Notes under the pieces: generated by a model
What the model was told of the DNA's origin: nothing
The model's input: the letters and a program-made list of their open reading frames with translations, nothing else
The model's database searches: none
Shown here: positions 1 to 40,814 of the stretch, in pieces
Numbering within the stretch: position 1 is the first letter of the stretch
Layout of the letters: each line of letters starts with the position of its first letter
Assembly (NCBI GenBank): GCA_016938735.1
Contig: JAFGUB010000049.1
Span: 1 to 40,814 of the forward strand
DNA length: 40,814 nt
From: Campylobacterales bacterium
GTDB taxonomy: Bacteria > Campylobacterota > Campylobacteria > Campylobacterales > Sulfurimonadaceae
Direction: 5' to 3'
Position numbers and translations under genes: made by a program

Positions 1-59
1 AAGCCCTCCTTCGCTGATAATACTGCATCTTTCAGGTGTGGGAATGTAGGCCGCTGCAT
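1..59 (-). CDS. possible 5' end of an unidentified gene, running off the window
   Basis: An ATG at 59-57 on the minus strand opens a frame that stays open to the window edge (about 19 codons, starting MQRPTFPHLKDAV). The same frame is also open upstream for some 35 codons rich in Lys, back to an in-frame stop inside the end of pabB, but without a usual start codon there. Bases 60-136 are very A/T rich and hold an AAGGAG-like stretch (minus strand) that is too far from the ATG to be its normal binding site. I do not recognise the product. It could be a chance frame. Confidence 0.2.
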   Translation of the reverse strand, partial: MQRPTFPHLKDAVLSAKEG

Positions 60-136
60 AGTTCTTTTGGGTTTTCTTTTCTTTTTTTTATCTCCTTCTT
101 GTTTTATAATCTTGATTTTGTTTACAATAAATTCTT

Positions 137-1066
137 TTATGGTATATAAACCTTCTCTAACATCTCTGTATATTCATCCATACTCTTACTGTCGAGGGTA
201 ATGCCCCCGCCACTTTTGTAGATCAGTTGTTCTCCATTTTGCTCGATAAATCGGATCATTACGGCACTCTCAAGTTTTTTCCCGTCATAGATGCCGAATA
301 CCCCGCTAAAGTAGCCTCTGTCGTAGCCTTCTATATGTTTTAAAATACGAACCGTGCTGATTTTCGGCGTGCCGCTGATGCTGCCTGCCGGTAACAGTTT
401 TCGAATCATGGTACCGAGATGACTACGCCAGTCGCTAGGGAGTGTTCCGCTGATATGCGAGCTTACATGTAAGAGCCTTTTTGCCCCTGCCGCAATAGTC
501 TGTGTGTATCGGAAGCGCTCAACGGTAACCTGGGTCGCAATCTGACTTAGATCGTTTCGAAGTAGATCGACGATCATAGTGTGTTCTGCCATCTCTTTGG
601 GATTGGCAAGGATACGTGACTCTGCATCTTGAATATCAGCGTCGATAGTCCCTTTCATCGGAAAGGTGTTGATGGTGTCGTTTTCAATGGTGATGAAGGG
701 CTCTGGAGAGAAGCAGACGAATTGATCTTTTACATGTAAGCGGTACGGTGCATCGGAACGTTCAAAAATTTCTCGAAGCGTGAGGTTGGTTGTGATTGGC
801 GTGGGTTGGGTAAGGTTGGCTAGGTAGGTATTGCCGCGACGGATCTCTTCGATCAATGCATCAAATTTGTCTTTGTAGGTCGTATAAGGGATCGGGGTGC
901 GCGAGAGTGTTTTGTCGCCGTTCTTTGGGTGTTCTCTGATCGCATAGGCGATCCCGTGCGCTTCAAGTGCGTCGAGCGGTATGACATGCGCTTTGCTTCC
1001 CAGATAATCGGTGTAAAAGAGAAAAGGGATTTGACTGGCCGCATAGCGGCTCATCAGTTCAAACAT
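137..1066 (-). CDS. pabB: aminodeoxychorismate synthase component I
   Basis: Uses chorismate and ammonia (from a PabA glutaminase, not in this window) to make 4-amino-4-deoxychorismate, a precursor of the folate p-aminobenzoate ring. The 309-residue protein is the short form carrying the chorismate-binding domain, ending in the typical EMLEKVY. The motif PMKGT is visible: the Lys is the catalytic residue that separates PabB from TrpE (which has Ala there), so I prefer PabB to anthranilate synthase. Conserved blocks [18 protein letters not shown] and YSGVFG-type ([10 protein letters not shown]) are present. The first ATG overlaps the pyrB stop by 8 bases, implying a bioD-pyrB-pabB transcript, though pyrB also has a candidate promoter. 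Two TTACATGTAA copies lie inside (463-472, 730-739), each read as Leu-His-Val. Confidence 0.93.
463..472. repeat. TTACATGTAA copy in pabB
   Basis: Exact palindrome; read on the minus coding strand as Leu-His-Val followed by Ser. Confidence 0.95.
730..739. repeat. TTACATGTAA copy in pabB
   Basis: Exact palindrome; read in pabB as Leu-His-Val-Lys. Confidence 0.95.
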
Positions 1067-1934
1067 CGGCGATCAGTTTTTTGAGCACCGCCATACGGAT
1101 CAGCACACCGTTAGAGACCTGTTGCAGCACTTTTGAACGGGGGTCGGCGAGCAGCGCATCGTCGATATCGATATTGCGGTGTACGGGGCCCGGATGCATG
1201 ACGATAATGTCGCGGTCGCCTAGGAGCTTTTGGGTGATACAAAAATCGCTGGCGTAGTCTTTGAGCGAAGCGTAGACGGGGTAGGAGTGGCGCTCTGTCT
1301 GGGTGCGAAGGCTCATCACCACATCGACGTGATCGATAATGTCACGCAGATTATCTGACGTTTCAAGCGGACTTTTGGGGATAAACTGCGGTGGGCCTAC
1401 AAGGATGACCTTCAGGCCGTAGCGTGTGAGTAGCTCAATATTGCTGTTGGCGACACGGGAGTTCTTGATATCGCCGACGATGGCAACCCTTTTGCCGCGC
1501 ACCTCTTTGAAATGTTGCTTCATGGTGTAGAGATCGAGCAGGGCTTGGGTGGGATGTGCATGCGCACCGTCACCTGCGTTGATGATACTCGCACGGGTGT
1601 GGTTGGCCAGAATCTGCGGAACGCCCGCGTTGGCATGACGAACGATCATGGCGTGCGGCCCCATCGCGTCTAGGTTGGTGGCCGTATCGACGAGGGTCTC
1701 CCCTTTTTTGGTGGAGCTTTTGGCGACGTCAAGGTGGACTACATCGGCACCAAGCCGACGCGCGGCGATCTCGAATGAGCTGCGGGTGCGGGTGGAGTTT
1801 TCAAAAAAGAGGGTGATGATGATGCGGTCTTGCAAGATGCGCTCAAAGCGTCCGTCGCTGTAACGTGTTGCGTCGGCAAAAAGCGCGTCAATCTCTTCGA
1901 GGCTCAAATCGTCGGTTCGGATGAGATGGCGCAT
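1059..1934 (-). CDS. pyrB: aspartate carbamoyltransferase catalytic subunit
   Basis: Condenses carbamoyl phosphate with aspartate, the first committed step of pyrimidine synthesis. At 291 residues it has the usual catalytic-chain length. The carbamoyl-phosphate signature [13 protein letters not shown] is near residue 43, followed by the STKKGE loop, the HPTQALLDL block and HPGP near residue 245. No regulatory chain (pyrI) is adjacent. The ATG at 1934 has AAGGAAG just upstream and a TATACT box at 1958-1963. The 3' end overlaps the start of pabB by 8 bases, so the two are probably co-translated. Confidence 0.96.
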
Positions 1935-1957
1935 GATTCTTCCTTGTTTTATTCGGC

Positions 1958-1963
1958 AGTATA
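1958..1963 (-). promoter_or_regulatory. candidate -10 box for pyrB
   Basis: TATACT on the minus strand, 24 bases before the pyrB ATG, in the 41-base bioD-pyrB gap. No clear -35 is seen, which is usual in Campylobacterota. Confidence 0.45.
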
Positions 1964-1975
1964 ACGGATGGCGGC

Positions 1976-2617
1976 TTAGTTTATAAGGGCCTTTGCCAGC
2001 GCTTCAAGCCCCTGATCCGTTCTAAAATAACCCGGAAAACGGGTGTTAAAATAGGGGGCGCTGATCCGATCAAAGGTATTATCGCCTCCATGCAGATTGA
2101 CGATCCACTCATGTGCGATTTGACGGTTTTGCAGCGCTTCAAGGCTCAGCAGGGTATCGTTGATGCACCCCAGCGATGCGTGGGTGACGAGCAGGGCTTT
2201 GGCCTCAAAAAGCGGGATCAAGTCGATCATCATCCCCGCTTCATCGACCGGAACGAGCAGCCCGCCGGCCCCTTCGATCAGCAAAATATCACAGTGCGCT
2301 TCGAGACGCGTAGCAGCCTCAAGCAGTCGTGTGCGTTCAATTAGGCGGCCTTGATTGGCCACATACGGGGCTGCGGGCAAAGCAAAAGTGAAGGTGACGA
2401 CATCGCTTACATGTAACGAAGCGGCATGCGGATTGAGCGTGCGCATCAGGCCATAGAGCGCTTGTGCATCGACGGGATGATTTTCGACGCCTGTTTCGAT
2501 CGGTTTGTAGGCGCAGACTCGAAGTCCTTGGTCGGCGTAATGGCGCATGAGCTGCAGGGTCGTATGCGTTTTTCCGACATTGGTATTGGTGGCGGTGACG
2601 AAGATCCGTTTAGCCAA
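1976..2617 (-). CDS. bioD: dethiobiotin synthetase
   Basis: ATP-dependent closure of the ureido ring of dethiobiotin from 7,8-diaminopelargonate and CO2, the penultimate step of biotin synthesis. The 213-residue protein opens with a P-loop ([10 protein letters not shown], residues 7-16), followed by YKPIETG with the conserved Lys and the EGAGGLLVP block near residue 115. The start codon is TTG at 2617, chosen because it places the P-loop at the usual position and has AAAGG upstream. No other biotin gene is nearby. A TTACATGTAA copy at 2407-2416 encodes Leu-His-Val-Ser. Confidence 0.94.
2407..2416. repeat. TTACATGTAA copy in bioD
   Basis: Exact palindrome; read as Leu-His-Val-Ser. Confidence 0.95.
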
Positions 2618-2653
2618 TTTTAGCCTTTACTGGGATATAATCGGCCAATTTTA
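2613..2653. repeat. direct repeat GCCAATTTTA in the bioD/metY divergent spacer
   Basis: GCCAATTTTA occurs at 2613-2622 and 2644-2653, 31 bases apart, one copy over the bioD start and one beside the metY -10 box. The spacing is near three helical turns, so an operator is possible, but chance is not excluded. Confidence 0.4.
2636..2641 (+). promoter_or_regulatory. -10 box for the metY-like gene
   Basis: Consensus TATAAT, 27 bases before the ATG at 2668, in the divergent spacer with bioD. Confidence 0.65.
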
Positions 2654-2667
2654 TATCAGGTATTCTA

Positions 2668-3903
2668 ATGAATCGCTTTGAAAAGTACAACACGCAACTG
2701 GTGCAGAAGATCGGCGCGAAAGAGGGGCCGATCTCGCCTTCGATCACCCATTCGGCTTCGTTTGGTTATGGCAGCTGCGAAACGGCGGAGGGGATTTTTG
2801 ACGGTAGTGTGAAAAAGCCGCTCTATGCCCGCGTAGGCAATCCGACCAGTGCCCAGCTTGAGTCGGTTTTGGCACAGATGGAGGGGGGAGTAGGCTCCGT
2901 GGCGACCGCTTCGGGGATGGCGGCGAGTGCTTTGGCGGTGATGTCGATTGTCAGCGCGGGCGATGAAGTGATCAGCATCGGCGGGCTTTTTGGGGGGAGT
3001 TATTCGCTGTTCAACGAGACCTTGCGCCGTTTTGGGGTTCAAAGCCACTTCTTTGCAGTCGATGACCTTGATGCGATTGAAGCAGCGATCAACGATCATA
3101 CCAAGCTGATCTTTTTAGAGAGTGTCGGCAACCCCAATCTGCAACTGCCCGATATCGCCGCCATCGGCGCGATTGCCCGCAAACAGGGCGTGGCGCTCGC
3201 GGTGGACAATACCGTCACACCGCTGTGCGTACGCCCTCTTGAGCTGGGTGCCGATATCGTGATCTATTCGACAACCAAGCTGATTACCGGTAACGCTTCG
3301 GCGCTGGGCGGGGCGGCGATCTATCGCGCGATTAACGAGAGTGAGGATAAGTTCAAAACGGAGCGCTATCAAGATTTGCACCCCTTTATGGAGAAGATGG
3401 GTGCGACGGCGCTGATCGGCGTGGCCAAAAAACGGGCCATGCGCGATCTGGGGATGAGCCCCGACGCTTTTGGCAGCTATCTGACGCTGCTGGGTCTTGA
3501 GACCTTGGGGCTGCGGATGGAGCGCATTGCACAAAGCGTTGAGCGGGTGGCTGCGGCGCTGCATCATACGGGCTTACATGTAAGCCATCCCTCACTCCTG
3601 CATCATCCGCATCATGAGCGCTATAAAACGCTTTTTGAGGGGGGATGCGGGCCGCTTTTGACCATCGATTGCGCCGACAAAAGTGAAGCGTTTAGGCTGC
3701 TCAATCGCCTCAAGCTCACCACCATCACCGCCAATATCGGCGACAGCCGTACCCTTGCGCTGCACATGGCTTCGACCATCTATCGGGATTTCGACGCGCC
3801 GACACGCGCTTTTTTGGGGATTACGCCGGGATTGATCCGCGTCTCTATCGGGCTGGAGTCGCCTCAGGACATCATTGATGATTTTGTTCAAGCTGCGACG
3901 TGA
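2668..3903 (+). CDS. metY: O-acetylhomoserine sulfhydrylase-type PLP enzyme
   Basis: Member of the Cys/Met-metabolism PLP family (fold type I). The likely reaction is replacement of the acetyl group of O-acetylhomoserine by sulfide or methanethiol to give homocysteine or methionine. The 411-residue protein shows YARVGNPT near residue 52, the ATASGMAA cofactor loop near 90, and the Schiff-base Lys in YSTTKLITG near residue 205. Length and the T-K-L-I-T-G context fit sulfhydrylases better than cystathionine synthases, but exact substrate cannot be fixed from sequence. It is a single gene with its own promoter. A TTACATGTAA copy, here a 16-bp perfect palindrome (3571-3586), encodes Leu-His-Val-Ser. 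Confidence 0.85.
   Translation: MNRFEKYNTQLVQKIGAKEGPISPSITHSASFGYGSCETAEGIFDGSVKKPLYARVGNPTSAQLESVLAQMEGGVGSVATASGMAASALAVMSIVSAGDEVISIGGLFGGSYSLFNETLRRFGVQSHFFAVDDLDAIEAAINDHTKLIFLESVGNPNLQLPDIAAIGAIARKQGVALAVDNTVTPLCVRPLELGADIVIYSTTKLITGNASALGGAAIYRAINESEDKFKTERYQDLHPFMEKMGATALIGVAKKRAMRDLGMSPDAFGSYLTLLGLETLGLRMERIAQSVERVAAALHHTGLHVSHPSLLHHPHHERYKTLFEGGCGPLLTIDCADKSEAFRLLNRLKLTTITANIGDSRTLALHMASTIYRDFDAPTRAFLGITPGLIRVSIGLESPQDIIDDFVQAAT
3574..3583. repeat. TTACATGTAA copy in the metY-like gene
   Basis: Core of a 16-bp perfect palindrome, GGCTTACATGTAAGCC at 3571-3586; read as Leu-His-Val-Ser. Confidence 0.95.
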
Positions 3904-3978
3904 ACCAAAGTTGCATTGACGAGGCATAAGTGTTGAGGCTTACGCTTTGTCTTAAGAGAAACGATATTCAAGCCCTGT

Positions 3979-3984
3979 TATAGT
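3979..3984 (+). promoter_or_regulatory. candidate -10 box for the clpS-clpA-aat operon
   Basis: TATAGT, 28 bases before the clpS start, inside the 108-base spacer. The start codon is preceded by AAGGATC as binding site. Confidence 0.45.
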
Positions 3985-3993
3985 ACCCCAACT

Positions 3994-4003
3994 TTACATG
4001 CAA
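3994..4003. repeat. variant palindrome TTACATGCAA in the clpS leader
   Basis: One change from TTACATGTAA. It lies between the putative -10 box and the clpS start, so it would sit at or near the transcription start. Confidence 0.6.
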
Positions 4004-4011
4004 GGATCCGC

Positions 4012-4311
4012 TTGAGTACGAAAAGAGCGTATGAGATCACATCTGAGCTGTCGCTCGCAGAACCCAAAATGTACAAAGTCGTGATGCTCAACGATGATTA
4101 CACGTCGATGGATTTTGTCATCGACATCTTGATGAGCATCTTTCACAAAAGCTATCAGGAGGCAGAAGCCATTATGCTTGACATTCACAAAAAGAACCGC
4201 GGCGTCTGCGGGGTCTACACCTACGAGGTGGCCGAAACGAAGGTGGCTCAGGTGAGCCGCTTGGCGCGCGAGCAGGGTTTTCCGCTCAAAGCCGTGATTG
4301 AGGAGGCGTAA
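4012..4311 (+). CDS. clpS: ATP-dependent Clp protease adaptor ClpS
   Basis: Recognises N-degron substrates (Leu, Phe, Trp, Tyr at the N terminus) and hands them to ClpA-ClpP. The 99-residue protein has the ClpS core: YKVVMLNDDYTSMDFVI with the Asn-Asp-Asp binding-pocket residues, the HKKNRGVCGVYTYEVAETK stretch with the conserved His, and a C-terminal helix. The start codon is TTG at 4012 with AAGGATC upstream. It is followed without a gap by clpA, and then by aat, so adaptor, unfoldase and the transferase that creates the degron are made together. Confidence 0.95.
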   Translation: MSTKRAYEITSELSLAEPKMYKVVMLNDDYTSMDFVIDILMSIFHKSYQEAEAIMLDIHKKNRGVCGVYTYEVAETKVAQVSRLAREQGFPLKAVIEEA

Positions 4312-6492
4312 ATGATCAGTGCCGAACTCAATGCCGTCTTTCAAAAAGCGCTCAGCTTCGCCAAAGATCAGCGCCACGAATACCTCACCATCGAGCATGT
4401 CTTTTTCGCCGCGACGGGCTCCAAAGAGGGGATCGACATTTTGCGCGAGTGCGGCGCGGACGCGGCGCAGCTGCGTGAGCAGATGGGGCGCTACATCCAA
4501 GAGCACATCCATCCGCTGCCTGAGGGGGTGCGCCAGGAGCCCTTCGAGACGGTCGCGCTCTCAAGGCTGATCGATCAGATGGTGCGCCATATCCAAAGTG
4601 CGCAGAAGCAGCAAGCCGACGTCGGGGATCTGTTGGCGGCCATCTTTGAGGAGGAGCACTCCTACGCCGCGATGCTGCTGGGTGAGCACGACATCAAAAG
4701 GGTGGACGTGCTGGAGGTGATCTCGCACCGCGACATCGAAGCGCAAGGAGGCAGCGACGAGGAGAGCGCACTCTCTAAGTACGCCATTGAGCTGGTCGCA
4801 AAAGCCAAGATCGGCAAGATCGATCCGGTGGTGGGTCGCGGGGATGAAGTGGAGCGTGTCATTCAGACGCTCTGTCGGCGTAAAAAGAACAATCCGCTGC
4901 TGGTCGGCGAGCCGGGCGTGGGCAAAACGGCCATCGCAGAGGGGTTGGCATTGCGCATCGCTGCCGACGAGGTGCCGGACATTTTGCGCCACGCGCCGCT
5001 CTATGCGCTTGATCTGGGCGCGATGCTGGCGGGGACTAAATACCGAGGCGACTTTGAAAAGCGGCTCAAAGCGGTGATTGATGAGCTTAAACAGCACCAA
5101 AATGCCATTATGTTTATCGACGAGATTCACACCATCGTGGGCGCGGGCGCGGTGAGCGGGGGGAGCATGGACGCCTCCAATCAGCTCAAACCCGCGCTTG
5201 CTTCGGGAGAGCTGCGCTGTATGGGGGCGACCACCTTTAGCGAGTACCGCAACATCTTTGAAAAAGATCGGGCGCTCAGCCGCCGTTTTGCCAAGATCGA
5301 CGTGGACGAGCCGACGCAGGAGGAGAGCTTTTTGATCCTTAAGGGGCTGCGCGACAAGTATGAGAAGCACCACGGCGTCAAGTACACCGACAAGGCGCTG
5401 CGCGCGGCGGTGGAGCTCTCAAAGAAGTTTATTTCCGAGCGCTTTTTGCCCGACGTGGCGATCGATCTGATCGATGAGTCGGGGGCTTCGTTTCATCTTA
5501 AAAAGCACAAGCGCACCACCGTGACTCCTTATGATATCGAAGCGATTATCGCCAAAATCACGGGCGTGCCGACGTCGCGCATCGGCGAAGACGACATCGA
5601 AGCGCTGCGCCATCTCGAAGCACGGCTCAAAACGCGGGTGATCGGGCAGGATCGGGCGGTCGAAATCGTCGCAAAGGCGATCAAACGTTCACGCGTGGGG
5701 TTGGGTGCCACAGATCGTCCCATCGCTTCATTTTTGTTTGCGGGGCCTACGGGGGTTGGTAAAACGGAGCTGGCGCGCGCACTGGCGGAGGTGAGCGGAG
5801 TGCATTTCGAGCGCTTTGATATGAGCGAATATATGGAGAAACATGCGGTAAGCCGTCTGGTGGGCTCACCTCCGGGTTATGTGGGGTTTGAGCAGGGTGG
5901 CTTGCTGACCGAAGCGATCCGCAAGCACCCCTACACGGTGCTTTTGCTTGATGAGATTGAAAAGGCGCATCCCGAGCTGATCAACATTTTGCTGCAGGTA
6001 ATGGACAGCGCGACGCTCACTGACAACAACGGCTACAAGGCTAATTTTCGCAATGTCATTATCATCATGACTTCCAACGTCGGGGCATCTGAAGCCAAAG
6101 TGATGGGCTTTAACGCCGATCAGTCACTCTCGCGCGGCAATGCCCTCAAATCCTTTTTTACTCCGGAATTTCGCAACCGCCTTGACGCCGTGGTGGAGTT
6201 TGCGCCGCTTGAGATGCCCATTGTCGAGCAGATCGTGCGTAAGTTTATCGTTGAACTCAACACGGATCTGAAGAAGAAAAAGGTATCGATTACGCTGAGC
6301 GACAAAGCTGTCGGTTATCTGGCGCAGATGGGCTACGATCCGCAGATGGGTGCGCGCCCGCTTGCTCGGGTGATCCAAGTGCGCATTAAAGACCCGCTCA
6401 CGGAAGCGCTGCTGTTCGGGACGCTGAAAAACGGCGGTAAAGTAGCGATTGACTACCAAAAATCCGCCCTCAGTTTTGACTATTTGGCGTGA
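4312..6492 (+). CDS. clpA: ATP-dependent Clp protease ATP-binding subunit ClpA
   Basis: Hexameric AAA+ unfoldase that feeds substrates to ClpP. The 726-residue protein has an N-terminal Clp repeat domain (about 1-145), which binds ClpS. The first AAA+ module has Walker A GEPGVGKT at 199-206 and Walker B MFIDEIHT. The second has Walker A GPTGVGKT at 478-485 and [11 protein letters not shown]. The C-terminal domain contains the [10 protein letters not shown] block. The short linker without a long coiled coil distinguishes it from ClpB. Start ATG directly abuts the clpS stop; the stop overlaps the aat GTG by four bases. It contains no TTACATGTAA copy over 2.2 kb. Confidence 0.96.
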
Positions 6493-7166
6493 TTCCGCAG
6501 CTTCGCTATCAGCTCGCCTTCCCTGATCCGCGTAGTGCCCATGAGAGCGGCATTGTCGCTTGGGGCGGCGATCTCTCCCCGAGTCGTTTGATGCTGGCGT
6601 ATCGAAGCGGCATCTTCCCTTGGTATTCCAAGGATGATCCAATTTTATGGTGGTCGCCCGATCCGCGCCTGATTTTGCCACTCTCAGCGTTCAAGTTACG
6701 GCGCTCGTTGCAAAAGCGGCGCAAGCACTTTGAGATCCGCTACGACAGCGCGTTTTGCGAGGTGATCCGCCACTGCGCGCAGGTGCCGCGCATGGGGCAG
6801 CAGGGGAGCTGGATTGTGCCTGAGATGATCGAAGCCTTTGAAGTGCTCCACGCAATGGGTTACGCGCACAGTGTCGAGGCCTATCATGAGGGTGTTTTGG
6901 CGGGCGGACTCTATGGCGTCGTTGTAGGTGGGGTCTTTTGCGGCGAATCGATGTTCGCCCTTGAGCGTGACGCTTCCAAAGCGGCGCTCGCACAGCTTGT
7001 GGAAGATTTGAGGCTTTGGGGTTTTGGATTCATCGACGCTCAGGTGCCGACAGAGCATCTCAAGAGTCTGGGGGCGATCGAAGTAGGGCGCGATCTTTTT
7101 TTGGAACAGCTCGCGCTTTGGCGGGACGTGGATACCGACCGCGCCGCTTTTGTGATGAAAAATTGA
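6489..7166 (+). CDS. aat: leucyl/phenylalanyl-tRNA-protein transferase
   Basis: Transfers Leu or Phe from aminoacyl-tRNA to proteins beginning with Lys or Arg, marking them for ClpS-ClpAP. The 225-residue protein has the family hallmarks: FPDPRSAHESGIVAWGGDLSP, RSGIFPWYSKDDPILWWSPDPR, GSWIVPEMIEAF, and GVFCGESMF near residue 155, followed by FIDAQVPTEHLKSLGA. The start is GTG at 6489 overlapping the clpA stop (GTGA), a typical coupled arrangement. Confidence 0.95.
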   Translation: MIPQLRYQLAFPDPRSAHESGIVAWGGDLSPSRLMLAYRSGIFPWYSKDDPILWWSPDPRLILPLSAFKLRRSLQKRRKHFEIRYDSAFCEVIRHCAQVPRMGQQGSWIVPEMIEAFEVLHAMGYAHSVEAYHEGVLAGGLYGVVVGGVFCGESMFALERDASKAALAQLVEDLRLWGFGFIDAQVPTEHLKSLGAIEVGRDLFLEQLALWRDVDTDRAAFVMKN

Positions 7167-7212
7167 TCTTTTTTGTCCTTTGAGAGTTAGGTCTGTTTAA
7201 GTTTGGCCTCTC

Positions 7213-7218
7213 TATAAT
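7213..7218 (+). promoter_or_regulatory. -10 box for the DUF3015 gene
   Basis: Consensus TATAAT, 27 bases before the ATG at 7245. The binding site is the AAAAAGGG run ahead of the start. The codon choice downstream suggests strong expression. Confidence 0.7.
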
Positions 7219-7244
7219 GCTCCATTCCAACAAAAAGGGTATCT

Positions 7245-7691
7245 ATGAAAAAAGTTCTTCTCTCTGTATTGGTTGCTGCGGCACTCTCAACTATGGCGTT
7301 TGCCGGTGTGAATGATCAAACCGGTTGCGGTCTTGGTTCACAAATCATCAAAGATGACAGTTCTGCGGTTCTGCTTGCACTTCAAGCGACCACCAACGGT
7401 ACTTCAGGCAACCAAACCTTCGGTATCACTTCAGGTACTTCAGGCTGTAAAAAAGTCAAATTCGTGATGAACGATGCGGCTCAAGAGTTTGTAGCGGGCA
7501 ACATGGACCAACTGGCTAAAGAGATCGCTATGGGTCAAGGCGAGTCTGTAGATACCTTGGCTGAACTGCTCAAAATCGAAGACAAAGCGGCGTTCGCTTC
7601 TGCGCTTCAGTACAACTATAACAGCATCTATACCTCAAGCAAAGTCGAGATGTCTGACGTCGTTACCAACATCTCTAACGTTGCGATCTAA
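7245..7691 (+). CDS. DUF3015 family secreted protein
   Basis: 148 residues with a clean Sec signal peptide (KK, hydrophobic core, cut after AFA at residue 20). The mature protein starts GVNDQTGCGLGSQ and has a second Cys in TSGCKKVKF, so one disulfide in the periplasm is plausible. The pattern GCGLGSQI...ATTNGTSGNQTFGITSGTSGC is the DUF3015 signature. Function is not known. Codon use (many GGT, AAA, CTT) differs from neighbours in the way typical of highly expressed genes. It has its own promoter and a strong terminator directly after the stop, followed by the DUF4105 gene. Confidence 0.85.
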   Translation: MKKVLLSVLVAAALSTMAFAGVNDQTGCGLGSQIIKDDSSAVLLALQATTNGTSGNQTFGITSGTSGCKKVKFVMNDAAQEFVAGNMDQLAKEIAMGQGESVDTLAELLKIEDKAAFASALQYNYNSIYTSSKVEMSDVVTNISNVAI

Positions 7692-7696
7692 TCTTG

Positions 7697-7722
7697 CTTG
7701 ACGGATCGCTCCGTCAAGTTTT
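7697..7722 (+). terminator. intrinsic terminator between the DUF3015 and DUF4105 genes
   Basis: Perfect 9-bp stem, CTTGACGGA (7697-7705) with TCCGTCAAG (7710-7718), loop TCGC, then TTTTCC. It lies 6 bases after the DUF3015 stop and ends just before the DUF4105 start, so expression of the second gene would need read-through or a weak promoter of its own. Confidence 0.88.
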
Positions 7723-7729
7723 CCTCTCA

Positions 7730-9571
7730 GTGAAGTTATTTTTCTTCTTCTTCTTTTTCTTACATGTAACACTTTGGGCCGATGCGGCGCACTACCACCG
7801 ACTTGCTGATGAGATGAAACTCGATGGCGAGCGTTATTGGCAGCTGCTCTTACATGTAAGCAATGGGAGCAGCGAGATTGATGATCCTGAATTTTTTCTC
7901 TCCCCAAGCGGTAAAACCGATTTTAAATCTGAGTTGCACGCGACGTTAGATGCGCTGTATGGTGAGACCCATTTCGATGATAATGCGACGGCGTGTCGCT
8001 ATCCCGCGCGCACGGCATGGCTACGCGAGCAGCTTGATCTGCAAGGACTGCCGGACGTTACATGTAACGAATATGACACCCTTGTGCGCAAGATCGATCC
8101 GCGCTCCGTGACACTGGTCTTTGCCGATGCACATATCAACTCCCCCGCGTCGATGTTCGGGCACACCTTTTTGCGCATTGACAGTGCGTATGAATCGAAG
8201 CTGCTCTCCCATGCGATCAACTACGCCGCCAATGCCGATCAGAGCAAAGAGAATGGTGTGGTGTTTGCTATCAAGGGGCTCTTTGGCGGTTACCCCGGTA
8301 TCTACTCGCTGCTGCCCTATTATGAGAAGCTCAGCGAATACAAAAGCACCGAACAACGCGATATTTGGGAGTATGAACTCAATTTGAGCGAGGAAGAGGT
8401 GCGCCGTATGGTGGCACACATCTGGGAGATCCACGCGACCTATTCGTGGTACTACTTTTTTGACGAGAACTGCTCTTACCACATGCTTTGGTTGCTGGAG
8501 GTGGCGCGGCCTAGCGTACATCTGCGTGAGCACTTCTGGTATCAGGTGATACCGCCTGAGACGGTAATGGCCGTGGAAGCAGAGGGGTTGATCGCCAAGA
8601 ACCGTTTTCGCCCCTCCAAACGCTCTTTATTGCTCGCCTACGAAACGGAGCTCTCCAAAGAGGAGCGCTTGCTGGCGATGTCGGTGGCGCTTGGCAAACA
8701 GCCTGTTGCGGCGCTTTTGGCTGATACCAAACGATCGCTCCAGCAACAGCAACGACTGCTTGAGGCTGCGGCAGAGTTGTGCGAATATTACCTCATCGAG
8801 CATCGCCTCTCCAAAGAGCGCTATCTGGAGCGGTTTCAGGAGATTCTCAAAGCGCGCGCTGCTTTGGGGCATAGTGAGCCCTTACATGTAAAGGTTCCGC
8901 CCAATCCTCTGCAAGCACACCCTTCAAGCAGACTCAGCTACGCGCTGGGCAGCAGCAAGGGCGATCTAACCCACTATTTTGGTGTACGTGCTTCGTATCA
9001 GGCCATCGGTGAGGCCGATGAGGGGCTGCTGGAGGGGACGCAGATTGAGTTTTTTGATCTTTTGTTGCGTTATACGCGCGAGCCGGGTATGGATCAGCAG
9101 GCCAAGCGGATCGAGCTTGAACAGCTGAGCGTGGTTTCCCTCAGCTCCTTGGCTATGCGCGGTGACTTTTTTACCCCCTTTTCGTGGCGGATGCGTTTGG
9201 GGTGGGATCGAGACGGAGTCGATGCGCGTCTGCGTGCCCATGTGCGCTTGGGTGCAGGGAGAGCGTGGGACGTGGGGGCAGGGTATGCGTACGCTTTGGC
9301 CGAACCTTTTGCCTATTATGACGTGAACGAGGCACATCAGGCGGGTGTGATGGGAAGCGTCGGTGCTTTGGTACGACCGGTGCAGGGGTGGTACAGCGCT
9401 TTGGAGTATGGCTATCGCTTTTATCATGACGGCGCACGTCAGCATCTGCTCAAGGTGACACAGCGTGCGGCGCTACGGCGCGATCTCACCTTAGGGGTCG
9501 AATACCGCTTTATCGGACGTGACGGGCCTGATGAAAACCGTTTCAAAGCCCTTGTGGACTATTATTTCTAA
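7730..9571 (+). CDS. DUF4105 family envelope protein
   Basis: About 613 residues. The GTG at 7730 is preferred over a TTG at 7694, because the upstream start would place the terminator hairpin inside the coding region and would bury the signal peptide. From GTG the protein begins MKL, then seven Phe, then LHVTLWA, a usable signal peptide. The DUF4105 core (about 95-290 by the new numbering) has LVFADAHINSPASMFGHTFLRID and FFDENCSYHMLWLLE, with conserved His and Cys residues resembling a papain-like hydrolase arrangement. The C-terminal 200 residues have alternating patterns (GAGRAWDVGAGYAYAL, YSALEYGYRFYHDG) and end in Phe, which suggests an outer-membrane beta-barrel. Function unknown. It carries four TTACATGTAA copies, the most of any gene here. 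Confidence 0.8.
   Translation: MKLFFFFFFFLHVTLWADAAHYHRLADEMKLDGERYWQLLLHVSNGSSEIDDPEFFLSPSGKTDFKSELHATLDALYGETHFDDNATACRYPARTAWLREQLDLQGLPDVTCNEYDTLVRKIDPRSVTLVFADAHINSPASMFGHTFLRIDSAYESKLLSHAINYAANADQSKENGVVFAIKGLFGGYPGIYSLLPYYEKLSEYKSTEQRDIWEYELNLSEEEVRRMVAHIWEIHATYSWYYFFDENCSYHMLWLLEVARPSVHLREHFWYQVIPPETVMAVEAEGLIAKNRFRPSKRSLLLAYETELSKEERLLAMSVALGKQPVAALLADTKRSLQQQQRLLEAAAELCEYYLIEHRLSKERYLERFQEILKARAALGHSEPLHVKVPPNPLQAHPSSRLSYALGSSKGDLTHYFGVRASYQAIGEADEGLLEGTQIEFFDLLLRYTREPGMDQQAKRIELEQLSVVSLSSLAMRGDFFTPFSWRMRLGWDRDGVDARLRAHVRLGAGRAWDVGAGYAYALAEPFAYYDVNEAHQAGVMGSVGALVRPVQGWYSALEYGYRFYHDGARQHLLKVTQRAALRRDLTLGVEYRFIGRDGPDENRFKALVDYYF
7760..7769. repeat. TTACATGTAA copy in the DUF4105 signal peptide
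   Basis: Exact palindrome directly after the poly-Phe run; read as Leu-His-Val-Thr within the presumed signal peptide. Confidence 0.95.
7850..7859. repeat. TTACATGTAA copy in the DUF4105 gene
   Basis: Exact palindrome, 80 bases after the previous copy end; read as Leu-His-Val-Ser. Confidence 0.95.
8058..8067. repeat. TTACATGTAA copy in the DUF4105 gene, Thr-Cys frame
   Basis: Exact palindrome within a 14-bp palindrome-like CGTTACATGTAACG (8056-8069); read as Val-Thr-Cys-Asn. Confidence 0.95.
8882..8891. repeat. TTACATGTAA copy in the DUF4105 gene
   Basis: Exact palindrome; read as Leu-His-Val-Lys at the junction between the enzyme-like and barrel-like parts. Confidence 0.95.
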
Positions 9572-9592
9572 ATCTCTGCACAAAGGTGAACC

Positions 9593-10582
9593 ATGTATCT
9601 AAGCCAAAGCCGATTCTCTCTCTGGGCCGATTTTATCGAGCGCGATTTTCTGCACAGCGGGTTTAAGGCGCTCATCGATCAAGGGATTATCAACGGTGCG
9701 ACCTCCAATCCGTCAATCTTTAAAAGCGCCTTTTTAACCTCCAAAGCTTATGCGCCGCAACTTGAATCGCTTCGCGGCGTTGCGCCCAAAGAGCGCTACG
9801 AAGCGCTGGCCATCAGTGACATTCAAAGCGCCGCCGATCTGCTTTTACCTCTGTATCACGCGGGTGACGACGGTTTTGTGAGCATCGAAGTTGATCCCTT
9901 TTTGTGTGACGACGCGCTTGCGACGATTGCGGAGGGCAAGCGGCTCTATGCGCAGATTGATCGGCCCAACGTCATGATCAAAGTTCCCGCCACTGAGGCA
10001 GGTTACAAAGCGATGAGCGCACTGGTGGGCGAGGGAATCGCCGTAAATGCGACGCTCATCTTCTCTAAAGCGCAGGCCGCCTCATGCGCGCGCGCCTTTG
10101 CCTTGGGGCTTGAACGCACGGCTGGGCCTGTTGCTACCGTCATTAGCGTCTTCGTGAGCCGTTTTGATCGTGCGCTTGATGCGCGACTGCAGACCGCCGG
10201 CGCGCAGACCGCGCTTACGGGGATCTACAATGCGGCTGCCATCTATGATGTAGTGCGCTCCATGAACGTGCCGCACTGCCGTACCCTCTTTGCCAGCACC
10301 GGCGTCAAGGGCGACAGCCTGCCCGGTGCCTACTATGTCGATGCCTTGTTGGCCCAAGACAGCGTCAATACCGCGCCGATTGCAACGATTGAAGCCTTTG
10401 TCGCCGGAGGTGATCGCCAGATCAAACTGCCGCTTGATGCCGCGGTTATTGAGTGCCATTTTGAGGCGGTCGCGGCGACTGGGATCGATATCGACGCTGA
10501 GATAGAGCAGTTGATGAATGAAGGGCTGGATGCCTTTAAAACCGCTTTCGCAGAGATTTTAGAGGCGCTAAAGGAGCAGTGA
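9593..10582 (+). CDS. tal: transaldolase
   Basis: Moves a dihydroxyacetone unit between sugar phosphates in the non-oxidative pentose phosphate pathway. At 329 residues it shows the N-terminal motif NGATSNPSIFK and the catalytic Lys in PNVMIKVPATEAG near residue 130. The ALTGIYNAAAIYDV stretch and the STGVKGDSLPGAYYVDALLA segment resemble the long TalA/TalB-related type common in Campylobacterota and actinobacteria. The stop overlaps the pilT start (TGATG), so both are probably on one transcript, without obvious functional link. Confidence 0.93.
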   Translation: MYLSQSRFSLWADFIERDFLHSGFKALIDQGIINGATSNPSIFKSAFLTSKAYAPQLESLRGVAPKERYEALAISDIQSAADLLLPLYHAGDDGFVSIEVDPFLCDDALATIAEGKRLYAQIDRPNVMIKVPATEAGYKAMSALVGEGIAVNATLIFSKAQAASCARAFALGLERTAGPVATVISVFVSRFDRALDARLQTAGAQTALTGIYNAAAIYDVVRSMNVPHCRTLFASTGVKGDSLPGAYYVDALLAQDSVNTAPIATIEAFVAGGDRQIKLPLDAAVIECHFEAVAATGIDIDAEIEQLMNEGLDAFKTAFAEILEALKEQ

Positions 10583-11781
10583 TGCAGCAGGATTCTCATG
10601 TAGACGTCCAGTCGCTGACGCTTGAGACGCTCAAAAAAGTGCGCGGCTACTTGGCTCGGATGGTACAAAGCGGAGGGAGTGACCTGCACATCAAGGCCAA
10701 TGCGGTTGTGCGCGCTCGGGTTAACGGTGAGATCGTTCCCATTTCCGGTGAGATCTTTTCCAAAGAGGAGGCATTGACATTCTCAAAAGAGCTGTTACGC
10801 CACCGTTTTGCCGAATTTGTCGAGAAAAAAGAGCTGGACCTGACCTATCCATTTGATGAAAACACCCGCTTTCGCGTCAATATTTTCTTTCAGATGGAAG
10901 GCGTTTCGGCGGTGTTTCGTGTGATTCCCGTCAAAATCCTTTCGATAGAAGAGCTCAGCTTACCCTCGGTCGTCAATAAATTTACTATAGCCGAGCGCGG
11001 TTTGGTACTCGTCACCGGAGTCACAGGTAGCGGTAAATCGACGACATTGGCGGCGTTGATCAACGAGATCAACTGGAAGCGCCGCCGCCATATCATCACG
11101 ATCGAAGATCCGATCGAGTTTGTTCATAAAGACCGCAAATGTATCGTCAATCAACGCAGTATCGGACAAGACAGCCACAGTTTTGCCAATGCGCTGCGTG
11201 CTTCATTGCGTGAAGACCCGGACATTATTCTTGTCGGTGAGATGCGTGACCTTGAGACGATCGAGATCGCGCTCCACGCCGCAGATACCGGACATTTGGT
11301 TTTTTCAACCTTGCATACGCTCGACGCCAAAGAGACGATCAACAGGATTATCTCTACCTTTCCAACCGGAGAGCAAAATCGTATTCGTATGACGCTCGCT
11401 TCGGTACTCCAAGGGGTTATCTCTCAGCGCTTGATCCCCACCATCGACAACAAACGCGTTGCGGCGCTGGAGGTGCTGGTGAAGACCGCGCGCATCGAGC
11501 AGCTGATCATGGACAACCGCGACGTCGAAATCCGCGATGCCATCGAAGAGGGCAAGGATATCTACGGTTCACAGAGTTTTGATCAGGCCATTTTGGATCT
11601 TTACAATGCCGGCAAAATTTCTGCAGATAAGGCGCTTGAGTACGCCACATCGCCCTCAGATTTGAAACTGCGCATGGAGGGGCTCAATACACGCGCCAAA
11701 GTGGGCGATGCTAAAAGTCCTCAAAAGAGTGAGACGAGACAGTTTGCCGAGGAAGAGATCTTCTCTCTCAAGAGAAATTAA
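10582..11781 (+). CDS. pilT: type IV pilus retraction ATPase PilT
   Basis: Hexameric motor that disassembles pilin during twitching and DNA uptake. The 399-residue protein has an N-terminal PAS-like part with the SGGSDLHIKA motif, Walker A GVTGSGKS at 146-153, the IEDPIEFVH Asp box, the LREDPDIILVGEMRDLETIEIAL Walker B region, and the His box HLVFSTLHT. The EMRD context and missing N1 domain favour PilT over PilB. ATG at 10582 overlaps the tal stop; a GTG one codon earlier is possible. No other pilus gene is in the window. Confidence 0.93.
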   Translation: MQQDSHVDVQSLTLETLKKVRGYLARMVQSGGSDLHIKANAVVRARVNGEIVPISGEIFSKEEALTFSKELLRHRFAEFVEKKELDLTYPFDENTRFRVNIFFQMEGVSAVFRVIPVKILSIEELSLPSVVNKFTIAERGLVLVTGVTGSGKSTTLAALINEINWKRRRHIITIEDPIEFVHKDRKCIVNQRSIGQDSHSFANALRASLREDPDIILVGEMRDLETIEIALHAADTGHLVFSTLHTLDAKETINRIISTFPTGEQNRIRMTLASVLQGVISQRLIPTIDNKRVAALEVLVKTARIEQLIMDNRDVEIRDAIEEGKDIYGSQSFDQAILDLYNAGKISADKALEYATSPSDLKLRMEGLNTRAKVGDAKSPQKSETRQFAEEEIFSLKRN

Positions 11782-11793
11782 ACAATTATTCGG

Positions 11794-11799
11794 TAAAAT
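11794..11799 (+). promoter_or_regulatory. candidate -10 box for the rplY operon
   Basis: TAAAAT, 30 bases before the rplY ATG, in the 47-base pilT-rplY gap; a weak TTCTCT/AGAGAA hairpin without a T-run (11761-11776) precedes it. Confidence 0.45.
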
Positions 11800-11828
11800 T
11801 TCGCTCATTTTTTATCAAAGGATTTGTA

Positions 11829-12365
11829 ATGCTTGAAGGCATTCTTAGAGAGAGTACCGGTAAGCGCTCGGTTAAAGCGCTGCGCCGAGATGGTTATCTA
11901 ATCGCGAACATCTACGGAAAAGGTTTGGAAAACATCCACGCCGCGTTCAAAATGAACGATTACATCCGTACGGTTCGCAATAAAACCACCTTGGCATTCC
12001 CAATCAAAATCGCGGATCAAGAGATGAATGTGGTGGTTCAAGCCTATGAATCTCATCCGGTCACCGGCATCTTGTTACATGTAGACCTGATGGTTGCTCA
12101 ATGCGGCGTCGTCACCCACTACCATATACCTGTTGCAACGGTCGGTTCGCCGGTCGGCTTGAAAAACAAAGGGATGCTTTACATCGCCAAGCAGCGTCTG
12201 CGTGTTAAAGCTGCGATTGAAAACGTACCTTCGATGTTGACCGTCGATGTCTCTAACCTCGACTTGGGCGACTCTATGCTGATTCGTGATCTTCCTAAGA
12301 TCGACAACGTCACCTTTACCGATTCTGAACGCGTATCGGTAATGAGTGTTATCAAAGCGAAGTAA
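11829..12365 (+). CDS. rplY: 50S ribosomal protein L25 (Ctc form)
   Basis: Binds 5S rRNA in the large subunit. The 178-residue protein is the long Ctc form with an L25 N-terminal domain (LEGILRESTGKRSVKALRRDGYLIANIYGKG) and a C-terminal TL5-like beta domain (residues about 95-178, including VGSPVGLKNKG). The ATG is preceded by AAAGGATTT. It heads the conserved rplY-pth-lptG-lysA block; its stop overlaps the pth ATG by one base (TAATG). A one-mismatch palindrome at 12075-12084 encodes Leu-His-Val-Asp. Confidence 0.95.
   Translation: MLEGILRESTGKRSVKALRRDGYLIANIYGKGLENIHAAFKMNDYIRTVRNKTTLAFPIKIADQEMNVVVQAYESHPVTGILLHVDLMVAQCGVVTHYHIPVATVGSPVGLKNKGMLYIAKQRLRVKAAIENVPSMLTVDVSNLDLGDSMLIRDLPKIDNVTFTDSERVSVMSVIKAK
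12075..12084. repeat. variant palindrome TTACATGTAG in rplY
   Basis: Last base differs from TTACATGTAA; read as Leu-His-Val-Asp, the G being the first base of the Asp codon. Confidence 0.85.
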
Positions 12366-12922
12366 TGCTCATTGTTGGTCTGGGAAACCCCGGATCGACC
12401 TATGCGAACACCCGTCACAACGTCGGCTTTAGGGTAATCGATGCGCTGCTTCGCAGGCATCGTTGCGACCCCATCCGCAAAAACAGCTTCGAAGGCGAAC
12501 TCTTTAAGTGCGCCGAACATTTTTTGCTCAAACCCTCCACTTATATGAACCTCTCAGGCCGCTCCATTCAAGCCGTACGCACATTTTATAAAATTGATGA
12601 TGTTGTTGTGATTCATGACGATCTGGATCTACCGTTTGGCGCACTTCGCTTCAAGCACGGCGGCGGACACGGCGGACACAACGGACTCAAATCCACCGAT
12701 GCGATGATCTCAAGCAGCTATCTGCGGGTACGTATGGGCATCGGTAAACCTGAACACAAAGGGGAGGTGGCATCGTATGTGCTAAGCCCCTTTAGCGCTC
12801 ACGAAGAGCCTCATCTACCCTTATGGATCGCTCAAGCCGCAGATGCAATCGAGGCGCTGTGGATCAAAGGGTGGGAAGAGGTCGCTTCTCAGTACTCGCT
12901 TAAACGATCTTCGCTACAATAA
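12365..12922 (+). CDS. pth: peptidyl-tRNA hydrolase
   Basis: Releases peptides from tRNA dropped by stalled ribosomes. The 185-residue protein has the family signature LIVGLGNPGSTYANTRHNVGF with the catalytic His near residue 20, the KPSTYMNLSG block, HDDLDLPFG with the catalytic Asp, and GHGGHNGLKS. It overlaps rplY by one base, a pairing seen in many bacteria. A 31-base gap with a palindrome copy separates it from lptG. Confidence 0.96.
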   Translation: MLIVGLGNPGSTYANTRHNVGFRVIDALLRRHRCDPIRKNSFEGELFKCAEHFLLKPSTYMNLSGRSIQAVRTFYKIDDVVVIHDDLDLPFGALRFKHGGGHGGHNGLKSTDAMISSSYLRVRMGIGKPEHKGEVASYVLSPFSAHEEPHLPLWIAQAADAIEALWIKGWEEVASQYSLKRSSLQ

Positions 12923-12925
12923 AGC

Positions 12926-12935
12926 CTACATGTAA
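12926..12935. repeat. variant palindrome CTACATGTAA in the pth-lptG spacer
   Basis: One base from the consensus, non-coding, 4 bases after the pth stop and 19 bases before the lptG ATG. Confidence 0.8.
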
Positions 12936-12953
12936 CCTCTCTGAAGGCCTCTG

Positions 12954-14030
12954 ATGCTTCTTTTTCGCTATGTAGCCGCGCACTATCTGAAGTATATCGT
13001 TGTGATCCTCTTTGCGCTTGTTTTTTTCATGGTCGGATTTGATTTTATTCAGGTGGCTAAGGATCTTCCGGATTCCGCCAATTTGATTCTGATCTATGTG
13101 GTTTTTAAGGCATTTTTTGCAGTCGATATGATGCTTCCTTTGAGTCTTGTGTTTGCGATGATTGCAACCAAGATCCAGATGATACGCACCAATGCTTTGG
13201 TTGCCTTGTATGCTCTTGGATACACCAAAACCGATCTGTTGCGCCCTTTTGTGGTCGTTTCGGGCGCTTTGATCGTGCTCTATATCGGGCTACATACAAC
13301 TGCTTTTGCCAGAGCGGATGAGTATGCCAACAATATCCGTTCCACGTCGCAATTTTTCAAGCCGACCAACCACCTCTTTTTTACTTATCAAGATCAGTAC
13401 ATCTATTTTGGCAGACTTGATCCACTCAAGGAGCGGGCGTACGATATTCGCATTTTTGGCGTTGAGAAGGGTGATTTGCGTTTTGTGGTGATGGCAGATG
13501 AGGCCCGCTACAAGCACGGCTATTGGCATATCGACGAAGCTAAGCGCATCACCAAGCCGGAGCTGCTTAGCCTGAGTGGTGAGGGGGCGCGTATGACGCA
13601 GGAGCGAGGGCTTAAACTGCTCAAAGATTTTCGCCCGAAAATTCTTGATCAAGTCTATGAAGGCAAGGTGAACTACACCATTATCGACGCCATCGATGCG
13701 ATGCGTCTGCTGCAGGATCAAAATGTCAATCTCGACCGGATCAAAAGTGCACTCTATCGGATGTTTGTGCACCCTTTGTTTGTGCCGGCATTAATCGTTA
13801 TTCTATTTTTCTTTGTACCTGCAAGTCCAAGGTTTTTAAACCTCTCGCTTTTTAGTTTCGGCGCTATTTTGGCGACGCTCACGGTGTGGGCACTGCTGTT
13901 TATGATGATCGAGCTCTCCAACAACAAAACGATCCCCAGTGAAGCGGGCGTGGTGATGCCGGTCGTTTTGCTGACGCTGATCGCCGTGTGGATCTGGAAC
14001 CAAAACCGTCTGCAGGCCAGACGGGCTTGA
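12954..14030 (+). CDS. lptG: LptF/LptG family lipopolysaccharide export permease
   Basis: Inner-membrane subunit of the LptB2FG transporter that extracts lipopolysaccharide. The 358-residue protein has the YjgP/YjgQ layout. There are three N-terminal membrane helices (about 12-32, 45-68, 96-115), a large periplasmic beta-jellyroll domain (about 120-265), and three C-terminal helices (about 272-292, 300-320, 328-348). The assignment to LptG rather than LptF is from its position after pth as in Campylobacter and is less sure than the family. Its partner is not in the window; lptE is at 35.8 kb. Confidence 0.85.
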   Translation: MLLFRYVAAHYLKYIVVILFALVFFMVGFDFIQVAKDLPDSANLILIYVVFKAFFAVDMMLPLSLVFAMIATKIQMIRTNALVALYALGYTKTDLLRPFVVVSGALIVLYIGLHTTAFARADEYANNIRSTSQFFKPTNHLFFTYQDQYIYFGRLDPLKERAYDIRIFGVEKGDLRFVVMADEARYKHGYWHIDEAKRITKPELLSLSGEGARMTQERGLKLLKDFRPKILDQVYEGKVNYTIIDAIDAMRLLQDQNVNLDRIKSALYRMFVHPLFVPALIVILFFFVPASPRFLNLSLFSFGAILATLTVWALLFMMIELSNNKTIPSEAGVVMPVVLLTLIAVWIWNQNRLQARRA

Positions 14031-14042
14031 TGGCTGCGGCGC

Positions 14043-14052
14043 TTACATGTAA
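14043..14052. repeat. TTACATGTAA copy in the lptG-lysA spacer
   Basis: Exact, non-coding, inside the 14-bp palindrome GCTTACATGTAAGC (14041-14054); lies 13 bases after the lptG stop. A weak GATAGAAT box follows at about 14062-14069. Confidence 0.95.
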
Positions 14053-14097
14053 GCCGCTTTTGGATAGAATAAGCGATTATCAAGACGAGGAGTTGGG

Positions 14098-15306
14098 GTG
14101 ATCGATTTTCAGGCATTGGCAGAGCAGTATGATACGCCGTTGTATGTTTATGATTTCGACTATATGGCAGCGCAGTTTGAGGCGCTTAAAGAGGCATTTC
14201 GGGGGCGTAAGTCTCTTTTGGCCTACGCGGTGAAGGCCAATTCAAATCTGAGTGTCGTTCGTCATTTCGCCAAAATGGGTGCGGGGGCAGACTGTGTTTC
14301 GATCGGTGAAGTGCGTCGCGCACTCATCTGCGGGGTGCCCAAATACCGCATTATCTTTAGCGGTGTGGGCAAGCGTGACGAAGAGATCGCCGAGGCGCTG
14401 GATGTCGATATCCTCTACATCAACGTCGAGAGTGAAGCGGAGCTGATGCGTGTCGAGAAGATTGCCACTGCCAAAAACACGGTCGCCCGTATCAGCGTAC
14501 GGGTAAACCCCAACATCGACCCGCAAACCCATCCTTATATCTCCACGGGACTGCATGCCAACAAGTTCGGTGTGGACCTTGACAGCGCCAAACGGATGTA
14601 TATTCGTGCCAAAAACTCCCCTTCGCTCGAGCCGATCGGCATCCATTTTCATATCGGCAGCCAACTCACCCAGCTCTCCCCCATTCGTGAATCTGCCGAG
14701 ATTGTCGCTGATCTGGTGCGCTCTTTGGCCGCGCTGAAGATCGATTTGAAGTTTTTTGATATCGGCGGCGGGCTTGGCGTACGCTATAAAGAGGAGCAGA
14801 CCATCACGCCCTATGACTATGTCCAAGCCATTCTCGGCACACTGAACGGTCTGGATGTGACGGTGGTGTGCGAACCGGGTCGATTTTTGACGGCCAATGC
14901 GGGCTATTTCCTCACCCGGGTGCTCTATGAGAAACGCAACGGCGATAAGCGCTTCGTAGTGGTAGACGGCGCGATGAACGATCTGATTCGTCCCAGCCTC
15001 TACAATGCTTATCATCATGTCGATACATTGGGTAAAGAGGGCGAAGTGAGTGCGGCGGACATTGTGGGGCCTGTGTGCGAGAGCGGCGATTTTCTGGCCA
15101 AATCCTATCCGCTGCCGATGATGACACACAACGATCTGCTGGTGCTTGAGAGTGCAGGTGCCTACGGTTTTGGAATGGGGAGCAACTACAACACGCGCGG
15201 TCGCTCTGCCGAGGTAGCACTCGAGGGGGCACAGGCACGTCTGATCCGTCGGCGAGAGTCTTTTGACGATATCATAGCTTTAGAAAAAGAATTTCTGGAA
15301 GATTGA
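14098..15306 (+). CDS. lysA: diaminopimelate decarboxylase
   Basis: PLP enzyme that converts meso-diaminopimelate to lysine. The 402-residue fold-type III protein has the PLP Lys at residue 46 in YAVKANSN, the IHFHIGSQ segment, the glycine loop DIGGGLGVRY, CEPGRF, and the second-site CESGDFLAK with the catalytic Cys. The start is GTG at 14098 with GAGGAG upstream. Its stop overlaps the ATG of the HAD gene (TGATG). Confidence 0.96.
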   Translation: MIDFQALAEQYDTPLYVYDFDYMAAQFEALKEAFRGRKSLLAYAVKANSNLSVVRHFAKMGAGADCVSIGEVRRALICGVPKYRIIFSGVGKRDEEIAEALDVDILYINVESEAELMRVEKIATAKNTVARISVRVNPNIDPQTHPYISTGLHANKFGVDLDSAKRMYIRAKNSPSLEPIGIHFHIGSQLTQLSPIRESAEIVADLVRSLAALKIDLKFFDIGGGLGVRYKEEQTITPYDYVQAILGTLNGLDVTVVCEPGRFLTANAGYFLTRVLYEKRNGDKRFVVVDGAMNDLIRPSLYNAYHHVDTLGKEGEVSAADIVGPVCESGDFLAKSYPLPMMTHNDLLVLESAGAYGFGMGSNYNTRGRSAEVALEGAQARLIRRRESFDDIIALEKEFLED

Positions 15307-16082
15307 TGATTTTTCTCGACGTGCAGGGGACGCTGATAAATGACACCGATCGCTTGCCGCTTCCAGGCGCTCTCGAATTTGTGGCGCATCTTAACCGTCG
15401 AGCGATCCCCTATGTGGTGGTCACCAACAACAGCATGATAGAGAGTCGCGCCTTTTTGGGCTATCTTCAGGGTTTGGGGTTTGGGATTGACGAGGCGCAT
15501 TATGTCGATCCTTTGATGATTTTAGATGGCTTGTTGCCGCGCGGATCGCGTTTGGCCGCTTTTGGTTATCCCGAATTTTTGGAGCTGTTAAAGCAGATGG
15601 GTTATCGGCTTGATACCCGTTCGCCTGACGCGGTGCTGCTTTCTGTGAAGCCTGATTACACCTTTGAAGAGTGTGCCAAAATCATCGAGTTGCTGTTCCA
15701 AGGCGCCGCACTCTATGGAATGCACGAGACCAGCACCTACGCTCTTGGCCCAAAGCGCTATCCGGGCGTGGGGGCGCTGCTGCGGATGTTTGCCTATGCT
15801 ACCGGTGTCGGCTATCAAGTGGTCGGCAAGCCCGGCGACGCTTTTTTTGATGCGGCGCTTGAGCGTCTGCGTCAAGAGGTACCGGACGCAGCGTTTAAAT
15901 CGGTGCGCATGATCAGCGATGATGCCTTGGGTGATCTCTTCGGCGCGAAAAAGCGGGGGATGCAAACCCATCTGGTGCTCACAGGCAAAGTGCGCAGCCA
16001 TAGTGAGGTGGCCTTGCTTGAAGAGGCGATGCGTCCCGATGAGGTTCATCTGAATTTAAATGCAATAATGGAGCAACTATGA
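15306..16082 (+). CDS. HAD-superfamily (NagD-like, subclass IIA) hydrolase
   Basis: 258 residues from the ATG at 15306, which overlaps the lysA stop. HAD motif I reads FLDVQGTLI: the nucleophilic Asp is present but the usual second Asp two residues on is Gln. Motif II is VVVTNN, motif III VVGKPGDAFF with the Lys, motif IV MISDDALGDLFGAKKRGM. Overall layout is like NagD and other class IIA phosphatases of sugar or nucleotide phosphates; the substrate is unknown. The same type of gene lies between lysA and pheA in Campylobacter. The Asp-to-Gln change may reduce or alter phosphatase activity. Confidence 0.85.
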   Translation: MIFLDVQGTLINDTDRLPLPGALEFVAHLNRRAIPYVVVTNNSMIESRAFLGYLQGLGFGIDEAHYVDPLMILDGLLPRGSRLAAFGYPEFLELLKQMGYRLDTRSPDAVLLSVKPDYTFEECAKIIELLFQGAALYGMHETSTYALGPKRYPGVGALLRMFAYATGVGYQVVGKPGDAFFDAALERLRQEVPDAAFKSVRMISDDALGDLFGAKKRGMQTHLVLTGKVRSHSEVALLEEAMRPDEVHLNLNAIMEQL

Positions 16083-17158
16083 ATACCTTGCAGGAGTGCC
16101 GAAGCGTCATCGATACCATAGACGACGAAATACTCCGGCTGCTCAACGAGCGGATGAAAGTGGTGCAGCGGGTAGGGGAGATCAAGCATCAGAGCAAAGC
16201 GGCCGTCTATCGTCCGGAGCGCGAAAAAGAGATCATCGAACGTCTGAGTACGCACAATCAGGGGCCGCTCAACCGCGCCGCGATTGAAGCGATCTTTTTG
16301 GAGATTTTTGCCGTGGCGCGCAATCTGGAGCTGCCCGAGCGCATCGCCTATCTGGGGCCTGAGGGGAGCTTTACCCATCAGGCGGCGGAGTCACGATTTG
16401 GAGCCATGAGCGACTACCTCTCACTAGGTTCGATCGAAGCGGTCTTTCGTACCATCGAAGCCAAACGGGCGAAATTCGGGGTGGTGCCGATCGAGAACAG
16501 CCGCGATGGCGTCGTCGGTGAAACCCTTGATCTGCTGGCGGCTTCGCCAATGAAGATTGTCTCCGAACTCTATATGAGCATTCATATGGCCTTTGCGACC
16601 AAAGCGCACAAACTCTCCGAGATCAAGCGGATCTATTCCAAAGATAAAGGTTTTGGGCAGTGTCGCGCCTTTTTGAGCGAACACGGTCTGGATACCATCG
16701 AGCATATACCGGTTGAATCCACGGCCAAAGCAGCGATCATGGCGTCGCACGATCCCGAATCGGCAGCAATCTGCTCCCATATCGCGGCGAAGCTTTATGG
16801 GATTCCGAGTATGTTTGAAAACATCGAAGATATCCACAACAACCATACCCGCTTTGTGATCCTCAGCGACTTTGAGAATCTTCCCAGCGGCGATGACAAG
16901 ACTTCGATTCTGGTGCGCCTCAAAGATGCCCAAAAGCCGGGGGCGCTGGCCCATTTTCTGCGTGATTTCGATGAAGGTAAAGTCAATCTGAGCAAAATTG
17001 AAAGCCGCCCCTCCAGAGACGACAAGAGTTTTGGGTATTGGTTTTTTATCGATTTTTACGGACACATAGAGGACAAGGCGGTGCAGCAGGTGCTGCGTCA
17101 ACACAGTGACGAAATCACATGGCTGGGAAGCTATGCAAAGGGAGAACATGCAATTTAA
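16079..17158 (+). CDS. pheA: bifunctional chorismate mutase / prephenate dehydratase
   Basis: Makes phenylpyruvate from chorismate in two steps. In the 359-residue protein, residues about 1-85 form an AroQ chorismate mutase ([23 protein letters not shown], then [10 protein letters not shown]). Residues about 90-265 form the dehydratase ([34 protein letters not shown], and the catalytic ESTAKAA). Residues about 275-355 form an ACT domain with PGALAHFL and the ESRPSR motif that binds phenylalanine for feedback control. The start overlaps the HAD stop (ATGA) and the 3' end overlaps hisC by 11 bases. Confidence 0.96.
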
Positions 17159-18248
17159 TCAAACGCTAGAATCGATCAAAACCTATGAAGCGGGCAAGCC
17201 CATCGAGCTGGTGGTGCGTGAATTCGGTATCGCACCTGAAGCGATCGTCAAGCTTGCAAGCAATGAAAATCCTTACGGTTGTTCCTTACATGTAAGCCAA
17301 GCGGTGTCGCACATTCTCTCTAAAATGGCGCGCTACCCGGATGATTCGATGTATAAGCTTAAAGCAGCACTGGCCAAGCGCTATGACGTGGGGGCGCATC
17401 AGGTGATTATCGGTTCGGGCAGCGATCAGGTGATCGAGTTTGCCGTACACGCCAAAGCGAGCGCCTCAAGGCCAGTGCTGATGAACTCCATCACCTTTGC
17501 AATGTATGAGATTTACGCGAAGCATGTGGGTGCTCCTGTCGTGCGCACGACGTCACGCCACCATGATCTTGAAGCGTTTTATGCGCTCTATGAGCAGCAT
17601 CATCCTTCGATAATCTTCATCTGTACACCCAACAACCCCACCGGCGACGCGATCGATGCCGCGGAGCTGATCGCCTTTTTAGAGAAGATCGACGGCGATA
17701 CGCTGGTGATTGTAGATGGTGCCTATATGGAGTACGGACGCACTAAAGATGCTGCAAAGGCGCTGGAGGTCTCAAGTTTGGTTGCACGTTTTGCCAACGT
17801 GCTCTATCTAGGAACTTTTTCCAAAGCGTACGGCTTAGGAGGAATGCGTGTCGGATACGGTATCGCCTCGGCACCGATCATTGAAGCGCTTTACAAGCTT
17901 CGCCCTCCTTTTAACATCACCACCCTCTCGCTTGAAGCGGCCACGGTGGCACTCGAGGATGATGCCTTTATCGAGCACAGCGTTTTGAAAAATTTTGAGC
18001 AGATGGCACGATACGAGGCATTTGCCAAAGCGCGCGGTTTTAGCTACATTGACAGTTATACCAACTTCATCACGCTCTGTTTCGACGCACCTCTAAACGG
18101 TACCGCCATAGCGCAGAAGCTGCTTTCTCGGGGCATGATCGTACGTGATCTGGCCGGTTACGGCCTCAATGCAATACGGGTGACGATCGGTTTGCCCGAA
18201 GAGAACGACCGCTTTTTTGAACTCTTTGATCTTGTCCTCAAGGATTAG
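17148..18248 (+). CDS. hisC: histidinol-phosphate aminotransferase
   Basis: PLP transaminase of fold type I. From the ATG at 17148 (preceded by AAAGGGAGAA) the protein has 366 residues. It has [10 protein letters not shown] near residue 37, ICTPNNPTG, the VDGAYMEYG segment, and the Schiff-base Lys in [17 protein letters not shown]. Lying directly after pheA and far from any his operon, it may also transaminate phenylpyruvate or prephenate, an inference from context. An upstream in-frame ATG at 17106 is rejected because it lacks a binding site and would lengthen the overlap. A TTACATGTAA at 17286-17295 encodes Leu-His-Val-Ser. Confidence 0.92.
17286..17295. repeat. TTACATGTAA copy in hisC
   Basis: Exact palindrome; read as Leu-His-Val-Ser shortly after the conserved Asn-Pro-Tyr-Gly motif. 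Confidence 0.95.
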
Positions 18249-18258
18249 GTAAGCACTG

Positions 18259-19977
18259 ATGGATTTTAAAGCCCTCGTCGCGCAGCTCTCGGTTCTTTAC
18301 AGCAAGCTCACCCTTGCACAAAAAGTGATCGTTGCGGGTGCCGTTACGGGTATTGTGGGTTTTTTGATCTTTTTAGTCGTTTATACCTCAAGCGGGGTCT
18401 CCAAGCAAGAGTACCGACCTTTGTTTGAAAACCTTAGCAGTGCCGATGCGGCCAAGGTGATCGAACATCTGGAAAAAGAGAAGGTGCCTTACCGTATTCC
18501 GCGCGACAACGTCATTGAAGTGCCGCAGGAGTATCTCTATCGCGAACGTATCGCCATTGCTTCTCAGGGGATCGCACAAGATGTGGGCGTCGGTTTTGAG
18601 CTTTTTAATCAGCAAGATTTCGGTGCGACGCGCTTTGATCAGGATGTGAAATTTTTGCGCGCACTCGAAGGTGAGCTGGCACGCACGATTGACGCATTGG
18701 CACCCGTCGAGCGCTCGAACGTTAATCTTGCCTTGCCAAAAGAGTCGCTGTTTGTCTCTAAAGAGGTTCCGCCGACCGCTTCAGTCATGATTAAGCTGAG
18801 GCCCGAGCGTAAGCTCTCCCCAAAGCAGATCAGAGGGATCAAAAATCTGGTAGCGGCTTCGGTATCTAAGCTTGAAGCCGATAACGTGACGCTTGTTAAT
18901 GACGAAGGCGAATCGCTGGGTGAGAGCGAAGGGGTGGATGAGCTTGGCGAGCTTTCGGCCATCCAGCAACGCTTCAAACACAAAGAGGAGCAGAAGAAAG
19001 AGCAGAAGATCGTATCGGTGCTTTCGCCTTTTATCGGCGGGGACGATCGCGTACGTGCGACGGTCACCATCGAATATGACTTTTCTCAGGAGAGCTACAC
19101 CTCCGAGACCTTCGATCCCGAAAATATCGTACGCAGTGAACAAAATAGCGAAGAGAAGCGCGAAGGGATGGCTCCATCTGAGGTGGGCGGTGTACCGGGA
19201 GTGGTAAGCAACATCGGTCCTGTTCAGGGACTCGCCTCACAAAAAAACGGTGAGAAATATGAGAAGAGTTCCACCACGACCAATTATGAAATTTCTAAGA
19301 CCGTTGCCACTTCCAAAGGGGAATTTGCAAAGATCAAGCGCATTAGCGCCGCTGTTGTAGTGGACGGCAAGTACAAGATTAAAATAGGCGAAGACGGTGA
19401 GCCGACATCGGAGCGTGAATATGTGGCGCTCGATGAGAGTCAGCTAGAGGCGATTACCTCCTTGGTGCGTCAGTCTATCGGCATTGATGAAACGCGCGGT
19501 GACCGGGTGAGTGTTCATAATTTCCCCTTTGAGGCGACCCAGCAGCAATTTGAGGGCGAAAACGGTGCAACTAAACTACAGGCGATGATGGATGCCTATG
19601 TGGTCCCCTTCAGTGGCCTGCTGCAGTATCTCTTTGCGTTTGCGGTACTCTTTATTGCCTACAAAAAGGTTATTGCTCCATTCGCGGAGCGGATGCTTGA
19701 GATCAGCAAAGAGGACGAGGAGCTTGAGAAACCCGTATTGCACCTTGAAGACGATGGGCATGAAGATCTTGTCGAGAAGGCACAGCAGATGCGTAAGCGG
19801 GTTGAGGATCAGCTCGGAATGGGTGAGAACTTTAGTGAAGATGACCTGAAACACGACGTCTTGCTTGAGAAGATGCGCAATATTGCCGAAGAGCGCCCCG
19901 ACGAGATCGCTTCGCTGCTACAGGCTCTTTTGAACGAAGAGGGCACGCTAAATGAACCTAAATCTTTCAAGGATTAA
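18259..19977 (+). CDS. fliF: flagellar MS-ring protein FliF
   Basis: Forms the membrane ring on which the flagellar motor and export gate assemble. The 572-residue protein has a first membrane helix at about 23-46 and the ring-building motifs that follow (YRPLFENLSSADAAKVIEHLEK, FELFNQQDFGATRFDQ, LEGELARTIDALAPVERSNVNLALP). A charged variable periplasmic region lies at about 215-350. The second helix is at about 450-472, followed by a cytoplasmic tail (about 535-560, DEIASLLQALLNEE) that binds FliG. The start lies 10 bases after the hisC stop. Confidence 0.96.
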   Translation: MDFKALVAQLSVLYSKLTLAQKVIVAGAVTGIVGFLIFLVVYTSSGVSKQEYRPLFENLSSADAAKVIEHLEKEKVPYRIPRDNVIEVPQEYLYRERIAIASQGIAQDVGVGFELFNQQDFGATRFDQDVKFLRALEGELARTIDALAPVERSNVNLALPKESLFVSKEVPPTASVMIKLRPERKLSPKQIRGIKNLVAASVSKLEADNVTLVNDEGESLGESEGVDELGELSAIQQRFKHKEEQKKEQKIVSVLSPFIGGDDRVRATVTIEYDFSQESYTSETFDPENIVRSEQNSEEKREGMAPSEVGGVPGVVSNIGPVQGLASQKNGEKYEKSSTTTNYEISKTVATSKGEFAKIKRISAAVVVDGKYKIKIGEDGEPTSEREYVALDESQLEAITSLVRQSIGIDETRGDRVSVHNFPFEATQQQFEGENGATKLQAMMDAYVVPFSGLLQYLFAFAVLFIAYKKVIAPFAERMLEISKEDEELEKPVLHLEDDGHEDLVEKAQQMRKRVEDQLGMGENFSEDDLKHDVLLEKMRNIAEERPDEIASLLQALLNEEGTLNEPKSFKD

Positions 19978-19980
19978 CCC

Positions 19981-21006
19981 ATGAAACTCTCTCCGACCCA
20001 GCAGGCTCATTTTGATGAGATGGGTATGGCTGAAAAGATCGCTATCTTTCTTTTGCAAATGGGTGAAGATATTACGGCGGCTATCTTCTCTTCTTTATCG
20101 GTTGAAGCGATTACCGAAATTTCCAAACATATTGCTAGTAACAAATCGGTGGAACGCGCAATCGCCCTGTCAGTATTGGAGGAGTTCTATGCAATCGTTC
20201 AATCCAATCAATATCTAAGTTCGGGTGGCTTGGAGTACGCCAGAGAGATTCTTTACAAGGCGCTGGGGCCTGAAGAGGCCAAAAAGATCCTTGATCGCCT
20301 CTCAAAAACCATGTCCAATAGTCAGAATTTTGCTTATCTCTCCAAGATCAAACCGCAGCAGTTGGCGGACTTTATTGTCAACGAACATCCACAGACCATT
20401 GCGCTCATTCTTGCCCACATGGATCCTACGGCTGCTGCAGAGACAATCAGCTTCTTCTCAGATGATATGCGCGCCGAGGTGGCGATGCGTATGGCGAAGC
20501 TAGGGGATATTTCGCCTTCGATTATCAAGCGGGTTAGTGCGGTGCTCGAATCGAAATTGGAGTCTTTGGCAAGCTACAAAGTGGAGGTCGGCGGACCGCG
20601 CGCCGTGGCCGACATCTTCAACCGTTTGGGTGCTAAAGCCTCTAAAGGAACCCTTTCACAAATCGAGCAGATGGATGAAGCGTTGGCACTCTCGATTAAA
20701 GAGATGATGTTTACCTTCGAAGATATTGCCGATATGGATAACAATGGAGTTCGTGAAATTTTGAAAATCGTTGACAAGCAAGATTTGATGCTGGCGCTCA
20801 AAAGTGCCCCTGAAGAGTTGCGCGAGAAGTTTTTCGCCAATATGTCCGAGCGCGCCAAAGATGCTTTTGTCGAAGAGATGCAGTTTTTGGGCGCAGTCAA
20901 AGTCAAAGAGGTCGAAGGTGCGCAGCGCCGCATCGTGGATGCAGTGCAGCAGTTGGCTGAGCAGGGTGTCTTACAGATCGGCGAAACCGACGAGATGGTT
21001 GAATAG
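19981..21006 (+). CDS. fliG: flagellar motor switch protein FliG
   Basis: Rotor protein coupling stator ion flow to rotation, sitting between FliF and FliM. At 341 residues it has the standard three-domain layout. The N-terminal domain binds FliF (AEKIAIFLLQMGEDITAAIF). The middle domain carries the EHPQTIALILAHMDP motif, and the C-terminal domain the charged torque helix (LMLALKSAPEELREKFFANMSERAKDAF family pattern, shown here only in part). It starts 3 bases after the fliF stop. Confidence 0.96.
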   Translation: MKLSPTQQAHFDEMGMAEKIAIFLLQMGEDITAAIFSSLSVEAITEISKHIASNKSVERAIALSVLEEFYAIVQSNQYLSSGGLEYAREILYKALGPEEAKKILDRLSKTMSNSQNFAYLSKIKPQQLADFIVNEHPQTIALILAHMDPTAAAETISFFSDDMRAEVAMRMAKLGDISPSIIKRVSAVLESKLESLASYKVEVGGPRAVADIFNRLGAKASKGTLSQIEQMDEALALSIKEMMFTFEDIADMDNNGVREILKIVDKQDLMLALKSAPEELREKFFANMSERAKDAFVEEMQFLGAVKVKEVEGAQRRIVDAVQQLAEQGVLQIGETDEMVE

Positions 21007-21008
21007 TT

Positions 21009-21800
21009 ATGGAAGTCGTCATTACCAAAAACGAGCTCGAGTCGCATAGTGTCAACAAGTATAAATTTAAAGTTCTCTCGATGGGGGCATCAGGTGAATC
21101 AGAACAGGGTGGGCCTTTGGTAACGAACGTCGCTGTTGTTGCCCCGGAACCTCAGCACCAGAGCGAAGGGATAGAAACACATGCGATCTCCTCGGCATCC
21201 AGGGATGCACTTGTGGAGTCTTTGTTGAAAAAAACAGATGAAATGTCTTCGAATTTCATTAAGCTTCAAATGAAGCTCGAGGATCAGGAAGAGGCTTTTA
21301 AAAGCAAGCTTGAGGCTGCCAAGAAAGAGGCTTACGAAAAAGGTGCGAGCGATACCCGCGCTAAAGTTAAGCAAGAGCAGGAAGTTGCGGCAGCATCGCG
21401 TATGGAACAATTGGCCAAATCGGTTCAGACTCTGGAGCGGAGTGCAGGAGAGTTTCATGCAGCACTCGGACGCATCGAAAATGAGTTGCTTCATGCCGCC
21501 GTAGATATTGCCAAAGAGGTGGTATCGATGGAGGTGACTGAGCGTTCCGGTGCGATTGCGGCCAAACTCTCTTCGAAATTGATCAGCGATCTGCAAGGGA
21601 GTGCAAGGGTCACGCTTAAGGTTAATCCACAAGATCACGGTTCGGTTTCTGAGAAAGTCGGGCCGCTTCAGTATGTCAGTATCATCTCCGACAGTGCGGT
21701 GAGTCCCGGCGGTGTCATAGCGCTGAGCGATTCGGGTAATATCGATTCGGAGATTATGAAACGCTATGAACGCGTCAAAAAGGCAGCCTTAGGTGAATAA
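21009..21800 (+). CDS. fliH: flagellar assembly protein FliH
   Basis: Regulates the FliI ATPase of the flagellar type III export apparatus. The 263-residue protein is acidic, with a long helical middle part (about 70-150; ALVESLLKKTDEMSSNFIKLQ, then repeated Lys/Glu/Ala) and a C-terminal FliH/YscL domain (about 155-250, including ELLHAAVDIAKEVVSMEV). The start is ATG at 21009, 2 bases after fliG. The 3' end overlaps dxs by 8 bases. Identity rests partly on the fliF-fliG-fliH order. Confidence 0.9.
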   Translation: MEVVITKNELESHSVNKYKFKVLSMGASGESEQGGPLVTNVAVVAPEPQHQSEGIETHAISSASRDALVESLLKKTDEMSSNFIKLQMKLEDQEEAFKSKLEAAKKEAYEKGASDTRAKVKQEQEVAAASRMEQLAKSVQTLERSAGEFHAALGRIENELLHAAVDIAKEVVSMEVTERSGAIAAKLSSKLISDLQGSARVTLKVNPQDHGSVSEKVGPLQYVSIISDSAVSPGGVIALSDSGNIDSEIMKRYERVKKAALGE

Positions 21801-23628
21801 CGAACCACTCAATATCAAGAGATACTCCATCAAGGAGCTAGAAACCCTGTGTGATCAGATCAGGGGACGCATTTTGGAAGTGGTCAGTCATAACGGCGGC
21901 CATTTAAGTTCGACGCTCGGTGCAACTGAGTTGATCGTTGCGATGCACAAAGTCTTTGACGTAACGCGTGATCCGTTTATTTTTGATGTATCGCATCAAG
22001 CCTATGCGCACAAGCTGCTCACGGGTCGATGGGAGGCCTTCGAGACGCTGCGGCAGTTTGGCGGCATCAGCGGTTATACGAAGCCTAGCGAGTCCGCATG
22101 TGACTATTTTGTGGCAGGGCACAGTTCTACCTCCATCTCACTAGGCGTGGGTGCGGCCAAAGCGATTGCGCTCAAAAAAGAGCAGCATCTGCGCGTGCCG
22201 GTAGTGATGATCGGTGATGGGGCGATGAGCGCGGGGATGGCTTATGAGGCGATGAATGAACTCGGGCACCATAAATATCCGATGGTGATCATTCTTAACG
22301 ACAACGAAATGAGCATTGCCAAACCGATCGGCGCGATCAGTCGGGTGCTCAGTTCTGCGATGGCGAGTCCTTTTTACCAGCGCATCAAGCGCAATGTCGA
22401 GCAGTTTGTGGACAACTTCGGCGATGGTGCGCACTATCTGGCAAAGCGTTTTGAAGAGTCGTTCAAGCTCATTACCCCCGGGATCATCTTTGAGGAGATG
22501 GGCATCGAGTATATAGGCCCGGTGGACGGACACAACCTCAAGCAGCTTATCGAGACCTTTGAGATCGCCAAGGCACTCAAAAAGCCGGTGATTATTCATG
22601 CCCAGACCATTAAAGGCAAAGGGTATAAGATCGCCGAAGGGCATCATGAACATTGGCACGGGGTGGGACCTTTTGATTTGGAGAGCGGCAAAGCGAGCAA
22701 GAAGGCATCAGGTAAGAGTGCGACCCAGATCTATGCCGAGGCGCTCTTACATGTAGCGCAAAAAGATGAAAAAGTGGTGGGCGTTACCGCCGCAATGCCC
22801 AGCGGGACGGGATTAAGCGCTTTGATGGAGGCCTATCCCGAGCGGTTTTGGGATGTGGCGATTGCCGAGCAGCACGCCGTGACTTCGATGGCTTCGCTGG
22901 CCAAGGAGGGCTTCAAACCCTTTTGCACCATCTATTCGACCTTCTTGCAGCGTGGGTATGATCAGGTGATCCACGACGTCTGCTTGATGAATCTGCCGGT
23001 GGTTTTTGCGCTCGATCGCGCCGGTATCGTGGGCGAAGACGGTGAGACGCATCAGGGGGTATTTGATATCAGTTTTCTGCGGCTTATTCCCAATATGACC
23101 TTGCTGGCCCCGCGCGACGAGCATTCGATGCATCAGGCGGTAGGGTTTGCCCATAGGTATAATTATCCCTGCGCGATCCGCTATCCGCGCGGCAGCTTTA
23201 TTACTGCCGATCTGCCCCAGTCGCTCCCTTTTGAACTGGGGCGCGCGCAGCTACTACAAGAGGCGCAGAGTGATTTGCTGCTGATCGGCTATGGAAACGG
23301 CGTCGGGCGTGCGGCGCAGACGCTTGAATTGATGGAATGCAGTGCCGCGCTCTTGGATCTGCGCTTTGTCAAGCCGCTCGATTCGGAGTGCTTACATGTA
23401 ATGGCCCAAAAGCATAAGCGTTGGTTTGTCTTTAGCGATTCGGCCAAAGCGGGCGGCGTGGGTTCGGCACTGATGGAGTGGCTTAGTGAGGCAGGCATCG
23501 GCGATGTACGGGTGCTGAGCTTCGAGTATGAAGACGCCTTTATCAAACACGGCAACACCCAAAAAGTGGAGGAGTCTTTGGGGCTTTTGCCCGAACAGCT
23601 CGCACGCCGTATCGAGCAGATGCTTTAG
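21793..23628 (+). CDS. dxs: 1-deoxy-D-xylulose-5-phosphate synthase
   Basis: Thiamine-diphosphate enzyme joining pyruvate and glyceraldehyde 3-phosphate for the MEP isoprenoid pathway. The 611-residue protein has the conserved His in LSSTLGATE, the cofactor motif GDGAMSAGMAYEAMNE ending in ILNDNEMSI, and the pyrimidine-binding DVAIAEQHAVT. It also has FLQRGYDQVIHDV and DRAGIVGEDGETHQG. It begins with GTG inside the end of fliH and converges with uvrD, overlapping its stop by four bases. Two palindrome copies encode Leu-His-Val. Confidence 0.96.
   Translation: MNNEPLNIKRYSIKELETLCDQIRGRILEVVSHNGGHLSSTLGATELIVAMHKVFDVTRDPFIFDVSHQAYAHKLLTGRWEAFETLRQFGGISGYTKPSESACDYFVAGHSSTSISLGVGAAKAIALKKEQHLRVPVVMIGDGAMSAGMAYEAMNELGHHKYPMVIILNDNEMSIAKPIGAISRVLSSAMASPFYQRIKRNVEQFVDNFGDGAHYLAKRFEESFKLITPGIIFEEMGIEYIGPVDGHNLKQLIETFEIAKALKKPVIIHAQTIKGKGYKIAEGHHEHWHGVGPFDLESGKASKKASGKSATQIYAEALLHVAQKDEKVVGVTAAMPSGTGLSALMEAYPERFWDVAIAEQHAVTSMASLAKEGFKPFCTIYSTFLQRGYDQVIHDVCLMNLPVVFALDRAGIVGEDGETHQGVFDISFLRLIPNMTLLAPRDEHSMHQAVGFAHRYNYPCAIRYPRGSFITADLPQSLPFELGRAQLLQEAQSDLLLIGYGNGVGRAAQTLELMECSAALLDLRFVKPLDSECLHVMAQKHKRWFVFSDSAKAGGVGSALMEWLSEAGIGDVRVLSFEYEDAFIKHGNTQKVEESLGLLPEQLARRIEQML
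22747..22756. repeat. variant palindrome TTACATGTAG in dxs
   Basis: One base from consensus; read as Leu-His-Val-Ala. Confidence 0.85.
23392..23401. repeat. TTACATGTAA copy in dxs
   Basis: Exact palindrome; read as Leu-His-Val-Met. Confidence 0.95.
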
Positions 23629-25673
23629 AGCTTCTCGACGAAGGAGGCCAAAATATCGCGTTTGGAACCGCCGAAGTTGATGCTGAGCATAAACTCACGC
23701 CCCGCTTTGCTCACCCCTACGACGCGTCCGGGGCCAAAAATCTTGTGACGTACCAAGTCCCCTTTTTTAAAGGCCGTGTTCTTTTCGATCCGTAGTGACC
23801 CTTCGGCCAGCCCCGCTTCGTTGAAGAAACGGCTCTTTTGCAGTTCGGTACGACGCCCCTTATAGTAGCGGCTGTTGACGTGTGAGAGGGTGAGGGTCTC
23901 TTTAGCGCGGGTAAAAGCGACGTAGCCTAGTCGTCTCTCCTCTTCAATATCGCTGCCATCTCCGATCAGCGGCAAAAAACCCTCTTCAAGCCCGATGGTA
24001 AAGAGGTGCGCAAACTCCAGCCCTTTAGCGGCGTGGATGCTCATGATGTAGATGCTCTCTCCCTCCACTTCGTCTTGTTCGCTTTGCAAGGTGAGCTCAT
24101 TGAGAAATTCATCAAGCGTGGCTTGCGGATTTTGGATGATGAAGTCTCGAAAGAGGCCGTAAAACTCATCGATATTGCTGATGCGTTCATAGGCATCAGG
24201 AGTACCTTCATAGATGCTGCGCAGCTCGAAACGCTCTTCAAGCGCATCGATAAAATCGTAAGTGCGCTCTTGTGAGAGGCTTTGCAAGGAGCGAAGCTCC
24301 TGCGCAAACTGTTTGAGCGTGGCGGCATTTTTCTTTTTGACGATCTCTTCAAGCGCTGCGCTCTCCATCGTGTCGATCAGCTCGAACATGGAGCGCCCTT
24401 TCTCGATGGAGAGGAGTTCGAGCTTATCGATGGTCGCTTTGCCCAGACCGCGTTTGGGTTTGTTGATGATGCGTTTGAGCGAAAAGTTGTCGTGGACGTT
24501 GGTGACGACGCGCAGGTAGCAGATGAGATCTTTGATCTCGGCGCGGTCGTAAAAGCGAAGGCCGCCGACAAGTTTGTAGGCGATGCCCGCGCGCGCAAGC
24601 CCCTCTTCAAGCGAGCGCGAGAGGGCGTTGATGCGATAAAGCACGGCGATCTCGCTGGCGCTGATGCCTGAAGTGATCAGGCTTTTGATCTGCGCGGCAA
24701 TTTTGCGTGCCTCTTCGTTTTCGTCTTCGCTGCTCAGCGTCACCACCTCTTTGCCCGAACCTTTGGTCGCAATCAGGGTTTTGCCGTGGCGGCTGCGGTT
24801 GTGCTCAATAAGGGCGTTAGCAACCTTGAGAATCTCTTCGGTGGAGCGGTAGTTGTGCTCGAGTTTGACCATACGCACACCCGGGAAATCTTGATCAAAC
24901 TCTAAGATGTTGCGGATATGCGCCCCTCTCCAGCCATAGATACTTTGGTCGTCATCGCCGACAACGCAGAGGTTGTTGTGGGTCATGCAGAGTTTTTGCA
25001 GCAGCCGAAGCTGTAGTTCATTAGTGTCTTGGTACTCGTCGATCATAATATAGCGGTATTTATAGCTGGTCTGTTCAGCCAGATCGGGGTGGGTATGCAG
25101 CAGGGTGTAGGTGAGCGAGAGCAGATCGTCGAAATCGACGAGGTTGTTTTCGACCAGGTAGGTTTGGTACTCCTCGTAAATTTTGGCGATCTGCTTATAG
25201 TTGGGTTGCTGGGCTTGAGCATAGGCCTCTTCAGGCGTCATCAGAGAGTTTTTATAGCGTGAAATTTCGCTGGCGATCAGCGCGGTGGGCAGATCGGCGT
25301 TGATCTTCTTGACGATGCGCTTTTTATCGTCGCTGTCGATGACGACGAAGTTGTTTTGGCGTCCGAGCAGATGAATATGGAACTTTAAAAAGAGCAGACC
25401 GAATTTATGAAAGGTACACAAAAGGGGAGGGTAGCTGGCACGTTTGATCATGCCGAGTGCACGTTCGCGCATCTCTTTGGCCGCTTTGTTGGTAAAGGTC
25501 AGGGTGAGGGTCTGTGCGGGAGGAATACCCACTTCATCGATCAGATACGCCAGACGAGAGGTAACGGTGGTCGTTTTTCCGCTACCGGCACCCGCGAGGA
25601 TGAGAATGGGCCCATCGACCTGTTCGACAGCTGCCCGCTGCTGCGGATTGAGAGATTCAAGTATGTGCTGCAT
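23625..25673 (-). CDS. uvrD: UvrD/PcrA/Rep-family DNA helicase
   Basis: Superfamily 1A 3'-5' helicase acting in DNA repair and replication restart. The 682-residue protein has the Q motif (LNPQQRAAVE), Walker A AGAGSGKT at 27-34, the DEYQDTN Walker B region, GDDDQSIYGWRGA, LEHNYRST, and the VEGESIYIMSIHAAKGLEFAHLF and YVAFTRA motifs. The last 45 residues (GDLVRHKIFGPGRVVGVS) form the Tudor-like tail of PcrA/UvrD that contacts RNA polymerase. It is convergent with dxs, sharing four bases. No palindrome copy lies in it. Confidence 0.94.
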   Translation of the reverse strand: MQHILESLNPQQRAAVEQVDGPILILAGAGSGKTTTVTSRLAYLIDEVGIPPAQTLTLTFTNKAAKEMRERALGMIKRASYPPLLCTFHKFGLLFLKFHIHLLGRQNNFVVIDSDDKKRIVKKINADLPTALIASEISRYKNSLMTPEEAYAQAQQPNYKQIAKIYEEYQTYLVENNLVDFDDLLSLTYTLLHTHPDLAEQTSYKYRYIMIDEYQDTNELQLRLLQKLCMTHNNLCVVGDDDQSIYGWRGAHIRNILEFDQDFPGVRMVKLEHNYRSTEEILKVANALIEHNRSRHGKTLIATKGSGKEVVTLSSEDENEEARKIAAQIKSLITSGISASEIAVLYRINALSRSLEEGLARAGIAYKLVGGLRFYDRAEIKDLICYLRVVTNVHDNFSLKRIINKPKRGLGKATIDKLELLSIEKGRSMFELIDTMESAALEEIVKKKNAATLKQFAQELRSLQSLSQERTYDFIDALEERFELRSIYEGTPDAYERISNIDEFYGLFRDFIIQNPQATLDEFLNELTLQSEQDEVEGESIYIMSIHAAKGLEFAHLFTIGLEEGFLPLIGDGSDIEEERRLGYVAFTRAKETLTLSHVNSRYYKGRRTELQKSRFFNEAGLAEGSLRIEKNTAFKKGDLVRHKIFGPGRVVGVSKAGREFMLSINFGGSKRDILASFVEKL

Positions 25674-25689
25674 GTTGTACCATGTTGTA
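25671..25689. repeat. tandem 9-bp repeat across the uvrD start
   Basis: CATGTTGTA at 25671-25679 and 25681-25689, one base apart. On the minus strand this doubles ACAACATG so that two ATG codons occur in different frames, the second being the uvrD start. Confidence 0.6.
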
Positions 25690-25699
25690 AAGTGACTCT

Positions 25700-25705
25700 A
25701 TTATA
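25700..25705 (-). promoter_or_regulatory. -10 box for uvrD
   Basis: TATAAT on the minus strand, 26 bases before the uvrD ATG at 25673. Confidence 0.65.
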
Positions 25706-25799
25706 GCACATCGCTGCGCTTCAATGCCTCTATGTGGCAAAATTGAAACAGTTTAAGGCTCATTTTGCATGAAGTTGGATAATGACCACTTGAAATAAA

Positions 25800-25816
25800 T
25801 ATAATGATCGGTTATA
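25800..25816 (+). promoter_or_regulatory. candidate LysR-type operator
   Basis: Inverted repeat TATAA (25800-25804) / TTATA (25812-25816) with a T-N11-A core at 25802-25814, overlapping the lysR promoter. Such a site before a LysR gene usually serves autoregulation. A/T richness could produce it by chance. Confidence 0.45.
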
Positions 25817-25818
25817 AT
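25813..25818 (+). promoter_or_regulatory. -10 box for the LysR-type regulator gene
   Basis: TATAAT, 32 bases before the ATG at 25851; a second TATAAT occurs at 25800-25805. The binding site is GGAATAAG. The remainder of the 177-base uvrD-lysR spacer shows nothing else recognisable. Confidence 0.6.
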
Positions 25819-25850
25819 TTCGCTATTAATTTTACTTATGGAATAAGATA

Positions 25851-26747
25851 ATGCTCAGAGATTTTGCCAAATTGCACACTTTTTTGACGGTTGTGAAGGA
25901 GAAGAGTTTCTCCAAAGCCTCCGCGAAACTTGGCATTTCGCAGCCTGCGGTGACGCAGCAGATCAAATTCATTGAAGACTATCTCGACACCAGAATCGTC
26001 GAGCGTAAAAAGAACGGCATCAAACTCACCAAAGAGGGAGAGGATCTCTACCGCATCGCGATGCGTCTGGACAAGGCGATCATTAGCAGCGAAAAAGAGT
26101 TGCTCAAGATCATCAATAAAGAGTTCACCTTTGTCATCGGTGCCTCCTATGCCATCGGTAACTACATTCTACCCAAGTACCTCTCGAAGATCAAAGAGAC
26201 GATCAACAACGAGGTCTACATGCGGATGGACGTTTCGGCCAATGTGATCGACGAGCTTGAAGAGAAGAAGATCGATATCGCGTTGATAGAATCTCCGGTC
26301 TTTCGTGATGGGATCATCTACCGCGAATGGGTCGAAGACGAGCTGGTGATCTTCTCCAATCAGCCCCTGCCCAAGCAGCTGCGTGTCGAGAATTTTTACG
26401 AGTTTGACTGGATCTGTCGTGATGAGAACTCGCATACGCGCAAGCTAACGGCGGAGGTATTTGAGGAGCTCGGCATCGATTGTTCGAGCTTCAACATCAT
26501 TGGCGTTGTGGCTTCACCGACGGCGATCAAAGAGTCGATCATGCGCTCTCCCAAATCGGGACGTCCGGTGGTGTCGGTCATCTCCCGACATGTCATTAGT
26601 GACGAGGTAGAGGATGGGCGCATGTTTGAAGCGCGCATCAAAAACTACCGCTTGGCGCGTAAGCTCTATATTGCCTACTCCAAAGAGCGCAAACACGACG
26701 CCTTTATCGATAACGTCGTCAACTTTCTCGCGACGATTCGCATCTAA
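25851..26747 (+). CDS. LysR-family transcriptional regulator
   Basis: 298 residues. The N-terminal winged helix-turn-helix (about 5-64) reads LHTFLTVVKEKSFSKASAKLGISQPAVTQQIKFIEDYLDTRIVER in pieces typical of the family. A linker helix and a periplasmic-binding-like effector domain (about 92-295) follow, including the LPKYL and IDIALIESPVFRDG strands. Effector and targets are unknown. Similar regulators are, to my knowledge, common in Campylobacterota. It is divergent from uvrD and convergent with the minus-strand group that includes cysK; a role in sulfur metabolism would be speculation. Confidence 0.92.
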   Translation: MLRDFAKLHTFLTVVKEKSFSKASAKLGISQPAVTQQIKFIEDYLDTRIVERKKNGIKLTKEGEDLYRIAMRLDKAIISSEKELLKIINKEFTFVIGASYAIGNYILPKYLSKIKETINNEVYMRMDVSANVIDELEEKKIDIALIESPVFRDGIIYREWVEDELVIFSNQPLPKQLRVENFYEFDWICRDENSHTRKLTAEVFEELGIDCSSFNIIGVVASPTAIKESIMRSPKSGRPVVSVISRHVISDEVEDGRMFEARIKNYRLARKLYIAYSKERKHDAFIDNVVNFLATIRI

Positions 26748-26775
26748 GGCGCTTTTGAGAAGCGCTACTTCTTTT
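26748..26775 (+). terminator. probable terminator after the LysR-type gene
   Basis: Stem GGCGCTT (26748-26754) with AAGCGCT (26760-26766), loop TTGAG, then ACTTCTTTTT. It starts at the first base after the lysR stop and overlaps the stop codon of the convergent gene. The T-run is interrupted. Confidence 0.55.
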
Positions 26776-27229
26776 TAAAAAACTTCTGATTTTCGGGGTT
26801 GGAGAGCAGTGCTTGCATGGAATTTTTGATCCCCTCTTCGCTTTCGCTAGGCGTAGAAGCAGTGCGGATGAGGCGGGGCTGGGCTAGGTTGATGAAGATC
26901 GGGGTTTCGTCGATGATGATCTGCATGATGCTCAGCAGCGGCACGGTGACAAAACTACCGATGTTTTCGGGTCCGAATCCCGCTTCAAAGAGCAGTTCGT
27001 CTTGTTCGATATGGGCCGATTCGAAGGTGTAGCCGGCTAAAAAAAAGAGGGTCATCGGGCGAAATTCGCTGCTAATGTGCCGAGGCAGTTCGGGCTCAAA
27101 GCGCAGGTAGTCGATCTTGCACAAAATACCAAAGTTCTGTTCATTCTCAAAGAGGTAGATGAGCAGATCTTGTATATGCTTGCGCATCATATTGCCATAT
27201 CCGGCGTTGTTCACCACATCGATCAACAT
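26765..27229 (-). CDS. uncharacterised small protein, possibly SspB-like
   Basis: 154 residues, no signal peptide or membrane segment. I do not recognise it firmly. The order of elements resembles the ClpXP adaptor SspB: an N-terminal helix ending in a chain-terminus motif (HIQDLLIYLFENEQ), a strand with KIDYLRFEP, a central TLFFLAGYTFESAHI, then ELLFEAGFGPENIGSFVTVPLLSIMQIII. SspB has an equivalent LNIAPRAV...F.ARFGG...VPL.AVLAIYA pattern. A low-complexity linker follows, with a short basic tail (QKFFKKK) where SspB carries its ClpX-binding peptide. This is inference from pattern only. It lies 10 bases after the pabC stop on the same strand. Confidence 0.75.
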   Translation of the reverse strand: MLIDVVNNAGYGNMMRKHIQDLLIYLFENEQNFGILCKIDYLRFEPELPRHISSEFRPMTLFFLAGYTFESAHIEQDELLFEAGFGPENIGSFVTVPLLSIMQIIIDETPIFINLAQPRLIRTASTPSESEEGIKNSMQALLSNPENQKFFKKK

Positions 27230-27239
27230 GCGTTAGCCT

Positions 27240-27821
27240 TTAGCTTTTTAGCGCCATTATACCATCTTGCACGATGTGAAACCCCAGCATAGCATTGAGC
27301 AGCGCCAAGCCTTCATATTGCGAGAGTTTATCAACCCTGATGGGGCGTACATGTAAGCGCCCCTCATCAATAAGCCGTGCGCGCGTAGTCCCCGCTAGCA
27401 GCGGTGTATGTGGCGTATACCAAAGCCCGTTCTGCAAGAAAGCGACGTTGGCGATGGGGGTGTCGGTGATATAACCGTTTTGAACGATCAGGACCGAGTC
27501 GCACGCTCCGTTTTGGGTCTGGAGCGCATCAAGGGCGCTGCGGTCGGCGTATTTGTACATGTAATCAATCCGCTCGGCCTGAATGAGCCGCAATGAGCGC
27601 GGGGGATGCGGTGTATAGGGGTGGTAACCGGTTTGGATACCGTGCGCGTCGTAGAGGACGCGGCAGCGCCAGAGTCCGCTTGGCGGTGGATCGAGCAGGG
27701 AGGCGAGATCATAATGCGCGTCGATACTGTGGGCATAAAGGGTGCGTTCAAGTCGTGATTGATGGTAGCTTATATGCGCTATTTTTCCCTCAGAGGCGCA
27801 CAGCGTCTCGAGAAAACGCAC
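27240..27821 (-). CDS. pabC: class IV aminotransferase, probable aminodeoxychorismate lyase
   Basis: Removes pyruvate from aminodeoxychorismate to yield p-aminobenzoate. The protein has about 193 residues from GTG at 27821, directly behind the cysK stop; the open frame continues upstream but antisense-like inside cysK, so the longer form is rejected. Visible family features are FLETLCASEGKIAHISYHQSRLERT, the PLP Lys candidate in DYMYKYADR, the NGYITDTPIANVAF block with Glu replaced by Thr-Asp, and TPLLAGTTRARLI. Short class IV enzymes of this type are typical in Campylobacterota. D-amino acid or branched-chain specificity is not excluded. Two palindrome variants lie inside. Confidence 0.82.
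   Translation of the reverse strand: MRFLETLCASEGKIAHISYHQSRLERTLYAHSIDAHYDLASLLDPPPSGLWRCRVLYDAHGIQTGYHPYTPHPPRSLRLIQAERIDYMYKYADRSALDALQTQNGACDSVLIVQNGYITDTPIANVAFLQNGLWYTPHTPLLAGTTRARLIDEGRLHVRPIRVDKLSQYEGLALLNAMLGFHIVQDGIMALKS
27347..27356. repeat. variant palindrome GTACATGTAA in pabC
   Basis: One base from consensus; on the coding strand TTACATGTAC, read Leu-His-Val-Arg. Confidence 0.85.
27555..27564. repeat. variant palindrome GTACATGTAA in pabC, Tyr-Met-Tyr frame
   Basis: On the coding strand TTACATGTAC, read Asp-Tyr-Met-Tyr-Lys. The variant last base prevents an in-frame TAA that the exact palindrome would create. Confidence 0.85.
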
Positions 27822-27822
27822 G

Positions 27823-28749
27823 TTACGAATCGCTAAAGAGCGCCGTGGAGATATAGCGCTCTCCGGTGTCGCAGAGGATCGTGACCACTGTTTTGCCCTG
27901 ATTTTCGGGTCTGGAGGCGACCTGCATGGCGGCAAAAACATTGGCACCGGCGGAGATACCCACCAGCAGCCCTTCGCTGCGTGCGAGCATCTTGGCCGTG
28001 GCGATAGCGTCTTCGTTGCTGACGGTGAGCACCTCGTTGTAGATGGCGGTATTGAGCACTTGGGGGACAAAACCCGCACCGATGCCCTGAATCTTGTGCG
28101 CACCGGGCGCTCCGCCTGAGAGCACGCTGGAGTCTTGGGGTTCGACGGCGATCACCTGCAGATGCGGTAGCGCTTCGCGCAGGACTTCTGAGGTGCCCGT
28201 CAGGGTGCCGCCGGTGCCTACGGCAGCGACGAAGATGTCGATTTTGCCCTCAGTGTCGCGCAAAATTTCCGGTGCGGTCGTATCGCGGTGGATTTGGGGA
28301 TTGGCAGGGTTTTCAAACTGCTGCAAAATGATCGATCCGGGAAGCTCACGCTGCAGCTCTACGGCCCGCTCAATCGCACCGCGCATCCCTGCGGCGGCAG
28401 GGGTGAGCACCAGCTCCGCCCCAAGCGCCTTGAGCAGGTTGCGCCGCTCGACGCTCATCGATTCGGGCATGGTGAGGATGAGCCGTAGCCCCAACGCCGC
28501 GCAGATGGAGGCGAGGGCGATACCGGTATTGCCGCTGGTGGGTTCGATGATGACGCCGTGCTCTTTAAGCCGCCCCTCTTGGAGTGCGCTGTGGATCATG
28601 TTAAAGCCGATGCGGTCTTTGACGGAGCTGGTAGGGTTCATAAATTCGCATTTTCCAAGGATGGTCGCGCCGCTTTGCGATGAGGGGGCGCCCAGGCGAA
28701 CCAGAGGGGTATTGCCGATGAGCTCGGTGATATTGTGCGCAATCTTCAT
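27823..28749 (-). CDS. cysK: cysteine synthase A (O-acetylserine sulfhydrylase)
   Basis: PLP enzyme making cysteine from O-acetylserine and sulfide. From ATG at 28749 (MKIAHNITELIGNTPLVRL) the protein has 308 residues; an upstream in-frame ATG at 28788 is rejected because the conserved N terminus begins at MKIAHN. The PLP Lys is in MNPTSSVKDRIG, the substrate loop is EPTSGNTG, and the phosphate-binding loop GTGGTLTGTS. Its stop is one base from the pabC start. Sulfide-based cysteine synthesis fits a sulfur-metabolising host, as does the MetY-type enzyme at 2.7 kb. Confidence 0.95.
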   Translation of the reverse strand: MKIAHNITELIGNTPLVRLGAPSSQSGATILGKCEFMNPTSSVKDRIGFNMIHSALQEGRLKEHGVIIEPTSGNTGIALASICAALGLRLILTMPESMSVERRNLLKALGAELVLTPAAAGMRGAIERAVELQRELPGSIILQQFENPANPQIHRDTTAPEILRDTEGKIDIFVAAVGTGGTLTGTSEVLREALPHLQVIAVEPQDSSVLSGGAPGAHKIQGIGAGFVPQVLNTAIYNEVLTVSNEDAIATAKMLARSEGLLVGISAGANVFAAMQVASRPENQGKTVVTILCDTGERYISTALFSDS

Positions 28750-28839
28750 AGTGTGCCTTTGAAAAAAAGTGCGCTTATCATAGCTCAATTCGCTTTGAAG
28801 TCGATGAAAGTTGACTAAAGCACTAATCTTGCTAAAGTT

Positions 28840-30063
28840 TTAAGGGGTGACGATGCCCGTACCCGCCGCATTGGCGGCGTGGAAAATGACGGTGCCGTGG
28901 CGTTTGGCGTAGTAGCGCATCAAAAGCCGCTGCAAGGTCGGCTCAATCGAGGGCATAAACCAAGCGTTGTTGCTGATGACGATCATGTAGCGCGGTGCGC
29001 CGATGTAGAGATCTTCATGGGTTGCTTCGTAGCAGACAGCGTTGCGAAACCAAATCCCCTTGACCGCAAAATTGCTCGGTGCCTCGGCGTGCAGGTAGTC
29101 CGAAGCGCCGTCAAAAAAGGTGCGGTTGACATACTCGCGTGCAAAGGCGGGCAAAGGGATGTACTCGCCGAAGGGAACCAGCACCATCTTTTTGAAAATC
29201 TGCATCTCACCTTGATCGAACAGGTAGGTGACGTTGTAGTTGGCACCGTTATCGTATTGTAATGAGCCGGTGACGATGGTGATGGCGTAGGAGCGCTCTT
29301 TGAGCTGTTCGATAAGATCGGGGCGCAAGTTTAAAAAGAGGGCGAAGGCCGATTCGGGGAGCACGACGACGTCGTAGCCTTCGTCGATTGCGGCATCGAT
29401 GGCTTGAAAATTGTTGCGGTTGATGCGCGGCTCCATGTAGCTTTGCCACTTGAGCTCCTGAGGAAGATCGGTGGCGATGAGCTTGATGCTTAGCGGCGGC
29501 ATGTTCACCTCGTGCGTTTTAAAATCAAGCGCGGCAAGGAGCAGCAGCCATGCAATATGGCGGCGCGGATGCTTACATGTAAGCACAAACGCGATCACGG
29601 CAAGGACGAGCGCAAACTGCCACTTCTCCACTCCGAAATAGCTCTCGACCAGTAGCAGCTCAGGCACCATCCAGTTGAAGTTAAAAGGGGCGATCAGGCT
29701 CAGGGCAAGCAAGATCAGCACGCGCCATCTGGGATCGGCGCTCAGCGAGAGCAGGCCGAAATAGATCATGTAGACGAGACCGAACCCAAATGAGACGATG
29801 GGAATCATGTAGCCGACGTGGTAATACTCGAAGCTGTAGCCGATCCAGTAAAACCACGCAAGCCCGATCCAAAAACCGCCCCAAAGCAGTGCACCGCGTG
29901 GCAAAAAGAGCAGCAGAGCGTAGGCGATCAACGCCGCAAGGGTGTTGCAGGGTTTGCATGTAAAGCCGTAGTGTTCGGCGTAGAGAAAAAAAGAATAGGC
30001 GATAGTGAGTGCCAATCCCAAGGAGAGTTGTCGAAGGAGAGAGGTGAGAATCGGCCGTGACAT
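28840..30063 (-). CDS. lnt: apolipoprotein N-acyltransferase
   Basis: Adds the third acyl chain to lipoproteins at the inner membrane. The 407-residue protein (from ATG at 30063) has about six N-terminal membrane helices (up to about residue 175) and a nitrilase-type periplasmic domain. The catalytic triad is visible: Glu237 in VVVLPESAF, Lys292 in KKMVLVPFGEY, Cys344 in NAVCYEATHE. The C-terminal membrane helix usual in E. coli Lnt is missing; the protein ends at AAGTGIVTP. ATGs at 30072 and 30093 are alternatives. Two palindrome copies encode Thr-Cys. Confidence 0.88.
   Translation of the reverse strand: MSRPILTSLLRQLSLGLALTIAYSFFLYAEHYGFTCKPCNTLAALIAYALLLFLPRGALLWGGFWIGLAWFYWIGYSFEYYHVGYMIPIVSFGFGLVYMIYFGLLSLSADPRWRVLILLALSLIAPFNFNWMVPELLLVESYFGVEKWQFALVLAVIAFVLTCKHPRRHIAWLLLLAALDFKTHEVNMPPLSIKLIATDLPQELKWQSYMEPRINRNNFQAIDAAIDEGYDVVVLPESAFALFLNLRPDLIEQLKERSYAITIVTGSLQYDNGANYNVTYLFDQGEMQIFKKMVLVPFGEYIPLPAFAREYVNRTFFDGASDYLHAEAPSNFAVKGIWFRNAVCYEATHEDLYIGAPRYMIVISNNAWFMPSIEPTLQRLLMRYYAKRHGTVIFHAANAAGTGIVTP
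29573..29582. repeat. TTACATGTAA copy in lnt, Thr-Cys frame
   Basis: Core of a 16-bp perfect palindrome TGCTTACATGTAAGCA (29570-29585); read as Leu-Thr-Cys-Lys within or at the end of a membrane helix. Confidence 0.95.
29954..29963. repeat. variant palindrome TTGCATGTAA in lnt
   Basis: On the coding strand TTACATGCAA, the same variant as the copy before clpS; read as Phe-Thr-Cys-Lys. Confidence 0.65.
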
Positions 30064-30070
30064 GGCGCGC

Positions 30071-30076
30071 ATTATA
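30071..30076 (-). promoter_or_regulatory. -10-like box at the lnt start
   Basis: TATAAT on the minus strand ends 8 bases before the ATG at 30063. If used, transcription would begin at or next to the start codon, giving a leaderless message. Confidence 0.4.
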
Positions 30077-30098
30077 GCTTTGTTCAGGCACATTCAAG

Positions 30099-30104
30099 TA
30101 TAAT
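30099..30104 (+). promoter_or_regulatory. -10 box for the yajC-secD-secF operon
   Basis: TATAAT, 32 bases before the yajC ATG; AAGGAAA lies ahead of the start. Confidence 0.7.
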
Positions 30105-30135
30105 TCCCGCAATTTTCACCCAAGGAAACCCGCAT

Positions 30136-30402
30136 ATGGAACTCTTAGCTCAGCTTCTCCCCTTTATCTTTCTGATCGCGATCATGTACTTTGTCATCAT
30201 TCGCCCGCAGCAGCAGCAGGCTAAGCGCCATCAGGAGATGATCACCAATCTGCAAAAAGGGGACAAAATCGTCACCAACGGCGGATTGATCGTGGAGATC
30301 AAAAAGGTGGAGAACGCCTTTTTCCTCGTCAAAATCAGCGACGAAATGACCGCCAAGCTTGATAAGCAATCCGTTGCCCGAAAGTACGAGGATGAAGCTT
30401 AA
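30136..30402 (+). CDS. yajC: preprotein translocase subunit YajC
   Basis: Small inner-membrane partner of SecDF and SecYEG. The 88-residue protein has one N-terminal membrane helix (about 5-23), the signature YFVIIRPQQQQAKRHQEM, and the cytoplasmic LQKGDKIVTNGGLIVEIKKVE domain. It opens the Sec accessory operon; its last 11 bases overlap secD. Confidence 0.95.
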   Translation: MELLAQLLPFIFLIAIMYFVIIRPQQQQAKRHQEMITNLQKGDKIVTNGGLIVEIKKVENAFFLVKISDEMTAKLDKQSVARKYEDEA

Positions 30403-31963
30403 TTTCCGTCTGATTCTCTTTATTGCCGCCATCCTCTTTGGGGTAGGCTTTTCTGCCCCTTCGCTGCTACAGCTTGATAAGGGTGCCAAAATCACTCTGG
30501 GCCTTGACCTGCAAGGCGGCTTGAACATGCTGCTGGGCGTCAAGACCGAAGAGGCGCTCGCTTCGCGGCTCAAATCGGTTGCCGCCAGCGTCAAACACTT
30601 CACCGATCGTAACGATATCCTCATCGACGAGCTTTCCGCCACACCTGAATACGTTCGCTTTACGCTGCTTGATGCCGATGATGCGAAAGCAATGGAAGAG
30701 ATGCTCGCCAAAATCGATGGTCTTAGCATGGCTAAAGAGGGCGAGCGCTACAGCCTCAGCTTTGGCGAAGAGGCGGTTTTGGCACTCAAAAACAAGGCGA
30801 TCGAACAGGCGATCGAGACGATCCGCAACCGTCTTGACCAGTTCGGTTTGGCCGAGCCTACTGTCGCCAAGCAGGGAGAGGATAAGATTCTCGTCGAGCT
30901 ACCGGGCATCAAAACGGTAGAAGAGGAGCAGCGCGCCCGCGCACTCATCTCGCGCGCGGCCAAGCTGGAGCTGATGGCGGTGGATGAGGAGCGTGCGATG
31001 CGCGTCTATCAGATGAATCCCGCCGAAGCGGCGCAGTACGGCGATCTGATCTTGGATGATGCCGAGCGTGGTGAGGTCAAGCATCTGGTGCGCCAGATCC
31101 CCATTCTCGATGGCGGAATGCTCACCGACGCTTCGGTCGGCTTCAACCAAAACAATGAACCCATCATCAACTTTTCGCTCAACTCTGAAGGGGCGCAGAT
31201 TTTCGGTGACTTTACCGGCAAAAACGTCGGTAAGCGCCTCGCCGTGGTACTTGATGGCAAGGTGATGAGTGATCCGGTGATCAACGAGCGCATCGGCGGA
31301 GGCGCGGGGCAGATCAGCGGTCGCTATACTGTTTCAAGCGCCAATGATCTCGCGATTGCGCTGCGCTCAGGTGCACTGCTCGCTCCCATTGAGCTGCTGG
31401 AAAAACGCTCCGTGGGACCCAGCTTGGGGGCTGAGAGTATTCAGGCCAGTCTGATCGCTTTGGTGGGCGGTTTTGTGCTGGTGATGGCCTTTATGATCGT
31501 CTATTACCGCGCGGCGGGGGTGATTGCCAATATCGCGCTGGTGGTGAACCTCTTTTTGATTCTGGCGGTTATGGCGCTCTTTGGGGCGACGCTCACCTTA
31601 CCGGGAATGGCGGGGATCGTGCTGACGGTCGGTATGGCGGTGGATGCCAACGTCATTATCTCGGAGCGTATTCGGGAGCTGCTGCATCAGGGCGCTTCGA
31701 TCCACAAGGCGATCGAAGAGGGGTACGCCAATGCCATGAGCGCCATCATCGATGCCAACATCACCACGCTGATCGCCGCGGTGGTGCTCTATGTTTATGG
31801 CAGCGGTGCGGTCAAGGGCTTTGCGATTACGATTAGCATCGGTATTTTGGCTTCGATGCTGACCGCCATCTTGGGTACGCACGGTATCTATGAGATGCTG
31901 GAATCCAAAATCCAGAAGAGCAAAAATATTGCCTTCTGGTTCGGCGTCAGGAAGGGGGCGTAA
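30392..31963 (+). CDS. secD: protein translocase subunit SecD
   Basis: Uses the proton motive force to pull secreted proteins across the membrane. From ATG at 30392 (MKLNFRLILFIAAILFG) it has 523 residues. One N-terminal membrane helix is followed by LGLDLQGGLNMLLG (the D1 motif) and a large periplasmic P1 domain. A five-helix RND-type membrane domain (from about residue 350) carries GMAVDANVIISERIRE with the proton-relay Asp. An upstream ATG at 30359 lies deep inside yajC and is rejected. Confidence 0.96.
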   Translation: MKLNFRLILFIAAILFGVGFSAPSLLQLDKGAKITLGLDLQGGLNMLLGVKTEEALASRLKSVAASVKHFTDRNDILIDELSATPEYVRFTLLDADDAKAMEEMLAKIDGLSMAKEGERYSLSFGEEAVLALKNKAIEQAIETIRNRLDQFGLAEPTVAKQGEDKILVELPGIKTVEEEQRARALISRAAKLELMAVDEERAMRVYQMNPAEAAQYGDLILDDAERGEVKHLVRQIPILDGGMLTDASVGFNQNNEPIINFSLNSEGAQIFGDFTGKNVGKRLAVVLDGKVMSDPVINERIGGGAGQISGRYTVSSANDLAIALRSGALLAPIELLEKRSVGPSLGAESIQASLIALVGGFVLVMAFMIVYYRAAGVIANIALVVNLFLILAVMALFGATLTLPGMAGIVLTVGMAVDANVIISERIRELLHQGASIHKAIEEGYANAMSAIIDANITTLIAAVVLYVYGSGAVKGFAITISIGILASMLTAILGTHGIYEMLESKIQKSKNIAFWFGVRKGA

Positions 31964-32935
31964 ATGGAGTTTTTTAAACAGCAGGGCACCGTTGATTTTA
32001 TGGGCAAAGCGAAGCTATCGATGATGGTTTCGCTCCTGTTAGTGGTGGCATCATTGGCGGTTTTGGCGTTCAAGGGCCTCAACTTCGGCGTCGATTTCGC
32101 GGGTGGAACCATCGTGCAGGTACGCTACGACGTAGCTGCGCCGATTGCTCAGATGCGTGATCGCCTATCTACCAACCCGATTTTTGCGGACGCTACGGTG
32201 ACGGAGTTCGGTAGTGCCGAAGAGGTGATCATCCGATTCGGCGGCTCGTCGCAGAACCTGCAAAACGATATCGGCGACGAGACGGCCAAAGTACTTGAAG
32301 GGACGGGGAGTTTCGAGATCCGACGGGTTGACATGGTCGGTCCTAAGGTGGGTGGCGAACTGCGTGAAAAGGGGATGATGGCACTGCTTTTTGCCACCAT
32401 CGGCATCTTGATCTATGTGGCGTTTCGTTTTGAGTGGCGCTTTGCGGTCGCTTCGGTGATTGCTTTGGTGCATGATATGACGATCGCGGTAGGGGCGTTG
32501 GCACTTTTTGAGATCCCCGTCAATCTTGATGTTTTAGCGGCGATGCTCACTTTGCTTGGCTATTCGCTTAACGACACCATCATCGTTTTCGACCGTATTC
32601 GTGAAGGGATCAACACCCTCAAAAGCACAGTGCTGGGCGAAGTGATCAATGAATCGGTCACGCGTACCCTCTCGCGCACAACCCTGACCTCGCTGACCAC
32701 TTTGTTTGTGGTAGCGATGCTCTACTTCTTCGGCGGAGAGATCATCAACGCCTTCGCCTTTACGCTCTTGGTGGGTATCGTGGTGGGAACCTACAGCTCC
32801 ATCTTTGTCGCTTCACCGATTTTGATGCTGTTTGGATTCGACATTAAAGGCTACCGCGCACGCATGGCCGAAAAGGCGAAGCGTGAAGCGGAACGAGAGC
32901 GCATGCGCGCTCAGTTTGAGCAGGGGACGCTTTAG
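31964..32935 (+). CDS. secF: protein translocase subunit SecF
   Basis: Partner of SecD, with the same fold in shorter form. The 323-residue protein has an N-terminal membrane helix (about 14-36), NFGVDFAGGTIVQVRY, a short periplasmic domain, and five C-terminal helices. These include GYSLNDTIIVFDRIREG and the end of domain FAFTLLVGIVVGTYSSIFVASP. The ATG follows the secD stop without a gap. Confidence 0.96.
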   Translation: MEFFKQQGTVDFMGKAKLSMMVSLLLVVASLAVLAFKGLNFGVDFAGGTIVQVRYDVAAPIAQMRDRLSTNPIFADATVTEFGSAEEVIIRFGGSSQNLQNDIGDETAKVLEGTGSFEIRRVDMVGPKVGGELREKGMMALLFATIGILIYVAFRFEWRFAVASVIALVHDMTIAVGALALFEIPVNLDVLAAMLTLLGYSLNDTIIVFDRIREGINTLKSTVLGEVINESVTRTLSRTTLTSLTTLFVVAMLYFFGGEIINAFAFTLLVGIVVGTYSSIFVASPILMLFGFDIKGYRARMAEKAKREAERERMRAQFEQGTL

Positions 32936-32965
32936 TTCTCTTAGTTTACTTTTTAAGGATCGACG

Positions 32966-33304
32966 ATGGATTGGGGCAAGGTCATTTATGTCTTCTTTAC
33001 GTTGATGTCGCTGACATCGACGGCAGGCTTTTTGTACGAACACAGCGCGATTGCGCTCTTTGTAGCGGCCAGTTTGAATCTGGTCTCGACCATTCTGAAA
33101 ATCGGCGTGCGTAATCTGCTCTCAGCCGAGCTTTTTGCCAGCTCTTTGGTGGCCGATTTGCACCTGATTCCGGCATTTATCTACCTTGAAGTGGCCGGCA
33201 GTATGTCTTGGGCCATCGCTCTGGCCATCGGCGCACTGATCGCTAACCTCTTCTCGATTGTGCTGGTATTTATCGAAAGCGCACATGTGCGCGAAGAGTA
33301 TTAA
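32966..33304 (+). CDS. DUF6394-type small membrane protein
   Basis: 112 residues, about four membrane helices (7-24, 28-46, 58-77, 80-104), a start [15 protein letters not shown], and a polar C terminus. I believe it belongs to the DUF6394 group seen between secF and leuS in Campylobacterota. Function unknown. The 30-base gap after secF and AAGGATCGACG ahead of the ATG suggest it is part of the sec operon. Confidence 0.82.
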
Positions 33305-33312
33305 TCTTAAAT

Positions 33313-33340
33313 CCTTACATGTAAGGGCCCCTTGCGGCCC
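33313..33340 (+). promoter_or_regulatory. palindrome and G/C hairpin in the leuS leader
   Basis: CCTTACATGTAAGG (33313-33326) overlaps GGGCC (33325-33329), which can pair with GGCCC (33336-33340) around a 6-base loop. There is no T-run, so this is not an intrinsic terminator. It ends 16 bases before the leuS start. Confidence 0.4.
33315..33324. repeat. TTACATGTAA copy in the spacer before leuS
   Basis: Exact, within the 14-bp palindrome CCTTACATGTAAGG; non-coding given the leuS start at 33357. Confidence 0.95.
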
Positions 33341-33356
33341 GAAGCGGAGCATCTAC

Positions 33357-35798
33357 TTGGAATACACACCCTCAAGCATTGAGCAAAAGTGGCAGATGAG
33401 ATGGAGCGAGACGCGCAGTTTTGAGCCATCTAGCGACACAAGCAGACCTAAAAAGTACATTTTGAGCATGTTTCCCTACCCAAGCGGACGCATCCACATG
33501 GGGCATGTGCGCAACTATACCATCGGCGACGTCTTCGCGCGCTATTACCGCCAGCAGGGCTTTAATGTGCTGCACCCCATCGGCTGGGACAGCTTCGGGA
33601 TGCCGGCCGAGAATGCGGCGATCAAGCATGGCGTACACCCCAAAAAGTGGACCTATGAGAACATCGACTATATGCGCAAAGAGCTGGCCTCTTTGGGGCT
33701 TTCGTTTTCTCAAGAGCGTGAATTTGCCACCTCCGATCCGCTCTATACGAAGTTCGAACAGGGCTTTATCATCGATATGTTCGAGCGGGGATTGCTCTAC
33801 CGCAAAAAAGGTTCGCTCAACTGGTGTCCGCACGATCAGACGGTGCTGGCCAATGAGCAGGTGATCGAGGGGCGATGCTGGCGCTGCGATACCGAGGTGG
33901 TACAGCGCGATATGTACCAATATTACCTGCGCATTAGCGACTATGCCCAAGAGCTGCTTGATGATTTGGCGAGCCTAGAGGGTTTGTGGCCCAAGCAGGT
34001 GCTCACCATGCAGGAGAACTGGATCGGGCGCTCCAGCGGTCTTGCATTTACGCTGCACTTTGATGAGAGCTCACGCCAGAAACTCGGGGGAGCGTTTGAG
34101 GGCTTCGAGGTCTTTACGACGCGGCCCGATACCATCTACGGCGTGACCTACGCGGCGATTGCTCCCGAGCATGAGATCGTTAGCCGTCTGATGGAGAGCG
34201 GCGCACTCGATGACGCAAGCGTCGCCGCGATTACGGCGATGAAAAACACGGGCGCGGTGGATCGTCAAAAGCACAAGCAAGGGGTGTCGCTGGGCGTACA
34301 TGTAACCCATCCGCTGACCAAAAAACGCATCCCCGTCTGGGTGGCCAACTTCGTGCTGATGGGCTATGGCAGCGGGGCGGTGATGGCCGTTCCGGCGCAT
34401 GATGAGCGTGATTTTGATTTCGCCGCGCAGTATGGACTGGATGTTGTGCGGGTGATCGCGCCGCTTGAGGGCGCGGCAAAAGAGGACACGGCGTTTACCG
34501 ACGTGGGCGTGCTTTTTGATTCGGGCGACTTTAGCGGATTGCGCAGCGACGCGGCCAAAGAGGCGGTGATTGCGCATTTTGAATCTCAGGGTTTAGGCAA
34601 ACGGGTGGTCAATTTCCGCCTTAAAGACTGGGGCCTTTCGCGCCAGCGTTATTGGGGCGCACCGATGCCTTTTATCCACTGTCCTACCTGCGGCATCGTG
34701 CCTGAATCCAAAGCAAATTTGCCGGTGGCGCTGCCTGAAGATGTCCAGATCACCGGCGAGGGCAATCCGCTGGATCATCACCCCACATGGAAGTTCTGCA
34801 CCTGCCCCAAATGCGGCGCTGCGGCGCAGAGAGAGACCGATACGATGGATACCTTCGTGCAGTCGTCGTGGTACTTTTTGCGCTACTGCTCAAAAGAGCG
34901 CGACGTCGCCTTTACTCCTGATGAGCTGGGCTACTGGATGAACGTCGATCACTACATCGGCGGGATTGAGCATGCGATTTTGCATCTGCTCTATGCACGC
35001 TTCTTTACGAAGGTATTGCGTGATTTGGGATACGTTACATGTAAGGAACCCTTCGAGCGGCTGCTCACACAGGGGATGGTACTCAAAGACGGCGCGAAGA
35101 TGAGTAAATCCAAAGGCAATACCGTCGATCCCGATGCGCTGATTGAAAAGTACGGCGCCGATACCGCGCGGCTCTTTATCCTCTTTGCCGCGCCGCCCAC
35201 CCAAGAGCTGGAGTGGAACGACAGTGCGGTAGAGGGGGCGTGGCGCTTTTTACGCCGCTTTGCCGAGCGCTCTGATATGGCCTATGCCACCCAAAGCATC
35301 CCGCTGATCGACCACGGCGCTTTGAGCAAAAACGAGCAGACGGCGCGCAAAAAGGTCTATGAGGCGCTGGTGCGTTCTCAAGAGGTCTTTACTCAGCGCT
35401 ACACCTTCAACACAATGATCGCCGGCGTGATGGAGGCGATGAACGCGCTGAATGATCAGAGCAACAGCGACGTTTGGACGGAGGGGTACTGGATTTTGCT
35501 GCACATCATGGAGCCGATCGTGCCGCATCTGTGTTGGGAGCTGAGCGAACGGCTCTTTACATGTAAGAACCTCTCAAGCGTCACGGTGCGTGAAGAGGTC
35601 TTCGTGGTCGATACGATCACACTGGGTGTTTCGGTCAACGGCAAAAACCGCGCCGAGATTGAAGTGGGCGCGGATGAAGCGCAAGAGGCCATTATCGCCA
35701 AAGCCAAAGAGGCGGTTGCGCGCTGGATAGAAGGCAAGGAGATACATAAAGAGATCGTCGTACCGCGCAAGCTGGTCAATCTCGTCATCAAAGGCTAG
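33357..35798 (+). CDS. leuS: leucyl-tRNA synthetase
   Basis: Charges tRNA-Leu. The start is TTG at 33357 ([13 protein letters not shown]) with AGCGGAG seven bases upstream; a frame open to an ATG at 33258 is rejected because it runs through the preceding gene. The 813-residue class I enzyme has the HIGH motif as HMGH at 47-50 and a zinc-binding pair (CPTCG, CPKCG). The editing domain at about 220-410 includes TTRPDTIYG. The second catalytic motif KMSKS is at 581-585. The C-terminal anticodon domain is standard. Three palindrome copies lie inside, one Val-His-Val and two Thr-Cys. Confidence 0.95.
34296..34305. repeat. variant palindrome GTACATGTAA in leuS
   Basis: One base from consensus; read as Val-His-Val-Thr in the editing domain. 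Confidence 0.85.
35035..35044. repeat. TTACATGTAA copy in leuS, Thr-Cys frame
   Basis: Exact palindrome; read as Val-Thr-Cys-Lys. Confidence 0.95.
35557..35566. repeat. TTACATGTAA copy in leuS, Thr-Cys frame
   Basis: Exact palindrome; read as Phe-Thr-Cys-Lys. Confidence 0.95.
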
Positions 35799-35801
35799 GA
35801 T

Positions 35802-36305
35802 GTGCGACTGCTTTGGCCGCTTTTAGCGCTCTTCATCGCTACGGGGTGCGGCTACAAGCCCTCATCCCAGCACGCCAGAGCTTTGCTGGGGTCGCGCGTC
35901 AGCACCGAAGTGCGGGTCTCCTTGCAAGATCCGCAAAATACGGTGCTCATCAAAGATGCGATCAACAAAGCCGTTATCACCCGCTTTCGCGCCTCGCTTG
36001 CAACGCGCGACGAGGCCGATAGTCATCTAATCATTTCGATCAAAGCGCTAAACTTCTCCCCCTTACAGTATAATCAAAACGGCTATATCGTTGCCTATCG
36101 AACGATGATTGTGCTTGATATCGAGCGCGTCAGCGGCGAAGAGCGCGGGCGTTACCGCGCGAGCAGCGTTTATGATTTTGGCATTGAACCCAATGCTATC
36201 ATCTCCGATCAGGCCCGTTTTGAGGCGATCAGACAGAGCGCGCAAAAGGCGCTTGATCTCTTCGTAGCACAAGCGGTGTCGCAGGGTGCACAAAAGAAGG
36301 AGTAA
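35802..36305 (+). CDS. lptE: LPS assembly lipoprotein LptE
   Basis: Outer-membrane lipoprotein that plugs LptD. The 167-residue protein starts with GTG, has a lipoprotein signal peptide with the lipobox Cys at residue 16 (IATGCGYKPSS), and an LptE-like alpha/beta domain. Assignment rests on the GCGYKPSS start plus the leuS-lptE order seen in many bacteria. It starts 3 bases after leuS. Confidence 0.82.
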   Translation: MRLLWPLLALFIATGCGYKPSSQHARALLGSRVSTEVRVSLQDPQNTVLIKDAINKAVITRFRASLATRDEADSHLIISIKALNFSPLQYNQNGYIVAYRTMIVLDIERVSGEERGRYRASSVYDFGIEPNAIISDQARFEAIRQSAQKALDLFVAQAVSQGAQKKE

Positions 36306-36307
36306 GC

Positions 36308-37852
36308 GTGACGGTAAATCAAATCATCAAAAGCGCGATTGAGCGGCTCAAAAGCGAAGGCAAAATGCTCACCCCCGATGCCTACAGCGAAGCCTTCTGT
36401 ATCGAGGCTAAAAAAGCAGGTATCATCGTCGAAGACTGTTCGGGCACCGAGAAGTTTTTCGCGCTGCTGGACAAAAACGTCCAGCAGGAGATCAAGCAGT
36501 ACCGTGTAAAGACGGTTGCCGAGCTGATCCGTTTTTTGATCTCCAAGCTCAACCGCATGCAGCCCTCGCAGTGTGCCGAAACCCTTGACGCGCTGCGCAA
36601 CCTCACCAAGCGGGTGTTGCAATCGATCGAGGTGCTCCACAATGCCCAAGCCAGCGAGCTTTCAAACAAAACCATTGCGCTGCTCGATCGCGGCGGCAGT
36701 GCTTCGGAGATCGAGCAGATCAGGCAGTCGTGGATCAATTTTCTCACCCTTTATGACGACACTTTCCTCTACAAGCTCTCCAAGCTGGGCAAGGTGTACC
36801 CCTCCGATCTGCAAAAAACGGTCGAATCGCTTGAGATCGGTATCTCGACGAGCGGGGCTCCGAGCAGCGATTTAGGACGCATCGCCACGCTCATGATCGC
36901 CTCGTTCGTCCCCTCCATTGCCTCGAGTGTGAATGACAAGATTGCCACGCTGAGTGACAATCTGCGTAAAGACCCCAAGCTGCTTACCATGCCGAGCATC
37001 GAAGCGGAGATCAAAGAGATCATCAAACTGCGTATTGCTCTGGATAAATCTAGCGTCAAAGAGATGGTCGCCGCGCTCGATACGATTCTCGATAAGCTCT
37101 CTATGCAGCTCATTGATCTGATCGAGCGCAGCGATATCTCTACCACAGAGATACAGCAGATCAAACGTGATCTGATCGCTTTGGAGGCCGATAAGGAGAG
37201 TGACTTTAAAACGGCGCACAAAAAGCTCTTCACCATTGCCGTGGCGCTGGAAGAGCGCACCGAGCTGCTGCGCGGCGATCTGAAGTTGCACAATGAGAAA
37301 GTGGTGCGTCTGAGTACCAAAGTCGCGCAGCTCGAAGCGGAGCTGCAAAAGGCGCAAAAGGCGTCGCGCGAGGATTTTCTCACGAAGCTCTTTAACAAGC
37401 GCGCCTTAGAGGAGTATATGCAGATCAAAGAGGGGGAGTTTGCGCGTTATGGGCGTAACTACTCTCTTGCCTTTTTTGATTTGGACCACTTCAAGTCCAT
37501 CAACGACACTTTCGGTCACGATGCAGGGGATGCGGTGCTGGCCGGCTTTGCGAAAATGCTCAAGCAGGAGTGCCGTAACGTCGATATCATCGGGCGCTTC
37601 GGTGGAGAGGAGTTTGTAGCGCTGCTCAGTGATACCGATCTTGAAGGTGCTTTGATCTTTGCCAACAAGGTGCGCGAGCATGTGGCTAAGACCCGTTTTC
37701 TCTACAAAGGCGAGCGCATTGATGTCACCGTGAGCGCCGGTGTCGCGCAGCGGATCAACCACACTTCACTTAAAGCGGTGCTGGGTTCGGCCGATGAGCA
37801 TCTTTACAGTGCCAAACGCAACGGACGCAACCGCGTCGAACCCCAAAAATAG
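36308..37852 (+). CDS. diguanylate cyclase with helical N-terminal region
   Basis: Makes the second messenger c-di-GMP. In the 514-residue protein, residues about 1-340 are almost wholly helical, with no membrane segment, ending in a coiled-coil (LHNEKVVRLSTKVAQLEAELQKAQ). Residues about 350-512 form a GGDEF domain with the active site GGEEF at 432-436 and a complete inhibitory site RNVD at 423-426, exactly five residues before it. The catalytic domain looks active and product-inhibited. Start GTG at 36308, two bases after lptE. The sensing input is not recognisable. Confidence 0.9.
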   Translation: MTVNQIIKSAIERLKSEGKMLTPDAYSEAFCIEAKKAGIIVEDCSGTEKFFALLDKNVQQEIKQYRVKTVAELIRFLISKLNRMQPSQCAETLDALRNLTKRVLQSIEVLHNAQASELSNKTIALLDRGGSASEIEQIRQSWINFLTLYDDTFLYKLSKLGKVYPSDLQKTVESLEIGISTSGAPSSDLGRIATLMIASFVPSIASSVNDKIATLSDNLRKDPKLLTMPSIEAEIKEIIKLRIALDKSSVKEMVAALDTILDKLSMQLIDLIERSDISTTEIQQIKRDLIALEADKESDFKTAHKKLFTIAVALEERTELLRGDLKLHNEKVVRLSTKVAQLEAELQKAQKASREDFLTKLFNKRALEEYMQIKEGEFARYGRNYSLAFFDLDHFKSINDTFGHDAGDAVLAGFAKMLKQECRNVDIIGRFGGEEFVALLSDTDLEGALIFANKVREHVAKTRFLYKGERIDVTVSAGVAQRINHTSLKAVLGSADEHLYSAKRNGRNRVEPQK

Positions 37853-37860
37853 GGGATCGC

Positions 37861-39009
37861 TTGGGCCTGCAGGCGTTTTTAGGGGACAAACCGCTCTATT
37901 ATGACGTCATCGACTATGACCGTTTTCCGCGCATCTACAACACGATCCGCGCCGCGTTTGCGCACGGGCGCATCATCCATATCGTCGGCACCAACGGCAA
38001 AGGGACGACGGGGCGCTTTATCGCGCACGCCTTACATGTAAGCGGCTTTCGGGTGGGGCACTACACATCGCCGCACATTCTGCACTTTAACGAGCGGGTC
38101 TGGATCGATGGAGCGGATGCGGATGATGCGACGCTTGAAGCGGCGCATGTGTGGCTGCTGGAGCGTTTGTCGCCTCAAGACGCGGAGGCGCTGAGCTATT
38201 TTGAGTACACGACGCTGCTGGCGATGCGCTGCTTCGATGGGTGTGATTATGTGGTGCTTGAGGCGGGGCTCGGCGGCGAGTTTGACGCGACCAACGTCTT
38301 TGAGAAGTATTATTCCGTTTTTACCCCTATCGGCATCGATCATCAGGCCTTTTTGGGTGAAACCATCGAGCAGATCGCAAGCACCAAGCTGCGCTCGATG
38401 GGGCAGCGCGCGCTGATCATGCATCAAAGCGAGGAGGCGGTCTATGCCCTAGCGCGCGGCATCGCCGATGCGCGCGGCAGCACGCTGGAGTGCGTCGCGG
38501 AGTGCGCGAGCGCCGATGGGTATGCCATCGTCGAAGCACTGGCGCACTCTGAGGTGAGCAGTGCGTATCTGCAGCGCAACCTGCTGGGTGCCATTACGCT
38601 GCTCGAGCGCTTACATGTAGAGGTTTCGCCCGCGCTCTTTGTCGGAGCACGGCTCTTTGGACGGCTCTCGAAGATCGCGCCTAATGTCTGGCTGGATGTG
38701 GGGCACAATGTGATGGCGGCCGAGGCACTGGCGCGCCACTTTGCGGGTGAGCGGCTGGTGCTGGTGTATAACAGCTATGGCGACAAAGATTACCGCACAA
38801 TTTTGGCACATCTAAAGCCCGTGATCAAGCGTGTGGAGCTGATTGCGGTTGATTCGGCGCGCATCGAAACGGATGAGAAGCTGCACAGCGCGCTTGAGGC
38901 GCTGGAGATCGCTTATGAACCTTTCGTTACATGTAAGCGTGATGAACTTTATCTGGTCTTTGGCTCATTTAGTGTGGCGGAAGCCTTTTTGAGGCGCTAT
39001 GAATCCTAA
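37861..39009 (+). CDS. folC: folylpolyglutamate / dihydrofolate synthase
   Basis: Joins dihydropteroate to glutamate and extends the polyglutamate tail. The 382-residue Mur-ligase-type protein has the P-loop IVGTNGKGTTGRF (about 40-52), the HYTSPHILHFNERVWIDG motif, and ATNVFEKYYSVFTPIGIDHQAFLG with the metal-binding His. The C-terminal domain includes VWLDVGHNVMAAEAL. Start TTG at 37861, with AGGGGATC upstream. The 3' end overlaps the M23 gene by 11 bases. Three palindrome copies lie inside. Confidence 0.93.
   Translation: MGLQAFLGDKPLYYDVIDYDRFPRIYNTIRAAFAHGRIIHIVGTNGKGTTGRFIAHALHVSGFRVGHYTSPHILHFNERVWIDGADADDATLEAAHVWLLERLSPQDAEALSYFEYTTLLAMRCFDGCDYVVLEAGLGGEFDATNVFEKYYSVFTPIGIDHQAFLGETIEQIASTKLRSMGQRALIMHQSEEAVYALARGIADARGSTLECVAECASADGYAIVEALAHSEVSSAYLQRNLLGAITLLERLHVEVSPALFVGARLFGRLSKIAPNVWLDVGHNVMAAEALARHFAGERLVLVYNSYGDKDYRTILAHLKPVIKRVELIAVDSARIETDEKLHSALEALEIAYEPFVTCKRDELYLVFGSFSVAEAFLRRYES
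38032..38041. repeat. TTACATGTAA copy in folC
   Basis: Exact palindrome; read as Leu-His-Val-Ser just after the P-loop. Confidence 0.95.
38611..38620. repeat. variant palindrome TTACATGTAG in folC
   Basis: One base from consensus; read as Leu-His-Val-Glu. Confidence 0.85.
38927..38936. repeat. TTACATGTAA copy in folC, Thr-Cys frame
   Basis: Exact palindrome; read as Val-Thr-Cys-Lys. Confidence 0.95.
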
Positions 39010-39826
39010 TGCCCATCCTCCCTATCTGCTGCTGATCCTATTTGGCTTGCTCTTTGTGGCTGCGGTGTGGATTGCATGGTTTTTTGAGGCGCTTAGCTTG
39101 AGTCGTCAGGAAGAGGCGTTTGCACGTGGCGAATATGAGCAGATGCGTGAGGCCTACGATACCCTCTATGCACAGAAGATGCAGATGCAAGAGGAGCTGC
39201 AACTCAAGCATGAAGTATTGCGCAACGCGACGGAACAGATCGAGCGCATCGAGACGACGCTAGGGGTACAAGACACGACGCAGCAGGAGCTGCAAACGCG
39301 ACTTGGAGAGCTCTCGCGCAGCGGTACGTTGCGCGCTGCGGCGCTTCGCTACATCCCCAATGGTTCGCCGATACCTTATGAGGGGATCACGAGCAAGTAC
39401 GGTATGCGTATGCATCCGACGCTGGGCAAAAAAGAGTTTCACAAAGGCAGCGATCTGCGCGCGGGGGTGGGTACGCCGGTGGTTGCCACCGCCGATGGCG
39501 TAGTGGAATTTGCGGGGGTTCACAAATCCAGCGGCTACGGCATGCTCATCATCATCCATCATCACTACGGGTTTCGTACCTTTTTTGCCCATCTGGACAA
39601 AGCGGTCGTGAAAGAGGGCGAATGGGTACGCAAAGGAATGCTGATCGGATACAGCGGCAACAGCGGCATCAGTAACGGCGCGCATCTGCACTATGAGGTA
39701 CGCTTTTTACAGCACGCGCTCAATCCGTATTGGTTTATCAAATGGAGCGCAGACGATTTCGAATTGATTACCCAAAAAGAGAAGCGCGTGCCGTGGAAGA
39801 GGCTCTTTGCAGCGATGCGCGGCTAG
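38999..39826 (+). CDS. M23-family metallopeptidase, membrane-anchored
   Basis: Probable peptidoglycan endopeptidase in the periplasm. The 275-residue protein has an N-terminal membrane anchor (about 9-30), a coiled-coil (about 35-110, rich in Gln and Glu) and a LytM domain (about 130-250). Zinc ligands are visible in FHKGSDLRA and in AHLHYEV, with a further His in FFAHLDK. The order matches the M23 gene following folC in Campylobacter, where related enzymes shape the cell. Substrate bond not determined. It converges with the DUF155 gene, sharing CTAG. Confidence 0.92.
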   Translation: MNPNAHPPYLLLILFGLLFVAAVWIAWFFEALSLSRQEEAFARGEYEQMREAYDTLYAQKMQMQEELQLKHEVLRNATEQIERIETTLGVQDTTQQELQTRLGELSRSGTLRAAALRYIPNGSPIPYEGITSKYGMRMHPTLGKKEFHKGSDLRAGVGTPVVATADGVVEFAGVHKSSGYGMLIIIHHHYGFRTFFAHLDKAVVKEGEWVRKGMLIGYSGNSGISNGAHLHYEVRFLQHALNPYWFIKWSADDFELITQKEKRVPWKRLFAAMRG

Positions 39827-40599
39827 TGCCAGAAAAAGAGCGCCACTTCGACGGCGATGAGGATGATGATGATCCATTCGAGCAGGCTTGAGTGCATATG
39901 CTTTTGCTCATCGGCGAGCATCTCAAGCAGCTCTTGGATCACTTCGAGTTTTTGGTTGAGCACTTCGATGCGCTGGCGCACTTCGAGGTAGCGCGAGAGG
40001 GCGAGGTAGTAGGGTTCAAGTTCGGGGTACTCCCAAAAAAACTCCGGCGTATCGAGCAGGCCGTGGTGCAGGTGGATGTGCGATTTGGTCAAAAAGAGCT
40101 TGCCGCGCTCTTTGGAGAGGGCTTTTTTGCGCAGCGGTACGGTACCGTTTTTGGCCAGCGCTTCGGGGATGTAGCGGGTCTCTTCGATGATGCGCGCGAT
40201 GGAGAGCTCGAACTCTTCGAGTTTGACCGATTGCGCGATGGCGTGGCTCAGCGCTAGGCGGATCATATCATCAAGCTCGCTAAGCTCGATCTGGTCGTTT
40301 TTGATCTGGATCTGCGTCGCTTCGGGCTTTACATGTAAGCTGAGCTCATCTTCGGTGGGTTCGCTAAGCGCGGCCTGAGCGTATTCGAGCGCCGTATCGA
40401 TGAGGCGCTGTTCGTCGTCGTAGCGCATCCCCCAAAAGACGATGACACCGTAGTTGAAGACAAAAGCGCAGGACTCTTTGTGCTCGACTATGACGGCATC
40501 TTTGATCATCGAGGCCTTGGAGCGCTCACTGAGCGCTTCAAAAAGCGGCGTTTGGTTGAAGGCGTGGGCTAAAGAGAGGGCGCGGATACGGATGGGCAT
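39823..40599 (-). CDS. RMD1/YagE/Sif2 family (DUF155) protein
   Basis: 258 residues. Features of the DUF155 family are AFVFNYGVIVFWGM (about 45-58), the helical LARIIEETRYIPEALAKNG segment, FLTKSHIHLHHGLLDTPEFFWEYPELEPYY, and a coiled-coil (about 205-235). The single C-terminal membrane helix is at about 238-256 (EWIIIILIAVEVALFFW), a tail-anchor arrangement. Eukaryotic members act in mitochondrial translation and sporulation; the bacterial role is unknown. Start ATG at 40599 with CGGAG upstream. One palindrome copy at 40329-40338. Confidence 0.87.
   Translation of the reverse strand: MPIRIRALSLAHAFNQTPLFEALSERSKASMIKDAVIVEHKESCAFVFNYGVIVFWGMRYDDEQRLIDTALEYAQAALSEPTEDELSLHVKPEATQIQIKNDQIELSELDDMIRLALSHAIAQSVKLEEFELSIARIIEETRYIPEALAKNGTVPLRKKALSKERGKLFLTKSHIHLHHGLLDTPEFFWEYPELEPYYLALSRYLEVRQRIEVLNQKLEVIQELLEMLADEQKHMHSSLLEWIIIILIAVEVALFFWH
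40329..40338. repeat. TTACATGTAA copy in the DUF155 gene
   Basis: Exact palindrome; read as Leu-His-Val-Lys. Confidence 0.95.
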
Positions 40600-40626
40600 G
40601 GTGTTGCTCCGAGATGCAGATGAGGG

Positions 40627-40632
40627 ATTATA
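40627..40632 (-). promoter_or_regulatory. -10 box for the DUF155 gene
   Basis: TATAAT on the minus strand, 27 bases before the ATG at 40599. Confidence 0.6.
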
Positions 40633-40689
40633 GCAGAGGGCGGATCAAAGGGCGGCGTCAGCAGCCAGAGAGGATCGGCGTGAATGCGC

Positions 40690-40695
40690 TATAAT
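40690..40695 (+). promoter_or_regulatory. -10 box facing the right end of the window
   Basis: TATAAT, followed 22 bases later by GAGGAG (40718-40722 region) and an ATG at 40725; arrangement equals that of other gene starts in this window. Confidence 0.5.
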
Positions 40696-40724
40696 CATCC
40701 CAATTTCTTGAAGTATCGAGGAGC

Positions 40725-40787
40725 ATGTATCCCACTTTCCGCACCCCGTTTTCCCATTTTATGTCACCCTCCGATAATAACGCATAA
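40725..40787 (+). CDS. possible 20-residue leader ORF
   Basis: ATG at 40725 with GAGGAG three to eight bases upstream and a -10 box at 40690; the frame stops with TAA at 40785 after 20 codons (MYPTFRTPFSHFMSPSDNNA). It may be a leader peptide or chance. It overlaps an open frame on the other strand. Confidence 0.25.
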   Translation: MYPTFRTPFSHFMSPSDNNA

Positions 40788-40814
40788 ACCCGCTGCCTAG
40801 CAGCTCGAGCAGAC
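40759..40814 (-). CDS. possible 3' end of an unidentified gene entering from the right edge
   Basis: Minus-strand frame open from the window edge to TAA at 40761-40759, encoding LLELLGSGFMRYYRRVT at its end. The mixture of hydrophobic and Arg/Tyr residues looks like a real C terminus, but 17 residues are not enough to name it. Confidence 0.3.
   Translation of the reverse strand, partial: LLELLGSGFMRYYRRVT

Follow-up and report, generated by a model that had tools for sequence, protein, structure and literature searches.

A protein family found throughout Campylobacterota as a candidate third lineage of the ClpXP adaptor SspB

The gene at 26765..27229 on the minus strand of the window (the whole 40,814-nucleotide stretch of Campylobacterales DNA analysed here) encodes a 154-residue protein, and the best reading of its family, which extends throughout Campylobacterota, is a third SspB lineage beside the gamma/beta- and alphaproteobacterial SspBs, phylum-wide and with its own candidate ClpX-docking tail. 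We speak of a third lineage because the family has the fold, layout and homology of SspB in common with the known branches, yet falls below the Pfam cut-off and has neither of the known docking motifs. We put the probability that the family is a divergent SspB, working as a ClpXP substrate-delivery adaptor, at about 0.72, and regard its SspB fold and homology as very likely. The sequence-only reading had raised the idea of a divergent SspB, and the idea is supported for fold, homology and architecture.

In E. coli, SspB holds part of the ssrA tag with its core, reaches out by means of a linker and docks through its C-terminal XB peptide onto the zinc-binding domain of ClpX (PMC8138137; PMC12373786). 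The remark in the sequence-only reading that Campylobacterota are usually said to lack this adaptor agrees with reviews that place SspB in certain proteobacteria only (PMC8138137) and with a 2008 study of tmRNA in H. pylori, which states that SspB is predicted to be absent there, describes a tag without the SspB-recognition motif and built part of its interpretation on the absence of SspB (PMC2584231). Searching the non-subscription literature for SspB together with Campylobacter or with Epsilonproteobacteria turned up no account of this protein. A conserved SspB homologue in nearly all Campylobacterota would alter the understanding of how tagged proteins are turned over in the phylum. A gene at present labelled hypothetical would gain a candidate name, the delivery of tags ending in AKAA and AVA(A) would become directly testable in these bacteria, and the homologue could supply an orthogonal set of tag, adaptor and docking peptide for protein-degradation tools.

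The gene, its neighbours and its spread

The open reading frame is genuine and has exactly the coordinates, strand and length first assigned to it, beginning with an ATG. From the sequence, a ribosome-binding-like site, AAAGG (27237..27241, minus strand), ends 7 nt before this ATG, overlapping the stop codon (TAA) of the gene upstream. That neighbour is a pabC-like gene for an aminotransferase of class IV (27240..27947, start provisional, minus strand; PF01063, E 1.4e-15), itself preceded by a cysteine synthase-like cysK (27823..28788, minus strand; PF00291, E 9.5e-74), so that our gene closes a cysK-pabC-orf block. Both neighbours are conserved. The loci fetched from relatives keep the order lnt-cysK-pabC-orf followed by divergent lysR and uvrD, with cysK, pabC and lysR each present in 60 of 68 loci. 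The operon is metabolic and the neighbours give no pointer toward proteolysis, which counts against the adaptor reading.

Of 60 close relatives, 57 carry an orthologue, as do 288 of 296 good Campylobacterales genomes and 387 of 397 well-assembled genomes sampled across the phylum, with essentially a single copy in each. This is far beyond chance, and the gene is real and old. Carriers include Sulfurimonas, Sulfuricurvum, Nitratiruptor, Sulfurovum, Sulfurovum mangrovi and Helicobacter heilmannii, and the records of the last two label the orthologue "hypothetical protein". A match is consistently missing in two genera, g83 (f14; all four listed) and g97 (f11; all three listed), which suggests a loss particular to these lineages or extreme divergence. 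As a side observation, the record that supplied the H. heilmannii orthologue, a 'prophage' (BK070128.1), also encodes acetate kinase and oligoendopeptidase F, and its limits therefore probably take in host chromosome.

Predicted fold and sequence relationship to SspB

An AlphaFold2 model of the window protein, built on 53 orthologues, has a mean pLDDT of 80, with residues 11-110 mostly above 90 and residues 121-133 disordered (pLDDT below 50). Its globular, SspB-like domain spans residues 9-117 (26879..27205, minus strand) and begins with a helix (9-28), which is followed by strands at 33-38, 43-45, 59-64, 72-75, 78-85, 90-97, 101-106 and 109-113. The helix, strands, flexible linker and short tail (ending KFFKKK) described from the sequence are all present in the model.

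Searching the PDB with this model, Foldseek placed SspB at ranks 1-19, with probabilities from 1.00 down to 0.96; the matched structures come from E. coli, H. influenzae, Agrobacterium and Caulobacter, spanning gamma- and alphaproteobacteria, and the best match outside SspB has a probability of 0.38. The search was repeated with a model of an orthologue that shares 38% identity with the window protein (alignment A3; core pLDDT ~95-98). SspB again took ranks 1-18 and 20, in the probability range 0.96-1.00, and the top match outside SspB was a VirK protein (rank 19, probability 0.63). It is striking that a single fold family fills nearly every top place. The comparison with SspB proposed in the sequence-only reading thus put SspB at the head of the PDB list with two independent models, and by these models and ranks the protein belongs to the SspB fold. 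In the viral library BFVD, phage proteins named stringent starvation protein B were among the top matches. The relationship is a distant one, since Foldseek E-values against SspB are only ~1e-3 and TM-scores on target length lie at a moderate 0.47-0.65, and the structural alignments with SspB have a sequence identity of 6-17%. Such identities and TM-scores would suit a resemblance of fold without homology or common function, arising by convergence on a small alpha-plus-beta domain. We consider this explanation very improbable and largely refuted already, as SspB entries alone match with high probability for two different models, and independent sequence models (Pfam, NCBIfam and hhalign) choose SspB over one co-linear region.

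The sequence comparisons reach SspB through intermediates. The window protein gave no match in scans of Pfam, PF04386 included, or of NCBIfam. Across 298 Campylobacterota genomes, PF04386 matched nothing above its gathering cut-off of 27 bits, the best member scoring 23.8 bits; the strongest match (E 5.4e-5) coincides in its coordinates with the orthologue of our gene, in which several of the next-best matches also lie. When orthologues were scanned against all of Pfam, PF04386 was the sole family matched by four divergent ones (E 4.9e-5, 4.1e-4, 1.5e-3 and 0.012), and four others had no PF04386 match. Six NCBIfam models, each named "ClpXP protease specificity-enhancing factor", topped the scan of a 20-member alignment (best E 0.0013).

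The profile-profile comparison suggested at the outset pointed the same way: with hhalign the family aligned to nine gamma/beta SspBs with P 5.6e-4, at a score of 28.1 that exceeded the maximum from 200 column shuffles (25.1), and a more diverse family alignment gave P 2e-4, co-linear across 86 columns. Against an alpha-SspB profile the result was P 0.03, which is weak and uninformative alone. Because the hhalign probabilities against SspB are only 30-47% and no single test is decisive, the sequence case rests on the agreement of the tests. With a gamma-SspB HMM, the best Campylobacterota member scored 19.8 bits and the best accepted alphaproteobacterial SspB 24.0 bits, so that the Campylobacterota family and the alpha branch stand at similar distances from gamma SspB. 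Homology is therefore reached through PF04386, NCBIfam and hhalign together, and we file the family neither under PF04386 nor with the SspBs of LRVVK type.

A confident match to another family, which the sequence-only reading had named as grounds for abandoning SspB, was looked for and none was found. A PDB sequence search with alignment A1 gave no match; one with A4 gave designed helical-repeat proteins (through the N-terminal helix), ribosomal S5 and a reductase, all judged spurious. PHROGs returned weak unrelated matches only, and weak Pfam matches, for example of two members to DUF2286 (E 0.018), were put down to chance.

Groove, tail and possible partners

Across 76 family members, core residues 29-117 have a mean column identity of 64%, with the most conserved sites in FEAGFG and in L-A-G-Y-T-F-E-S (the LAGYTFESA region). 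The signature FEAGFG (residues 81-86; 26972..26989, minus strand) aligns with FNARFG, residues 72-77 of E. coli SspB, by both hhalign and MAFFT, and its F81, A83 and G84 are invariant in the 76 sequences. The Arg of the SspB motif FNARF, which sits at the tag-binding groove, is thereby replaced by an invariant Gly. Since the groove is clearly divergent, it may take another ligand.

Beyond the core lies a flexible linker (residues 118-133; 26831..26878, minus strand) that takes in the disordered stretch, has a mean column identity of 29% and varies from 9 to 43 residues among the 76 members. It leads to a conserved C-terminal peptide (residues 134-154; 26768..26830, minus strand) with the core motif LLSNPENQKFFKKK, a candidate AAA+ docking tail. 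Conservation of this tail among orthologues, another check put forward with the original idea, is clear: residues 137-149 have a mean column identity of 73%, a motif like LSNPENxKFxKK is present in 67 of 76 members, most tails read LLSNPENxKFxKK, and the most divergent members retain versions such as MFLSRNRDIFSK and IFLNKNRNLFKK. The family thus has the SspB layout of a flexible linker and a conserved candidate docking peptide, and it is because this arrangement of core, linker and docking peptide is that of E. coli SspB that we infer an adaptor function as the best explanation.

The groove of the globular domain would bind a degron peptide, for which the N-terminal part of the tmRNA tag in Campylobacterota (of the ANNTNYRPALAVA and ANNVKFAPAYAKAA types) is a plausible candidate, while the conserved tail would dock on ClpX, probably on its N-terminal zinc-binding domain. 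Tethering of this kind would let ClpX grip the end of the tag and feed the protein to ClpP. Whether the tmRNA tag is the main ligand we judge an even question, and substrates beyond tmRNA-tagged proteins are possible. Alternatively, the protein could be an SspB homologue that has been exapted for general peptide binding and has no proteolytic role, associated for example with the ribosome or the envelope. A groove region that is strongly conserved yet unlike that of SspB (LAGYTFESA, FEAGFG) and the metabolic operon both fit this view, but a variable linker that carries a fixed peptide at the C-terminus is better suited to an adaptor that tethers than to a binder acting by itself, and we hold the peptide binder to be distinctly unlikely.

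As to a partner for the proposed adaptor, the source genome encodes two ClpX paralogues with a zinc-binding domain (C41:28474-28584 and C38:30569-30673), one directly after clpP and the other after an lpxA-like gene. The window also holds the ClpS-ClpA system, as had been noted from the sequence: 4012-4311 looks like ClpS by size, position and inspection of its sequence by eye, and Pfam assigns 4312-6492 to Clp. With an aat-like gene (leucyl/phenylalanyl-tRNA transferase, assigned by eye as was ClpS), these genes form a compact N-degron cluster at 4012-7166. The presence of ClpS-ClpA is no evidence for SspB. An SspB-fold adaptor might instead serve another AAA+ machine (ClpA, Lon, FtsH or HslU, for instance), with its tail re-tailored away from ClpX; a tail other than LRVVK, the encoding of ClpA and ClpS within the same window and a genome with more than one candidate unfoldase, the two ClpX paralogues included, would all allow this. 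Both characterised SspB branches, however, serve ClpX, a ClpX with the zinc-binding domain is present, and the aromatic-basic end of the tail also occurs in alphaproteobacterial SspB, which likewise lacks LRVVK. We therefore think another machine unlikely, though the least improbable of the alternatives, and keep ClpX as the preferred partner.

All eleven relatives tested have a tmRNA, with tags that include ANNTNYRPALAVA, ANNTNYRPAYAVA, ANNTNYRPAYAYAA, ANNSNYRPAYALAA, ANNTDYRPAYAVAA, ANNVKFAPAYAKAA and VNNADYAPAYAKAA; other tags were also read. The relatives' tags begin ANN/VNN-x-x-[YF], and a start of the form A-N-x-x-[NDK]-[YF], or more narrowly A-N-N-x-[NDK]-[YF], appears to resemble the part of AANDENY that SspB reads. 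Campylobacterota tags are of two types, RPA(L/Y)A and APAYAKAA, the latter being that of H. pylori and Campylobacter. The H. pylori tag is reported to lack the SspB-recognition motif and to depend little on its terminal AA (PMC2584231), which counts against the adaptor reading. In the source draft genome, Infernal gave tRNA-like fragments only, and neither this search nor tag patterns located a tmRNA; one tag-like pattern lies inside a coding gene, at a site that lacks a tmRNA. The draft is an estimated 99.7% complete, and the missing tmRNA is probably an assembly gap. Also to be set against the adaptor reading are this missing tmRNA, the failure of the window protein to match Pfam or NCBIfam, the PF04386 scores below the cut-off, the moderate TM-scores, the tail lacking LRVVK and the Gly in place of the Arg of FNARF.

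A wider picture can be drawn in which SspB is phylum-wide (in Helicobacter, and in Campylobacter by taxonomy), LLSNPENxKFxKK represents a class of AAA+ docking peptides that is new, and a re-specified groove reads a different degron, giving an orthogonal adaptor-tag pair from the base of the phylum. For this combination we see the odds as level.

Comparison with the known SspB branches

The gamma/beta SspBs (PF04386; E. coli and H. influenzae; 1ox9, 1ou9, 1yfn and 8et3) have the same fold and order of elements as those predicted for the family. Common to both are the motif D/E-x-[LVI]-x-F-x-A-[GR]-F-[GS], the strand-turn VP-x(2)-[SA]-[IV], and a flexible linker that ends in a short conserved C-terminal peptide. 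The Campylobacterota proteins differ in scoring under the PF04386 cut-off, in having Gly for the Arg of FNARF, and in carrying 2 to 4 additional residues after FEAGFG. Their tail reads LSNPENxKFxKK where gamma/beta SspBs have the ClpX-binding LRVVK or something similar, and their gene adjoins pabC and cysK, whereas that of gamma/beta SspB adjoins sspA.

SspB-alpha (Caulobacter 2qas/2qaz and Agrobacterium 2nys) is also among the structural matches, with a best TM-score of 0.65 for the orthologue model against 2nys_B. In the loci read, the SspB-alpha gene, like that of the family, lies away from sspA. Its tail too is without LRVVK and has an aromatic and basic end (SFRKKN, AFRKKS). However, the core of the alpha tail is VVSLDxF (as in VVSLDSFRKKN) and that of the family LLSNPENxKF, so that only the aromatic-basic end is common to the two and the family does not have VVSLDxFRKK.

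Pseudomonas megaplasmids bear divergent extra SspB genes, in two cases after a NUDIX hydrolase gene. The phage SspB-like proteins matched structurally in BFVD, from Aeromonas phage phiA8-29 and Pseudomonas phage Noxifer, belong to a group that is mostly uncharacterised, and their gene context gives no orthology with the family; their likeness to the Campylobacterota proteins is one of predicted structure.

Follow-up and report, generated by a model that had tools for sequence, protein, structure and literature searches.

The third-frame palindrome in a Campylobacterota pabC gene as one copy of a maintained, frame-filtered and probably HIP-type signal

HIP-type palindromes, iterated throughout a genome, are unexplained and are known mainly from cyanobacteria. 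In the sections of Elhai 2015 (PMC4390886) used here, HIP1 and the alternate HIPs are short palindromes that recur roughly every 1-3 kb, single-base deviations fall preferentially on the outermost positions, a methyltransferase reads the inner sequence, alternate palindromes occur in some relatives, and some genomes carry the palindrome without the enzyme. The palindrome described here, the 10-mer TTACATGTAA, resembles them in its density, in its outer-base deviations, and in occurring in some genomes without the enzyme. A candidate orphan D12-class methyltransferase that would act at the inner CATG, and a second palindrome in one relative, may correspond to the enzyme and the alternates. It differs from HIP1 in its Campylobacterota host, in being an AT-rich 10-mer with the core TACATGTA and neither GATC nor CGATCG, and in its association with an adenine (D12) methyltransferase rather than the cytosine methyltransferase of cyanobacteria. 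HIP1 in the strict sense, which is GC-rich, contains GATC or CGATCG and is cyanobacterial, was rejected for this AT-rich motif, and the class to which we assign it is HIP-like. It would represent an independent case in Campylobacterota, and the effects on frame and protein and the conservation between species that are measured here extend beyond the comparison with HIP1.

The neisserial uptake sequence, a signal with demonstrated uptake function, is non-palindromic and often occurs as close inverted pairs in terminators. Findlay and Redfield are said to have treated uptake sequences and proteomes in 2009, probably in the closest analysis of reading frames. The excerpted text of Frye 2013 (PMC3630211) describes the neisserial signal as a CTG core with graded flanks and eight dialects, and points out that where one frame yields a stop codon, the placement of copies in genes is limited. 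Uptake sequences number hundreds to thousands of copies. Our motif likewise has a core, graded flanks, copies on this scale and dialects, but it is a perfect palindrome, shows no excess of close pairs, and has only a hypothetical role in uptake. In Campylobacter jejuni, a member of the same class, DNA uptake requires RATTY sites methylated by CtsM, and this RATTY/RAATTY mark is an adenine-methylated palindromic self mark, according to the part of PMC8468864 relied on here. The methyltransferase differs from the one found in our genome. We know of no over-representation of the CtsM site, and CtsM presumably belongs to a different sequence family from our enzyme. Searches of an open-access library listed nothing that deals with such a repeated palindrome in either Sulfurospirillum or Sulfurimonas, and the papers containing the string TTACATGTAA have titles that look unrelated. 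A stop-codon limit is already known for another motif; as far as these searches go, our motif, the group of bacteria that carries it, and the measurement of the frame filter appear to be new.

We analyzed a window of 40,814 nucleotides, the whole of contig 27 (JAFGUB010000049.1) of a 2.85 Mb Campylobacterales genome (G000) from the family Sulfurimonadaceae. Its ClpA-like protein is most similar to those of Sulfuricurvum and Sulfurimonas MAGs, at up to 71%. The genome contains 1,061 exact copies of TTACATGTAA and none of the reversed-pattern control, and the window contains 17 exact and 10 one-mismatch copies, 27 together, where 0.51 are expected. In a sample of 778,247 bases, consisting of the window and 40 further stretches of the same genome (773,931 bases for the frame counts), the core TACATGTA occurs 471 times, compared with 84 for the next palindromic 8-mer; counted over both strands it occurs 942 times, against 15.6 expected from an order-3 model. 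Of 198 one-off variants of the 10-mer, 168 deviate at the outer pair, and the four inner pairs account for only 30. Genome-wide over-representation and one-off deviations at the outer bases, two of the properties of HIPs, are both observed. In the two free frames (frames one and two) the outer base is preferably A, followed by C and G, and then by T; in intergenic sequence the 3' outer base, read from either strand, is A at 220, G at 23, C at 16, and T at 3 of 262 ends. Outside the core the preference weakens outward, from T to C (58%) and then to C or G. TACATGTA is the strict part of the motif; its outer base is only softly preferred, whichever the frame. CAAAGAG and similar 8-mers were considered as a second motif and rejected, because they lie mostly in one codon phase and so reflect a codon effect.

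Sites of TACATGTA are spaced nearly exponentially, with a mean of 1.47 kb and no periodicity. Pairs closer than 25 bases number 8, against 7.3 expected, so close pairs acting as terminators were ruled out. The intergenic density is about three times the coding density (131 sites in 11% of the sequence). Within the intergenic fraction of the window and the 40 stretches, density was 3.13 per kb between divergent genes, 1.39 between tandem genes, and 1.33 between convergent genes.

Our own gene caller divides the window's 25 TACATGTA sites into 15 read as TTA CAT GTA (frame one), five read as TT ACA TGT AA (frame two), one third-frame copy, and four intergenic copies. Exact TTACATGTAA copies in frame one lie at 463..472 (in the minus-strand ORF 137-1066), 730..739, 2407..2416, 3574..3583, 7850..7859, 8882..8891, 17286..17295, 23392..23401, 38032..38041, and 40329..40338. 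Also in frame one are the variant TTACATGTAG at 12075..12084, 22747..22756, and 38611..38620, and GTACATGTAA at 34296..34305, which carries the same outer change as the copies in pabC. The frame-two copies, all TTACATGTAA, are found at 8058..8067, 29573..29582, 35035..35044, 35557..35566, and 38927..38936. Intergenic copies comprise CTACATGTAA at 12926..12935 and TTACATGTAA at 14043..14052, at 33315..33324 (intergenic by our own caller), and at 7760..7769, which our caller likewise places between genes but which falls within the longest ORF, 7694-9571, where it reads Leu-His-Val. Two further one-mismatch copies, TTACATGCAA at 3994..4003 and TTGCATGTAA at 29954..29963, belong to the rare class with an altered core.

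To follow the motif between species, 91 genes from 26% of G000 plus the window were aligned with orthologues in 353 kb of the genus mate G001; their mean amino-acid identity is 85%, and their third-position identity 0.57. Of 51 coding TACATGTA sites in G000, 44 have an intact counterpart in G001, compared with 5,173 of 28,807 8-mers. When only frame-one sites whose three residues are conserved are considered, 25 of 27 are intact, against 5,018 of 19,033 controls, and synonymous codons within sites were kept in 116 of 120 instances, where the same codons outside sites lead one to expect 48.7. The motif is actively kept. Its imprint on proteins was counted over 615 genes from our first gene caller: Leu-His-Val occurs 198 times against 39.6 expected (about fivefold), Tyr-Met-Tyr 30 times against 7.8 (about fourfold), Thr-Cys-Lys 51 against 5.3, and Thr-Cys-Asn 30 against 3.6, while FMY, YMF, and KCT stand at 0.2-0.4 of expectation. 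The palindrome shapes protein sequences.

The distribution of TTACATGTAA among relatives is patchy. Of the 397 genomes in the class, 26 carry at least 100 copies, as do 16 of the 101 in the family, and elsewhere counts are mostly 0-10. The patchiness extends within genera, as in genus g2, where the closed genome G052 has 340 copies and most others have fewer than 12. Three genomes of this genus, G063, G094, and G068, are enriched in ACATGT, and the first two in TACATGTA as well. In 71 kb, ACATGT occurs 59 times in G063 and 54 times in G094, against about 13; genome-wide it occurs 2,143 and 1,350 times, compared with 398 and 411 for TGTACA. The full 10-mer is nevertheless uncommon in both (96 and 77 copies), and the ACATGT-rich genomes look like an early or arrested stage. 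An alternate palindrome, TATCATGATA, was found in G155 of family f10 (stretches L210, L211, and L153), which has 166 copies, whereas none of the 396 other genomes of the class exceeds 23; G155 has few copies of TTACATGTAA, and both palindromes are centred on CATG. Since sister genomes with the palindrome, without it, with a half-built version (mainly ACATGT), or with another CATG palindrome are available, the driver is testable.

A candidate for that driver is a D12-class methyltransferase, about 330 residues long and encoded on contig C43 of G000 next to an ORF that we took by eye for recO. Among the neighbouring ORFs no restriction gene was recognized by eye. The enzyme falls in a D12 subfamily with phage members. 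One of these, 46% identical to it, bears the annotation 'ulcer associated adenine specific DNA methyltransferase', a label that we take to denote the Helicobacter pylori CATG enzyme hpyIM (M.HpyI). As described in the relevant part of PMC4450513, hpyIM recognizes CATG and in strain UM032 sits beside an iceA-like restriction gene. The neighbourhood in G000 differs from UM032 in showing no such recognizable gene. Judged from the phage-homologue annotation and the H. pylori literature, the orphan adenine methyltransferase of G000 is likely to be CATG-specific. A search of the PDB by sequence gave only chance matches for it. The motif as the type II site of a resident restriction-modification system was rejected, as the site is enriched rather than avoided and no adjacent restriction gene was recognized. 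Two other enzyme classes were also rejected as drivers: N6_N4 methylases (PF01555), present in 31 of 66 genomes and absent from G000, show no pattern with motif count, and Eco57I-type methylases (PF07669), found in 13 of the 14 genomes examined, do not discriminate between those rich and those poor in the motif.

Presence of the methyltransferase tracks the motif imperfectly. Counting homologues of this family (A1) above 400 bits as strong orthologues, 19 of the 26 genomes that reach 100 copies have one, compared with 77 of the 371 other genomes of the class (naive Fisher p 6e-8, kinship ignored); for the family set the figures are 10 of 16 and 10 of 85 (naive Fisher p 4e-5, kinship again ignored). 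In the Sulfurospirillum-like genus g39, 11 genomes with the enzyme carry 411-1,496 copies, and four without it carry 49, 238, 412, and 934 (Mann-Whitney p=0.006). Genus labels such as this one are tentative; G151 is taken for Sulfurospirillum diekertiae because the match on its contig C2 begins at the same base as that in plasmid NZ_CP059996.1. Seven of the 26 motif-rich genomes lack the A1 enzyme, among them G052, in which neither a D12 nor an N6_N4 methyltransferase was found, so that its motif is either a relic or the product of another driver. Close homologues are also common in family f2, probably Helicobacteraceae, where TTACATGTAA is not in excess; as 77 genomes, many of them in f2, have the enzyme and fewer than 100 copies, the enzyme is not sufficient. 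The single genome with TATCATGATA, G155, has a D12 enzyme.

We consider it probable that the third-frame copy in pabC is an ordinary member of a maintained palindromic signal whose copies are filtered by reading frame, with a driver that is likely HIP-type and linked to methylation. A process acting on DNA rather than on protein would make and keep copies everywhere, genes included. The driver would most likely be a HIP-type system in which the orphan D12-class methyltransferase modifies adenine in the inner CATG, with methylation acting through methyl-dependent repair or methyl-dependent uptake of self-DNA. Among drivers, a HIP-like, methylation-linked signal is the likeliest, with about an even chance of being right, and uptake without methylation is its main rival. 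In a bolder form, about which we are doubtful, the palindrome would serve self-recognition, being marked by the orphan CATG adenine methyltransferase, differing in dialect between species, spread by biased uptake or repair, and halted only by translation stops. Were it correct, hundreds of protein positions would have been rewritten to Leu-His-Val, Thr-Cys-Lys/Asn, or Tyr-Met-Tyr, with a TTACATGTAA dialect in Sulfurospirillum-like bacteria, some Sulfurimonadaceae, and a few other Campylobacterota, and a TATCATGATA dialect in at least one relative.

A DNA uptake sequence unrelated to methylation, spread by uptake bias and recombination and read by a receptor that is strict for the core and loose for the flanks, is a possible though unlikely driver. 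It would account for the hard core with graded flanks, for dialects sharing a core (TTACATGTAA and TATCATGATA), and for the exponential spacing, the roughly threefold intergenic density and the strong maintenance, even though the neisserial signal is not a palindrome and close pairs here are not above chance. The parallels to what PMC3630211 reports in the excerpted text include core, flanks, dialects, and the stop limit in one frame; the association with a CATG methyltransferase, however, would then be a coincidence.

In another reading, which we think quite unlikely, the orphan CATG methyltransferase would mark the motif and the uptake machinery would import DNA carrying the marked motif, as with CtsM in C. 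jejuni. It is weakened by the seven motif-rich genomes without the enzyme and by the different sequence family to which we assume CtsM belongs. On its side are the co-occurrence of an orphan adenine methyltransferase with the palindrome, the maintenance of the motif as if copied from population DNA, and the presence of the CtsM system in the same bacterial class, as given in the part of PMC8468864 used here.

Weak selection site by site, with the palindrome binding an abundant chromosome-organizing or regulatory protein, seems to us very unlikely. Strong conservation at synonymous positions and the raised frequency of sites between divergent genes are what it would lead one to expect; the random spacing without periodicity, the location of most copies in genes and in all three frames, the patchiness between sister species, and the stages enriched mainly in ACATGT are not.

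Returning to the DNA-level signal that we prefer, its filtering by frame was tabulated with our second gene caller, which gave 707 genes covering 89% of 773,931 bases; the counts depend on this simple caller of our own, two versions of which gave 31 and 37 frame-three copies. In this table TACATGTA occurs 197 times as TTA CAT GTA, 101 times as TT ACA TGT AA, and 37 times as T TAC ATG TAn, with 131 intergenic and five edge copies. Relative to the supply of near-misses, taken from two-mismatch sites in codon-shuffled genes and only a proxy, copies amount to 0.421, 0.318, and 0.040 in frames one, two, and three, which puts the use of frame three some 8- to 10-fold below that of the other two. The first-pass annotation had predicted that frame-three copies would be rare genome-wide, and at 37 of 335 coding copies, about tenfold under-used, they are.

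It had also expected every such copy to be altered at an outer base. This holds for the 33 of 37 that end in C (25) or T (8), none ending in G, and fails for the four that end in A, all of which form the gene's own TAA stop; the three frame-three copies that match the 10-mer exactly all lie at gene ends. Where a frame-three copy is one mismatch away from the 10-mer, the deviation is at position 10 in 27 cases, at position 8 in two, and at position 1 in one, and the many variants at other positions that the annotation had named as counter-evidence did not appear.

The preferred outer A would create TAA in frame three, so that within genes only the second choices C and T survive, and A is seen only where the gene truly ends. 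On a rough reckoning, this filter on the soft base explains most of the scarcity of frame three. If only C and T outer bases are counted, the supply ratios are 0.148, 0.107, and 0.054, and 33 frame-three copies are seen where 78 would be expected if the other two frames, pooled, set the rate, a 2.4-fold shortfall. Loss of the preferred A accounts for roughly a fourfold deficit; the division into fourfold and 2.4-fold parts is approximate, since shuffled genes stand in for the true supply. The 2.4-fold deficit left after allowing for the outer base means that the stop is not the whole story; perhaps it reflects the cost of Tyr-Met-Tyr, the probable source in our mechanism, or something similar. 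The frame table thereby gauges a DNA-level push on protein that goes as far as inserting Leu-His-Val or Tyr-Met-Tyr, but no stop.

The 5' outer base, which is free in frame three, is T in 30 of 37 copies there and in 236 of 298 copies in the other frames (Fisher p=1.0). At the 3' outer base, C is found in 32 of the 298 copies of the other two frames, and the ratio of C to T is 25:8 in frame three and 32:13 elsewhere (Fisher p=0.80). Six third-frame copies lie in the aligned genes, four of them common to G001, with outer bases that differ freely. The stop codon screens copies at a soft base and calls forth no special repair.

The pabC-like ORF, named by the first-pass annotation and by eye, occupies 27240..27830 on the minus strand, with a provisional start (the listed ORF runs to 28103). 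As that annotation stated, its copy at 27555..27564 (minus strand) is the only third-frame copy in the window, one of 25 TACATGTA sites. It reads TTACATGTAC on the coding strand (GTACATGTAA on the plus strand), that is T-TAC-ATG-TAC, giving Tyr-Met-Tyr, and the translation of the ORF 27240-28103 on the minus strand at this point is RIDYMYKYADR (...Asp-Tyr-Met-Tyr-Lys). As the core is hard and the outer base soft, the supposed change falls on a soft base. A second copy of TTACATGTAC in the same gene, overlooked by the first-pass annotation and 200 bases away at 27347..27356 (minus strand), lies in frame one as TTA CAT GTA C (Leu-His-Val-Arg) and also carries the outer C though no stop is at stake; here the motif-rich relatives G001, G003, and G020 have TTACATGTAA, with A for C. 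The first-pass view that the change answers a stop codon is not supported, given this frame-one C and the outer C in 32 of 298 other-frame copies at an equal C:T ratio.

Orthologues of pabC are present in 59 of 61 family genomes. Across 30 aligned orthologues, Tyr-Met-Tyr at the third-frame position occurs in G000 alone, and the motif is absent there from the other 29. The spot is variable, with codons TAC AGT TTC in G001, TAT CAT CTA in G003, and TAT CAC TTA in G020, so that relatives have Tyr-Ser-Phe or Tyr-His-Leu. Most simply, and with the direction judged from this alignment, the copy would have been gained in the G000 line together with amino-acid changes. As no relative has the motif at this position, and as an exact copy within the gene would truncate it, the exact palindrome need never have existed there. 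The single pabC copy is ordinary within the genome-wide picture. That the variant arose by repair, an exact palindrome forming first and then changing from A to C, is extremely improbable, for although the outer base avoids a stop in 33 of 37 frame-three copies, outer C is common elsewhere at the same C:T ratio, relatives lack a palindrome at this position, and the four sites common to G001 show free turnover of the outer base.

Two minor features of the motif's placement were also seen in the sampled stretches. At position 19941 of L092, GTACATGTACATGTAC consists of two overlapping cores six bases apart. At position 18914 of the same stretch, at 15246 of L099, and at 1789 of L105, the motif's last base coincides with the base at which a called gene begins, so that the motif overlaps the start codon.
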